Positions 1-49,280 of a stretch of DNA of 49,280 bases are shown here, piece by piece. The notes beneath the pieces were generated by a model that was given only the letters and a program-made list of their open reading frames with translations, was not told the origin of the DNA and made no database searches. How positions within the stretch are numbered: the stretch's first letter is position 1; each line of letters opens with the position of its first letter. Origin of the DNA: Lachnospiraceae bacterium (GTDB lineage Bacteria > Bacillota > Clostridia > Lachnospirales > Lachnospiraceae). Made by a program: the position numbers and the translations under genes. The DNA lies in assembly GCA_017524595.1 (NCBI GenBank), contig JAFXVI010000023.1, positions 1 through 49,280 on the forward strand. The letters run 5' to 3'.

Positions 1-102
1 GAGCTTATCCATCCCGTAGCATGTGAGCAGGGTCTTACATTCGCTATCCGTGAGGGTGGACGTACAGTAGGATCAGGCCGTGTTGCATCTATCATCGAAT
101 AA
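1..102 (+). CDS. tuf: Elongation factor Tu, C-terminal end (partial)
   Basis: The first 33 codons of the window read as the C-terminal end of the EF-Tu beta-barrel domain 3, with the hallmark ending [20 protein letters not shown] before a TAA stop. EF-Tu is the GTPase that delivers aminoacyl-tRNA to the ribosome. Only the extreme 3' end is present, so the GTPase domain cannot be inspected. The gene is followed by a strong GC-rich hairpin, as expected for a highly expressed translation gene at the end of its operon. Confidence 0.95.
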
Positions 103-124
103 TTTTAAGAATATAATAAATTAT

Positions 125-152
125 AAGCTCCCGGGAGATTTCCCGGGAGCTT
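125..152 (+). terminator. Hairpin terminator after tuf
   Basis: A perfect 12-bp inverted repeat (125-136 with 141-152, arms beginning AAGCTCCCGGGA) closes on a 4-nt loop. The downstream tract is only moderately T-rich, so termination may be incomplete. The next start codon lies only 20 bp further on, with no obvious promoter between, so read-through from tuf could feed the next gene. Confidence 0.8.
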
Positions 153-171
153 GTTGTATAAAGAGCAGGAT

Positions 172-1794
172 ATGAGTGGAAATACGAAGAATGTTAAGTC
201 CATAATCAATTATATGATGATACTTGTGCTCGCGGCTGAGATAGTATTTATTATTTTTATGAATACAGCGCGTTGCGCCAATTATCCTGAGATGGATATG
301 GCGAAGCTTTACCGGCACGCGATAGAGATGGTGAACAACCGCTCATATTTTATAGATGGTTGGAATTATATTACCACTATGGAACTTGACTGTTCACTTT
401 TGTTTGCGGTTCCGATATATGCTCTTTCGGGTAATATATATCTGTCATTTGGGATCGCAAATATCATTTTTTTATTCCTGTATCTGTTTGTGATCTTCGA
501 TATCCTTAAGAAGCTTGACGTCAACAGGCTGTATGGATATGTGGCTGTTATAGTTTTTCTTATACCTTACAGGATAGGGATGCTCGAATACTTCAACATG
601 CTCTTTTATAACGGGGGACAGTATGTTGTAAAGGTGCTTGTCCCTCTGCTTGTGATCGACTTAATGCTTGAGGATAGCGCGAAGCGATTTGGAATTAAGA
701 ATATCATCCTTCTTATTTTAATGAGCTTTTTCATGGTGCTGACAAGTATGTCCAGCGGCACCTATGTTCTGATGAGCGGTATCGTTCCTGTAATCCTGGC
801 TTATATTATAAACATAATACTTGAAGGGGATATAAAGAGTATAGTGAGCCGCAGATCAGTCGTAATATTGTTTAACCTCTTATCTTTCCTTTGCGGTTAC
901 GTGCTATGCCGAGTGCTGAAGGTGAGCCCCAACTCGGAAGGCATTGAGCTTGTGCCGCCTGAAAAACTGCTTGAAAATATAAGGGTGACGATATGGGGAT
1001 ATTTCAGCGTGTTTGTTAGCGGTGGGTATGTGAACGTTGTTAGTAAGGATGGGTTATTCCAGTTACTAAGATATGGCTTTGCGTTTCTTGTGATCATCCT
1101 GATATTTTATAATATCAGAAATATTTTTAAGATGGGAGAAAGGTTCAGCAGGCAGCGTTATCTTATGATGCCGTTTCTTGTGACTTTTATCATCTTATGT
1201 CTGACGCTGTGCTGTTTCAGCGATGTGTATTATCCCGAGAGATACTATTTTATCGGGATCGTGCCCTTGTTCCTTACAATACCGTATTTCCTTGAATGGA
1301 TCGAAGGGATGATCCTCAATAAATTCCCGGGGAACAGGCTGATAAAGCCTGCGCTGTTTATCGCAACAGGGAGTCTGACGCTTGTGCTTTTAATGTCCTG
1401 TATCTTAAATGTCCGTGATGAGATAAGGCGGGGGTATGACGGCGGGTACTCTCAGGTGCAGATCGTGCTTGAACATGCAAGGCAGCAACAGATAAGCAAT
1501 GTCCTGTGGCTGTATGACCTTCCGGACGGTGAGGTGGCGAGACTGTTTGCTCCCGATATAAGGTCTTCTGTCATAAATTTTACAGATGACGGGCAGCCGT
1601 TTCTTGACCCCGCACGTGATTTTTATCTGGCAGCAAATGATGCATCATATTATCCGGGAGCGAACCTGCTTATCGATAAGGCGGGCTCGGGTAATTTCGA
1701 CAGGCTTCCCGATGAAATAAGGTCTTCATATACTCAGCTTGAAGACGTTGGAGAATACAATGTTTACAGGAGCGGATCATGTGTTTTTGATTGA
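172..1794 (+). CDS. Polytopic membrane protein of unknown function (GT-C-like layout)
   Basis: A 540-residue protein dominated by about ten to twelve hydrophobic helices, with an early extracytoplasmic loop rich in acidic residues (YPEMDMAKLYRH) and a soluble C-terminal stretch of about 110 residues. That layout resembles GT-C-fold lipid-linked sugar transferases and other surface-polymer proteins, but no diagnostic motif was recognised, so the function is not assigned. The ATG at 172 is preferred over the in-frame TTG at 151, because AGCAGGA lies just upstream of 172 and the TTG falls inside the tuf terminator. It has a similar build to the large membrane proteins at 5349 and 8358, which suggests a shared theme of envelope polymer work. 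No promoter of its own was seen. Confidence 0.75.
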   Translation: MSGNTKNVKSIINYMMILVLAAEIVFIIFMNTARCANYPEMDMAKLYRHAIEMVNNRSYFIDGWNYITTMELDCSLLFAVPIYALSGNIYLSFGIANIIFLFLYLFVIFDILKKLDVNRLYGYVAVIVFLIPYRIGMLEYFNMLFYNGGQYVVKVLVPLLVIDLMLEDSAKRFGIKNIILLILMSFFMVLTSMSSGTYVLMSGIVPVILAYIINIILEGDIKSIVSRRSVVILFNLLSFLCGYVLCRVLKVSPNSEGIELVPPEKLLENIRVTIWGYFSVFVSGGYVNVVSKDGLFQLLRYGFAFLVIILIFYNIRNIFKMGERFSRQRYLMMPFLVTFIILCLTLCCFSDVYYPERYYFIGIVPLFLTIPYFLEWIEGMILNKFPGNRLIKPALFIATGSLTLVLLMSCILNVRDEIRRGYDGGYSQVQIVLEHARQQQISNVLWLYDLPDGEVARLFAPDIRSSVINFTDDGQPFLDPARDFYLAANDASYYPGANLLIDKAGSGNFDRLPDEIRSSYTQLEDVGEYNVYRSGSCVFD

Positions 1795-1827
1795 TGATAT
1801 GTGATCCCTAAAACCATATAAACGGAC

Positions 1828-1856
1828 TTGTGGAATAAATGTTAAGGTGTTACAAT
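1828..1856 (+). promoter_or_regulatory. Sigma-A-like promoter for the OFA transporter gene
   Basis: A TTGTGG -35 box (1828-1833) and a TACAAT -10 box (1851-1856) are separated by 17 bp. A TGT immediately before the -10 box gives an extended -10. The start codon of the transporter follows about 70 bp later. Confidence 0.55.
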
Positions 1857-1929
1857 ATGTTCTGTATTTTTAGGTTTTTCGGCCTGAATATATTATAAAA
1901 AGGATAAGAAATACAAAGGAGACGGTAAA

Positions 1930-3270
1930 ATGAGTGATTCAAAATCAGCCAAGAGCGCTAAGGGCGGCAATAAGTGGACATGTGCTGCGATCCCCGCGCT
2001 TTTGCTTCATTGCAGTATAGGTACCGTGTACTGCTGGGGAACATTTTCCAAGGAAATCGGCGAATACATTTACGGAGCCGAGAATTTCCAGGCACATGCA
2101 AGTGCTGTTCAGTGGGCGTTCTCACTGGCGATATTCTTTCTGGGCATGTCAGCAGCCTTTCTTGGCGATGTCGTAGAGAAGGATATCCATAAATCATCGC
2201 TTATTGCAACGATATGCTTTACTGTGGGTATGCTTGGAACCGGTCTTGCGATACTGCTTAAGTCACTTCCTCTCGTGTTCCTTTTCTATGGATGCATAAT
2301 GGGTATCGGTCTCGGAACAGGTTACTTAAGCCCTGTTAAGACGCTGATGCTCTGGTTTAAGGATCGTAAGGGTCTTGCTACAGGACTTGCGGTTGCCGGT
2401 TTTGGCCTTGCCAAGGCTATAGCAACACCGGTTATGCAGTTCTTCCTTACCAAGTTTAATAACAATCCGGCATATATGTTCTTCATTATGGGATGTATCT
2501 ACTGCGTGATGATGTTCATAGGACATCTGCTCCTTAAAAAGCCGGCTGACTGGGTTGAAGCTCACGGAGACAACGGAGGTATCGGTGAGTTCTTCGCAAC
2601 GCTTGGCAAGAACTTCAAGACATCATTCTCAAACAAGACTTTTATCGGAATATGGATCATGTTCTATATAAATATCACCTGCGGTCTTGCGCTTATCTCA
2701 CAGGAGAAGGCGATATTCAATTCAATAGACTTAAGCCTTGCGCTTGCAGCAACCTTGGGTTCTGTTACGGCTATCGCCAATGCTGCCGGACGTCTCGGAT
2801 TTTCCGCATGGGCTGATATGTTCAAGGACAGGAATACAATTTATAAGATAATCTTCATCCTGTCTATAGTATTTACGGGAGCTGTAGTTCTTACACACGG
2901 TATCGATAATAAGATAGTGTTCCTCTGTGTTGCACTTCTTATCATGGTAAATGCGGGATACGGCGGCGGCTACTCAAATGTACCGACGCTCCTTTCGGAT
3001 CACTTTGGAATGAAGAGTATCTCCGCAGTTCACGGCATGTGCTTATCGGCATGGGCCATGGCAGGACTTACCGGCAACCAGCTTGCAACTTACATTGTTA
3101 AGCATGTCGGCGAATTTAAGGATACTGTTCTTTCCGATGGAACGGTCGTATCGGTAAATACACAAGGATATCAGACAGTACTTTATGTTACGCTGGCACT
3201 TTACATCGTTGCCTGCATCGTCTGCTTCACTATGATCCCGAAGAAGAAAGCGGATGCGGACAAGGAGTGA
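1930..3270 (+). CDS. OFA-family major facilitator transporter
   Basis: A 446-residue, 12-helix major facilitator protein of the oxalate/formate antiporter (OFA) group. The N-terminus after a short basic tail carries the family pattern YCWGTFSKEIGEYIYG, and the helix 4-5 region reads KGLATGLAVAGFGLAKAIATP, typical of OFA carriers. These carriers exchange or import small carboxylates at the cytoplasmic membrane. The exact substrate cannot be told from sequence, and many Clostridial members are simply named MFS transporters. AAAGGAGACGG gives a strong ribosome site before the ATG. The gene appears monocistronic, bounded by a promoter upstream and a hairpin terminator just downstream. Confidence 0.88.
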   Translation: MSDSKSAKSAKGGNKWTCAAIPALLLHCSIGTVYCWGTFSKEIGEYIYGAENFQAHASAVQWAFSLAIFFLGMSAAFLGDVVEKDIHKSSLIATICFTVGMLGTGLAILLKSLPLVFLFYGCIMGIGLGTGYLSPVKTLMLWFKDRKGLATGLAVAGFGLAKAIATPVMQFFLTKFNNNPAYMFFIMGCIYCVMMFIGHLLLKKPADWVEAHGDNGGIGEFFATLGKNFKTSFSNKTFIGIWIMFYINITCGLALISQEKAIFNSIDLSLALAATLGSVTAIANAAGRLGFSAWADMFKDRNTIYKIIFILSIVFTGAVVLTHGIDNKIVFLCVALLIMVNAGYGGGYSNVPTLLSDHFGMKSISAVHGMCLSAWAMAGLTGNQLATYIVKHVGEFKDTVLSDGTVVSVNTQGYQTVLYVTLALYIVACIVCFTMIPKKKADADKE

Positions 3271-3295
3271 TGATCTAAAATCAAACGACGTTTAT

Positions 3296-3332
3296 GGCCG
3301 TATCCGTGATATCATGGATACGGTCTTTTTTT
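3296..3332 (+). terminator. Rho-independent terminator after the OFA transporter
   Basis: The stem CCGTATCC (3298-3305) pairs with GGATACGG (3316-3323), extended by a G-U and a G-C pair at its base, and is followed by a run of seven T (3326-3332). Confidence 0.88.
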
Positions 3333-3356
3333 GAGGTATTCAAGTTTTGCTTAAAA

Positions 3357-3365
3357 TGGTATAAT
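3357..3365 (+). promoter_or_regulatory. Extended -10 promoter for the nucleotidase operon
   Basis: TGGTATAAT is a consensus extended -10 element (TGn plus TATAAT at 3360-3365). The -35 region (about 3337-3343) matches consensus poorly, which extended -10 promoters tolerate. Its position, right after the preceding terminator and about 165 bp before the next ATG, suits an operon promoter. Confidence 0.55.
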
Positions 3366-3531
3366 CCTTGTTGATGATATCTTACTTAAAGAGAAACTTC
3401 AGCTTACATTTACCAAAATGGTAGTGGTTTACATAACATAAATGTAGAGTCAACAACAACATTAATAAAGTAGCCACAATACAACAACAAAGAATAATCA
3501 ACGACACAACAACAATAAAGAGGGAACAACA
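3366..3531 (+). promoter_or_regulatory. Long leader with hairpin and CAA-rich, G-poor tract
   Basis: The predicted untranslated leader has two parts. The first holds an inverted repeat (TACATTTA 3405-3412 with TAAATGTA 3439-3446) and an inner TACCA/TGGTA pairing. The second, about 3451-3521, is dominated by CAA and ACA triplets with very few G, so it should stay single-stranded right up to the ribosome site (AGAGGG). This matches no riboswitch class that I recognise. It may be an unstructured translation enhancer. Confidence 0.45.
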
Positions 3532-5340
3532 ATGAAGCAGCAACGACATAACAACATCAAGGAGACAATAATAAAAAAGAAAATACTTGGCTGTTTGTTT
3601 GCCGCAATAATGATATTTATGTGCGGGTGCAGCGCACAGATCGAGGTGGATCCTGAAAGCGGTGCGGTATCCGTAAATGGCGTGCCTCTTGAAACATATA
3701 TTGATACGGCTAAGGACATGGGACTGTTAAGTGTCAGTGTTAACGGGACAGATGTGTTAAGTGGCATCGACAGTGATACTACGTCCGAAGCGGGACCTAC
3801 AGGCAATATAGTCATCCTGCATACAAATGACGTGCATTGCGGTGTTGATAATAACTTAGGCTACGCCGGACTGGCTGCATATAAAAAAGAAATGGAAGAT
3901 GAAGGCAATGCCGTTTTCCTTGTGGATGATGGCGATGAGATACAGGGAGGCGTGATCGGCACGCTTACCAGAGGAGGAGCCATCATCGACATCATGAATG
4001 AAGTCGGTTACGGGATGGCGACGATCGGAAATCATGATTTTGATTACGGTACTGACAGACTGTTGGAACTTACAAAGCAGGCGGATTATCCGTATGTATG
4101 CTGCAATTTCGTGGATTTAAGGACCGGGGATGAAGTATTTGATCCCTACAGGATAGTTGAGATAGGCGGCAGGAAGATCGCCTTTGTCGGTGTGGATACC
4201 CCGACAACGATAACCAGCACGGCGCCTGCATATTTTGAGGATAAGAATGGCCGGTTCATCTACGGATTTTTGCAGGGATCCGACGGAAGCAGGCTGTATA
4301 ACGCTATACAGAATGCGGTGGATGATGCCAGGAATGAAGGAGCTGATTACTGTATACTGCTGGCTCACCTTGGCATTGATGAGGCTGATTCACCATATAC
4401 TTCATATGAAGTAATAGCCAATACTACCGGTATAGATGTGATATTTGACGGACATTCTCACAGCATCGTCGAATCGGAAGAGGTGAAGAATAAGGACGGT
4501 GAGACGGTGTTACTGACACAGGCGGGATATCAGCTTAATGCGATAGGCAAGCTTACGATAGATGCAGAAGGGAATTTAAAGTCAGAACTGATTCAGGATT
4601 ATGATAAGAGAGATGATGATATAACTGCCCTTATTGCGAAGGAAAGGGCTGCGTTTGAAGATCAGCTTGAGGAAGTGATAGCAACGTCTGATTTTGATAT
4701 GGTTGCAGCGACGGAAGATAATCAGACATGGCTTGTAAGGAATGGAGAGACAAACATGGCTGATTTTGTGGCAGATGCATACCGTTTTGCAGCAGGTACG
4801 GAAATAGCTTTTGTAAACGGCGGGGGAGTTCGCAACAATATAAAAGCCGGCAATATCACCTATGGGGATCTGCTCGGCGTCAATCCATTTTCAAATGAAG
4901 TGGTTGCGCGGTATGTAAGCGGGCAGGAACTTGCGGATGCGCTTGAATACAGCGTGAGCTTTGCACCGGATGATTTTGGCGGTTTCCTGCAGGTGTCAGG
5001 TATAACCTTTGATGTCGATATGAGTAAGAATGCCAGAGTAAAGCTTGATGACAGCCGCATGTTTGAAGGATTTGACAGTGATGAGAGAAGGGTGAAAAAC
5101 ATAATGATAAATGGTGAGCCGCTTGATCCTGACAGGAAATATCAGGTGGCTTCGATCGGATTTATCCTGTTTAATAAGGGTAACGGATACACTATGTTTA
5201 ACGGTGAAAAGATAGAGCTTGACCGTTATATTGAGGATATCACGGCGCTTAAGGAGTACCTTGCTTCGATGGACGGCAGGATGTCGGAGGATTATAAGGA
5301 TCAGAAGGGACAGGACAGGATGCATTTCATAAGTCAGTAA
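3532..5340 (+). CDS. 5'-nucleotidase / UshA-family metallophosphoesterase lipoprotein
   Basis: This 602-residue protein has a basic N-terminus, a hydrophobic helix and a lipobox ending in Cys33 (MCGC), so it should be a lipoprotein on the outer face of the membrane. After a linker of about 55 residues comes a calcineurin-like phosphoesterase domain with the metal ligands of the family: HTNDVH (Asp100, His102), DDGDEIQGG, GNHDFDYG and GHSHS. A C-terminal 5'-nucleotidase domain follows, with NGGGVRNNI and the substrate-side NPFSNEV segment. The family hydrolyses extracellular nucleotides or related phosphoesters to scavenge nucleosides and phosphate. The gene is followed after 8 bp by the YfhO-type gene, so co-transcription is likely. 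Confidence 0.9.
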   Translation: MKQQRHNNIKETIIKKKILGCLFAAIMIFMCGCSAQIEVDPESGAVSVNGVPLETYIDTAKDMGLLSVSVNGTDVLSGIDSDTTSEAGPTGNIVILHTNDVHCGVDNNLGYAGLAAYKKEMEDEGNAVFLVDDGDEIQGGVIGTLTRGGAIIDIMNEVGYGMATIGNHDFDYGTDRLLELTKQADYPYVCCNFVDLRTGDEVFDPYRIVEIGGRKIAFVGVDTPTTITSTAPAYFEDKNGRFIYGFLQGSDGSRLYNAIQNAVDDARNEGADYCILLAHLGIDEADSPYTSYEVIANTTGIDVIFDGHSHSIVESEEVKNKDGETVLLTQAGYQLNAIGKLTIDAEGNLKSELIQDYDKRDDDITALIAKERAAFEDQLEEVIATSDFDMVAATEDNQTWLVRNGETNMADFVADAYRFAAGTEIAFVNGGGVRNNIKAGNITYGDLLGVNPFSNEVVARYVSGQELADALEYSVSFAPDDFGGFLQVSGITFDVDMSKNARVKLDDSRMFEGFDSDERRVKNIMINGEPLDPDRKYQVASIGFILFNKGNGYTMFNGEKIELDRYIEDITALKEYLASMDGRMSEDYKDQKGQDRMHFISQ

Positions 5341-5348
5341 GCCGGGAT

Positions 5349-8300
5349 ATGAATGATAAGTTGGAAGAGATCGTGAATTTAAAGAAAGAAAGATTGAGAT
5401 ACCTGCTTGCACCGGTGATAACACTTGTACTCTACAGCGTTATCCTGGCAGTCAAAGGTATATATCCGTTCGGAAACAATACTATAGATTATTACGATAT
5501 GGCGCAGCAGATAGCGGCTTTCTATTACCATGTTTACGATGCTCTTCACGGAACGAAGGGTTTCTTCTATGACTGGTATACGGCGCTCGGAGTTAATATG
5601 GCGATGAGTACTTCGGGCTGTTCCAATCTGTCTTTATTTAATCTGTTTTTCCTGTTCATACGACGCAGTTCGCTTCTTAAAAGTCTTTCTGTATTTAATG
5701 GGCTTAAGCTCATGTGTATGAGTGCGGCTATGTATTTTTATCTTCATAAGACACATCCCAAATCACCTGAATTCTTTAAGGTCGTTTCTTCGGTAGGATA
5801 TTCATTTTGCGGTTTTGTTTTGGTGCTGTATATAACAAATCAGTGGATTGATATAGCCGTGTTGTTCCCGCTTATCATGTATTTTTATGATAAAATGCTT
5901 AAGACCGGAAGAATGATGGGATATGTCATAACTCTTGCGATTACATTGATAGCAAGTTATTATCTTGGTTTCATGATCCTGATTTTTATATTCCTTTACA
6001 CAGGGCTTATTCTTATTGGTGAAAAGTTGATCATTTCGGGAAAAGATGCTCATAGTGACATAATTAAAAACACCGGAATTCATATTGCAGAATTGGGATA
6101 TGGCACAATGTTGGGCATTGCATTGTCTTCGTTCATACTGGTGCCTCAGCTTATTCAGATGCTGGGTTCTGCCAGATTTAAGAACGGGAATGGAAGTGAG
6201 AGTACAGGGCTTGTAGGAAAGTATCTTGAGATACTTTCACATGTAAGAGGTGATTATACAACGCGTTGGTGGTCATTGCTTGGCCTATCCTTTGCGGCGG
6301 CTGTTATTCTTACGGGGATATTGAGATGTATTGGGGGAAAAAGAATTCGAGAAAATGATGGCATAAAAGTTGATTCAAAGGCAGAACATAATGAAACAGG
6401 GGTAATGTTGGAGGATATTTTGTCTAACAGGCCGATTTTAACCACAGTGCTTTTGATCCTTATCATGGTACTTGAACTTTTCTTCGAGAGTATAAATCTT
6501 ATCTGGCATTTTGGCTCTTATGTTCAATATCCTATAAGAAATGGATTTATTATATATTTTGTGTTTGCATATCTTACCTGTTTTTTTGCAGGAAGGATAT
6601 ATGATGAGGAATGCGAAAGATCAGACAGGTCATATCTGAGTTTTATATTCACAGTTACCGGTTTTCTGCTTTTTATCGCTTTTTACAGAAATCACCCGTA
6701 TATGCCTATCAGAAAAGTGTTCCATCTGACATCAGGTATGATGGGAGTGGCTTTTCTGTTTTACTTTAGCTTGCTGAATTTTGAAACGCTGAGGACATTT
6801 GTCCATGCCCGGAGAAATAAGCAGAAGAAAGAGGATATTAGGGAATCGGAAGAAAAAAGAAGTAAAGCAGGGTATAAATGGGCAGCAGGCTTTTTGGCGT
6901 TTGAAGTTCTCTGCTATGGTTTTCTTCTGTTCGGAAAGCCTGAATTTATAACGGGTTATACAGAGGAGCCCGAGCAGAACGGCGAGTATGTCTATATTTG
7001 TGAACAGCTTCGTGATAAATTCGATCTTGGGCCTGAATTTTTGCATCGCATGAAGAATCCTGATGAGAGCCTTAACGCTAATTACGGTTTGGTACTTATG
7101 CAGCCTGTGTTATCCAATTGGACTCACTTGATCGCGCCTGGTGAACAGGCGGGGGCAGCTAACTGGGGTTACAGCATTCAATTTACGAGACTTCTTGATT
7201 CCGGGGGTACCGTTTTTTCTGATGCTCTGATAGGAATAAGAAGAGTGATCAGCCGTGTTCCGATAGACGAACGATTGTATGAGGCTGTTGACAATGCAGA
7301 GGTTGTTGTTGATCACCTGTCAGGACAGACGGCAGAATATACTCTGTATAATACTAAATATTCCCTGCCATTTGGTGTTGTTTTAAACGGTCGGGACGAA
7401 CTGATACAGCGGCTGAATACTGCCGATACGGTTGATTTGCACAACACTATATATGAAACTATGGCAAGACCTGATAAGGCAGGTGATAAAACTGATGAAC
7501 TGGCTTTTTGGCTTATAAAAGGAGGTTCTGTTAAGGACGGGAAGACAAAGGTTGATGAGGAAACGACAGGGTCAATGCGTATAGTAAATATAGAGACAAA
7601 AATCAAGGGGGAATCAGCATTATATCTTCTTGGCAGTGGTGGTGATCGTGAGTATGCCAATTGCACAATAGAGGTATTGGATACTGATCAGGGAAGGTTC
7701 ATGACCATACCGACAATAGGTGAATATGACAATATATACTATCCGGCGCATTTTAATAATAATGCTGTATATCTGGGATGTTTTGAGAATAAAACTGTCA
7801 GGCTGAGAGTGACTATGGATATTGATAAGGGAGAGGGGTTTGAGGTCGACCTTATGGGAATTCATATGGAGGCCATGGACGGGTTGTGCAGAGACGATCT
7901 GGAAGAAAGAGATGATAATGTGGCAGCAGGAAACAGAACTCTGACTTTATCGGTTGATTCGGATGATAGTAGTACATTGCTTCTTCCTCTTACATATGAT
8001 AAAGGCTGGAAGATTACTCTGAACGGAAGAAAAGTCAAGGCATCATCCTGTGCCGGATTGTTTACGGCTATACCGCTTGAGAAGGGTAAGAATGATCTGA
8101 AAATGAGCTTTACCCCGCCGGGAATGGCTGCCGGAACTGTCATAACCCTGATTGCAATTGCCATAACGTTGGTCTTTATTGTTCTTGTCAAACTTGATTC
8201 AGAGATGATGATGCTGAGAACAGAGAGGGTTTTTGCAGAGATATCGAAGGTTTTGGCACCGATATATATATGTATATTTGCAATATCGATATTATTTATG

Positions 8301-8354
8301 TATATTATACCAATAATATATGGAGCATATGTATTGTTCGCAGTATCGGGGTAG
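5349..8354 (+). CDS. yfhO: YfhO-family membrane protein
   Basis: A 1001-residue protein. The first ~550 residues hold about a dozen membrane helices, followed by an extracytoplasmic domain of about 350 residues and one or two C-terminal helices. The early motif YPFGNNTIDYYDMAQQIAAFY and the following DWYTALGVNM segment are typical of the YfhO family. Bacillus YfhO has been linked to glycosylation of lipoteichoic acid or a related surface polymer as a GT-C-type transferase; that role is family knowledge, not shown here. The gene lies 8 bp after the nucleotidase gene and 3 bp before the next membrane protein, which indicates one transcript. The acidic Asp pair in the first loop would fit a GT-C catalytic site. 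Confidence 0.85.
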   Translation: MNDKLEEIVNLKKERLRYLLAPVITLVLYSVILAVKGIYPFGNNTIDYYDMAQQIAAFYYHVYDALHGTKGFFYDWYTALGVNMAMSTSGCSNLSLFNLFFLFIRRSSLLKSLSVFNGLKLMCMSAAMYFYLHKTHPKSPEFFKVVSSVGYSFCGFVLVLYITNQWIDIAVLFPLIMYFYDKMLKTGRMMGYVITLAITLIASYYLGFMILIFIFLYTGLILIGEKLIISGKDAHSDIIKNTGIHIAELGYGTMLGIALSSFILVPQLIQMLGSARFKNGNGSESTGLVGKYLEILSHVRGDYTTRWWSLLGLSFAAAVILTGILRCIGGKRIRENDGIKVDSKAEHNETGVMLEDILSNRPILTTVLLILIMVLELFFESINLIWHFGSYVQYPIRNGFIIYFVFAYLTCFFAGRIYDEECERSDRSYLSFIFTVTGFLLFIAFYRNHPYMPIRKVFHLTSGMMGVAFLFYFSLLNFETLRTFVHARRNKQKKEDIRESEEKRSKAGYKWAAGFLAFEVLCYGFLLFGKPEFITGYTEEPEQNGEYVYICEQLRDKFDLGPEFLHRMKNPDESLNANYGLVLMQPVLSNWTHLIAPGEQAGAANWGYSIQFTRLLDSGGTVFSDALIGIRRVISRVPIDERLYEAVDNAEVVVDHLSGQTAEYTLYNTKYSLPFGVVLNGRDELIQRLNTADTVDLHNTIYETMARPDKAGDKTDELAFWLIKGGSVKDGKTKVDEETTGSMRIVNIETKIKGESALYLLGSGGDREYANCTIEVLDTDQGRFMTIPTIGEYDNIYYPAHFNNNAVYLGCFENKTVRLRVTMDIDKGEGFEVDLMGIHMEAMDGLCRDDLEERDDNVAAGNRTLTLSVDSDDSSTLLLPLTYDKGWKITLNGRKVKASSCAGLFTAIPLEKGKNDLKMSFTPPGMAAGTVITLIAIAITLVFIVLVKLDSEMMMLRTERVFAEISKVLAPIYICIFAISILFMYIIPIIYGAYVLFAVSG

Positions 8355-8357
8355 CAT

Positions 8358-10139
8358 ATGAAAAATAAAAAGATATTTATAGAAAATCCCATAGTGGTTT
8401 CGCTGATACTTAATTTGTCAGTGCTGCTTCTGTCGCTTATTGCATACAAGCCCTTCTTTGAGGAGATCGATGAGGCTCTGTTTGCCATGTTCGCGGAAGG
8501 GGCATACGGAACAAGGGAAACACATCTTATATATCCCAATATAATCCTTGGCTATATCTATAAAGGTTTGTATTCGCTGTGCCCATCAATAAGATGGCAT
8601 TCGGTTCTGCAATATGCTTTTCTGTTTATTGCACTTACGATGCTTACTTATATCATCCTGAGGTGTTGCCGTGGATGTGCCGGAAGAAGCTGGCTTGCGA
8701 TTATTTTTCTTCTTGCCGTGTCTTATGAGGTGTATGTATCTCTGCAGTATAGCAAGACGGCTGCACTTGTGAGCGTGACAGGTTATATCTGTCTTCTGTA
8801 TACATTTGCTTTGCATGATCCTGATACGGCCAATGAAATGCCGGTAAATACAGATGGGAACAGAAGCAGGGAACTGTTGATGCTCAAGATAATCGCATAT
8901 GTACTTATTATATATGGTATTCTTTTGCGTGATGACTCCTTTCTGCTGGCAACGCTTATCATGCTTCCTGCCGGCATATATGAATTTGTTAAGGTGATTT
9001 TGGACAAACAGAAGACTAAGCGCAGGACGTTTGCTTTTATTGGATTATTTGCAGCAACAGGTTGCCTGTTTCTGCTGTTTGCAGGAATAAATAAGGTTGC
9101 TTATGATAGAGATCCGGGATGGAAGAGCTTCATGGAATACAATGAAGCCCGTACGAAAGTGACAGATTATCGATATGATCTTCTGGATTATAATAGATAT
9201 GGTGACAGACTTAAGAATATGGGCATAAGTGAGAATGACACGCTCCTTTATCTTACCTGGCAGCTTGGAGATGACAAAGTGCTGAGCCTCGATGTTTTGA
9301 GGAGTATTGTTGATGGAATGCCTGAACGAAAGCTTGATATGGAGTGCTTCAAGGCACTGGCAGAGCATATATACGCTGATGTGTTCGTGATGAATCCGCT
9401 TGTTATCGGTACAATCATTTTGGTGATGATCGTACTTGCCGTGGTTATCCGAAAAAAAGATAAGAAAATCATGGTCACGGTAGTAACACAGTTGATCATA
9501 TTTGCCGGTATCCTTATATATTTTGAGTATTGCAGAAGATGGAGCCATCGTATAGTATTTGCTGCGATGTTGGTTGTTGCTGCGTCTTTTTCGTATTTTG
9601 CGGCCCTGATGCATGCTTCATTGAAAAAAGAGGATTATTCAGCACCGGGAGAGAGATCTCCATATGAGGGCATGGCGGCAGGCAGTCTTATTCTTTTGAT
9701 TATTGCCTGTATTACCATGTTCTTAGGCAACAGATTTGAATATAATGATTATATGAGGAGTGATACGCCGGAGTACAGAGAATTTCTTGAAAATGCCGGC
9801 AAAGATGAGGATATATTGTATGTGGCTGACACCTTTACGTTTCAAAAAGCATTCAGGTTTGATGTCTTCAAACCATACGCAGAAAACAGCCGGGGAAATA
9901 TCGTTACAGCGGGTAACTGGTATGTGAATTGTCCGGTAACAAAGAAGATTACCCGGAAGTTTGGTTATGACAATCCCATAGAAGCGCTTGCTTCCGGTGA
10001 TGAGAATGTGATACTTGTTGATAATGTGTTTGCCGAAAAGAAGCTGGAGTATATTAATGAACATTATGGAGAGTGTTCACTAAAAGAATTGCCTGAGAAG
10101 CACGGATTTAGAATGTACAGAGTAGAAAAATGTTATTGA
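8358..10139 (+). CDS. Polytopic membrane protein of unknown function
   Basis: A 593-residue protein with about eleven hydrophobic helices, an acidic first extracytoplasmic loop (FEEIDEALFAMFAEG) and a soluble C-terminal region of about 130 residues containing an exposed Tyr/Asp-rich segment. The plan resembles GT-C-fold surface-polymer enzymes and the protein encoded at 172-1794, but no named family was recognised. The start is 3 bp after the YfhO stop, so it is the third gene of that operon. A terminator-like hairpin follows about 120 bp downstream. Function is left open; a role with YfhO in decorating a surface polymer is inferred from context only. Confidence 0.75.
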   Translation: MKNKKIFIENPIVVSLILNLSVLLLSLIAYKPFFEEIDEALFAMFAEGAYGTRETHLIYPNIILGYIYKGLYSLCPSIRWHSVLQYAFLFIALTMLTYIILRCCRGCAGRSWLAIIFLLAVSYEVYVSLQYSKTAALVSVTGYICLLYTFALHDPDTANEMPVNTDGNRSRELLMLKIIAYVLIIYGILLRDDSFLLATLIMLPAGIYEFVKVILDKQKTKRRTFAFIGLFAATGCLFLLFAGINKVAYDRDPGWKSFMEYNEARTKVTDYRYDLLDYNRYGDRLKNMGISENDTLLYLTWQLGDDKVLSLDVLRSIVDGMPERKLDMECFKALAEHIYADVFVMNPLVIGTIILVMIVLAVVIRKKDKKIMVTVVTQLIIFAGILIYFEYCRRWSHRIVFAAMLVVAASFSYFAALMHASLKKEDYSAPGERSPYEGMAAGSLILLIIACITMFLGNRFEYNDYMRSDTPEYREFLENAGKDEDILYVADTFTFQKAFRFDVFKPYAENSRGNIVTAGNWYVNCPVTKKITRKFGYDNPIEALASGDENVILVDNVFAEKKLEYINEHYGECSLKELPEKHGFRMYRVEKCY

Positions 10140-10188
10140 TTGTTTGTGCAATATTACCATATTTGGAGATGAAAAATCGTGAATATGG

Positions 10189-10221
10189 CTTGAAACACAA
10201 GAAAATGTGTATAAATTCAAG
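10189..10221 (+). other. Imperfect hairpin downstream of the membrane protein operon
   Basis: CTTGAA (10189-10194) pairs with TTCAAG (10216-10221), with a nested ACAC/GTGT pairing inside. It has no T-tract of its own, and the true terminator appears to be the next hairpin. It could stabilise the 3' end. Otherwise the 10140-10258 stretch is AT-rich and shows no gene. Confidence 0.3.
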
Positions 10222-10258
10222 TGCAAACACAAAATATTGATTGATGTATTATTGCTAG

Positions 10259-10283
10259 AAATGCCGTAAAATCGGCATTTTTG
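10259..10283 (+). terminator. Rho-independent terminator for the nucleotidase-yfhO operon
   Basis: AAATGCCG (10259-10266) pairs with CGGCATTT (10273-10280) around a 6-nt loop and continues into a T run. It separates the membrane-protein operon from the sortase-substrate gene. Confidence 0.75.
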
Positions 10284-10338
10284 CTATTTTATTGTGGTCA
10301 ATGCCTAAAAATTGTTGAAAATTACAGCAAAAACCGTG

Positions 10339-10367
10339 TTGTTAAAAAAATAAAAATATTGTAAAAT
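10339..10367 (+). promoter_or_regulatory. Promoter for the surface protein-sortase pair
   Basis: TTGTTA (10339-10344) and TAAAAT (10362-10367) are separated by 17 bp of A-rich DNA. Transcription from here would give a leader of about 140 nt before the chosen start codon at 10516. Confidence 0.5.
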
Positions 10368-10371
10368 AACC

Positions 10372-10492
10372 CATAGTAAGTAGGAGTGCGCCTGTACGCA
10401 TTTTGACTATGCGGGTCAATAAAGGCGTTGAAATCCCTATAAAACAACTGATATCAATGGGGAGTCGATATTGAGGGGTTGTATTTTATAGG
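10372..10492 (+). promoter_or_regulatory. Structured 5' leader of the sortase-substrate gene
   Basis: Three pairings can be drawn by eye. CATAGT (10372-10377) pairs with ACTATG (10406-10411) and encloses a small hairpin, AGTGCG with CGCATT. GGGTCAA (10413-10419) pairs with TTGA and CCC (10428-10437) around a 3-nt bulge. A long hairpin joins CCTATAAAACAAC (10436-10447) to GTTGTATTTTATAGG (10478-10492). GCCT in the first loop can also pair with AGGC near 10423, suggesting an alternative fold or pseudoknot. The last stem ends 10 nt before the ribosome site. No known riboswitch consensus was recognised. Confidence 0.45.
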
Positions 10493-10515
10493 ATGAAATG
10501 ATGGAGGAAAGCAAA

Positions 10516-12672
10516 ATGAGGATGCTAAAGAAGTTATTGCTCGCCGGGGCATTGGTCGGAGTGATAGGGTCACTCGGATTTGCCAAGGTAGCAAAGGCGG
10601 ATGAGCCTGAAGTAACTGTTTCTGTCAGCGATGACGGGAAATATGCTACAGTATACGTTACAGGTGAAGGGCTTACAGGTAAGATTGCGTTAGGAATTGC
10701 ACAGGACCCGGGAAAACTTATACTTGTTAAAACCGAACCCGCTGAAACAGGCCTTGTGGCTGTTTGTCACATAAGAGATGAGGTTATAAATAGTATGTTG
10801 TCTAAGTTGAGTGATACTAGCGAGATAACACAAATAGTAGCAGCGTACTGTGAAGAGGTACCAGGAGGTTATGCACCGAAAGTATATAGTCAACCCAAGA
10901 CTTTGGATCAAAAGTTATTCAAGGTTAAAGCCTCAGTAAGTGGAGGTACAGTCAAGCTAACAAATAACGGAAAAAATAATTATGGATATATTTTCGGATA
11001 TGCCGGTGATACGGTAACCATGAATATAAGCGAAGTTTCCGGCAGTTATGTATTGCCCGACGGTAGAGTAGTAGAAGCAGGACAGGATTTCACTGTTACT
11101 GTGGGTTCAAGCGCTTCGGCTAATGATTATAGTAATCTGCAAAAAGAAGGCAGCGACTTTGAAAACACTGTATCTCTGATAACACCCAGTGAGGCAAATG
11201 TTGGTAATTCGGTTAAAATATCATGGGCGACAAGCTCAATAGATCCAACATTTAATACAACCAGTGGAGTATATGTATTTGTAAACAATTATCCTGTAGC
11301 TCAGGGCGCTAAGACCAACGCGATGACTGGTTCATACACGATAACAGCATCACAGATGGCAACTGCGGGTGCAAACAGGGCAGGATTATTTCCGATCAAG
11401 ATTTCGGGATTTGACAGTAATGGATTTGAATGGGAAAAGACTACTACGATTATTCTGATCCAGCCTAACATTGTTAAGGTCACAACATCAGATTTCCAGG
11501 ATTTTATCACAGTCGGATATACCATGGAATTTACGGCAACAATACCCGGTGGCGTTTCTTCATCCGATGTTAAGTGGGAAGTTTCAGAAGGCAGCGATTA
11601 TGTTGAGACTATTGATCCGTCAGGAAGCAGCAGCTCCAGCGACTGGAAACAGACCGTAAAAGTTAAGACCAGATATAGTGATGATAAGCCAAAAGCAGGT
11701 GATACGGCTGATGTAAAGCTTAAATGTAAAATAAACGGTGTATATGCAAAGATTGACAGCGATACTGATACGGATACAGTAAAGAAATTAACTGTATATT
11801 CAAAACCTGACAACGCATATAATACATCAGATGGAATGACATATAAGGTACCGTCCAAGGTAAATACAGGTACCGAAAGCGGTAAGGACAGCAATCTGTC
11901 ATACACTGTAGAGAAATCTATCGATGAGATTAAGGGCGTAAGGCTTAATGTTCTCCTTGACGGTACTATACTTGGAACGACCACTACTGCAGCCGGCAAG
12001 GGAACAAGTGATAAGATTGATGCAGCTACGATGGATTCGATAGTAACCAATCTCGGAAGGACAGGAAAACTCACAAAGGATTGTACGGTTACATTAAGGG
12101 CTTATGCTTCTAATAGCAGCGGTGACTGCAACAAGAACGTATATCATGATACATCTGTAGAGGTTCGCAGGATCGTTGCTCAGAGAGTTTCTACATCTAC
12201 TTCGACAAGTGGCGGAACAGCAGGAGCTTATACACTTCCATTGGCGATTTTATCATCTGACAACAATCTGGTTGCTTCAGGTGCCCGCACGACAACAAGT
12301 ACGAGTACAAGCACCAGCACAAGTACCACTACCACGGAAAGTGAGTACTATGCTTATGCGATCGTTGGCAGATCAGTAAAGTGGCCCGATGATTTCTATG
12401 ATAAGAATGGAAAGGCAGCTCCGAGTTCCCTTACCCTTAAGGATGCGAGTGGTGTTGCAGTAACAACAGTTACGGCGGATACAAGTGCATCTAAGAACGT
12501 ATATTATTTCGCTGCAAATACACCGTCATCTGCAACGGATTCTGAAGGATATGATAAGGTTCCCAAGACCGGTCAGAGCAATGTATTTGTATATGTTATG
12601 GTAGCTGTTGTAGGAGCTTCGGTAGGTGCAGGCTTATATTCCTACAATAAGAAGAGTAAAAAGAACATCTAA
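10516..12672 (+). CDS. Sortase-anchored surface protein (C-terminal VPKTG)
   Basis: A 718-residue secreted protein. It has a signal peptide (basic start, hydrophobic helix, cleavage near KVAKADEP) and a long beta-rich extracellular region with Ig-like stretches. A Ser/Thr run (STSTSTSTSTTTT, near 12290-12340) suggests an extended stalk. The C-terminal sorting signal is VPKTG (12559-12573), a hydrophobic helix and a basic tail (NKKSKKNI). The ATG at 10516 is chosen because GGAGGA sits 8 nt upstream; the earlier in-frame ATGs at 10498 and 10501 would place that ribosome site inside the gene. The class B sortase gene starts 50 bp downstream, which makes this protein its likely substrate. The binding target of the ectodomain is unknown. 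Confidence 0.88.
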   Translation: MRMLKKLLLAGALVGVIGSLGFAKVAKADEPEVTVSVSDDGKYATVYVTGEGLTGKIALGIAQDPGKLILVKTEPAETGLVAVCHIRDEVINSMLSKLSDTSEITQIVAAYCEEVPGGYAPKVYSQPKTLDQKLFKVKASVSGGTVKLTNNGKNNYGYIFGYAGDTVTMNISEVSGSYVLPDGRVVEAGQDFTVTVGSSASANDYSNLQKEGSDFENTVSLITPSEANVGNSVKISWATSSIDPTFNTTSGVYVFVNNYPVAQGAKTNAMTGSYTITASQMATAGANRAGLFPIKISGFDSNGFEWEKTTTIILIQPNIVKVTTSDFQDFITVGYTMEFTATIPGGVSSSDVKWEVSEGSDYVETIDPSGSSSSSDWKQTVKVKTRYSDDKPKAGDTADVKLKCKINGVYAKIDSDTDTDTVKKLTVYSKPDNAYNTSDGMTYKVPSKVNTGTESGKDSNLSYTVEKSIDEIKGVRLNVLLDGTILGTTTTAAGKGTSDKIDAATMDSIVTNLGRTGKLTKDCTVTLRAYASNSSGDCNKNVYHDTSVEVRRIVAQRVSTSTSTSGGTAGAYTLPLAILSSDNNLVASGARTTTSTSTSTSTSTTTTESEYYAYAIVGRSVKWPDDFYDKNGKAAPSSLTLKDASGVAVTTVTADTSASKNVYYFAANTPSSATDSEGYDKVPKTGQSNVFVYVMVAVVGASVGAGLYSYNKKSKKNI

Positions 12673-12721
12673 TCCTCATAATGATCATTTTGCTTTTTAA
12701 ATATAATAAGAGATAAATGCT

Positions 12722-13624
12722 ATGGGTAATACTACCAACCGATATTTTATGGGTGTAGTAAAACTGAATTTACCATTTCGGGTGGAGCGAGTTGAACTTG
12801 CTCCACTCGTTTTTGTACCGGCTTTTATTATCACAATATATATATTGGCATTTGTCGCTTCATTGTTACATGAGCCCGGTAATAATGTAGCCGATCAGGT
12901 CAAGCCTAAATCTCCGGGTATAAAGGTGAACAATACTGTCAGGGCGCAGTTGAAGACGGAATTGTCTGATGATGACATACTTTATGGAAGCAAAACAGTT
13001 GAAGACATGCTCCCTGATCTTGCTTCGTATTATGAGAAAAATAACGACTGTATAGGATGGCTCAAAGTGGACGGTATGGTCATTGATTATCCGGTAATGC
13101 AGACGCCTGATAATGAAGATTATTATCTGGATCGGGACTTTGACGGTAATGAAAGCTCCGCGGGAAGCCTTATCATGGATACCGATTCGGTAGTAGGTGA
13201 TGGAACTAAAGTAAAGGATTATAAGGATGGAACCAAGCCGAGTACCAATCTTATCATCCATGGACATAATATGCGAAACGGATCCATGTTTGGGGATCTG
13301 GATAAATACAGAGATCAAAGTTTTGAAAAACAACATAGTTTGATCAGGTTCAGCAGTCTGTACGAGGAACGTGAGTATGAGATCATATCAGTCTTTCTGT
13401 CTCAGGTTTATAAGGCTACGCAGACGGATGTGTTTAAGTATTATAAATTCTTCGAGGCAAATAATGAGGCAGAGTTTGATGATTTTTACAAAAATATAAA
13501 GAAGCTGCAGATGTATGATACAGGCGTTACGGCAGAGTATGGAGATGAATTCATAACACTGTCTGTATGTGCGTATCATGTGGAAAACGGACGTCTCGTT
13601 GTAGTAGGAAAACGAATAAAATAA
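12722..13624 (+). CDS. srtB: Class B sortase
   Basis: A 300-residue transpeptidase with an N-terminal membrane anchor (residues ~27-50) and a sortase fold. The catalytic triad is visible: His182 in IIHGHNM, Cys283 in ITLSVCAYHVENGR and Arg291 in the same segment. The CIGWLKVDGMVIDYPVMQ block near residue 110 is characteristic of class B enzymes. Sortases cleave the sorting signal between Thr and Gly and attach the protein to wall peptidoglycan. The neighbouring gene upstream encodes a VPKTG protein, so a dedicated enzyme-substrate pair is inferred. The upstream ribosome site is weak, which may mean translation is coupled or low. The gene is followed at once by the strong fab promoter, with no clear terminator between. 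Confidence 0.93.
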   Translation: MGNTTNRYFMGVVKLNLPFRVERVELAPLVFVPAFIITIYILAFVASLLHEPGNNVADQVKPKSPGIKVNNTVRAQLKTELSDDDILYGSKTVEDMLPDLASYYEKNNDCIGWLKVDGMVIDYPVMQTPDNEDYYLDRDFDGNESSAGSLIMDTDSVVGDGTKVKDYKDGTKPSTNLIIHGHNMRNGSMFGDLDKYRDQSFEKQHSLIRFSSLYEEREYEIISVFLSQVYKATQTDVFKYYKFFEANNEAEFDDFYKNIKKLQMYDTGVTAEYGDEFITLSVCAYHVENGRLVVVGKRIK

Positions 13625-13630
13625 AACATG

Positions 13631-13659
13631 TTGACAAAAGTGTGCTTACATACTATGAT
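13631..13659 (+). promoter_or_regulatory. Consensus promoter of the fatty acid synthesis operon
   Basis: TTGACA (13631-13636) and TATGAT (13654-13659) are separated by exactly 17 bp, a near-perfect sigma-A promoter. It lies 7 bp after the sortase stop and about 65 bp before acpP. No clear FapR-type or FabT-type palindrome was found over it. Confidence 0.85.
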
Positions 13660-13724
13660 TTGAAAGTCGGTATGATTGCCGGATATATCAAACAAGTATG
13701 AATTATTCAGTAAGGAGAAGAGTC

Positions 13725-13955
13725 ATGTTAGAGAAATTGGCGGAAATGATCAGGGAACAGTTAAATACGGATGCAGCTATAACGGAAGATACATCATTTA
13801 AGGATGATCTTGGAGCTGATTCTTTGGATCTGTTTGAACTTGTAATGGGTATGGAAGAGGAGTTCGGCGTTGAGATCCCTACAGATGATCTTGAGAATAT
13901 CGCAACAGTAGGAGACGTTATCAAGTATTTAAAAGAGCATGGTGCTGAGGAGTAG
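13725..13955 (+). CDS. acpP: Acyl carrier protein
   Basis: A 76-residue acidic protein with the phosphopantetheine attachment motif GADSLD (Ser33), followed by the conserved recognition-helix pattern [15 protein letters not shown]. It carries growing acyl chains between the Fab enzymes in the cytoplasm. The ATG at 13725 is chosen because AAGGAGAAG lies just upstream; an upstream in-frame ATG at 13698 lacks a ribosome site and adds a non-homologous tail. It is first in the operon, right behind the consensus promoter, and is followed by a stable hairpin that may keep ACP mRNA more abundant than the distal genes. Confidence 0.96.
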
Positions 13956-13990
13956 GATTTTTACTGCTCTGATTTCAATATAATAATAAT

Positions 13991-14015
13991 GCGTTCATCA
14001 GTGACTGATGGGCGC
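13991..14015 (+). other. Intercistronic hairpin between acpP and fabK
   Basis: GCGTTCATCA (13991-14000) pairs over 10 bp, with two G-U pairs, with TGATGGGCGC (14006-14015) around the loop GTGAC. There is no T-tract, so a processing or mRNA-stability element, or a partial attenuator, is more likely than a full terminator. Confidence 0.5.
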
Positions 14016-14040
14016 ACTATTTAGGTTAAGGGATAGAAAG

Positions 14041-14973
14041 ATGGAAATGAAGACAAGAATAACAGAGCTTTTGGGAATAGAGTATCCGATAATCCAGGGC
14101 GGCATGGCATGGGTTGCTACACATGAACTTGCAAGTGCGGTATCAAATGCCGGGGGTCTTGGGATAATCGGAGCAGGAGGCGCACCTGCGTCATGGGTAC
14201 GTGATCAGATAAGGGCTTGTAAGGAAGAAACCGACAAGCCATTCGGAGTTAATCTCATGCTTATGAATCCCGAGGCTGACGAAATCGCAAAGGTAATAGC
14301 TGAGGAGAAGGTTAAGGTAGTAACAACGGGAGCAGGCAATCCCGGCAAGTATATAAGCATGTGGAAGGAAGCCGAAACAGTGATAATCCCTGTGGTAGCC
14401 AGCGTGGCTCTTGCCAGGCTTATGGAGAGAAGCGGCGCATCAGCCGTTATAGCCGAGGGCACTGAATCCGGAGGACATATAGGTGAGGCAACAACAATGA
14501 CGCTCGTGCCTCAGGTGGTTGATGCAGTGAGAATACCCGTAATAGCAGCGGGAGGAATAGCTGACGGAAGAGGGATGGCAGCGGCCTTTATGCTGGGCGC
14601 GGAAGCAGTGCAGATTGGAACGAGATTTGTTGCTGCAACAGAATCAATAGTTCATCAGAATTACAAGGACAGGATAGTTAAAGCTAAAGATATAGATTCA
14701 GAGGTAACAGGACGCAGTTTCGGACATCCGGTAAGGGTACTCAGAAACCAGATGACCAAAGAATATCTTAAGATGGAGAAGGATGGCGTACCGTTTGAGG
14801 AAGTTGAGAAGCTGACGCTTGGTTCTCTTCGCGCCGCCGTTGTGGATGGCGATACCAAAATGGGTTCAATGATGGCGGGACAGATCGCAGGGCTTATCTC
14901 ACGAAACGATATGTCATGCAGCGAGATCATACAGGAGATCGTTACGGATGCCGGGAAGTTATTAAAACTGTAA
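14041..14973 (+). CDS. fabK: Enoyl-ACP reductase II (FMN-dependent)
   Basis: A 310-residue TIM-barrel flavoprotein of the FabK/2-nitropropane dioxygenase group. It opens with the family pattern YPIIQGGMAWV and contains the conserved catalytic segment GTESGGHIGE (His146) plus the FMN-phosphate loop IPVIAAGGIADGRG. It reduces the enoyl-ACP double bond in the last step of each elongation cycle, replacing FabI. The start at 14041 is preferred over an in-frame ATG at 14008, because TAAGGGA lies 8 nt upstream and the longer form would begin inside the intercistronic hairpin. It is the second gene of the fab operon. Confidence 0.94.
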   Translation: MEMKTRITELLGIEYPIIQGGMAWVATHELASAVSNAGGLGIIGAGGAPASWVRDQIRACKEETDKPFGVNLMLMNPEADEIAKVIAEEKVKVVTTGAGNPGKYISMWKEAETVIIPVVASVALARLMERSGASAVIAEGTESGGHIGEATTMTLVPQVVDAVRIPVIAAGGIADGRGMAAAFMLGAEAVQIGTRFVAATESIVHQNYKDRIVKAKDIDSEVTGRSFGHPVRVLRNQMTKEYLKMEKDGVPFEEVEKLTLGSLRAAVVDGDTKMGSMMAGQIAGLISRNDMSCSEIIQEIVTDAGKLLKL

Positions 14974-15065
14974 GGAAATTTTATCCGGTTTGGGAGTACT
15001 GTAACTCTCGTCCATAATATAACCGCATCGACCGATTAATTGGCATTAAAGTAGAAGGAGCAATT

Positions 15066-15995
15066 ATGAGCAAGATAATGTATATGTTCCCTGGACAGGG
15101 AGCACAGTACGTCGGCATGGGTAAGGCCATGTACGACAAATATGAAAAGGCGAGAGAAATCTTTAACATTGCTAGCAAGGTAACAGGACTTGATATTGCT
15201 GCACTGTGTTTTGAAGAGAATGAGAATATAAATATAACCGAGTATACCCAGATCGCAATGCTCACGGTGGAAGCAGCGATCTATGCTGTTATGACGGAGC
15301 AGGGACTTAAGTGTGATTACACTGCAGGCCTTTCACTTGGTGAATACGGAGCGTTGATAGCAGCAGGAGTCCTTAGTTATGAGGATGCATTCAAAGTCGT
15401 GCGCCAGAGGGGGATATTCATGCAGGAAGCTGTACCCACGGGCGGAGCCATGGCAGCGGTACTTGGAATGGATGCACAGGCAATAGAGAAGATATGTGCA
15501 GATACTGAGGGTTATGTTTCAATAGCGAACTATAACTGCCCGGGACAGATAGTCATAACCGGTGAGGAAGCAGCGGTGGGTAAAGCATCAGAAGCGCTTA
15601 AGGAGGCAGGTGCAAAGAGGGTGGTTCCTCTTAATGTAAGCGGCCCCTTCCATTCAAAGATGCTTGAGTCTGCAGGTGAGAAGCTGGGGACCGTGATAGA
15701 CGAAGTTACTATAGGAAATATCAGAGTTCCCTATGTTTCCAATGTCACAGCACAGCTGGTGACCGATGCGGTCAATATAAAGGAATTACTTGTAAAGCAG
15801 ATATCTTCTTCAGTACGCTGGCAGCAGACTATAGAGCTTATGATAAATGAGGGAACAGATACATTCGTAGAGATAGGACCCGGCAAGACACTGTCAGGAT
15901 TTATGAGGAAGATAGTTAAGCCGGATAGTGGAAACAGTATTATGACTTTTCATATTGAAACACCGGAGGAATTAGAAGCATATGTTAACAGATAA
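15066..15995 (+). CDS. fabD: Malonyl-CoA:ACP transacylase
   Basis: A 309-residue acyltransferase that moves malonyl from CoA to ACP. Visible family features are the N-terminal FPGQGAQYVGMG, the nucleophile motif GLSLGEY (Ser90), Arg115 in VVRQRG, and the catalytic His196 in GPFHSKM. The nucleophile motif has Leu where most family members have His (GHSLGE), a tolerated variation. AGAAGGAG lies just upstream of the ATG. A 92-bp gap from fabK contains a weak GGGAGT/ACTCTC pairing but no clear promoter. The last 14 bases overlap the start of fabG, which points to translational coupling. Confidence 0.95.
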   Translation: MSKIMYMFPGQGAQYVGMGKAMYDKYEKAREIFNIASKVTGLDIAALCFEENENINITEYTQIAMLTVEAAIYAVMTEQGLKCDYTAGLSLGEYGALIAAGVLSYEDAFKVVRQRGIFMQEAVPTGGAMAAVLGMDAQAIEKICADTEGYVSIANYNCPGQIVITGEEAAVGKASEALKEAGAKRVVPLNVSGPFHSKMLESAGEKLGTVIDEVTIGNIRVPYVSNVTAQLVTDAVNIKELLVKQISSSVRWQQTIELMINEGTDTFVEIGPGKTLSGFMRKIVKPDSGNSIMTFHIETPEELEAYVNR

Positions 15996-16722
15996 GATCG
16001 CTCTTGTAACGGGAGCATCAAGGGGAATAGGAGCGCAGGTCGCAAAGACACTGGCAGCTGAGGGAGCGTTTGTATATGTGAATTATAACGGTTCAAAAGA
16101 ACGCGCCGATGAAGTGGTGAATGAAATAATATCTGCAGGCGGACAGGCCGAAGCAATACAGTGTGATGTGGCTGATTTTAACGCATGCAAGGAAATGACG
16201 GATAAGATAATCGCCGACAAGGGCAGGCTTGATATCCTTGTGAACAATGCCGGAATAACAAGGGACGATCTGCTTATGAAGATGAGCGAGGAAGCTTTTG
16301 ATGCGGTGATTAGCACGAATCTTAAGGGCTGTTTCAATACCATAAGACATGCTTCCAGATTTTTTCTCAAGCAGAGGAGCGGAAAGATAGTCAACTTATC
16401 GTCTGTGTCGGGAGTAATGGGGAATGCGGGACAGGCCAATTACTCGGCGGCCAAGGCAGGTGTGATAGGACTGACGAAGAGCGTTGCCAGAGAGTTAAGC
16501 AGCAGGGGTATTAACTGTAATGCCATAGCTCCGGGTTTTATTGAGACTGAGATGACGGCTGCGATGACGGATAAGGCCAGGGAAACAACTATAGCCATGA
16601 TACCGCTCGGAAGGACAGGAAAGACGGAAGACATTGCTAAAGCGGTGCTTTTTCTTGCATCGGATATGTCTGATTATATTACCGGCCAGGTATTAAGTGT
16701 AGATGGCGGAATGTATATGTAA
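15982..16722 (+). CDS. fabG: 3-oxoacyl-ACP reductase
   Basis: A 246-residue short-chain dehydrogenase with the NADP(H)-binding motif TGASRGIG, the NNAG segment, and the catalytic tetrad Asn113, Ser141, Tyr154 and Lys158 (YSAAK). It reduces 3-oxoacyl-ACP to 3-hydroxyacyl-ACP. Its start codon lies inside the 3' end of fabD, with GGAGGA in fabD serving as ribosome site about 11 nt upstream. The C-terminus QVLSVDGGMYM is typical of FabG. It is a core member of the fab operon. Confidence 0.96.
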   Translation: MLTDKIALVTGASRGIGAQVAKTLAAEGAFVYVNYNGSKERADEVVNEIISAGGQAEAIQCDVADFNACKEMTDKIIADKGRLDILVNNAGITRDDLLMKMSEEAFDAVISTNLKGCFNTIRHASRFFLKQRSGKIVNLSSVSGVMGNAGQANYSAAKAGVIGLTKSVARELSSRGINCNAIAPGFIETEMTAAMTDKARETTIAMIPLGRTGKTEDIAKAVLFLASDMSDYITGQVLSVDGGMYM

Positions 16723-16758
16723 ATAAGTATGTTCACGCCGGATCAGAAAGGAAATAAG

Positions 16759-18003
16759 ATGAGTAAGAAGCGAGTAGTAGTTACAGGAATGGGCGCTATT
16801 ACACCTCTGGGTTTGAATGTGGATGACTTTTGGAGTGGAATAAAGGAAGGAAAGCTTGGGTTTGCGCCTATAACCAGGTTTGATACAACCGAGTATAAGT
16901 GCCATATAGCTGCCGAAGTCAAGGACTTTGATGCGAAAGAGTATATGGACTTTAAGCAGGCCAAGAGAATGGAGGCATTTTCCCAGTATGCTGTTGCTGC
17001 GACAAAAGAAGCAATGGAGGATGCGGGTATTGACATGGAGAAGGAAGATCCGTTCCGTGTGGGCGTTGCCGTTGGTTCCGGGATAGGAAGCCTTCAGTGT
17101 ATCGAACGTGAGCATTCCAAGCTGTTGGAAAAGGGTCCTAACAAGATAAATCCACTGTTCATCCCAATGCTGATAGGTAATATGGCTGCGGGGAACATAT
17201 CTATTACTTTTGGCTTAAAGGGCAAGAGCATAGATGTGGTCACAGCCTGTACCACCGGTACAAACAACATAGGCGAGGCATTCCGTACGATTCAGTATGG
17301 TGATGCTGATATTATGGTAGCAGGCGGATGCGAAGCAGCGATCACACCGATGGGTGTTGCCGGCTTTACTGCACTTACTGCGTTATCTACAGTTGAGGAT
17401 CCGACGAAGTGTTCACTTCCTTTTGATAAGAGGAGAAGCGGATTCGTAATGGGAGAAGGAGCCGGAATAGTCATCCTTGAGGAACTCGAACATGCAAAGG
17501 CCAGGGGCGCTAAGATATATGCTGAAGTTATCGGATACGGCTGTTCGTCAGATGCTTTCCATATAACATCACCGGCCGAGGATGGATCCGGGGCTGCCAA
17601 GGCAATGATAAACGCGCTTAAGGACGGAGGTATTGAACCTTCAGATCTTACATACATTAATGCTCATGGAACAGGAACGCATCATAATGACCTGTTTGAG
17701 ACAAGAGCAATAAAGCTTGCATTTGGTGAGCATGCGAAAAACATTAAGATCAATTCGACAAAATCAATGATAGGCCATCTTCTTGGCGCTGCAGGTGCGG
17801 TTGAGCTTATTACCTGTGTCAAGGAGCTTGAAGAAGGTTATATACATGCAACAGCAGGTTACAGTGAGCAGGATGACGAGATCGACCTTGATTACTGCAA
17901 GGAGCCGGTAGAGAATGCCGATCTTAAGTATGCGATGAGCAATTCGTTAGGATTCGGGGGGCATAATGCATCTCTGCTTATAGCCCGGGTCCCGCAGAGG
18001 TGA
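16759..18003 (+). CDS. fabF: 3-oxoacyl-ACP synthase II
   Basis: A 414-residue condensing enzyme. The thiolase-fold hallmarks are present: the nucleophile Cys164 in [10 protein letters not shown], His303 in [11 protein letters not shown] and His340 in [12 protein letters not shown]. It extends acyl-ACP with malonyl-ACP. The start at 16759 is supported by AAAGGAAATAAG; an in-frame ATG at 16729 lies in the short gap after fabG and adds ten non-family residues. After the second catalytic His loop the sequence has HH where many family members have a small residue plus Pro. The stop overlaps the fabZ ribosome site region. In many Firmicute operons accB follows here; it does not in this window. Confidence 0.96.
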
Positions 18004-18008
18004 ATAGG

Positions 18009-18455
18009 ATGTCAGAAACAAAGAAGGATTTACTTACAGCTAAGGAAATAATGGATATCATCCCGCATCGCCAGCCATTCATGTTGATCGATGCGATAGA
18101 GGAGATGGAAGAAGGAAAGTCAGTCCGGGCAAGGAAGTGTGTGAGCTACAACGAACCGTTCTTTGGCGGTCACTTTCCCGGCGAACCTGTGATGCCCGGA
18201 GTCCTCATTGTTGAGGCGATGGCACAGGCAGGGGCTGTGGCGGTTCTCTCAATGCCCGAAATGAAGGGTAAGACTGCATATTTTGCAGGCATAGATAAGG
18301 CCCGTTTCAAACGCAAGGTAGTTCCGGGCGATATCCTCATTCTCGAAGTTGAGATCACAAAGCTCAAGGGTCCCATCGGGATCGGGCAAGGACGTGCGAC
18401 GGTTAATGGCGAACTTGCATGCAGCGCTGAAATAATGTTTGCGATAGGGAAGTAG
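18009..18455 (+). CDS. fabZ: 3-hydroxyacyl-ACP dehydratase
   Basis: A 148-residue hotdog-fold dehydratase with the FabZ signature [21 protein letters not shown], including catalytic His55 and Glu69, and the N-terminal [12 protein letters not shown]. It removes water from 3-hydroxyacyl-ACP. ATG 18009 is chosen over the GTG at 18000, because AGAGG sits 8 nt before 18009 and the GTG overlaps the fabF stop. The spacing to the carboxyltransferase gene is 18 bp. In related operons accC often follows; it is absent here. Confidence 0.95.
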
Positions 18456-18473
18456 GATAAAAGGAGAAACACC

Positions 18474-20168
18474 ATGTGGCAGGGATTTCGCAGTGCCAAA
18501 AATTATTTTACAATAAGGAATATGAAGCCCGAAGAGGACGTAGTCACCTGTAAGCAGTGCGGCGCGATCCTTAATAAACAGGATACAAGGGATAATAAAT
18601 ACATCTGCGGCAAGTGTGGCTACTATTTCAGGGTCAGAACCCATAACAGACTCAGAATGGTAGCTGATCCTGATTCTTTCGAGGAATGGTTTGCTGATAT
18701 AGAGGAAACAAATCCGCTTGATTTTCCCGGCTATGAAGAAAAGCTTAAGGAAGTGCAGGAAAAAACAGGCCAGAAGGAAGGCATTACCATAGGACGTGCA
18801 ACAATAAACGGTGAACCTGTAGTGCTTGGCGTGTGCGATTCAAGATTCCTTATGGGCTCGATGGGGCATGTGTACGGAGAGAGGATAACGGCCTCGGTGG
18901 AGCGTGCAACGAAGGAGAAGCTTCCCGTAATCCTGTTCTGTTGTTCAGGCGGAGCAAGGATGCAGGAGGGCATTATGTCCCTTATGCAGATGGAGAAAAC
19001 AAGCGCGGCGCTAAAGAGGCACTCGGATGCAGGGCTACTTTATATACCTGTGCTTACCGATCCTACAACAGGCGGCGTTACTGCCAGTTTCGCTATGCTC
19101 GGTGATGTGATTCTCGCTGAGCCGGGAGCGCTCATAGGCTTCGCGGGGCCAAGGGTTATAGAGAAGACGATAGGTGAGAAGCTGCCGGAAGGATTCCAGA
19201 GATCTGAATTCCAGCTGGAGCACGGTTTCGTGGATGCGATCGTTGAAAGAAAGAATCTTAAGAAGACTTTATACAGGATAATCAGGATATATACAGGTAC
19301 GAAGGGTTATGCGAACTTCCTTCCCAGTATGGCTGATAATGCGCAGCCCGAGGAGGTTGCCCGTGAACAGCAGATGAAGTCAAAACCGTTGTCAGCATGG
19401 GAGAAAGTCAAGGCTGCCCGTTCTGTTGACAGGCCTTCAACCCTGGATTATATGGATTTAATATTTGATGATTTCCTTGAGCTTCACGGCGACAGGCTGT
19501 TTAGGGATGATCCGGCTGTTATAGGCGGGATAGCGTACCTTGACGGCCAGCCGGTGACTGTTATAGGTATCCAGAAGGGAAAGGACTTCAAAGAGTGCGC
19601 ATTGCGTAATTACGGGATGTGCTCGCCCGAAGGATACCGTAAGGCGCTACGTCTTATGAAGCTGAGTGAGAAGTTCGGATTGCCGGTCATCACTTTTGTA
19701 AATACATCCGGTGCTTATCCCGGCAAGGAGGCAGAGGAGAACGGACAGGGTGAAGCGATAGCAAGAAACCTTTATGAAATGTCGGCGCTTAAGATACCGG
19801 TCATCTGTATGATGATAGGCGAAGGCGGAAGCGGCGGTGCGCTGGGACTTGCGGTCGGAAACGAAGTCTGGATGATGGAGAACGCCACATATTCGATCCT
19901 TTCGCCGGAGGGATTTTCATCGATATTATGGAAGTCAAGCGACCGGATCGAAGAGGCGGCAGGCGTCATGAAGCTTACGGCAGCCGATCTGAACAGACTG
20001 AACATAGTCGAAAAGATAATACCGGAATACGGCGGAGCCAATGAATGGACTCTGCGTTCGATAGCGATGTTTATGAAGAAAAACTTAAAAGAGTATCTTA
20101 AGGAAAACGCGAATAAGTCAGGTGAAACCTGGGCTAAAGAGAGATACGAAAGGTTTCGTAAATTTTAA
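18474..20168 (+). CDS. accDA: Fused acetyl-CoA carboxylase carboxyltransferase (AccD-AccA)
   Basis: One 564-residue reading frame holds both carboxyltransferase subunits. Residues ~1-285 are AccD (beta): a four-Cys zinc ribbon (Cys26, Cys29, Cys45, Cys48), then the crotonase-fold half with [15 protein letters not shown]. Residues ~305-564 are AccA (alpha), with [37 protein letters not shown] and [11 protein letters not shown]. The N-terminal helical part of stand-alone AccA is shortened at the junction. The pair transfers carboxyl from carboxybiotin to acetyl-CoA, making malonyl-CoA for FabD. AAAGGAGAAA precedes the ATG. No frameshift or stop interrupts the junction, so this is a true fusion and not a sequencing merge that can be seen here. 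accB and accC are not adjacent. Confidence 0.94.
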
Positions 20169-20216
20169 TATATAATAAAGTAAAAGAGATATATAATAAT
20201 ATATAGGAGAATCAGC

Positions 20217-21179
20217 ATGTTAGCAAGGATAGTAGGTACGGGGATGGCACTTCCCGAACTGGTAGTCAGTAATGATGATCTGGCAAAGATCATGGATACA
20301 TCAGATGAATGGATAAGCGAGAGAACAGGTGTCAGGACCAGACATCTTGCAGTAAATGAAGGAACAAGTTCGCTTGCGATAGAGGCGGCCAAGAAGGCGC
20401 TTGATAATGCAGGTGTAGACGCACATGAGCTTGACCTTATAATAGCCGCTACCGTTACCCCGGACAGGCTGCTTCCTTTCCTTTCGGGAGATATACAGGC
20501 CGGACTGGATGCAATGCAGGCAGCAGCGTTTGATATGGTGGTCGGCTGTTCCGGATATCTGTATGCTATCAGTGTTGCCAATGCCTATGTCCAGTCAGGA
20601 ATGTATAAAACGATACTTATCGTTGGAGCCGAGACACTTTCGCGTATAATGAACTGGGAAGACCGTTCCTCCTGTATACTGTTTGGCGATGGTGCCGGAG
20701 CAACTGTCATTAAGGCTGACGAAGTGGGGGTTATCCGTTCTGTACTTGGCACTGACGGCAAGGCAGGTCCTGCTCTTGGCTGTGAGGCAAGACCTTTGCA
20801 GAATCCATATGTCCATAACGAATGGGATTATCCTTATGTAAGAATGGCCGGGCAGGAAGTATACAAGTTTGCAGTAAGGACTGTGCCGAAATGCATTAAC
20901 GAGGTGCTTGATGCGGAAGGGATATCTGCTGATGAGATCAGGTATTATGTGATACATCAGGCCAATCTGCGCATGATAGAAGCCATAGCAAAGCGTCTGG
21001 GACAGCCTATGGACAAGTTCCCTACGTGCATTGAGGAAACAGGCAACGTATCTGCAGCCAGTATACCGATGGTACTTGACAAGATAAACAGAACGGGTAA
21101 GCTTAAAAGAGGAGACAAGCTGGTATTTGCGGGCTTTGGAGCCGGACTTACCTGGGGCGCAAGCGTACTTACATGGTAA
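20217..21179 (+). CDS. fabH: 3-oxoacyl-ACP synthase III
   Basis: A 320-residue initiating condensing enzyme with catalytic Cys111 in VVGCSGYLYA, His247 in VIHQANLRM and Asn277 in ETGNVSAAS. It condenses an acyl-CoA primer with malonyl-ACP to start chains. TAGGAG precedes the ATG. In many Firmicutes fabH opens the operon; here it comes last, 48 bp of very AT-rich DNA after accDA. It may therefore have its own minor promoter, although no clear one could be fixed. A small hairpin follows the stop. Confidence 0.95.
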   Translation: MLARIVGTGMALPELVVSNDDLAKIMDTSDEWISERTGVRTRHLAVNEGTSSLAIEAAKKALDNAGVDAHELDLIIAATVTPDRLLPFLSGDIQAGLDAMQAAAFDMVVGCSGYLYAISVANAYVQSGMYKTILIVGAETLSRIMNWEDRSSCILFGDGAGATVIKADEVGVIRSVLGTDGKAGPALGCEARPLQNPYVHNEWDYPYVRMAGQEVYKFAVRTVPKCINEVLDAEGISADEIRYYVIHQANLRMIEAIAKRLGQPMDKFPTCIEETGNVSAASIPMVLDKINRTGKLKRGDKLVFAGFGAGLTWGASVLTW

Positions 21180-21186
21180 AATAATT

Positions 21187-21202
21187 ACAGGGTCTTCCCT
21201 GT
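21187..21202 (+). terminator. Weak hairpin at the end of the fab operon
   Basis: ACAGGG (21187-21192) pairs with CCCTGT (21197-21202) around TCTT. The downstream sequence TCTCATAT is only partly T-rich, so the call is tentative. The rest of the gap to 21328 shows no gene; a CATAAG/CTTATG pairing lies near 21285-21305. Confidence 0.45.
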
Positions 21203-21328
21203 CTCATATAACAAGTCAACATATATATTTACAGGTAGCATAAGACAGATTATGAAATGCTCATAAGGACACAGGCTTTGCATTGCCATAAGCGGTATCC
21301 CTTATGACGGAGAATGGAGGATGTACAT

Positions 21329-24300
21329 ATGATCGACACCCTGCGTCCATTATCTTTTGACCATCTCATGCGTTGGATATTAAGCGAGCAGAAAAAATCA
21401 GGCTCGATATTCGGCGTGCGTGATTTTTATCAGGCTAATCCTTTCAAAACTCTTGATTTTCCCCTGGAGAAAATGGAAACACCGTTTGGTCCGGCGTCAG
21501 GACCGCATACCCAGTATGCACAGAGCATAATAGCTGCGTATGTGGCAGGCTGCCGTTTCTTCGAGTTGCGCACGGTATGCCCGAGGAAGCTTAATCAGGA
21601 TCCCGAGATAGACGCGGGCAACGAAGGATATAACGTAGAAGGTGCAGGCAATCTGAGCCTTGATGAAGCGTTTGAGGAATATGTAAAAGCATGGGTTGCT
21701 GCCAAGGTGCTGTCTGTTGAATACAACATGGGCGGAATGGATGGTTTCATCTTCAATGTAGCGGCAGGTTATACATATGAGGATTTCACATCCCCTGATA
21801 TGAGAGAATTCTTCAGCAAGATGAAAGATGCGAGCATATCGCCTGTTTTTGGTGAGTGTATTGATTATCTTAAAAAGAATATCAATATGTTTGAAAATCT
21901 TACGCTTGAAGACATCGACGATATATCACCCAGGATCATAACAGCTGTTTCTGTGTGTACCACGATCGACTGCACTGCCAAGGAAATAGAGAATATATCA
22001 AGATATGTCATGATGGACTGCGATCTGGGTATGGCGATCAGGCTTAATGCGGCCCTGCTTGGTTACGAATATTGCCGTTCCACCCTTGATTCCATGGGAT
22101 ATTACGACATCGAGATAAGTCGTGAGACCGTGGAAAAGTGTATGAAGTATTATGATATGGTGCCTATCATCAATAAGCTTATGGGGATAGCCAACAAGGA
22201 AGGAAAGCTGTTTGGTGTCAAGCTTACCGGAGCGTTCCCTGTTGTCGACAAGGGTGACAGATCAAGATCGCTTAAGCTTTCCGGAAAGGCTCTGTTCCCG
22301 CTTTCGGTGGCTTTGGCAGCAAAGCTTTCGGATGACTTTGAAGGAAGGCTCAAGATAGCTTTTTCAGGCGGAGTGGATGCAAATAACGTGGAGGATATCT
22401 TCGAAGCAGGCATCTGGCCGATAACCATGAATACGACCATATTAAAGCCGGGCGGATTTAACCGCTTCAGACAGTTCTCATATACATTCAATGAGTGGTC
22501 ATATAATGACCAGCACGGGACAAGGACGGGACTTTTGAGGAGGATTGCCGAGCGTGTCAGGGAGAATAATCACTACACCAAACCGGTAAAATCCGACTCC
22601 CAGACCAAGTGCAGCACCAAGATACCGCTTACGAACTGCTTCATCGCGCCCTGTGTCGAGGGATGTCCGATAAGGCAGGACATAACAACAAGCCTTGCAC
22701 TTATTGACGAGGAGAGATATGCGGAAGCCCTGCGTGTGATAATAAGCAAGGATCCCCTTCCATTTACTACAGGCTCCATCTGCACCCATGAGTGTATGAG
22801 CAATTGTACGAGGATATTTTATGAAAAATCAGTCAAGATAAGGGAAGCCAATCTCATAGCGGCTCAGAACGGTTTTGAAGAAGTGATAGAAGAAATGCAT
22901 CCCAAGCAGCCCGTAGGAAAGCGCCTCAATATCGCGATAGTGGGCGGAGGCCCTGCGGGAATGAGCGCGGCGTATTTTCTTGCAAAAGAAGGGCATAAGG
23001 TTACAATATACTGTGATCAGCCGGAGCTTGGCGGAGTGGTAAGGCATCTTATCCCTGATTTCAGGCTTCCTTCAGACAGAGTCGACAAGGACGCGGAATT
23101 CTTAAAGAGGATGAAGGTCGAAGTGCGTACCAACATTCATATTAACAGGATAAACGAACTTGAGGGTTTTGATAAGGTCATACTGGCATTGGGTGCGCCA
23201 AGAGTCCGCAATCTGGATATACCGGGAGTGACGGTGATCTCGGCCAATTCTTTTCTTGAAGATTTTAAGAAGAGCAGGGGCAAGCTTACTCCGGGAGCCA
23301 ATGTTGTGGTAATAGGCGGTAACAATACAGCCGTAGATGCTGCAAGAGCGGCTAAACGCATTAAGGGAGTGGAAAATGTTTATATAGTATATCGCAGGAA
23401 CAGACGGTATATGAAGGCAAATGATGAGGAACTACAGACGGCTATTACAGAGGGAATAGAGCTTATGGAGCTGCTCAATCCGTTTGAATACAATGATGGG
23501 TACTTAAGATGTCATACTACCGATCTTGGTGATAAGGATGAAAACGGAAGAAGGATGCCATATGATACGCAGGAGATAATGTCGATACCCGCCGATACGA
23601 TCATCGCTGCCGTGGGAGTCCGAGTTGATACTGATTTTTACAGGGATAACGGGATAAATACGGATGAGAAGGGACTTCCGGTACTTAATCCGGAAACATA
23701 TGAGACAAGTATACATGACGTATTTGTTGCAGGTGACGGACGTGTAGGTGCTTCATCTGTTGTTGATGCGATAGCGGATGCAAGGAAGGTTGCAGATGCG
23801 ATCCTGAATGAATTCAAGGATATGGTCAGAGATGAGGGCATGGGATACCGCATGACAAGGTCAAGATCGACAGATGCTCATAGTGTGATGTATCCCGGAG
23901 AATACAGAGGAGGCGGAAGGCGCAGCAGTGATAACAGGCTAAGCGGCCTGTACGCCAAGAAAGGAATACTCAGGGAACCGCATTACCGCAATGACGGCGG
24001 GCGTTGCCTTGACTGCTCGAGACTGTGTGAGAATTGCGTGGATGTATGTCCTAACAGGGCCAATGTTGAGATCAGGGTACCGGGTAATCCGATGCCTCAG
24101 GTCATACATATAGACAGGCTGTGCAATGAGTGCGGCAACTGTGATACTTTCTGTCCTTATGAAGGAGCGCCGTATAAGGACAAGTTCACCCTGTATGATA
24201 CTCTGGAGGATTTCCGAAAGGGCAGGAATGAAGGTCTGGTGTTCACACATGACGGTTCGGCGTTTACGATACGCGTTGCCGGAAAGGGCGGGGGAGTGAG

Positions 24301-24409
24301 AGAATTCTCGGTAAGCCGCATAGAAGCTGCTGAGTTTAACGGGATAAATACCGATCTGTGTAACCTGATAGCGACGATTTACCAGGATTACAGATATCTT
24401 ATAATCTGA
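21329..24409 (+). CDS. ygfK: YgfK-family flavin/Fe-S oxidoreductase (putative selenate reductase subunit)
   Basis: A 1026-residue multidomain protein, co-linear and equal in length to E. coli YgfK. Residues ~1-400 form a dihydroorotate-dehydrogenase-like barrel (TPFGPASGPHTQYAQ). Next comes a GltD/NfnB-like Fe-S helical segment (APCVEGCPIRQDI and a CTHECMSNCTR motif). Then follow FAD- and NAD(P)-binding folds (IVGGGPAGMSAAYFL; VVIGGNNTAVDAARAAK) and a C-terminal pair of [4Fe-4S] clusters (CENCVDVCPNRA, CNECGNCDTFCP). The family is usually tied to selenate reduction or to selenium-dependent purine hydroxylases. No such partner gene is in this window, so the electron acceptor is unknown. ATG 21329 is preferred over 21314 because GGAGG lies 8 nt upstream. 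Confidence 0.88.
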   Translation: MIDTLRPLSFDHLMRWILSEQKKSGSIFGVRDFYQANPFKTLDFPLEKMETPFGPASGPHTQYAQSIIAAYVAGCRFFELRTVCPRKLNQDPEIDAGNEGYNVEGAGNLSLDEAFEEYVKAWVAAKVLSVEYNMGGMDGFIFNVAAGYTYEDFTSPDMREFFSKMKDASISPVFGECIDYLKKNINMFENLTLEDIDDISPRIITAVSVCTTIDCTAKEIENISRYVMMDCDLGMAIRLNAALLGYEYCRSTLDSMGYYDIEISRETVEKCMKYYDMVPIINKLMGIANKEGKLFGVKLTGAFPVVDKGDRSRSLKLSGKALFPLSVALAAKLSDDFEGRLKIAFSGGVDANNVEDIFEAGIWPITMNTTILKPGGFNRFRQFSYTFNEWSYNDQHGTRTGLLRRIAERVRENNHYTKPVKSDSQTKCSTKIPLTNCFIAPCVEGCPIRQDITTSLALIDEERYAEALRVIISKDPLPFTTGSICTHECMSNCTRIFYEKSVKIREANLIAAQNGFEEVIEEMHPKQPVGKRLNIAIVGGGPAGMSAAYFLAKEGHKVTIYCDQPELGGVVRHLIPDFRLPSDRVDKDAEFLKRMKVEVRTNIHINRINELEGFDKVILALGAPRVRNLDIPGVTVISANSFLEDFKKSRGKLTPGANVVVIGGNNTAVDAARAAKRIKGVENVYIVYRRNRRYMKANDEELQTAITEGIELMELLNPFEYNDGYLRCHTTDLGDKDENGRRMPYDTQEIMSIPADTIIAAVGVRVDTDFYRDNGINTDEKGLPVLNPETYETSIHDVFVAGDGRVGASSVVDAIADARKVADAILNEFKDMVRDEGMGYRMTRSRSTDAHSVMYPGEYRGGGRRSSDNRLSGLYAKKGILREPHYRNDGGRCLDCSRLCENCVDVCPNRANVEIRVPGNPMPQVIHIDRLCNECGNCDTFCPYEGAPYKDKFTLYDTLEDFRKGRNEGLVFTHDGSAFTIRVAGKGGGVREFSVSRIEAAEFNGINTDLCNLIATIYQDYRYLII

Positions 24410-24423
24410 TAAAATGAATCATT

Positions 24424-25218
24424 TTAATAACTGAGCGTAAAGCCTGCAATGAAATAGCTGCCGGTTACGAACCATGAGGCACCGACCTGTTTGTAATCTT
24501 CACTTAGCAGTATGTTGCGGGCTTCTCTTATTTCCATCAGTCCCTCCATAACAGTAGCGGGAGTATAGGTATATTCCTTGTACGACTGATTTTTACTGAA
24601 CCACATTCCTTTGGAAGCATCCCAGACAGGTACGACCGAATTCCTGGCAGGAACGACAAAGTATTCATTCTTGACATATCCCTGCGGGCTTACAGAAGTA
24701 AAGGGACGACCGTCGGATCTTTCCTTATATACGGGATACATTGAATATTCGCGTGCACGTACATCGGCAGCCACGCACAGGCTGTAATTCTTTGTGAGCG
24801 TGCCGGTACCGAAGTTGGTTCTCTGGGCGTTAAGCTCCTTTATAAGAGCATCGCACATATCGTTGTCGCAATATCCCATTACAGGTTCCAGTGGATCTTC
24901 CACATCAAAGAACTGAGGCGCAGACTCGGTTGAATCAACATCGTCTGAAGAGGGTGCTGAAAAAGCGGGAGTGGGCGTTATCTCGGAGCTAAACTGGTCG
25001 TTTGAAGCCTCATCATACGGAGTACGTATGAAATTGATGTCCCTTCCTTTATCCACAGTTCCGCTGACGGAGATCGGTTCAGGGGCGTTCGCGGGTTCAG
25101 CTGTTTCCGCATTATCCTGAGCCGCCGGATCTTCATTATTATTCCCGTTACAACCGGTGATCGCTATTGATGTGATAAGCATCAGTACCAGGACTGATCT
25201 GAATTTTATGTGTTTCAT
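24424..25218 (-). CDS. CAP-domain lipoprotein
   Basis: A 264-residue lipoprotein: hydrophobic signal with the lipobox ending in Cys23 (IAITGCNG), an acidic, Ala/Pro-rich linker of about 90 residues, then a C-terminal domain that follows the CAP/SCP (Pfam CAP) pattern. That pattern runs from ELNAQRTNFGTGTLTKNY through ADVRAREYSM and RSDGRPFTSV to the closing EARNILLSEDYKQVGASWF. The CAP His and Glu ligands are not all obvious, so it may be a non-metal-binding variant. It is the last gene of a minus-strand group, 29 bp after the aldo/keto reductase gene, and converges on ygfK with only 14 bp between stops. Its role at the cell surface is unknown. Confidence 0.75.
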   Translation of the reverse strand: MKHIKFRSVLVLMLITSIAITGCNGNNNEDPAAQDNAETAEPANAPEPISVSGTVDKGRDINFIRTPYDEASNDQFSSEITPTPAFSAPSSDDVDSTESAPQFFDVEDPLEPVMGYCDNDMCDALIKELNAQRTNFGTGTLTKNYSLCVAADVRAREYSMYPVYKERSDGRPFTSVSPQGYVKNEYFVVPARNSVVPVWDASKGMWFSKNQSYKEYTYTPATVMEGLMEIREARNILLSEDYKQVGASWFVTGSYFIAGFTLSY

Positions 25219-25247
25219 ATTTATACTCCCGATCTATTCCCCTAAAT

Positions 25248-26411
25248 TTAAAACAGTCTATTATATACGAAAGCCCCAAACCTGAATATGGGATTTTCAA
25301 ACCGCCGCTTAACACTCTTTAATTCCTTGCGTATCTCTATATGCTGCGGACAATGCTGCTCGCAGCGGCCGCATGATTTGCACAGTGAAGCAGCGCTTTT
25401 CTGCGTCTTCAGTGATGTGCACATAAGGTATTCCCTGACTCCTACGAAATAGTTATCAATGTAGGAAGTATTATAGCAGGCAAAGGATCCCGGAATGTCG
25501 ACACCGAAAGGACAGGGCATGCAATATGCACAGCCTGTACACGGAACCTTAACCTTATTGTTGATGACTTTTTTAGCCTGTTCGATAACAGCCATGTCTT
25601 CTTCGGTAAAAGAACCGGTTTCGACTTCTGATGCGATCCTTATATTTTCCTTAAGCATTTCCATTGAATTCATGCCGGATAATACAACGGATACCGCAGG
25701 TTGGTCCCATAACCAGCGCAGAGCCCATTCGGCAGGAGAATATCCGCGTTTTGAACCTGCAAACGCCTGCACCGCCCCCTTTGGAAGATTGTTGACAAGA
25801 CGTCCGCCGCGAAGCGGTTCCATAATGATAACAGGGATACCCTTAGCGTAAGCCTCTTCTACGCCTCGTCTTCCGGCCTGTGAATTCTCATCAAGATAGT
25901 TATACTGAACCTGGCAAAAATCCCATTTGTATGAGTTCAGCAGTTCCAGAAACAGTGACGTGTTTCCGTGGAATGAAAATCCTATCTTCTTTATCTTGCC
26001 GCTGTCCTTAAGATCATTGATCCACTTTATAGCCCCGCGTTCCACAAGGGTGTTCCACGTCTTAAGGTCAGGAAGCATATGCATGAGGTAGTAATCCACA
26101 TGATCTGTCCTAAGGCGGGCCAGCTGCTCGTCGAAATGCTTCTGCATATCGGCAGTATCCTTCATCATGTAGTGAGGAAGCTTAGTCGCGATCTTTATCC
26201 TGTCGCGGAAACCGCACTTCTCCATTACGCGGCCGAACACTTCCTCTATGCCATTGTAGATATAAGCCATGTCAAAATAATTAACGCCATTGTCTATGGC
26301 ATAAAGAAGCTCCCGTTCAATCTCTTCTTCATCGAACGAGCCGCCCTTTTTCGGAAATCTCATACATCCGAATCCTAAAATGGATAAGTCGTCATCTGTC
26401 CTGTATTTCAT
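25248..26411 (-). CDS. Aldo/keto reductase with C-terminal 4Fe-4S domain
   Basis: A 387-residue protein with a complete aldo/keto reductase barrel. The catalytic tetrad can be read as Asp47 and Tyr52 (FDMAYIYNG), Lys77 (ATKLP) and His111 (YYLMHML). The C-terminal ~90 residues add two ferredoxin-like clusters (CTGCAYCMPCPFGVDIP and CKSCGRCEQHCPQHI). This is the well-known Fe-S oxidoreductase subfamily of anaerobes; substrates are mostly unknown. ATGGAGA precedes the start. It sits between the decapeptide-repeat protein and the CAP lipoprotein, 15 and 29 bp away, so the three are probably co-transcribed. No obvious functional link to the neighbours is visible. Confidence 0.92.
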   Translation of the reverse strand: MKYRTDDDLSILGFGCMRFPKKGGSFDEEEIERELLYAIDNGVNYFDMAYIYNGIEEVFGRVMEKCGFRDRIKIATKLPHYMMKDTADMQKHFDEQLARLRTDHVDYYLMHMLPDLKTWNTLVERGAIKWINDLKDSGKIKKIGFSFHGNTSLFLELLNSYKWDFCQVQYNYLDENSQAGRRGVEEAYAKGIPVIIMEPLRGGRLVNNLPKGAVQAFAGSKRGYSPAEWALRWLWDQPAVSVVLSGMNSMEMLKENIRIASEVETGSFTEEDMAVIEQAKKVINNKVKVPCTGCAYCMPCPFGVDIPGSFACYNTSYIDNYFVGVREYLMCTSLKTQKSAASLCKSCGRCEQHCPQHIEIRKELKSVKRRFENPIFRFGAFVYNRLF

Positions 26412-26426
26412 ATAGTCTCCATCTTC

Positions 26427-26972
26427 TTATCTCGGATACGGAGCCTGTCCGTGATAGTATGCATTAAACGCTATAACATTGGCCATATCAACCGCATGAG
26501 CGCCATTGGTAGCAAGCACTGCATTATACGCTGCCTGATTGACCAGTGATGAATTGTAGATAGCCTGATTGTTGAGCGCTGTCGCGTATATTGACTTGTC
26601 AGCGTAAACTGCCGCATAAATAGGCTCGTTCATTAAGGTAGCCATATATGTCGAGGCTTCAGGCAGTGTTGTTGACTGCGCCATCTGATAGGTTATCAGC
26701 GCATTGATCTGAGCCAGCTTAACAGAAGCGGCGTTAACGGCAGTCTGAGCGTTGGTTATGCTGGATTGCGAGGCTCCGCTGTTTATCAGCGACTGCAAAT
26801 AATTATATTTATTCCTGAAATCAAGCTCAGCAGCATCGGCGCCATACATGGATCTCAAAAGTTGCGCATGGGAACCGGCCTCAAGAACGTTATATGCGGC
26901 CTTGACCTCTTTTGCCGGTACAAATACAACGGCGGCAGCCAACACGCATATAGCAATTATCAGTTTCTTCAT
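26427..26972 (-). CDS. Secreted protein with Tyr-containing decapeptide repeats, unknown function
   Basis: A 181-residue protein with a clean signal peptide (residues 1-26, cleavage near KEVKAA). The mature part is Ala/Asn/Gln-rich. Residues ~50-100 look helical, with coiled-coil potential. Residues 115-154 form four 10-residue repeats: NEPIYAAVYA, DKSIYATALN, NQAIYNSSLV and NQAAYNAVLA. Two further degenerate units run to about residue 174. The Tyr is constant at position 5 and hydrophobics recur at positions 4 and 9. There is no lipobox, transmembrane anchor or sorting signal, so it is probably released or wall-associated. GAGAGGAG precedes the ATG. It is the first gene of the three-gene minus-strand group. 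I recognise no family. Confidence 0.8.
   Translation of the reverse strand: MKKLIIAICVLAAAVVFVPAKEVKAAYNVLEAGSHAQLLRSMYGADAAELDFRNKYNYLQSLINSGASQSSITNAQTAVNAASVKLAQINALITYQMAQSTTLPEASTYMATLMNEPIYAAVYADKSIYATALNNQAIYNSSLVNQAAYNAVLATNGAHAVDMANVIAFNAYYHGQAPYPR
26511..26630 (-). repeat. Four decapeptide-encoding repeats (30 bp units)
   Basis: Residues 115-154 of the secreted protein are four contiguous ten-residue units of the form N-[EQ]-x-[IA]-Y-x-x-x-[LY]-x. The 30-bp DNA units have diverged, so the repeat is kept at the protein level and is not a fresh tandem duplication. Confidence 0.75.
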
Positions 26973-27050
26973 GATGTTACTCCTCTCTCGTATAAAATGT
27001 TTTTACTCTTTCTTCTATTTAAAAACGTTGTTTACATAATTATCGGCATA

Positions 27051-27059
27051 ATTATATCA
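27051..27059 (-). promoter_or_regulatory. Extended -10 promoter for the minus-strand repeat-protein operon
   Basis: Read on the minus strand, TGATATAAT (27059 to 27051) is an extended -10 element. It sits about 80 bp upstream of the ATG at 26972. The -35 region is weak. Confidence 0.4.
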
Positions 27060-27081
27060 GATGTTTAGTGCAAAATCACGC

Positions 27082-27115
27082 GTTTTCAATGTTTTTCAAT
27101 GTTTTTTCGATGTTT
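27082..27115. repeat. Short T-rich direct repeats (TTTTCAATG units)
   Basis: Three close copies of a 10-11 bp unit (TTTTCAATG, TTTTTCAATG, TTTTTTCGATG) run in tandem, followed by a partial GTTTGGA. They lie between the divergent repeat-protein and VWA genes, so they could be regulator-binding sites, but nothing specific is known. The rest of 27060-27250 is very AT-rich and carries no gene. Confidence 0.4.
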
Positions 27116-27250
27116 GGAGATTTTTTTGAAAAAATTTAATTTTTTCCATAAAAAAGAATTGCCGTGACCGTATCTATATCAGATGGCGATGAAAGAGCCA
27201 AAAAAAATGAATCTTAACATCAGGTAAACATATTAAAAGGGAGGTTTATT

Positions 27251-29173
27251 ATGAAAAAGAGACAGGTGATAGCGATTTTAACGGCAGCAACAATAATTAC
27301 GGGAAGCGTTATAGGATGCGGAAGCATGAGATCGAAGCATACATCTACAGCTCCTATGGAAGCAGCTGACTCTGCAGAGGTTTATACTGAAGAGGCTCCT
27401 GCAGCAAGTGATGAGGCTGCAACAGCAGATTACTACGAAGAATATGACAATGATGGATACGGATATGACAGCTATGTAGATAACGGATATGAAGCAGGAA
27501 CTTATGATGCAGAGGTAGAGGCCTATGCTGAAAGTGCTGATGAATATCTGAATTTCGATGCAGTTCAGGGAATGAATTCGATGACGGCAAAATCTCAAGA
27601 GAGAACGTACGGCAAAGACTCATACTATGATGGCCTGTATGACGAATACAAAGATGACAGAAGGGAAGAAAATGATAAGGAAGGGTATCTTGGAGAGATT
27701 TATGATTACAGCTGCATTCCCGAAAGCGTGAACAGGGAAGAATACTCAAAGCTCGAGGAACAGGGCTACCGCTCGGTGCTGAACAGTCCGCTCTCTACCT
27801 TTGCAGCCGACGTTGACACTGCAAGCTACAGTAACCTCCGCCGCATGTTAAATGACGGATATTCAATATATAACCTTCCAAACGGCAGTGTACGCGTGGA
27901 GGAACTGATCAATTACTTTAACTATGATTATAGTGGACCCAGAGGCAGTGAGCCTTTTGGCGTAAATACGATGATCTCCGACTGCCCGTGGAACAGCCGT
28001 GCCAAGCTCTTAAGCATCGGCCTTAAGACTGAGGATATTGATTTTGCAGATACTCCGGCATCAAATCTGGTATTTTTGATCGATGTTTCGGGCTCGATGA
28101 GCGATTATGACAAGCTGCCGCTTTTGCAGGAGGCTTTCGGGATGCTTACGGATGAGCTGACCGATAAGGACAGGGTAAGCATTGTGACCTATGCTAACGG
28201 CGTTGATACAGTACTTGAGGGTGCAAGAGGCAATGACAGCAGAAGGATAAAGAGAGTGCTTAACAACCTCTTTGCTTCCGGTGGAACAAACGGCGGAGCA
28301 GGCATTGAGACGGCATATAAACTTGCAGAGAAGAACTTTATCAAGGGTGGAAACAACCGTGTGATCCTTGCAACTGACGGAGACCTTAACCTTGGCGTTA
28401 CTTCGGTCGGCGGTCTTGAGGAACTTATAAGCATGAAGAAGGAGAGCGGAGTGTATCTGTCGGTTCTGGGTTTCGGTACAGGGAATCTTAAGGATAACAG
28501 GATGGAAACGCTTGCCGATAAGGGCAACGGTAATTATGCATACATTGATTCCGTAAGGGAAGCACGCAAGGTGCTCATCGATGAATTAAGCTCGAATATG
28601 CTCACTGTCTGCAAGGATGTCAAGCTTCAGGTTGAGTTCAATCCCGCCTATGTAAAGGGATACCGCCTTGTAGGGTATGCGAACAGGACCATGGCTGCTA
28701 AGGACTTCAATAATGATAAAAAGGACGGCGGCGAGATAGGTGCAGGCCATGAAGTGACAGCGCTTTATGAACTGATACTGAACGATGAATACGAAGCAGA
28801 TGATACGGATATAGACGGATTAAGGTATGCAGATGAATTCAGGAAAGCTTCAGGAAAGTCATCTAAGAGAAACAGAACTTCTCTTGACAGAAACAGTGAA
28901 CTCCTTACACTCAGTATCCGCTACAAGAAGCCGTCGGAAAATAAGAGCAAGCTGCTCACCTACCCTGTGACATTTGCTTGCTACACAGACAGCCCATCTA
29001 ATGATTTTATGTTCCAGAGTGCAGTAGCTGAGTTCGGACTAATCGCATCAAACAGCGAATACATGGGAAATGCAGACATACATAACGTGATCGAAACCCT
29101 TGATACGATACGTCTTGATGATGAATACAAGCAGGAGTTCAAAGACTTGGTTGAATATGCACTTGCATACTAG
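27251..29173 (+). CDS. VWA-domain lipoprotein (YfbK-like)
   Basis: A 640-residue lipoprotein (lipobox ending Cys23, SVIGC). It has an acidic Ala/Tyr/Asp-rich linker (~residues 30-165), then the YfbK-type N-terminal module (STFAADVDTASYSNLRRML, VEELINYFNYDY, CPWNSRAKLLSIGLK). The von Willebrand A domain carries the metal site DVSGSMS (Asp278, Ser280, Ser282). The C-terminal region of about 200 residues matches the DUF3520-like part of this family. VWA domains bind ligands through a metal ion; the ligand here is unknown. AAAGGGAGG precedes the ATG. The gene converges on an anti-sigma/ECF pair, and its linker composition closely resembles that of the anti-sigma ectodomain. Confidence 0.88.
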   Translation: MKKRQVIAILTAATIITGSVIGCGSMRSKHTSTAPMEAADSAEVYTEEAPAASDEAATADYYEEYDNDGYGYDSYVDNGYEAGTYDAEVEAYAESADEYLNFDAVQGMNSMTAKSQERTYGKDSYYDGLYDEYKDDRREENDKEGYLGEIYDYSCIPESVNREEYSKLEEQGYRSVLNSPLSTFAADVDTASYSNLRRMLNDGYSIYNLPNGSVRVEELINYFNYDYSGPRGSEPFGVNTMISDCPWNSRAKLLSIGLKTEDIDFADTPASNLVFLIDVSGSMSDYDKLPLLQEAFGMLTDELTDKDRVSIVTYANGVDTVLEGARGNDSRRIKRVLNNLFASGGTNGGAGIETAYKLAEKNFIKGGNNRVILATDGDLNLGVTSVGGLEELISMKKESGVYLSVLGFGTGNLKDNRMETLADKGNGNYAYIDSVREARKVLIDELSSNMLTVCKDVKLQVEFNPAYVKGYRLVGYANRTMAAKDFNNDKKDGGEIGAGHEVTALYELILNDEYEADDTDIDGLRYADEFRKASGKSSKRNRTSLDRNSELLTLSIRYKKPSENKSKLLTYPVTFACYTDSPSNDFMFQSAVAEFGLIASNSEYMGNADIHNVIETLDTIRLDDEYKQEFKDLVEYALAY

Positions 29174-29208
29174 GTCCCGGTTGAAATATAAAATCTGAAT
29201 AGATAATG

Positions 29209-29237
29209 AATCAGCCCCGCGGAAGCGGGGCTGATTT
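29209..29237. terminator. Strong bidirectional terminator between VWA and anti-sigma genes
   Basis: A perfect 12-bp stem (29209-29220 with 29225-29236, arm AATCAGCCCCGC) has a GGAA tetraloop. A/T-rich flanks on both sides make it usable by both converging genes. Confidence 0.82.
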
Positions 29238-29269
29238 AATGGGGTTGATTTAATGAAAAGTTTTAAATA

Positions 29270-30286
29270 TTAAGGTTTGATCTCTTTGAGGATGAAAGTC
29301 TTTCCGGCATCTTTGGTTATGAGAGTAATTGTATACTCGGTATCAGCACCGGTATTTTCATCATAAAGAGATTTAAATTCTTTTACTGCTGCGGGGTCGA
29401 CCGTTGCGGTTATCTTTTCGCCTTCTTTGTATCCTGCATCATCAGTACCGGTTACGATAAGTTCACAGCTATACTCATTGCTGTCGCTATCTTTCTTATC
29501 AGAGCTTTCAGATACGGAAGCGATGCGGGCCGTAATTGTCAACTCTACTTCATCAGCCGTCTCTTCTTCATCTGCGGCCTTAAGTTCCAGAGAATCCATT
29601 GCCTCTTTCGCCGATTCGGACCTGAAGCTGTTCTTTTTGGATGCGCCTGATAAAGCGGTATGTATATCTCCTGCGGCCCCCTCATCATAATTTTCATAAG
29701 ATTCGGCAGCGTAGGTCTCAGCCGGTGCAGCCTCTTGTGCAGTTTCCGCATAGTCATAGTCATCTGCTGCGGCTTGTGCAACAGCTTCTTCATCTGCTTC
29801 TTCAGCTTCTTCCATAGCAGCCGGAGCTTCACCCATTGCCATAGGAGCCTCATCCATTTCTGCAGCCGCATCAGCTGCAGCTGCGTTATCAGCCATGGGA
29901 GCTGCCGATTCAGCTGTTGCAGATGAATACTTGCCGTTGGATGCAAGCTTTGTTATCCCTATGGCCGACAGTACTGCAACGCCGCAGGCAACGGCGGCAA
30001 CCATTCCGCCATAACGTCTTGCAAATACGGCAAACCTGCTTTCTGCCATGCCTTTTGTTTTCCTGCGGTCATCCTTATCTGTTATAGCGCTGTTGGCTGT
30101 ATTATCCGTATATCTTGGGGATGATGAAATATCTATAACCTTACTCTTTTCAGATTGCTGTAAGGTATTGTCAGCTTCTTTCAGGCCGGCTTCATACGCA
30201 TCCACCCCTGCTTCGATCCTGCTCCAGAGATCCGGAGTATCATTTTCGGCGTATTCTCTATATTCTAATGAAAAATCCCTATTCAT
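29270..30286 (-). CDS. Probable transmembrane anti-sigma factor
   Basis: A 338-residue single-pass protein. Its N-terminal ~90 residues are cytoplasmic, with an opening YREYAENDTPDLWSRIEAG typical of Clostridial anti-sigma partners. One membrane helix follows (~residues 92-114, GGMVAAVACGVAVLSAIG). A long Ala/Glu/Tyr-rich low-complexity stretch leads to a C-terminal domain of about 100 residues rich in beta strands. No HxxxCxxC zinc motif is present, so it is not a classical ZAS domain. Its start overlaps the ECF sigma stop by 8 bp, which supports a translationally coupled sigma/anti-sigma pair. The low-complexity ectodomain resembles that of the convergent VWA lipoprotein. Confidence 0.75.
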   Translation of the reverse strand: MNRDFSLEYREYAENDTPDLWSRIEAGVDAYEAGLKEADNTLQQSEKSKVIDISSSPRYTDNTANSAITDKDDRRKTKGMAESRFAVFARRYGGMVAAVACGVAVLSAIGITKLASNGKYSSATAESAAPMADNAAAADAAAEMDEAPMAMGEAPAAMEEAEEADEEAVAQAAADDYDYAETAQEAAPAETYAAESYENYDEGAAGDIHTALSGASKKNSFRSESAKEAMDSLELKAADEEETADEVELTITARIASVSESSDKKDSDSNEYSCELIVTGTDDAGYKEGEKITATVDPAAVKEFKSLYDENTGADTEYTITLITKDAGKTFILKEIKP

Positions 30287-30869
30287 ATCCGAACCTCCTT
30301 AACTGTTTTATTGCGTCCTGGTAATTCCATGTGACCGTGCCCATCGGCATATCCAGTGCCTGTGCTATTTCCTTGAAAGTCATATCTCCGAGCACCTTCA
30401 TCGTGACTATCTGCCGGTATACGGGCTTTAGTTTTTCAAGTGCCTGACTGACGCTTAGGTCAGACACCGTCTGTTCTTCGGGCGTTGGCTCCGGTGAAGC
30501 AAGATACAGGGACGGTTCTTCTGTCCCATGTGTACCGCCGCTGCTGTCACCTCCCGATTCACCGTGGGACAAAAGAACCGTCCCCATGTCCCACTCATGT
30601 TTGTGCTTTCGGATGTGATCTATGGCCATGTTCCTGGCTATAGTGGCCAGATAGCCGCGGTGCCCCGAGCCTTCCTTGTATTGCCCTGATCTTTCCCATA
30701 GTTTTATGAAGAAGTCGGAAGTTATATCCTCTGCAGTTTCCCGGTTCTTCACGATATCAAGCACCACATGGAAAATGAAACTTATATAAGCTTCATATAT
30801 TTCCCGAAGCGCCTGCCTGTCCTTATTACGCAGTCGTTCCATGGCTGCGTTGAACTGTTCGTCTGTCAT
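30279..30869 (-). CDS. ECF-type RNA polymerase sigma factor
   Basis: A 196-residue sigma-70 family protein. Region 2 (~residues 20-90) contains NRETAEDITSDFFIKLWER and ATIARNMAIDHIRKHK. Region 4 (~140-190) ends in the helix-turn-helix MTFKEIAQALDMPMGTVTWN. The linker (~91-120) is unusually long and Gly/Ser/His-rich (SHGESGGDSSGGTHG), and is encoded by a palindromic DNA element (30509-30584). ECF factors direct RNA polymerase to envelope-stress or surface genes when their anti-sigma partner releases them. AGGGGAATAAA precedes the ATG, and a sigma-A-like promoter lies upstream, so expression may be constitutive with control at the protein level. Confidence 0.9.
   Translation of the reverse strand: MTDEQFNAAMERLRNKDRQALREIYEAYISFIFHVVLDIVKNRETAEDITSDFFIKLWERSGQYKEGSGHRGYLATIARNMAIDHIRKHKHEWDMGTVLLSHGESGGDSSGGTHGTEEPSLYLASPEPTPEEQTVSDLSVSQALEKLKPVYRQIVTMKVLGDMTFKEIAQALDMPMGTVTWNYQDAIKQLRRFGYE
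30509..30584. repeat. Palindromic (REP-like) element inserted in-frame in the sigma gene
   Basis: Arm 30509-30530 (GGGACGGTTCTTCTGTCCCA plus TG) and arm 30563-30584 (beginning CGTGGGAC and ending GAACCGTCCC) are inverted copies matching at 20 of 22 positions. Each arm is itself a small hairpin (GGGAC/GTCCC). A 32-bp spacer separates them, and another GTCCCA lies just outside at 30589-30594. It falls wholly within the sigma linker and keeps the reading frame. This layout is like REP/BIME or palindromic-element families linked to IS200-type transposases; the exact family is not confirmed. Confidence 0.75.
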
Positions 30870-30889
30870 TTTATTCCCCTATGATAGAT

Positions 30890-30904
30890 ACGTTTGAGAA
30901 ACGT
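30890..30904. promoter_or_regulatory. Small palindrome in the sigma-gene leader
   Basis: ACGTTT and AAACGT flank GAG, forming a 15-bp dyad between the predicted -10 box and the sigma start codon. It could be an operator or a leader hairpin. Confidence 0.35.
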
Positions 30905-30928
30905 GTTTTTATGGATATTTACTAAGCC

Positions 30929-30958
30929 ATTATACACATAATCGACCTGAATGTGCAA
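30929..30958 (-). promoter_or_regulatory. Sigma-A-like promoter of the ECF sigma gene
   Basis: On the minus strand, TTGCAC (30958-30953) and TATAAT (30934-30929) are separated by 18 bp. The ATG at 30869 follows about 60 bp later. This means the sigma gene does not depend only on itself for transcription. Confidence 0.6.
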
Positions 30959-30972
30959 AAATGATTTACAGG

Positions 30973-31001
30973 TTGTGTATGCCCCGGATTTTTTGTATAC
31001 T
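30973..31001 (+). promoter_or_regulatory. Promoter of the NlpC/P60-like gene, divergent from the sigma gene
   Basis: TTGTGT (30973-30978) and TATACT (30996-31001) are separated by 17 bp, about 30 bp ahead of the GTG start at 31031. It is back to back with the sigma promoter within a 75-bp span. Confidence 0.55.
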
Positions 31002-31030
31002 TAGGATATCTTATTTTGGGAAGGTATAAG

Positions 31031-32416
31031 GTGAAAAGAAAGATAATAAGCCTGATCCTGATAACGGCCCTTACGGCAGGAATATCCTTTGGATTTCGAA
31101 GCGATGAGGGATTGGTTGTTACAGGAAGGGATTACTACATAAGTTCAAACAGAGATGCTCTGGTTCTTGATAATGTCGAAATAAGCTCTCTGACAGCTGA
31201 TGATATACTTACGGGATCGGACAGAGGCGATGCGATGCTGGAATCCGGCAACGATGACCTGATCCTTGGGGAAGATGATCTGATGGACAGGCCGGATGAT
31301 GTTCTTGCGGGGGCAGGTGATGAAGACGCCGATATTCTGGCAGAGGAGGATATTGTCAATGTAGTTCCGGACGAGCCGGACAACGTAGTTGATACGGAAG
31401 AGGATAATTACTACGAGATCGAGCAGGAGTATGTCTATGATGACCGGCCTTTTGATGCTTCATATATAACCGGGGAGGGCGTCAACCGTATCCGTAAGGT
31501 TATTGTCGCTTATGCAGAGTCACTGGGCGGTACATTTATGAGCCCATATTATAAGGGCGGGCAGGCTGTGAGTATCCAGTGCTGCGCCTATGTGAACCAG
31601 GTGTGGAAGCATGTATTCGGTAAGGATATATACGATCAAGGAGTAATGACCACAACCTCTCATGAAGGGGAGACCATATATAATTTCCTGGACAGGACAG
31701 GAGCAAGGGCTGGAGATATCCTGTATGTACGTTATTGGAAGATAAAGAAGAATGACTGGTCTTCGCATTTCATGATCCTGCTTGATTATGACAGGACAGG
31801 GGTGTATGTTACAGACGGTTATGAGACTGATGAAGGAAAGTTCGTGGTGTGGCGTATAGATAAGAAGGCGCTTTACAGTAAGTCGAACTTCTTCAAGAAA
31901 ACAGGCAGTGATAAGGAAAAGCCTCACAGCAAACACTGGTCCGGTAAGGATGGCAGTTTTTTCAAGCTGTACCGTATGCGGCAGGAAGAATGGTGCAACG
32001 TAGCCAATTCGGATTATAACGAATACGCTACCGATCCCATGGTAAGGTCAGTTTTCATACGTACCAACAGGCTTGAGGGCACATATACGATAAGCGCGAT
32101 CGTTTATTCCAGCAACGGACTTGACAGGGTGCAGTTCCCTGTATGGACGGTTGCTGACGGACAGGACGATCTTCTGCCGTATTATGAGACTGATGAGGCT
32201 GCATCCGGCGAAATCGAAGGAATAGATGACGATATGTATCAAGTGACTTATACGGTCAATATAGCGGATCACAATCAGGAATGCGGCAATTACATGGGTG
32301 AAATGTATATGTATGACAACGAAGGGGTGCTCATTACTCACAGCCTTGACGCCGTAAATATGGATGGTGCCTCCGGAAGCATATGCGTGGATCATATCCC
32401 ATGGAGTCTTGAGTAG
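31031..32416 (+). CDS. Secreted NlpC/P60-like protein with GBS-Bsp-like C-terminal domain
   Basis: A 461-residue exported protein. After a signal peptide comes a very acidic Asp/Glu-rich linker (~residues 40-145). A peptidase-like domain follows, with a candidate nucleophile Cys in SIQCCAYVNQVWKHVFG and a candidate His in WSSHFMILLDYD, which resembles NlpC/P60 amidases. The C-terminal ~120 residues match the GBS-Bsp-like repeat (VQFPVWTVADGQDDLLPYYE, then a DHNQECGNYMGEMYMYD segment). A role in wall cleavage or binding is likely. Start choice: GTG 31031 has GGGAAGG 6 nt upstream, whereas the in-frame TTG at 31016 lies in that ribosome site. The gene is divergent from the ECF sigma gene, so it is a plausible regulon member, but this was not shown. 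Confidence 0.78.
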   Translation: MKRKIISLILITALTAGISFGFRSDEGLVVTGRDYYISSNRDALVLDNVEISSLTADDILTGSDRGDAMLESGNDDLILGEDDLMDRPDDVLAGAGDEDADILAEEDIVNVVPDEPDNVVDTEEDNYYEIEQEYVYDDRPFDASYITGEGVNRIRKVIVAYAESLGGTFMSPYYKGGQAVSIQCCAYVNQVWKHVFGKDIYDQGVMTTTSHEGETIYNFLDRTGARAGDILYVRYWKIKKNDWSSHFMILLDYDRTGVYVTDGYETDEGKFVVWRIDKKALYSKSNFFKKTGSDKEKPHSKHWSGKDGSFFKLYRMRQEEWCNVANSDYNEYATDPMVRSVFIRTNRLEGTYTISAIVYSSNGLDRVQFPVWTVADGQDDLLPYYETDEAASGEIEGIDDDMYQVTYTVNIADHNQECGNYMGEMYMYDNEGVLITHSLDAVNMDGASGSICVDHIPWSLE

Positions 32417-32440
32417 AACAATTAGCGAGGTTTTTTCTCT

Positions 32441-32833
32441 ATGATAAATGAATTGGATCAACGGGCCCTCGATTTTGCAAGGGCCCTGTGTAAATACAGT
32501 AATAAGGAAGAGGACTTTTTTGGGGAATTTATAAACAGGCTTAAGAGTTCTGAAGCATTGTACAGGGAATTCGTTTATTATATTGAACATCAGGACTTTT
32601 TGTGTGCGATGAACATTCAGGGGATAACGATTCCGGATATCCTTGTGTGGCAGGTTGACAAGTTCAAATCGGGTATCGACGAGGGAAGGTTCGAACTTAA
32701 GTATAATCCTGACGCAATGCTGTTTGCTGCCTTCAATACCATGTATGACGTGGAACGTGATCCTGATAAGTATCTTGAGAATTTCCGTACCGTTACAGGT
32801 TCTGATTACGAAGGTAAGATAAAGGACCACTAA
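32441..32833 (+). CDS. Small conserved-looking cytoplasmic protein, unknown function
   Basis: A 130-residue acidic protein with no signal or membrane segment, probably mostly helical (RALDFARALCKYSNKEED near the N-terminus). I do not recognise a family. The ribosome site GCGAGG lies 10 nt before the ATG, a long spacing. A strong GGGCCCT/AGGGCCC hairpin (32463-32469 with 32480-32486) sits at codons 8-16 and could slow early translation or act as an attenuator. It lies 24 bp after the NlpC/P60-like gene and 95 bp before the antiporter cluster, with a candidate promoter between it and the latter. Confidence 0.7.
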   Translation: MINELDQRALDFARALCKYSNKEEDFFGEFINRLKSSEALYREFVYYIEHQDFLCAMNIQGITIPDILVWQVDKFKSGIDEGRFELKYNPDAMLFAAFNTMYDVERDPDKYLENFRTVTGSDYEGKIKDH

Positions 32834-32857
32834 ACACAATATATCGCTGTATACACC

Positions 32858-32886
32858 TTGCATACCACCATATTTTGTGCTAACAT
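32858..32886 (+). promoter_or_regulatory. Candidate promoter of the Mrp/Mbh-like cluster
   Basis: TTGCAT (32858-32863) and TAACAT (32881-32886) are separated by 17 bp, with TGC just before the -10 box as an extended element. A transcript from here would begin at a 7-bp hairpin (GGTATTC 32892-32898 with GGATACC 32909-32915), right before the GGTGGTGG ribosome site of mrpE. Confidence 0.45.
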
Positions 32887-32928
32887 TAGCAGGTATTCAT
32901 ATGATCGTGGATACCGGGTGGTGGTAGC

Positions 32929-33405
32929 ATGTACGCGGCATTATTTATTTTATGGATAATCTTTAACGGAAGGTTTACGCCGGAAGTGGCCGTTATCGGC
33001 CTTATCGTGTCGGCGCTTATCTTCCTATTTATTTGCAGATTCATGGATCACAGCATCAGAAAAGAGAAGATGCTGTATCTTCTTATACCGTGGTTGCTCA
33101 AGTATTTTCTTATACTGATAACAGAGATAATCAAGGCCAATTTTGCAACTGCAGCTTTCGTACTTAATCCCAAGATAGAGGTGGAACCGAAGATAGTGAC
33201 TTTTAAGCCGGATATTCATTACGGCTTTCTTAAAGTAGTGCTTGCGAACTCGATAACGCTGACGCCCGGAACCGTGACAGTGAATATTGAAGACGGTGAG
33301 TATACGGTGCATTGTCTGGATCCTGATCTGGCAACGGATATAGGTGATTCGGTGTTCATAAGGGAGATAATGAAGGCTCAGGACAGGCTCGATAAGGTTA
33401 AATAA
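32929..33405 (+). CDS. mrpE: Mrp/Mbh antiporter subunit E
   Basis: A 158-residue protein with two or three N-terminal membrane helices and a soluble C-terminal domain. NGRFTPEVAVIGLIVS, EIIKANFATAAFVLNP and the LANSITLTPGTVTV segment are hallmarks of MrpE/MnhE (MbhA in archaea). The subunit is part of the membrane arm of Na+/H+ antiporters and related respiratory complexes. It opens the cluster, the place MbhA has in archaeal Mbh operons and unlike Bacillus mrp operons, which start with mrpA. Confidence 0.92.
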   Translation: MYAALFILWIIFNGRFTPEVAVIGLIVSALIFLFICRFMDHSIRKEKMLYLLIPWLLKYFLILITEIIKANFATAAFVLNPKIEVEPKIVTFKPDIHYGFLKVVLANSITLTPGTVTVNIEDGEYTVHCLDPDLATDIGDSVFIREIMKAQDRLDKVK

Positions 33406-33419
33406 CGGGAGAACAGGAT

Positions 33420-33803
33420 ATGAATGCAGCATCAGGGGCGGAAAGTGCCCTTCTTTTGGGAATAATGCTTGTATATGCCGTGCTGGTGGTTTTAGTACTA
33501 ATAAGGGCAGTTGTGGGACCGAGGGTAGCTGACCGCCTGATGGCGATAAATATGATCGGAACTATAGGCATCTTCCTTATGGCAGTGATATCAGTGAGGC
33601 TTAATGAGGACTATCTTCTGGATATCAGCATCATATATGCAATGATAAGCTTCCTCTCTGTAGTGATCCTTACCAAGGTTTATATGGGCGTGCATGAGGA
33701 AAATGTGCTTAAGAAATATAAGATCGAGCGCGAGAAGAAAGAAAGAGAAGAGAGCAGCGGGGACGATGATGAATGGGATAAGCTGCTCAATGGCTTGCAA
33801 TAA
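33420..33803 (+). CDS. mrpF: Mrp/Mbh antiporter subunit F
   Basis: A 127-residue protein with three membrane helices and a charged C-terminal tail (residues ~95-127, rich in Lys, Glu and Asp). The core VLVLIRAVVGPRVADRLMAINMIGT and the following DISIIYAMISFLSVVILTK segment identify MrpF/MnhF (MbhB). The C-terminal cytoplasmic extension is longer than in typical 85-95-residue MrpF proteins. GGGAGAACAGG lies before the ATG. The gap to mrpE is 14 bp. Confidence 0.9.
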   Translation: MNAASGAESALLLGIMLVYAVLVVLVLIRAVVGPRVADRLMAINMIGTIGIFLMAVISVRLNEDYLLDISIIYAMISFLSVVILTKVYMGVHEENVLKKYKIEREKKEREESSGDDDEWDKLLNGLQ

Positions 33804-33824
33804 TGGATTCCCGGGAGAGATCAG

Positions 33825-34160
33825 ATGGAATGGGTAAGATTTACGTTTGCTGCGATTTTTCTTATATTCGCAGCGGTAATGGAAAGCATAGCGGTATTTG
33901 GAGTATATAAGTTCAAGTTCGTGATGAACAGGATGCATGCGGCGGCAATAGGTGATACGCTGGGCCTTATGCTGGGAGCGGTCGGGCTTATCATACTCAA
34001 GGGACTCTCATGGTTTTCGTTGAAGATGGTGATCGTGGTTGTCTTCCTGTGGATGACTTCGGCGATTTCCTCACATGTAATAATGCGTATGGAATACAGC
34101 ATAGATGAAGAGGCAGTCAACGAAGAAACTGAAAAGATGCAGACAGGAGGCACGCAATGA
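33825..34160 (+). CDS. mrpG: Mrp/Mbh antiporter subunit G
   Basis: A 111-residue protein with three membrane helices. GVYKFKFVMNRMHAAAIGDTLG matches the MrpG/MnhG (MbhC) signature, in which the usual Pro-Asp before Arg-Met-His is replaced by Met-Asn. GGGAGAGA precedes the ATG. The last four bases (ATGA) overlap the start of the next gene, implying translational coupling. Confidence 0.9.
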   Translation: MEWVRFTFAAIFLIFAAVMESIAVFGVYKFKFVMNRMHAAAIGDTLGLMLGAVGLIILKGLSWFSLKMVIVVVFLWMTSAISSHVIMRMEYSIDEEAVNEETEKMQTGGTQ

Positions 34161-34468
34161 ATTTTTTCATCCTTATACTTGCATTGTTCCTGACAGTGTG
34201 TGCGATAGCAACATGTATGCATAAGACGCTGCTTACGTCAATCATCATATTTATGGCGTACAGTACGATAATGAGTCTTGTCTGGGCGCTTCTTGAGTCG
34301 CCTGATCTTGCGATAACGGAGGCTGCGGTCGGTGCCGGAGTCACATCGGTGCTGTTTTTTGTAACTCTTAAGAAGATACGGGCAGTGGAGACAACAGAGA
34401 TAGCAGAGGGGAGCGAAGACAAGGAAGAGGCGCGCAAACAGGGTATCGGAGCGGAATATAAAGGTTAA
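34157..34468 (+). CDS. MbhD-like subunit (MrpA C-terminal segment)
   Basis: A 103-residue protein with three membrane helices. The motif ESPDLAITEAAVGAGVTS is the signature of MbhD / DUF4040, which in bacterial MrpA is the first C-terminal extension after the ND5-like part. Here it stands alone, as in archaeal Mbh operons. It overlaps mrpG by 4 bp. The tail after the third helix is charged and variable. Confidence 0.87.
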   Translation: MNFFILILALFLTVCAIATCMHKTLLTSIIIFMAYSTIMSLVWALLESPDLAITEAAVGAGVTSVLFFVTLKKIRAVETTEIAEGSEDKEEARKQGIGAEYKG

Positions 34469-34474
34469 TGCGAT

Positions 34475-35443
34475 ATGAGCAGAAAACGCAGTGACTACAG
34501 GTCAACTTTTTACAGCAGAATAGAGAACTTTGTTAACGGCAAAGAGGAATTCCTTCTGTATAAACCCTCAGGCAATACCGAGGCCAGACAGCTGGAGGCG
34601 CTTGAGGAGGAACTTACGGAAGCAGCCGACCTTTTGGATAAGCGCGAGGCTCAGCAGAGGCTTCAGGACAGCACGGAACCGCTTGATTTTCTGAAGAAGT
34701 TCCACAGGCTGTACGGCATTATAGCAGCCATCATATGCCTTACCATGATGATCCTGCTCATGTCGGCGGTATCATGGCTTCCGCGCTTTGGGAATCCATC
34801 GAATCCGGCTAACAATGAGGTCATAAAGCGTTATATTGAGAAAGGCCAGGAGGAGACAGGAGCAGTTAATATCGTCACAGGACTGATCCTTAATTATCGT
34901 GGTTTCGATACGATGGGAGAGACTCATGTATTGTTTATCGCGGCAAGTTGCGTGATGATCCTGCTTCTTATAGCTGAGGGGGAAGAGAAGAAGTCTAGTT
35001 ATGCATTTGACCGGTATATGGAGCCCAAGAACGATATCATAATCCAGAAGGCTGCTAATTTCATAGTGCCTGTCGTTTTTGTGTTCGGGATATATGTTAT
35101 TTTGAATGGACATTTATCTCCCGGCGGCGGATTTTCCGGAGGCGCTATCATTGGCGCGGGAATGATAATCCATGTTTCTGCGTTTGGCTTTAAGAAGACA
35201 GGCAGGTTCTTTAACGAACACGTGTATAAGGTAGGCAAAGTCAGCGCCCTGTGCTTTTATGTGTGCTGCTTAAGCTATTATTTTTATATGGGTGCGCACG
35301 GATATGACAATCATATACCGCTTGGAACCCCCGGAAATATATTAAGCAGCGGACTCATACTGTTTATAAACATGTTTGTCGGAACTGAAGTGGCATGTAC
35401 CATGTATGCTTTCTATGCGCTGTTTAGGAAGGGAGGATTGTGA
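34475..35443 (+). CDS. mrpB: Fused MbhE-MrpB antiporter subunit
   Basis: A 322-residue protein. Residues ~1-85 are a soluble charged helical extension. Residues ~85-170 form an MbhE-like two-helix segment with GLILNYRGFDTMGETHVLF, equal to the extreme C-terminus of MrpA. Residues ~185-322 are MrpB/MnhB, with LNGHLSPGGGFSGGAIIGAG. The fusion joins two neighbouring Mbh subunits (MbhE and MbhF). The GGGFSGG motif is intact. The soluble N-terminal extension is not typical of the family. The stop overlaps the mrpC start by one base (TGATG). Confidence 0.87.
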   Translation: MSRKRSDYRSTFYSRIENFVNGKEEFLLYKPSGNTEARQLEALEEELTEAADLLDKREAQQRLQDSTEPLDFLKKFHRLYGIIAAIICLTMMILLMSAVSWLPRFGNPSNPANNEVIKRYIEKGQEETGAVNIVTGLILNYRGFDTMGETHVLFIAASCVMILLLIAEGEEKKSSYAFDRYMEPKNDIIIQKAANFIVPVVFVFGIYVILNGHLSPGGGFSGGAIIGAGMIIHVSAFGFKKTGRFFNEHVYKVGKVSALCFYVCCLSYYFYMGAHGYDNHIPLGTPGNILSSGLILFINMFVGTEVACTMYAFYALFRKGGL

Positions 35444-35877
35444 TGTTTGGTCCCAACCTTTTCCATAATGCATTTTCGCTGATATCGGTCATCCTGTTTT
35501 CAATCGGGTTTACGGCGCTTATGCTCCATCGCAACCTGATTAAGAAGATCATAGGATTCAATATAATGGATACGGCCGTATATCTTTTCCTGGCGAGCAA
35601 GGGTTATATTGAAGGACGTAAGGCACCGATCATTGTTGACAACGTGCAAAGTGTAAGTGCATATATCAATCCGATCCCTGCAGGTCTGGTACTTACCGGT
35701 ATAGTCGTGTCGGTATCTGTTACTGCACTTATGCTGTCGATCACGATAAGGCTTTATGAAAGATATCATACACTGGATATAGATGAGATATCGCTGCGTT
35801 CAAGGAAGGATTCACCGGGACGCAGCAAGTATAATAAGACGGTCAAGGATGATGACGATGAGGGGGATACTGCATGA
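35443..35877 (+). CDS. mrpC: Mrp/Mbh antiporter subunit C
   Basis: A 144-residue NuoK-like protein with three membrane helices. The conserved segment INPIPAGLVLTGIVVSVSVTA identifies MrpC/MnhC (MbhG). The start is set at ATG 35443, with GGGAGG 6 nt upstream; a GTG one codon earlier is less likely. A charged, Asp-rich C-terminal tail (KDDDDEGD) follows the last helix. It overlaps the next gene by 4 bp. Confidence 0.9.
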   Translation: MFGPNLFHNAFSLISVILFSIGFTALMLHRNLIKKIIGFNIMDTAVYLFLASKGYIEGRKAPIIVDNVQSVSAYINPIPAGLVLTGIVVSVSVTALMLSITIRLYERYHTLDIDEISLRSRKDSPGRSKYNKTVKDDDDEGDTA

Positions 35878-37367
35878 GTTTTATTGAGAATCTGGTCCCT
35901 CTAAGCATAATCATCTGTCTAGGAGGCGGTATTGCCTGCTCGGCGATCAAAGGGCATGCAGCAAGGCGTCTTACGATCATTCTTTTGTGCGCAGTAACCG
36001 TAATGAGTGCCTGTGTGCTGGCTTATACATTGATCATCGGACACGAATTTGTATATGTGATGGGCAGGTTCCCGGCTCCGTGGGGAAATGAACTCCGGGC
36101 CGGATGCCTTGAGGGCCTTATGGCGCTGTTTTTCTCGATCATCATGCTGCTTTCGATAGTCGGGGGTATCCGCGGACAGAACGATGATATAGCCATTGAT
36201 AAGATGAACCTGTATTTCATCATGATCAATCTCATGATGAGCTCATTGCTTGCCCTGGTATATACCAACGACCTGTTTACCGCATATGTGTTTGTCGAGA
36301 TCAATACGATGGCAGCATGCGCCCTTATAATGATAAGGAATAACGGACATACGCTGGTAGCGGCGACCAAGTACATGATAATGAGCCTGCTTGGTTCCGG
36401 TCTTCTTCTCATCGGTATCAGCATGCTGTATACGATAACAGGCCAGCTTCTCATGCCTAACATCAGGGAAGCGGTTTCAAAGCTTGATGCTTCGGGAGAA
36501 TATGCGGTTCCGCTCACGGTCGTTATCGGACTCATCAGTGTTGCACTCGCCATAAAGAGCGCATTGTATCCATTCCACAGCTGGTTGCCGGAGGCTTACG
36601 GATATTCGACGGCGTCCTCTTCGGCCATACTGTCTTCCTTGGTGAGTAAGGGATATATCTTCCTGCTTATCAAGATCTTTTACAGGGTGATAGGAATGGA
36701 TGTTATGGTGGACCATAAGATCACCAATATACTGTTTATCTTCGGCATCATCGGCATGATCATGGGTTCGGTGACAGCCATAAGACAGAGTGATATACGC
36801 CACTTGATAGCCTATTCATCCATAGCACAGATAGGTTATATCTATATGGGTATGGGACTTGGAAGCACGGCCGGAATGGTAGCGGCGCTCTTTCATATCA
36901 TGAGCCATGGCGCGACAAAATCAATGCTGTTCATTGCGCAGCGCGGTCTTGTCGAGGTATCAAGGCGCAGCAAGAATTTCAGCGATCTTAAGGGTTCGGG
37001 CTACAGGAATAAGCTCGCGGGATTTGCTTTTGCCGTGGGAGCTTTCTCGATGGTCGGCGTACCGCTGCTGTCGGGTTTTACATCCAAAGTGTATTTTGCG
37101 GAGGCGGCAATAACGGCTGTTCATTCAAAGATGTGGATAGCCATGATCACTCTGGCAATAAGTACGATACTTAATGCGATCTATTTCATACGGGCCACGA
37201 TATCCGTTTATACTCCGCGTAATATGGATTACAGGGATCCCGGTTACAAGCCTGCGCAAAATTCAGCGATATCGCTTGTATGTTTTGTAGTACTTAATTT
37301 CTTCCTTGGTATATTGTCGTATCCTATAGCATATACCATACAGACAGGACTTAAGGTATTTCGATAA
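35874..37367 (+). CDS. mrpD: Mrp/Mbh antiporter subunit D (ND2/4/5-type)
   Basis: A 497-residue, roughly 14-helix antiporter-like subunit of the Nqo12-14/MrpD family (MbhH position). The ion-path residues are kept: a membrane Glu in YVFVEINTMAAC, a Lys in LAIKSALYPFHSWLPEAY, a second Lys in LVSKGYIFLLIK and a late Lys in GFTSKVYFAE. It starts inside the mrpC stop (ATGA). It is the first of four such subunits in the cluster. Confidence 0.9.
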   Translation: MSFIENLVPLSIIICLGGGIACSAIKGHAARRLTIILLCAVTVMSACVLAYTLIIGHEFVYVMGRFPAPWGNELRAGCLEGLMALFFSIIMLLSIVGGIRGQNDDIAIDKMNLYFIMINLMMSSLLALVYTNDLFTAYVFVEINTMAACALIMIRNNGHTLVAATKYMIMSLLGSGLLLIGISMLYTITGQLLMPNIREAVSKLDASGEYAVPLTVVIGLISVALAIKSALYPFHSWLPEAYGYSTASSSAILSSLVSKGYIFLLIKIFYRVIGMDVMVDHKITNILFIFGIIGMIMGSVTAIRQSDIRHLIAYSSIAQIGYIYMGMGLGSTAGMVAALFHIMSHGATKSMLFIAQRGLVEVSRRSKNFSDLKGSGYRNKLAGFAFAVGAFSMVGVPLLSGFTSKVYFAEAAITAVHSKMWIAMITLAISTILNAIYFIRATISVYTPRNMDYRDPGYKPAQNSAISLVCFVVLNFFLGILSYPIAYTIQTGLKVFR

Positions 37368-37389
37368 TAGCTTTTGAGGAATGTGATAA

Positions 37390-38694
37390 ATGATCATTTG
37401 GAATCTTACCAAAGATATTCCCATATTGTTCAGAGCAGATGCATTGGGGCTGCTGTTCTTTATACTTACTGTGACAATGTGGGTAATGGATCTGGTATTT
37501 TCAATTGAATATATGAAGCATGAGAAGCATAAGAAAAGATATTATCTTTTCTATGCTCTTACACTTGTTTCGATGGCAGGAGCATGTCTTGCTGGCAATC
37601 TCATAACGATATATCTTTGCTATGAATTCATGTCGATCCTGTCCCTTCCTCTCGTACTTCATGAGCAGACAGATGAAGCACTGGCAGCAGGCAGAAAGTA
37701 TATCTTTTATTCGATAGGAGGAGCATTTACGGGTCTTGCAGGCTTCTTCTTCATATATGTTTATGGAGATACGCTTGACTTTACGCCGGGCGGTGTGCTG
37801 AACATGTCAATGCTTGCTGGACATGAAACAGCCATGCTTATCGTGACCATGCTTGTTATTATCGGATTTGGCTCCAAGGCAGGTATGTTTCCCCTGCATG
37901 CGTGGCTCCCTACGGCGCATCCGGTGGCTCCGTCGCCCGCATCTGCTTTTCTGTCGGGCAATATCACCAAGATGGGCGTCCTTATGATAATAAGGTTCGT
38001 ATATTACCTCGTTGGGCCTGATCTTATCAGGGGGACATGGGTGCAGTATTCGTTCATAGGACTCACACTGCTCACGATCCTTATGGGATCGATGATGGCA
38101 TATAAGGAACCGCTTATGAAGAAAAGGCTGGCATATTCAACAGTCAGTCAGGTAAGCTATGCGTTATTTGGGATCGCGCTTTTAAATCCGGTCGGTCTTA
38201 TCGGCGGACTCATGCACGTTGTTTTCCATTCGCTAGTTAAGAATACGCTGTTCCAGACAGCCGGTGCGGTCATCCATATGACCGGTTTTAAGAAGGTGAG
38301 CGAGTATAAGGATATAGCGCGTAAGATGCCTGTGACGATGTGGTGCTTTACACTTGTATCGCTTACGCTTGTGGGAGTACCTCCGACGAGTGCTTTCTTG
38401 AGCAAATGGTATCTGGCAGAGGCTTCGCTTGGTTCGGGACTTGCGGTCACTTCATGGCTTGGTCCGCTTGTGCTCATAATAAGCGCATTGCTTACAGCAG
38501 CTTACCTGCTCGGTATAACGCTCAAGGCATTCTTCCCGGGTGATGAATATGATTATCCCTGTCTTAATAAGAAAGAGCCCAACCTGTGGATGCTTGTGCC
38601 GATGCTCATTATGACGGTTCTTGCAGTGCTTTTCGGTATATGGCCGGGAGGGATCATGGATATTATCACAGGCATAGCCGGGTCGGTATTATGA
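37390..38694 (+). CDS. Second antiporter-like subunit (MrpD/NuoM-type)
   Basis: A 434-residue polytopic protein of the complex I subunit 4/5 family. It keeps the Glu in YLCYEFMSILSLP, the Lys in GFGSKAGMFPLHAWLPTAHP and the later FLSKWYLAE Lys. It is shorter than most MrpD proteins at the N-terminus, where it begins directly at a helix equivalent to about helix 3. GAGGA lies 9 nt before the ATG. Its exact orthologue (MrpD, HyfF or EchA-like) cannot be told from motifs. Confidence 0.85.
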   Translation: MIIWNLTKDIPILFRADALGLLFFILTVTMWVMDLVFSIEYMKHEKHKKRYYLFYALTLVSMAGACLAGNLITIYLCYEFMSILSLPLVLHEQTDEALAAGRKYIFYSIGGAFTGLAGFFFIYVYGDTLDFTPGGVLNMSMLAGHETAMLIVTMLVIIGFGSKAGMFPLHAWLPTAHPVAPSPASAFLSGNITKMGVLMIIRFVYYLVGPDLIRGTWVQYSFIGLTLLTILMGSMMAYKEPLMKKRLAYSTVSQVSYALFGIALLNPVGLIGGLMHVVFHSLVKNTLFQTAGAVIHMTGFKKVSEYKDIARKMPVTMWCFTLVSLTLVGVPPTSAFLSKWYLAEASLGSGLAVTSWLGPLVLIISALLTAAYLLGITLKAFFPGDEYDYPCLNKKEPNLWMLVPMLIMTVLAVLFGIWPGGIMDIITGIAGSVL

Positions 38695-38718
38695 AATCAG
38701 TAATATAAGGAAATGGAA

Positions 38719-40197
38719 ATGAACAAATTCTGGATACTGCTTCCAATTATATATCCGCTGATCACGGGCGCCATACTTCCGCTGTTCAGATTTAAGGAAC
38801 GAAAGAGCCGTAACATATATACGGAAGTTGTTACGATCATTAATTCCATATTCGTATGGATGCTCCTTACAAATGCACCGGAGGGAACATTCCGCGCCCT
38901 GAACCTTGCGGGCGATCTGGAGATAACGTTTCATATAGACGGCTTAGGTTCCGTGTTCGCAGGACTTGTGTCAGTACTCTGGCCGCTTGCGACTTTATAT
39001 GCGTTTGAATATATGGAACATCTTGGCAAGGAGAACACTTTCTTTGCTTTCTATATAATGACCTACGGCATCACCATAGGTATAGCATTTGCGGCCAATC
39101 TTATGACACTGTATATGTTTTATGAGATGCTGACCCTTGTTACACTGCCTCTGGTAATGGCCGGTATGAGCAGGGAAGCGATAATGGCAGGACGTAAATA
39201 TATACTGTATTCAATGGGCGGCGCTGCCTTCGCATTCATTGGCTTCATATTCATATTTACATTCGGAACCTCAATGAATTTTGTTCCCGGCGGCGTACTT
39301 ACAGGCGCGGGACTGGTAGGAAGGGAGAAGCTCATGCGTTGGGTATATGTGCTTGCCGTAATGGGCTTTGGAGTCAAGGCTGCGATCTTTCCGTTCCATG
39401 GATGGCTGCCTTCGGCATCTATCGCACCTACGCCGGTTACAGCTTTGCTTCATGCGGTTGCTGTTGTAAAAGCAGGTGCTTTTGCGATAATCAGAATCAC
39501 TTATTACAGTTTCGGAGCTGATTTCCTTCACGGGACTTTTGCGCAGTATATTGTAATGAGTTTTGCCATAGTAACGATCGTATATGGTTCGGTAAGAGCG
39601 TATAGGGAGCCGCACTTGAAGCGGAGGCTGGCGTATTCTACCGTGAGCAATCTTTCGTATATAATATTCGGGGCTTCGCTTATGACGCCGCTTGGGCTTA
39701 CGGCGGCACTTTCCCATATGATATATCATGCTGTCGTTAAGATCACGCTGTTCTTCTGCGCTGGCGCGGTTCTATGCAAAACGCACAGAGAGTATGTACG
39801 TGAGCTTGACGGACTGGGAAGAAAGATGCCTGTGACTTTTGCCGCATTTACGATCGGTTCGCTTGCAGTTGTCGGGATACCACCGTTACCCGGCTTTATC
39901 AGTAAATGGAATCTGTGTACCGCCGCCGTAAAAGAAGGGTCGGGATGGGCTTATGCGGGCGTGGCAGCGCTTTTAGTTTCAGCGCTGTTTACGGCTCTGT
40001 ATATGTTTACCATTGTGATAAGGTCGTATTTCCCCAAGGCTGATTTTGATTATAAGACACTGGATGGAGTTAAGGATCCTACCTGGCAGATGTGTCTTCC
40101 GTTTGTTGTATTTGTGGTTATGATCGTGCTCCTTTCCTTTACCGGTTCGCAGCTTATAGGTTATTTTGAAAGTATAGCCGAACTGATGGCGCGATGA
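38719..40197 (+). CDS. Third antiporter-like subunit (MrpA/NuoL-leaning)
   Basis: A 492-residue polytopic protein with Glu in YMFYEMLTLVTLP, Lys in GFGVKAAIFPFHGWLPSAS and Lys in FISKWNLC. The motif TALLHAVAVVKAGAFAI resembles the LHSATMVKAG pattern of MrpA and NuoL, so this may be the MrpA-N-terminal counterpart, with MbhD and MbhE supplied separately upstream. The ATG at 38719 is chosen over 38713 because TAAGGA lies 7 nt upstream of it and only 1 nt from the other. Confidence 0.85.
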   Translation: MNKFWILLPIIYPLITGAILPLFRFKERKSRNIYTEVVTIINSIFVWMLLTNAPEGTFRALNLAGDLEITFHIDGLGSVFAGLVSVLWPLATLYAFEYMEHLGKENTFFAFYIMTYGITIGIAFAANLMTLYMFYEMLTLVTLPLVMAGMSREAIMAGRKYILYSMGGAAFAFIGFIFIFTFGTSMNFVPGGVLTGAGLVGREKLMRWVYVLAVMGFGVKAAIFPFHGWLPSASIAPTPVTALLHAVAVVKAGAFAIIRITYYSFGADFLHGTFAQYIVMSFAIVTIVYGSVRAYREPHLKRRLAYSTVSNLSYIIFGASLMTPLGLTAALSHMIYHAVVKITLFFCAGAVLCKTHREYVRELDGLGRKMPVTFAAFTIGSLAVVGIPPLPGFISKWNLCTAAVKEGSGWAYAGVAALLVSALFTALYMFTIVIRSYFPKADFDYKTLDGVKDPTWQMCLPFVVFVVMIVLLSFTGSQLIGYFESIAELMAR

Positions 40198-40230
40198 TCG
40201 CATCAGTAAGTATTTTGAGGTATTTGTAAT

Positions 40231-42393
40231 ATGCTTCTTGCATTATGCATCGGCCCGATGGCCGCAGGGATAATCGCATATTTTACAGGACGTGTCAGTA
40301 AGACGGCAAGGGATTATTTTGCTGATGTGGTAACTGTCCTTGAAATCGGACTGTTAATACATGTATCGTATCTGTTCATAAACGGGCAGCAGGTAGCGTT
40401 TTGTGCAAACAAGCTGTGCGGTCTTGGAATAAACCTTAAGCTTGACGGATTTCGTATCATATATGGTCTCGTCGCAGCATTTATGTGGGCTATGACTACA
40501 ATATTCTCGCGGGAATATATGGCGCATTATCCAAGGACCAACAGATATTATATGTTCTTTCTGATGACGCTCGGAGCAACAGTCGGAGTGTTCCTCTCGG
40601 CTGATCTGTTCACCACGTTTTTGTTCTTTGAGATCATGTCGTTTACAAGCTATACCTGGGTGGCGCATGATGAGACCAGGGAATCCCTGCGCGCGGCAGA
40701 GACTTATCTTGCCGTGGCGGTGATAGGCGGAATGATCATGCTGATGGGGCTGTTCCTTATGTACAGTATTACGGGAACACTTAAGATGGATGAACTGTTT
40801 ACGGCAGTTACGGATGCTCTTAATGCAGATCCATCACTTAAGGGAAGGGTTTATACAGCCGGCGCCTGTATGCTTATAGGTTTTGGGGCAAAGGCAGGTA
40901 TGTTCCCTCTTCATATCTGGCTTCCGAAAGCTCATCCTGTAGCACCGGCACCCGCTTCCGCACTGCTGTCGGGAATACTTACAAAATCCGGTATCTTCGG
41001 AGTGCTTGTTATAAGCAGCGAGATATTCCTTCATGATAAGGGCTGGGGATTTATGATCCTTATCCTCGGTGTGATAACAATGTTTGGCGGTGCACTGCTT
41101 GGTCTTTTCAGTATAAACATTAAGAGGACACTGGCCTGTTCTTCCATGTCACAGATAGGCTTTATACTGACAGGAATAGGCATGCAGGGACTTCTTGGTG
41201 AAGAAAATGCGCTTGCGATAAGGGGTACCGTACTCCATATGATAAATCATTCTCTAATCAAGCTTACGCTGTTCATAGCTGCAGGTGTTATTTATATGAA
41301 CCTTCATGAACTGGATCTTAATAAGATACGGGGTTTTGGCAAGGGTAAGAAGCTGCTTATGATCTCTTTCCTTGTGGGAGGCCTTTCGATAAGCGGTATT
41401 CCGGGATTTTCGGGATATGTGAGCAAGACACTCCTGCATGAATCAATAGTTGAATATATGAATGAACTGCAGGGAACAGCAGCTTATGGCACATACAAGT
41501 TTATAGAAGCCGTATTCCTGATAACAGGCGGCATGACTCTTGCATATATGACGAAGCTGTTTGTGGCAGTATTTATAGAAGATACGGCTGGAAATGCACA
41601 TGATCTTAGTGGATTGGCAGATGCAGAAGGTATTTATCCTGATCCTGAAGCTCCGGAAGGTTCCGACGGACATAAAGAAAGCGGAATCACTTATATGAAC
41701 GGACAGAGTGCTTTTACGCTTACCGCATCAGCAGCGGTGCTGCTCGTCCTTGGTATCTGTCCGTATAGGCTGATGGATAGGGCAGCATCCTTTGCCGGCT
41801 CTTTCATGCATGGACAGGAGCTTAATGAAAATGTGGATTATTTTGCTTTTTCCAATCTTAAGGGCGGTATCATATCCATAACGCTGGGAGTGCTGATTTA
41901 TTACTTCGTTATAAGAAAACTTCTGATGCATAAGGACGAAGAAGGCAATAACGTATATATCGATGCGTGGCCGGGGTGGCTGGATGTTGAAAACCTGATA
42001 TACAGACCGCTGCTCCAGCACATAATCCCGTTCATGCTTGCGTTTGTATTAAGGATATTTGACAGGATGGCCGATCACATCATTTCGCTGCTTAGCCGTA
42101 CACTTTTGCGCGAGGTTGAGCCAAGACGTCCGCTGCTGTATGGTAATATCTTTACACGCGCGCTAGGTGTGATTATGGACAGGTTTGTGGTAATATTGAA
42201 TAAGACGGTACGCAGGAAGAACCCCAGATATATCAATTATGAGCAGAAGCTCGCATTTGGGTTTGAAGAGGTGCTTAAGACCTCGAGGCTCACGTCAAGA
42301 AGCGTTTCCTTCGGACTGATGATGTTCAGTATCGGATGTATATTTACATTGATCTATCTGATAGTTATGCTGCTTATCCACGTAAGATCGTAA
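40231..42393 (+). CDS. Fourth antiporter-like subunit with long C-terminal extension
   Basis: A 720-residue protein. The first ~490 residues form an ND5-like core with Glu in FLFFEIMSFTSYTWV, Lys in GFGAKAGMFPLHIWLPKAHP and a late Lys in GYVSKTLLHE. About 230 more residues follow: a soluble acidic loop (~residues 455-485), further helices and an amphipathic charged region near residues 570-690, ending in a last membrane helix. Such an extension recalls the lateral helix and extra helices of NuoL. It is the last subunit of the cluster and the largest. The TPR-DUF4037 gene follows after 12 bp. Confidence 0.87.
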   Translation: MLLALCIGPMAAGIIAYFTGRVSKTARDYFADVVTVLEIGLLIHVSYLFINGQQVAFCANKLCGLGINLKLDGFRIIYGLVAAFMWAMTTIFSREYMAHYPRTNRYYMFFLMTLGATVGVFLSADLFTTFLFFEIMSFTSYTWVAHDETRESLRAAETYLAVAVIGGMIMLMGLFLMYSITGTLKMDELFTAVTDALNADPSLKGRVYTAGACMLIGFGAKAGMFPLHIWLPKAHPVAPAPASALLSGILTKSGIFGVLVISSEIFLHDKGWGFMILILGVITMFGGALLGLFSINIKRTLACSSMSQIGFILTGIGMQGLLGEENALAIRGTVLHMINHSLIKLTLFIAAGVIYMNLHELDLNKIRGFGKGKKLLMISFLVGGLSISGIPGFSGYVSKTLLHESIVEYMNELQGTAAYGTYKFIEAVFLITGGMTLAYMTKLFVAVFIEDTAGNAHDLSGLADAEGIYPDPEAPEGSDGHKESGITYMNGQSAFTLTASAAVLLVLGICPYRLMDRAASFAGSFMHGQELNENVDYFAFSNLKGGIISITLGVLIYYFVIRKLLMHKDEEGNNVYIDAWPGWLDVENLIYRPLLQHIIPFMLAFVLRIFDRMADHIISLLSRTLLREVEPRRPLLYGNIFTRALGVIMDRFVVILNKTVRRKNPRYINYEQKLAFGFEEVLKTSRLTSRSVSFGLMMFSIGCIFTLIYLIVMLLIHVRS

Positions 42394-42405
42394 GGGATGT
42401 AGATA

Positions 42406-44163
42406 ATGGACATAGAAGAAGTATTAAAAGAACTGGATTCATTGCCCGGCGGAGAAAATTCCCAAAAGACGGGTGAATTTATCGAGGATAAGATCCGGCT
42501 AGCACATGAAGAAGGAGACAGTTCCGCCGAGCTTACCCTGATCAATGAGATGATCGGCTATTGCAGGTATACAGGCAGGCATGATGACTCGAAAAAGTAC
42601 GGTGAAGCCGCGCTTTTATTGTGTAAGGAGCAGGGCCTTTACGGACAGCTTCCGTATGCGACCACACTTCTTAATTTTGCAACAGCTGACAGAGCTGCAG
42701 GAAGATATGAAAAATCATTGGCCCGTTACAAAGAGGTCATGGAAATATATAACCGGCTGCTTAATGATGACGACTATCTGTATGCGGCTCTGTATAACAA
42801 TATGAGCCTGTTGTATCAGGAAACAGGCAGGAATGAAGAGTCGGCGGAATATCTTAAGAAAGCACTGGATGTGATAAGCGGTATTGATGAACGTCGCGTC
42901 GAGCAGGCGATAACCCTTACCAATCTCGGGCAGGCATATATCAGATGTGAAAGATATGATGACGCGGCAGACAAGCTGGAGATGGCAGAGGACATATTTG
43001 AGGAACTGGGAGGAGATGATTTCCACTATCCGGGATGTTTAAATGCGATCGGGCAGCTGAATTATCTGAGAAATGAATTTCCATCAAGTGTCAGGTATTA
43101 TAAAAAGGCGCTTAAGCTTCTCAAACGACACGTTGGCGAAGATAATCCGGCCTGCATGACAGTGCTAGATAATCTTAAGCAGGCAGAGAATAAGCTTGAT
43201 GGCGGAAAAGATACTCATGAAGAGGTTCCGGATGTTGACGGGATAACCCTTAGCAGGAAATTTTATGAGGAATACGGACGTCCCATGATATATGAGAAGT
43301 TCCGTGAATTTAAGGATTGCATGACGGTCGGGCTTGCAGGCCGGGGATCGCAGTGTTACGGCTTTGATGACGATCTGTCGAGAGACCATGATTTTGGTCC
43401 CGATTTTTGCATATGGCTTGATGATGATGTGTACGATGAGATCGGGGATTCACTGCAAAAAGCGTATGATGACCTTCCGTCTGAATATATGGGATATAAA
43501 CGTGTGACCTCTATCCCGCCTGACGGAAAACGTGTGGGAGTTATACGGACGAAAGAGTTCTACAGCAGGATACTTGATATAGAGGAAAACAGACTGGTTG
43601 AGTTCATGGATACAGAAGATCCGGGAATCATATATGATTTCTTTGCATCAGTAAAGGAAGAAAATCTTTCACAATGCACTAACGGATGTTTGTTTGGTGA
43701 GGGGCAGGATGATTTTATTAAGCTCAGAAATAAATTGTCCTATTATCCGGATACTTTGTGGAAGCGGAAGATTGCCGAGGAACTTCATTATTCGGCTCAG
43801 ATGGGACAGTACAATTACATAAGGATGCTTAAGCGCGGCGAGAAGGTTGCTTCCGAAATAGCGCTTGCAGGATATATGGAGCATACGATGAAGCTGGTTT
43901 ACCTGATAAACAGGAAATATGCACCGTACTATAAATGGCTGCACCGCGGTATGGCTGACCTTGAAAAAGCGGCGGTCATTATGGATATTTTTAATGCTGT
44001 GTATGATATGCCCAAGGGTGATGAACGCATAAGGATGACGACCGAGATTGTAGCGGGTATAATAATTGAAGAACTGGAGAGAATAGGAATGGCGGGGAAT
44101 GTACCGCCGCAGGAAAGGTTTCTGGATGTATATTCACAGGTTATCAATAAAAGTACATTATAG
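42406..44163 (+). CDS. TPR protein with DUF4037 (nucleotidyltransferase-like) domain
   Basis: A 585-residue soluble protein. Residues ~1-260 hold about five tetratricopeptide repeats (for example YAALYNNMSLLYQETGRNEE and AITLTNLGQAYIRCERYDDA). Residues ~285-585 match DUF4037, whose opening GLAGRGSQCYGFDDDLSRDHD carries closely spaced Asp residues like a nucleotidyltransferase metal site. The biochemical role of DUF4037 is not known to me; a minimal nucleotidyltransferase is suspected from the fold family. AAGGGA precedes the ATG. The gene is 12 bp from the antiporter cluster and 14 bp from DUF4125, so it is likely on the same transcript. Confidence 0.8.
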   Translation: MDIEEVLKELDSLPGGENSQKTGEFIEDKIRLAHEEGDSSAELTLINEMIGYCRYTGRHDDSKKYGEAALLLCKEQGLYGQLPYATTLLNFATADRAAGRYEKSLARYKEVMEIYNRLLNDDDYLYAALYNNMSLLYQETGRNEESAEYLKKALDVISGIDERRVEQAITLTNLGQAYIRCERYDDAADKLEMAEDIFEELGGDDFHYPGCLNAIGQLNYLRNEFPSSVRYYKKALKLLKRHVGEDNPACMTVLDNLKQAENKLDGGKDTHEEVPDVDGITLSRKFYEEYGRPMIYEKFREFKDCMTVGLAGRGSQCYGFDDDLSRDHDFGPDFCIWLDDDVYDEIGDSLQKAYDDLPSEYMGYKRVTSIPPDGKRVGVIRTKEFYSRILDIEENRLVEFMDTEDPGIIYDFFASVKEENLSQCTNGCLFGEGQDDFIKLRNKLSYYPDTLWKRKIAEELHYSAQMGQYNYIRMLKRGEKVASEIALAGYMEHTMKLVYLINRKYAPYYKWLHRGMADLEKAAVIMDIFNAVYDMPKGDERIRMTTEIVAGIIIEELERIGMAGNVPPQERFLDVYSQVINKSTL

Positions 44164-44177
44164 AGGAGTAGAAGATT

Positions 44178-44864
44178 ATGTCAGAGATCAACTTGAACAG
44201 CAACCTGAATTCGTGTATTATAGGCAACGTGCCAAATAATGGAGTAAAGGCGGTCAACAGCGCCCGCGATGCTGTGAATGAGATAGTGATGCTTGAGTGG
44301 CAGGCATTTGATAAAGTACAGAATGAAGGTGGACGCGCATCCTGTCAGGATGACTGGCCGACGTTTTCCATAATGAGGCAGAGTCAGTATGATACTTGGA
44401 CTGATGAAATGCTGGAATCATATATAGATGATTTTTATTCAGCCAATGAACAGGGATGGAATCTGATAACAGAGAAATATGCCCGTATGGAAGAGAGTAC
44501 GGCACCGGAGGAATATCTAAAGATCAAGGATGCACTGCCTCCGGTAAGTGACACCAAGAAGGCGATCGTTGACCAGATAGCAGATATCCAGGTCGGATGG
44601 ATGGAAGAATTCGCCCTTAAGTATCCCAAGGCAGCAGGCAATGCAAGGAAAATACATTCATCCGAGGATACGCCTGTTGATACATCTTATGAGACGTACC
44701 TCAGAGGTGAGATCATGACTTATTCTGACAGGACACTGGCGTTGTACGGACAGTTCATTGTCAAGCTTGCAGGCATGGGTAAGAATCTGGCATTTATGAT
44801 CATGGATAATACGGCACGTGCATACGGCTATGAGGGACTGGATGCGCTGGAGGCCAGTCTGTGA
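44178..44864 (+). CDS. DUF4125-family protein
   Basis: A 228-residue soluble protein with the family features EIVMLEWQAFDKVQNEGGRASCQDDWPTF (shown in pieces: EWQAFDKVQNEGGRA, CQDDWPTFSIMRQSQ), EKYARMEESTAPEEY and the C-terminal GKNLAFMIMDNTARAYGY. The role of DUF4125 is unknown. It starts 14 bp after the DUF4037 gene with GAGGAG upstream. DUF4037 and DUF4125 next to each other suggest a joint function; this is inference. Confidence 0.8.
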   Translation: MSEINLNSNLNSCIIGNVPNNGVKAVNSARDAVNEIVMLEWQAFDKVQNEGGRASCQDDWPTFSIMRQSQYDTWTDEMLESYIDDFYSANEQGWNLITEKYARMEESTAPEEYLKIKDALPPVSDTKKAIVDQIADIQVGWMEEFALKYPKAAGNARKIHSSEDTPVDTSYETYLRGEIMTYSDRTLALYGQFIVKLAGMGKNLAFMIMDNTARAYGYEGLDALEASL

Positions 44865-44905
44865 TATGATATTGCCGGTATAAAACATTTAGATGAGAAT
44901 TTTTG

Positions 44906-46969
44906 ATGAGCGATAAGACGACAAGTGCAAACGATAAGAAAATTGATAAAGAAAAGACGGTAAAGAAGAGGGCGGCCAGGAGCATTGTTGCACCGCGCAT
45001 TGAAGAAGAAGGGAACCATTCAGTTACATCAAAGAAGGATAATTCCTATATCCCGGGTACGCCTAAACCTTCCAAGCCTGTGAAGAAGACCGTTACGGTA
45101 GCTTCACCCGCACCCGTCCATACGGAGCCCGGAAAAGCACGTACTCCAAAGGTTATCAGTGCACCTGTGGGCGTTTTAAATGAAGATAATATAACAGTTG
45201 CAGCCAAGAAGAACAAGACTGTGACTATGGCAACCGGATGGCCTGATCGTCCTCCCAAGCCACGGGTTCCCGAGAAAAATATAAAGCCTGAAACAAAGAC
45301 ACCGGTCATTCCTCAGGATCTTATAAGGCCGCAGATGACAAATTCGAAGCCATCTTTGCTTGATGCTCTCGCAAACAGTATCAGTACTGATATATCAGAC
45401 CCCATACAGACGGTGCAACCAGTACAACCAGCGCAGCCGGCACAGCCTGCGCAGGATAAGGAGGTTGAGCAGAAGCTTGATGAGTCCCTTAAGAAAGTAC
45501 AGGAGTCTCCCGCGGAAGTTAAGAAGGCTGAAGTAAAGGAACCGGAGGGATCGGTATCCCGGAAGATAGTAAAGACGGTTGTTACAACTACGACTACTAC
45601 AACGTATGAACCTGTGACGGAAGAAGAGTATAGGAAGATAACAGAACAGGTTCAGGCTGATAATAATACACAGACTACAGTTGTACGTGAGGTATATCCT
45701 CAGGGCGCACAATTACCACAGAGAAGTCAGAATAGACAGAACGCACAGGTGCAGCCAAGGCCCTCGCAGGGCTTACAGCCACGGCCTGTAGCTGCACAAC
45801 CGGCTATGCGGCAGCCACAGCCGGGGAGAGTTCCCGAACCTGTGATTAATAAGGCAGCGGTACAGGAAGGCACAACTCCCGGCAAGCCTGTCGGCGGCGC
45901 AGTTCAACAACAGCCACGACCGGGGCAGCCACCACGACCGGCAGTCAAACAGCCCCCCAAAACAGTACAGCAGCCCGGAACTGCAACAGTTCCGCAGCCG
46001 GTACAGCCTGCGCAGGCTTCCGCGCAGGTAAAGCAGCCGCCTTCGCAGCCATCATCAATTATAGGTACAATGGAAGGTTCTGCAGCACCGAAACCCATGA
46101 CAGCAATGGACAGGCAGCTTAAAGAGATAGAGAAGGCACTTGGACTTTCTCCGGATACTCAGCAGCAGAATAACATGGCTAATTCTACAGGAGCAGATCC
46201 ACAGGCTCAGACTCCGAATTCGCAGAATCCTGCAGTGAATCCCGTACCGACAGTTGTCCCTGCAAATATGAATACCAAACCGGTAATGGATTCCCAGACA
46301 AAGAAGACTATGGAGTATATGATGCTGGGTATAGAAGCCCTGATCTTTGTGGTGATCCTGTGTGTCTGTATAAGCATTTACCAAAAGATCAAGAACAGGG
46401 ATTATGCAGGCGGACCTGATGATTCCACATATGAAGAGAATTATGATGAATCGTATGATCCTTCTGATGACGTCGGTACAGAGTCATTTGATGTGGAACA
46501 GGCAGGAGCCGGTGATGAGCTTACTACGAACAACGAATTTGATGACAGCGATATGCTGGCTGATAACAGCGAAGGCGAGGGTTCGTACGCGTCATCGGAT
46601 TCGGTGGATGTTGAAAACGACAATTTCTCACTGCGTTGTACAAACGTTACGGTGACTTTGGATTCCGGCGGTAATCCGGCAGCGCTTATTTACTTTACTT
46701 TTACCAATAAAACCGGCAACCAGTTGTCAATGTCGGATGTATTTCCGCCGAGCGTAACCCAGAACGGCGAACCATGTGAAACTGATGTATCCCTTGAAGA
46801 ATATCCGGAAGAGTTCTATAATAAAGATATGCAGATTTCCGACGGATCTACGCTTGACTGCTGTTATGCAGTTTCTCTTAAGGATGCGGTATCACCTATA
46901 AGGCTTACCATATATGATAACTATGAGACATTTACCGATGTGGGTACAACAGAGATTGCTATTCAGTAG
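44906..46969 (+). CDS. Single-pass Pro/Gln-rich protein with DUF5067-like ectodomain
   Basis: A 687-residue protein with unusual order. It has a basic, disordered N-terminal region of about 465 residues, rich in Pro, Gln, Lys and Thr (including VQPVQPAQPAQPAQ and a TTTTTTTYEP stretch). One membrane helix follows (EALIFVVILCVCISIY, near 46330-46380), then an acidic linker and a C-terminal beta domain resembling DUF5067 (ALIYFTFTNKTGNQLSMSD). By the positive-inside rule the long Pro/Gln region faces the cytoplasm and the DUF5067-like domain faces outside. ATG 44906 is preferred to TTG 44903. The ribosome site is weak. Its function is unknown. Confidence 0.75.
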   Translation: MSDKTTSANDKKIDKEKTVKKRAARSIVAPRIEEEGNHSVTSKKDNSYIPGTPKPSKPVKKTVTVASPAPVHTEPGKARTPKVISAPVGVLNEDNITVAAKKNKTVTMATGWPDRPPKPRVPEKNIKPETKTPVIPQDLIRPQMTNSKPSLLDALANSISTDISDPIQTVQPVQPAQPAQPAQDKEVEQKLDESLKKVQESPAEVKKAEVKEPEGSVSRKIVKTVVTTTTTTTYEPVTEEEYRKITEQVQADNNTQTTVVREVYPQGAQLPQRSQNRQNAQVQPRPSQGLQPRPVAAQPAMRQPQPGRVPEPVINKAAVQEGTTPGKPVGGAVQQQPRPGQPPRPAVKQPPKTVQQPGTATVPQPVQPAQASAQVKQPPSQPSSIIGTMEGSAAPKPMTAMDRQLKEIEKALGLSPDTQQQNNMANSTGADPQAQTPNSQNPAVNPVPTVVPANMNTKPVMDSQTKKTMEYMMLGIEALIFVVILCVCISIYQKIKNRDYAGGPDDSTYEENYDESYDPSDDVGTESFDVEQAGAGDELTTNNEFDDSDMLADNSEGEGSYASSDSVDVENDNFSLRCTNVTVTLDSGGNPAALIYFTFTNKTGNQLSMSDVFPPSVTQNGEPCETDVSLEEYPEEFYNKDMQISDGSTLDCCYAVSLKDAVSPIRLTIYDNYETFTDVGTTEIAIQ

Positions 46970-46996
46970 TTTTTACAAAATATGCTTTATTTTTAG

Positions 46997-47026
46997 TTGG
47001 TATGTGATATTATAGTATAGTATTAT
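46997..47026 (+). promoter_or_regulatory. Candidate promoter for the SH3-domain protein
   Basis: TTGGTA (46997-47002) and TATTAT (47021-47026) are separated by 18 bp, about 35 bp before the start at 47061. Several overlapping TATA-like hexamers nearby make the exact -10 uncertain. Confidence 0.4.
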
Positions 47027-47060
47027 TCAGTATTCTATTAATGGAGGGGAGACAGATAAT

Positions 47061-48131
47061 ATGGCCAGAAAAAGAAGGAAGAAGAGAACCAGACAGTTGC
47101 TTATGATCGCAGCGGTAGTATTTGTGCTTGTGATAATCGTTGCGCTTGTAGTGTTGCTGCTGAAATCATTTAAGACTCTTAAGTCAATAACATTGACTCC
47201 CAATTTTGCGGAGACAGAGCTGGATGTCAATCAGGATTATGTATTGTCCGTAAAGGGAAATCCGGCGAAGGCGAACCTTAAATCAATAGAGTATGTGGTT
47301 GATGATGCCACGGCTACCTTCCAAAAGGGTCCTGAGTCAGGAATGGCTGTTCTTCACACGGGCAGCGAGGGCGTTGTTACCGTTTACGTGAAGAAGGATA
47401 AGATAGAGAGTAATAAGATCACATTCCAGGTTGTTGATCAGGCCAGAAAAGCTGAAGAAGAAGCATTGGCGGCACAGAGGGCGGCTGACGAGGCGGCTCA
47501 GGCGGCAGCAATGGCGGAACAGGTTGAGGAAGAAGTCGAGGTTACAACAATGGTCATGGTAACAGGCGATAATGTACGTATGCGCGCAGAGCCTAATACC
47601 GATTGTGAAATTGTGACTACCTGTAAGAAGGGTGATTCATTTACCAAGATTGAGGCAGTAGATGACTGGACCAAGATTGATTATAACGGACGCGAGTGTT
47701 ATATAAAGTCGGAATTCCTTAAGGAAGTATCACCGGAGGAAGCTAATCAGGCACAGCAGGTTGAAGAGAGTACTACCGCTGAGGAAACCAAGAAGGAAGA
47801 AAAGAAGACAGAAGAGAAAAAGCCTGAAGAAAACAAACCTGCTGATAACAATGCTAATACTAATGCCAATACCAATACACAGGCGGCAGATGCTCAGGCT
47901 GCAGCGGATGCAGCGGCCGCAGTACAGGCAGCGGCAGATGCAGTGGCACAGGCGGCTCAGGCAGCGGCAGCGAATACTGTAACGATCCAGTGTAAGGATG
48001 GTCCGGCGCAGTTCACCAAGGCAGAACGCGATTATTTTATTGCCACATGGAGCTACACCGGAATGGCAGAAGAAATGATGGCTCATCATTCGGCAGACGA
48101 GTTACATACGCTGTATAACAATACTCATTGA
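47061..48131 (+). CDS. Membrane-anchored extracellular SH3-domain protein
   Basis: A 356-residue protein with a very basic N-terminus (KRRKKRTRQ) and one membrane helix (~residues 12-35), so the rest faces outside. In order it has an Ig-like domain (~40-130), an Ala/Glu coiled-coil-like stretch and a bacterial SH3 domain (~165-225, NVRMRAEPNTDCEIVTTCKK). A Glu/Lys/Asn low-complexity linker and an Ala-rich helix follow. The C-terminal ~40-residue segment is novel (FTKAERDYFIATWSYTG), with conserved-looking His residues. SH3_3 domains usually bind wall peptides. GGAGGGG precedes the ATG. A tRNA promoter overlaps its stop codon. Confidence 0.82.
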   Translation: MARKRRKKRTRQLLMIAAVVFVLVIIVALVVLLLKSFKTLKSITLTPNFAETELDVNQDYVLSVKGNPAKANLKSIEYVVDDATATFQKGPESGMAVLHTGSEGVVTVYVKKDKIESNKITFQVVDQARKAEEEALAAQRAADEAAQAAAMAEQVEEEVEVTTMVMVTGDNVRMRAEPNTDCEIVTTCKKGDSFTKIEAVDDWTKIDYNGRECYIKSEFLKEVSPEEANQAQQVEESTTAEETKKEEKKTEEKKPEENKPADNNANTNANTNTQAADAQAAADAAAAVQAAADAVAQAAQAAAANTVTIQCKDGPAQFTKAERDYFIATWSYTGMAEEMMAHHSADELHTLYNNTH

Positions 48132-48157
48132 CAAGAAGCTAAATGCTGTGATATAAA
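48128..48157 (+). promoter_or_regulatory. Promoter of tRNA-Trp, overlapping the upstream stop codon
   Basis: TTGACA (48128-48133) and TATAAA (48152-48157) are 18 bp apart. The -35 box includes the TGA stop of the SH3 protein gene. A small CGGTC/GACCG hairpin lies in the short leader (48166-48179) before the tRNA. Confidence 0.7.
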
Positions 48158-48184
48158 TATTTAGTCGGTCTGCTGACCGGCTAT

Positions 48185-48255
48185 AGGGGATTGGTCAAAT
48201 GGTATGACAAGGGTCTCCAAAACCTTTAGCGGGAGTTCGATTCTCTCATCCCCTG
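48185..48255 (+). tRNA. trnW: tRNA-Trp (anticodon CCA)
   Basis: The 71-nt sequence folds into a cloverleaf. The acceptor stem is AGGGGAT with ATCCCCT plus discriminator G, and the D-stem is GTCA/TGAC. The anticodon loop CTCCAAA carries anticodon CCA, and the T-arm is GGGAG-TTCGATT-CTCTC. The 3' CCA is not encoded. It reads UGG codons. A terminator follows, and then an integrase remnant, as expected of a tRNA used as an integration site. Confidence 0.95.
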
Positions 48256-48266
48256 TTCCTTAATTG

Positions 48267-48309
48267 GTCCGAAACGCCCATTATAAGCGGTGTTTCGGAT
48301 CTTTTTATT
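48267..48309 (+). terminator. Terminator after tRNA-Trp
   Basis: TCCGAAAC (48268-48275) pairs with GTTTCGGA (48292-48299), followed by a T-rich tract (48300-48309). Confidence 0.85.
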
Positions 48310-48326
48310 TCTCCAACTGTTCAAAA

Positions 48327-48358
48327 GCACTCAAAATGGCACTCAAAAGCACTCAAAC
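48327..48358. repeat. Three direct repeats of GCACTCAAA(A/C)
   Basis: Copies lie at 48327-48336, 48339-48348 and 48349-48358, with a partial TTCAAAA just before. They sit between the tRNA terminator and the integrase remnant, where arm-type integrase binding sites or an attachment region would be expected. Confidence 0.6.
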
Positions 48359-48374
48359 TCACTGCATTATATAG

Positions 48375-48561
48375 TTAGTACTGTCCTATGGCTTTCTCAA
48401 TAGCTTCTGCCTTCTGATCTGCTGTCCTATTATCAAAATAATAAAATCTACGTGTTGTAGTGATATCAGAGTGGTGTAAGATTTTGATTGTAATTTTATC
48501 TTTCAGGATTATTGACGGCACCAATGAGTGCTTTTATAAAACTATGCGCTCGCAACCAAAT
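48375..48561 (-). pseudogene. Tyrosine recombinase (integrase) C-terminal remnant
   Basis: On the minus strand the last ~52 codons before a TAA at 48377-48375 read ILHHSDITTTRRFYYF and then an Ala/Glu-rich tail ending KAIGQY. This is the C-terminal catalytic box of phage and conjugative-element integrases, including the nucleophile Tyr region. Upstream, a shift to another frame gives LRAHSFIKALIGAVNNPE, a plausible continuation toward the central Arg box, and then stop codons. The fragment has a frameshift and lacks the N-terminal and most of the catalytic domain. It lies about 120 bp past tRNA-Trp, suggesting a decayed or recombined integrative element. Confidence 0.7.
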
Positions 48562-48667
48562 TTAACAAAAAATAGCAAAATATGTAAGCTTCGCTTGGTA
48601 GACAGGTGGAGCATACTTTTTTATGATTGAGAAAAATGTTAAGATATTTGGCAAAGGTGGTAGAAAT

Positions 48668-49280
48668 ATGAGGAAGGTGTGCTTGGATAATATTCGCTGG
48701 ATAACAGTAGTGCTGGTTGTCATCTATCATGTAATCTACATATTCAACGGTGTAACACAACGTGGCATCATCGGACCTTTCAGTAAACATCAGCCCCAGG
48801 ATACATATCAGTACATTGTATATCCTTGGTTCATGTTACTTCTGTTTGTGGTATCCGGCATGTCAGCCAGCTATGAACTAATTAAACGAACAGAAAAGGA
48901 ATTTATCAGCGTAAGGACGAGAAAGTATCTTGTACCATCAACAATCGGCCTTCTGGTTTTCGGCTGGATTCTTGGCTATTACAACATGCTGATGTCTGGT
49001 GCATTTAATTCCATGAACAACGTACCGGGGCCAATCCTTTTCCTGATAATGGCAGTCAGCGGCTCAGGCCCTCTGTGGTACGTTCAGATGCTTTGGCTCT
49101 TCAGCCTGATACTGGTACTGATCAGAAGGATTGAAAAAGACAGATTCTATAATATCTGTGGTAAAGCAAATCTTTTGACACTTATACTTCTTGTTATACC
49201 CGTATATGGAGCGGCGCAGATACTTAACACACCGATAATTGTGGTATACAGATTCGGTATCTACGGACTGGGCTTTATGA
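48668..49280 (+). CDS. Acyltransferase 3 family membrane protein (partial, runs off the window)
   Basis: 204 codons are visible from ATG 48668, and the frame remains open to the window end. The N-terminus LDNIRWITVVLVVIYHVIY is the signature of acyltransferase 3 (OafA/YrhL-type) enzymes, with the conserved His in the first helix. The helices and the RTRKYLVPSTIGLLVF segment follow. This family O-acylates cell-surface sugars or peptidoglycan using acyl-CoA. AGGTGG lies just upstream of the start. It follows the integrase remnant, so it may be cargo of the element or a resident gene; composition gives no clear answer. Confidence 0.85.
   Translation, partial: MRKVCLDNIRWITVVLVVIYHVIYIFNGVTQRGIIGPFSKHQPQDTYQYIVYPWFMLLLFVVSGMSASYELIKRTEKEFISVRTRKYLVPSTIGLLVFGWILGYYNMLMSGAFNSMNNVPGPILFLIMAVSGSGPLWYVQMLWLFSLILVLIRRIEKDRFYNICGKANLLTLILLVIPVYGAAQILNTPIIVVYRFGIYGLGFM

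Follow-up and report, generated by a model that had tools for sequence, protein, structure and literature searches.

The ten genes on the forward strand at positions 32929-42393 of the window (the whole stretch of 49,280 nucleotides of Lachnospiraceae DNA analysed here) probably encode a cation/proton antiporter of the Mrp type that stands alone and has no redox function, a member of group 3 (without mrpA) expanded to four antiporter subunits. All ten ORFs, whose coordinates agree with the original prediction, reached the gathering scores of the expected Pfam families, which follow each other as MNHE, MrpF_PhaF, PhaG_MnhG_YufB, MbhD, MbhE plus MnhB in a single ORF, Oxidored_q2 (MrpC/NuoK) and four times Proton_antipo_M. 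These matches reproduce the predicted order E-F-G-MbhD-(MbhE+B)-C-D followed by three more antiporter subunits, and the presence of homologues of all Mrp functions argues for the group 3 reading. No hydrogenase, FeS or NuoH gene was found among the ten ORFs, in line with the predicted absence of redox genes from the operon.

The cluster starts with an MrpE/MbhA-like subunit of 158 residues with a conserved ITLTPGT motif (32929..33405; PF01899, E = 3e-30), an MrpF/MbhB-like subunit of 127 residues with a conserved DR pair (33420..33803; PF04066, E = 2e-13) and an MrpG/MbhC-like subunit of 111 residues (33825..34160; PF03334, E = 4e-18). The MbhD ORF (34157..34468; PF13244, E = 2e-19) matches positions 623-715 of the MrpA profile TIGR00940. 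It is followed by a fusion of MbhE and MnhB/MrpB in one ORF of 322 residues (34475..35443; PF20501 and PF04039), in the MbhE part of which R142, D145, G148 and E149 are invariant, and by an MrpC/NuoK-like subunit of 145 residues (35440..35877; PF00420, E = 1e-20). The four Proton_antipo_M proteins (all PF00361) are called AP1 to AP4: the MrpD/MbsH-like AP1 (497 residues; 35874..37367, E = 2e-55), AP2 (434 residues; 37390..38694, E = 4e-52), AP3 with a helix VIII of the MrpA/NuoL type, LLHAVAVVKAG (494 residues; 38713..40197, E = 2e-53), and AP4 with a long C-terminal extension that ends in a last membrane helix (720 residues; 40231..42393, E = 6e-56). In the window, AP2 is shorter at the N-terminus than most homologues by about 58 residues, which form the first two helices. 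Of the motifs of the small subunits, TP in MrpE, DR in MrpF, PGGGF in MrpB and R..D..GE in MbhE are kept, their equivalence to Bacillus residues being judged by motif and not by alignment. In MrpG, 99 of 104 homologues have a proline that is alanine in the window, and alanine or serine across the window and loci L109-L112. In Bacillus pseudofirmus, the MrpG substitution P81A abolished antiport while Na+ tolerance remained, according to section 9 of PMC5703873; this would bear on the window if the replaced proline corresponds to Pro81. A promoter scan returned 22 hits where 22.8 were expected, which is chance level, and terminator-like elements numbered 11 against 8.0 expected.

Of 80 named GTDB loci, 67 have exactly the ten-gene order and the remaining 13 break off within 400 bases of the end of their contig; 24 of the 27 family loci have it too (including G098, whose AP4 is split over two contigs). 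Of the three family loci left, one is truncated where its contig ends and two are without upstream small subunits. This recurrence is far beyond chance: the order is a conserved type of the Lachnospiraceae, and four antiporters are the family type and not unique to the window operon. The cluster is widespread in Lachnospiraceae of the gut, having been seen in 28 of the 150 genera sampled. No conserved operon neighbour was detected among 111 loci, some of them with short flanks; the commonest flanking family, an upstream gene which we take to be trmB, occurs in only 20 of the 111, and neighbouring genes were for this reason dropped as a clue to function. A gene order kept in this way with no conserved neighbour speaks for the group 3 reading.

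All four subunits had been predicted to keep the membrane Glu and Lys residues, and an alignment of 398 antiporter proteins bears this out. The TM5 Glu, the TM7 Lys and the TM12 Lys are present in all 398 proteins including the four of the window, and the TM8 Lys in 394, the four exceptions being Asn and all in AP3. The residues in the window are E142, K228, K259 and K405 in AP1, E79, K163, K194 and K339 in AP2, E138, K222, K253 and K398 in AP3, and E134, K221, K252 and K399 in AP4. AP2 and AP3 differ at helix VIII, where a histidine is found in 99 of 99 AP3 and in none of 101 AP2 proteins; of the four subunits, AP3 alone has this histidine. AP3 carries the histidine-switch set of MrpA, with Thr at the Thr306 position in 99 of 99 proteins and Thr (96) or Ser (3) at the Ser146 position. 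Both the retained channel residues and this set favour an Mrp-type antiporter. In MrpA the helix VIII histidine is a proposed switch, and the H248A variant gives no growth support in salt (PMC9568556, in the portion dealing with this residue). Since the histidine is absent from all three subunits of the three-antiporter clusters L190, L194 and L217, complexes of this kind cannot all depend on such a switch.

The phylogeny places AP1 in a clade of its own and AP2 and AP3 as sister clades (support 100/99; 12 rows each), enclosed in a clade whose other 11 rows all have the helix VIII histidine. Judged from this tree, the middle subunit, which is MrpA/NuoL-like, was duplicated in tandem long ago to give the AP2/AP3 pair, and this is the source of the fourth antiporter. 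Grouping AP2 with 11 His-less middle subunits was rejected (AU p 6e-5), and placing AP3 with the other His-type rows while leaving AP2 out was rejected more weakly (p 0.015), both constrained groups having been named after the trees were seen. Support in the wider tree falls below 80 for 39 of 101 inner branches, and several reference rows form long branches. The original prediction had considered that the extra subunits might be recent decayed duplicates; they are indeed partly duplicates, but the AP2/AP3 duplication is old, occurring in 28 of 150 sampled genera, and both copies are undecayed. Other lineages arrive at four antiporters by another route: L225 and L227, from two other families of the phylum, combine one His-type with three His-less subunits, and their extra subunit is differently derived.

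Among solved structures, AP1 comes closest in sequence to chain H of MBS and of MBH, and AP2 to AP4 to chain H of MBH; MrpA and MrpD chains are among those ranking next. The structural models of AP4 (pLDDT 82) and AP2 (pLDDT 90) find their best PDB matches in MrpA and MrpD chains, respectively, which again points to an Mrp-type complex. The AP4 extension measures 109-193 residues in 94 proteins of the Lachnospiraceae type, 93-242 in 13 three-subunit clusters, 52-248 in other four-subunit clusters and 103 in NuoL, so that its length does not track subunit number. A lateral-helix insert is described for complex I as the mark of a fourth subunit (PMC9040806, in the section concerned); as such a mark it shows lengths that overlap between the groups compared here.

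The cluster fits the definition of group 3 Mrp given in PMC8415708, with no mrpA, at least one mrpD-like gene and homologues of MrpB, C, E, F and G; MbhD and MbhE+B are separate ORFs, and AP1 to AP4 are without an MbhD/E domain. Section 5 of PMC5703873 defines group 3 by the presence of every Mrp subunit in an irregular gene order. Compared with this definition, the order is unlike mrpABCDEFG and there is no intact MrpA, the parts of which are spread over the AP subunits, MbhD and MbhE; the channel Glu and Lys residues expected of the group are present in all four window subunits. Assignment to the Bacillus-type groups 1 or 2, which have mrpA first and a fused MrpA, was rejected on the order E-F-G-MbhD-EB-C-AP. 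Likewise rejected were MBH/MBS, as the operon has no hydrogenase or sulfur-reductase module and no MbhM/NuoH-type anchor, and complex I or F420H2 dehydrogenase, as judged by NuoH and NuoD (PF00146 and PF00346), either of which was found in no more than 2 of 27 near-complete cluster genomes.

Among described systems, the stand-alone group 3 Mrp of Pyrococcus furiosus (mrpEFGBB'CD) shares the order E-F-G-(MbhD/E, B)-C-D and has neither mrpA nor redox genes, but, as far as PMC8415708 describes it, has one antiporter subunit and fused MbhD-MbhE, whereas four antiporter subunits and fused MbhE-MrpB are found here. The group 3 Mrp of Ca. Nitrospira alkalitolerans, compared here by its published description, has two NuoM/NuoL-like genes after mrpD that are taken for additional mrpA/mrpD-like genes; PMC7784846 describes it as mrpA-G in a region with nhaB and bicA. 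In other families of the phylum, mrp clusters with three antiporters (such as L190, L194 and L213) have the same order and related AP1, middle and AP4 subunits; they have a single middle subunit in place of the AP2/AP3 pair, and in 15 of 20 three-antiporter loci MbhE and MrpB are separate ORFs and not fused as here. Archaeal MBH and MBS contain a homologous MbhA-H module, with chain H among the best solved relatives, but also a hydrogenase or sulfur-reductase module and a NuoH-type anchor, neither of which is in the operon. Extra antiporter subunits also occur in enlarged forms of complex I, in which four or five subunits pump ions (2M, green, Complex_I_3; Chadwick et al. 2018, as cited in the pertinent parts of PMC7419157 and PMC9040806); these are redox enzymes, unlike the operon here, which is without a redox arm. 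In Hydrogenase 4 the His-type helix VIII (HyfD) and the long C-terminus (HyfB) reside on different subunits, as in AP3 and AP4, but its operon includes the catalytic HyfG and HyfI, of which there is no counterpart here. A published account of this cluster with a known function was not found in the open-licence PMC literature, where only the broad class is published.

The genome of the window encodes an Rnf-type protein (PF03116), which the original prediction had proposed to look for, and a Na+-type c subunit of the ATP synthase (L247). The Na+ signature of c subunits consists of Gln or Glu in helix 1 and Glu-Thr/Ser in helix 2. The two-carboxylate form is the subject of PMC3692424. Rnf was present in 26 of 27 cluster genomes versus 34 of 39 others and is not specific to the cluster. 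A Na+-type c subunit, in any copy read, was present in 26 of 28 cluster genomes (own genome included) versus 18 of 28 genomes of the family that lack it (p 0.02 with kinship ignored; the 28 controls were chosen in the order of their handles and not randomly), with unread copies scored as no, as were G149 and G123, in which only other types were read. The link to the Na+ ATP synthase is modest. The Rnf-type protein and the Na+-type c subunit in the own genome, together with the c-subunit enrichment, nevertheless lend weight to the group 3 reading, and we infer that the cluster serves the sodium economy by H+/Na+ exchange, perhaps at a raised H+/Na+ ratio; the transported ion could be K+.

In the predicted single complex, E, F, G, MbhD, MbhE+B and C would form the Na+ module, on which AP1 would dock as MrpD does, followed by AP2 and AP3, and AP4 with its C-terminal extension would form the cap at the far end, as MrpA or NuoL does. 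Protons would enter via the row of subunits, with AP3 providing an MrpA-type histidine switch, and Na+ would be driven out, or the reverse. Least certain is that the added relay subunits would raise the number of H+ per Na+, such that a weak proton gradient could sustain a Na+ gradient for a Na+-type ATP synthase. We put forward tentatively, as a possibility that may well prove wrong, that the complex is a low-gear converter with one switch and three relay channels, exchanging at least three H+ per Na+ and charging the Na+ gradient for the Na+-type ATP synthase in gut fermenters with a weak proton gradient, a duplicated MrpA-type subunit having become a further relay-type one minus the helix VIII histidine and one residue.

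The original prediction left two alternatives, an unusually large secondary antiporter, which is supported here, and the membrane arm of a modular enzyme, which is not. That the redox part of a pump of the Mbh, Mbs, Ech or complex I type is encoded elsewhere appears highly improbable, even though gene order and sequences resemble MBH/MBS: the NuoH/EchB anchor (PF00146) and the 49-kDa/hydrogenase large subunit (PF00346) were both found in just two, and the same two, of the 27 near-complete genomes with the cluster, and there they belong to a separate Ech hydrogenase with its own single antiporter subunit on a different contig from the cluster. The search covered these two families of the complex I type, and in the control PF00346 recovered 4 of 4 Ech-positive genomes. 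Neither family was found in the window's own genome, a weak absence as this genome is only 60% complete. A split redox enzyme with a complex I-type partner is not supported, and the lack of both families from 25 of 27 near-complete cluster genomes argues for the group 3 antiporter.

Two further explanations were weighed. The cluster might encode two complexes sharing one set of small subunits, e.g. AP1 and AP4 with AP2 or AP3 alternating, as might be expected of sister duplicates and of relatives with three antiporter subunits (20 of 38 other loci examined); we consider this unlikely, as 28 of 150 sampled genera have retained the two copies in a fixed order and with their channel residues, and the steady difference at helix VIII suggests different places in one row. 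A transporter of the same build might instead move something other than Na+ (K+, Ca2+ or bicarbonate/CO2, the latter as in DAB-type systems). Some Mrp move K+ or Ca2+, according to PMC5703873, and the MrpG proline is lost in the window's lineage, but the Na+-module motifs are otherwise kept, no conserved partner gene lies beside the cluster and 26 of 28 cluster genomes have the Na+-type c subunit, which makes this explanation unlikely too. We also counted against the group 3 reading the replaced MrpG proline, the non-universal histidine, the AP4 length not tracking subunit number, the unspecific Rnf, the modest c-subunit link, K+ as a possible ion and the incompleteness (60%) of the own genome.

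The operon bears on how antiporter subunits couple in series in Mrp and complex I: a H+/Na+ ratio rising with subunit number would directly indicate that each subunit has a proton path of its own, and a ratio that does not rise would indicate that some subunits only relay. The AP2/AP3 pair would represent a natural conversion from the MrpA/NuoL type to the MrpD/NuoM type that tests the proposed histidine switch, and the related redox-free clusters provide natural versions with one to four antiporter subunits, the number shifting by duplication.

The window carries ten successive open reading frames on the + strand (32929 to 42393) that overlap or are separated by short gaps, all scoring above the Pfam cut-offs for the expected families. 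Their products follow the order MrpE, MrpF, MrpG, MbhD, an MbhE+MnhB fusion (MbhE+B), MrpC/NuoK and four Proton_antipo_M proteins of 497, 434, 494 and 720 amino acids (called AP1 to AP4), and no other antiporter-type subunits were found in the genome of this contig (called source genome; 1.73 Mb, 60% complete). Among the matches listed, the nearest named relatives were the Lachnospiraceae assemblies of loci L109 and L110 (82-83% identity in the MbhE+B protein), and on this basis the phylum is taken as Bacillota. Fatty acid synthesis genes (acyltransferase, ketoacyl synthase, carboxyltransferase with ACCA domain, ketoacyl synthase III) lie upstream at 15066-21176. A TPR+DUF4037 gene starts 12 bases past the AP4 stop and is followed by a DUF4125 gene (42406-44864); no ORF in the scanned loci L035-L074 had either of them as its best label.

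In a sample of 150 Lachnospiraceae genomes (one per genus code, including the source genome), 47 contained an antiporter-type protein and 28 the set of four, namely 26 with four adjacent genes, G098 with the set on two contigs, and the source genome. Gene-by-gene reading of the other 27 cluster genomes revealed the exact ten-gene order in 24 loci (counting G098, with its cut AP4, as exact); a further locus, L042, is interrupted by a contig end. L038 (G034) has four antiporter genes without E, F, G and MbhD in front, and L054 (G124) four without E, F and G, with loss, relocation or misassembly as candidates. A collection of 84,980 species, one genome each, yielded at least 554 confirmed matches; among the best 80, the exact order was present in 67 and the other 13 loci end at most 400 bases from a contig end. 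No conserved neighbour gene was found, the commonest flanking family occurring in 20 of 111 loci (some flanks short), and the ten genes were taken as the unit. Divergent Mrp clusters with three and one antiporter subunits also occur within Lachnospiraceae (L062 in G094 and L073 in G079, respectively).

The original prediction offered a large secondary antiporter or the membrane arm of a modular enzyme whose redox part lies elsewhere. Complex I-type enzymes require a NuoH/EchB/MbhM anchor. Among 27 cluster genomes, each at least 90% complete, PF00146 and PF00346 were both confined to the same two (G008 and G138), in which the PF00146 protein adjoins a single antiporter subunit on a contig apart from the cluster; the PF00346 search recovered 4 of 4 Ech-positive control genomes. 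No NuoH-type protein was found in the source genome, a weak negative at 60% completeness. The proposed check for unlinked Rnf showed one Rnf-type protein (PF03116) in the source genome and PF03116 in 26/27 cluster genomes, but also in 34/39 other family genomes searched, so that Rnf is no specific partner. As far as tested with these families, the cluster is probably not a split redox enzyme, and the membrane-arm reading is disfavoured.

Proteins shorter than 421 aa, or with a score not above 500 bits, were excluded from the residue counts. The TM5 Glu, TM7 Lys and TM12 Lys were present in every AP1 (103/103), AP2 (101/101), AP3 (99/99) and AP4 (95/95), as was the TM8 Lys apart from four Asn in AP3. 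The helix VIII His was found in 99/99 AP3 proteins and in none of the AP1 (0/103), AP2 (0/101) and AP4 (0/95) proteins. AP3 also has the Thr306 counterpart of MrpA in 99/99, and Thr (96) or Ser (3) in place of Ser146. This helix VIII stretch is reported to be conserved only in NuoL and MrpA (PMC4938563), the MrpA His is a proposed switch together with Ser146 and Thr306, and H248A in MrpA did not support salt-tolerant growth (PMC9568556). The operon thus comprises one MrpA-type (AP3) and three MrpD-type channels. The long C-terminal extension sits on AP4 and the MrpA-type helix VIII on AP3, similar to the split of His-type helix VIII and long C-terminus between HyfD and HyfB in hydrogenase 4.

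Over the range of clusters sampled in the phylum, a tree of 104 antiporter proteins resolved AP1, AP4 and the middle subunits (AP2, AP3 and counterparts) into groups of their own; E. coli NuoL/M/N and HyfB/D/F, as well as MrpA/MrpD, fell outside the close groups, several of these references on long branches with unsure placement. In a 55-row tree, AP2 and AP3 of the Lachnospiraceae type were sisters (support 100/99), nested among middle subunits, the remaining 11 rows of the group all having the His. Grouping AP2 with 11 His-less middle subunits was rejected (AU p 6e-5), as was keeping AP3 apart with the His-type rows (p 0.015). The nesting and the rejected groupings show that a His-bearing middle gene was duplicated and that the copy AP2 then lost the His and one helix VIII residue.

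The MbhE+B fusion profile matched in 137 of 398 genomes of the phylum; among the matches listed, many are MbhE and MnhB as separate pieces. The 38 loci compared, picked mainly from the better matches and not a random sample, contain three antiporter subunits in 20 cases, four in 5, two in 11 (5 of them ordinary MrpA+MrpD operons, and L202 cut at a contig end), one in 1 and none in 1, the last likewise cut. L211 (G218; AP4 cut) and L212 (G496), from other families, are four-antiporter clusters of the Lachnospiraceae type that possibly arrived by transfer, and L225, L227 and L215 have four by a different route. By eye, the AP4-type extension of three-antiporter clusters in other families (L190, L191, L194, L198, L216, L217, L224) contains tandem repeats of about 22 residues between TM15 and TM16, variable in number and reading FDSSINDAYEKSGxVAR or similar (different sequence in L217).

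The best explanation, and in our judgement a likely one, is a group 3 Mrp that would interconvert the proton and Na+ gradients, both ion and direction being presumed. In the putative complex AP1 would dock onto the Na+ module, AP3 would hold the switch, AP1, AP2 and AP4 would act as relays, and AP4 would cap the row in the presumed order; the putative H+ per Na+ ratio may rise with channel number. The three-antiporter clusters L190, L194 and L217 lack the His in all three subunits, which speaks against the switch being generally required and weakens this step. A His-less middle subunit of this kind was seen in six further loci. The F-type c subunit of the source genome (L247) reads GIGPGVGQG...LGQAVAETTG, which we take to be a Na+-type signature. 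Counting any copy read, Na+-type c subunits occurred in 26/28 cluster genomes versus 18/28 family genomes without cluster, chosen by handle order (Fisher p 0.02, relatedness uncorrected), and for the best-scoring copy alone in 24/28 versus 14/28 (p 0.009, relatedness uncorrected). Because of the uncorrected relatedness, the choice of controls and the partial reading of copies, the association is a lead only.

Group 3 Mrp is a published class, without mrpA and with several mrpD in one source (PMC8415708), and with each subunit present in irregular gene order in another review (PMC5703873). Also reported are extra NuoM/NuoL-like genes after mrpD in one Nitrospira (PMC7784846) and complex I with four or five ion-pumping subunits (PMC9040806). 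Searches of the open-licence literature, which leaves most subscription papers outside, gave no description of a redox-free four-antiporter Mrp as the standard form of a large bacterial family.

At one position of MrpG (33825-34160 in the window), 99/104 homologues keep a Pro, whereas the proteins of the window and of L109, L110, L111 and L112 carry Ala or Ser. If this Pro should be Pro81 of Bacillus pseudofirmus MrpG, the relevant mutant there is P81A, which lost measured antiport and kept Na+ tolerance (PMC5703873). With mechanically assigned starts, AP2 is 434-443 aa long in the window, L109, L110, L113, L155, L168, L170 and L058 (median 497). On inspection of the window, L109, L110 and L058, the missing part is the N-terminal ~58 residues with the first two helices; for L113, L155, L168 and L170 the shortness is known from length alone. 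The AP2 model of the window keeps the antiporter core fold (pLDDT 90), with MrpD and MbhH chains as best matches, and the short AP2 is reminiscent of ND2 in animal complex I, itself a shortened subunit.
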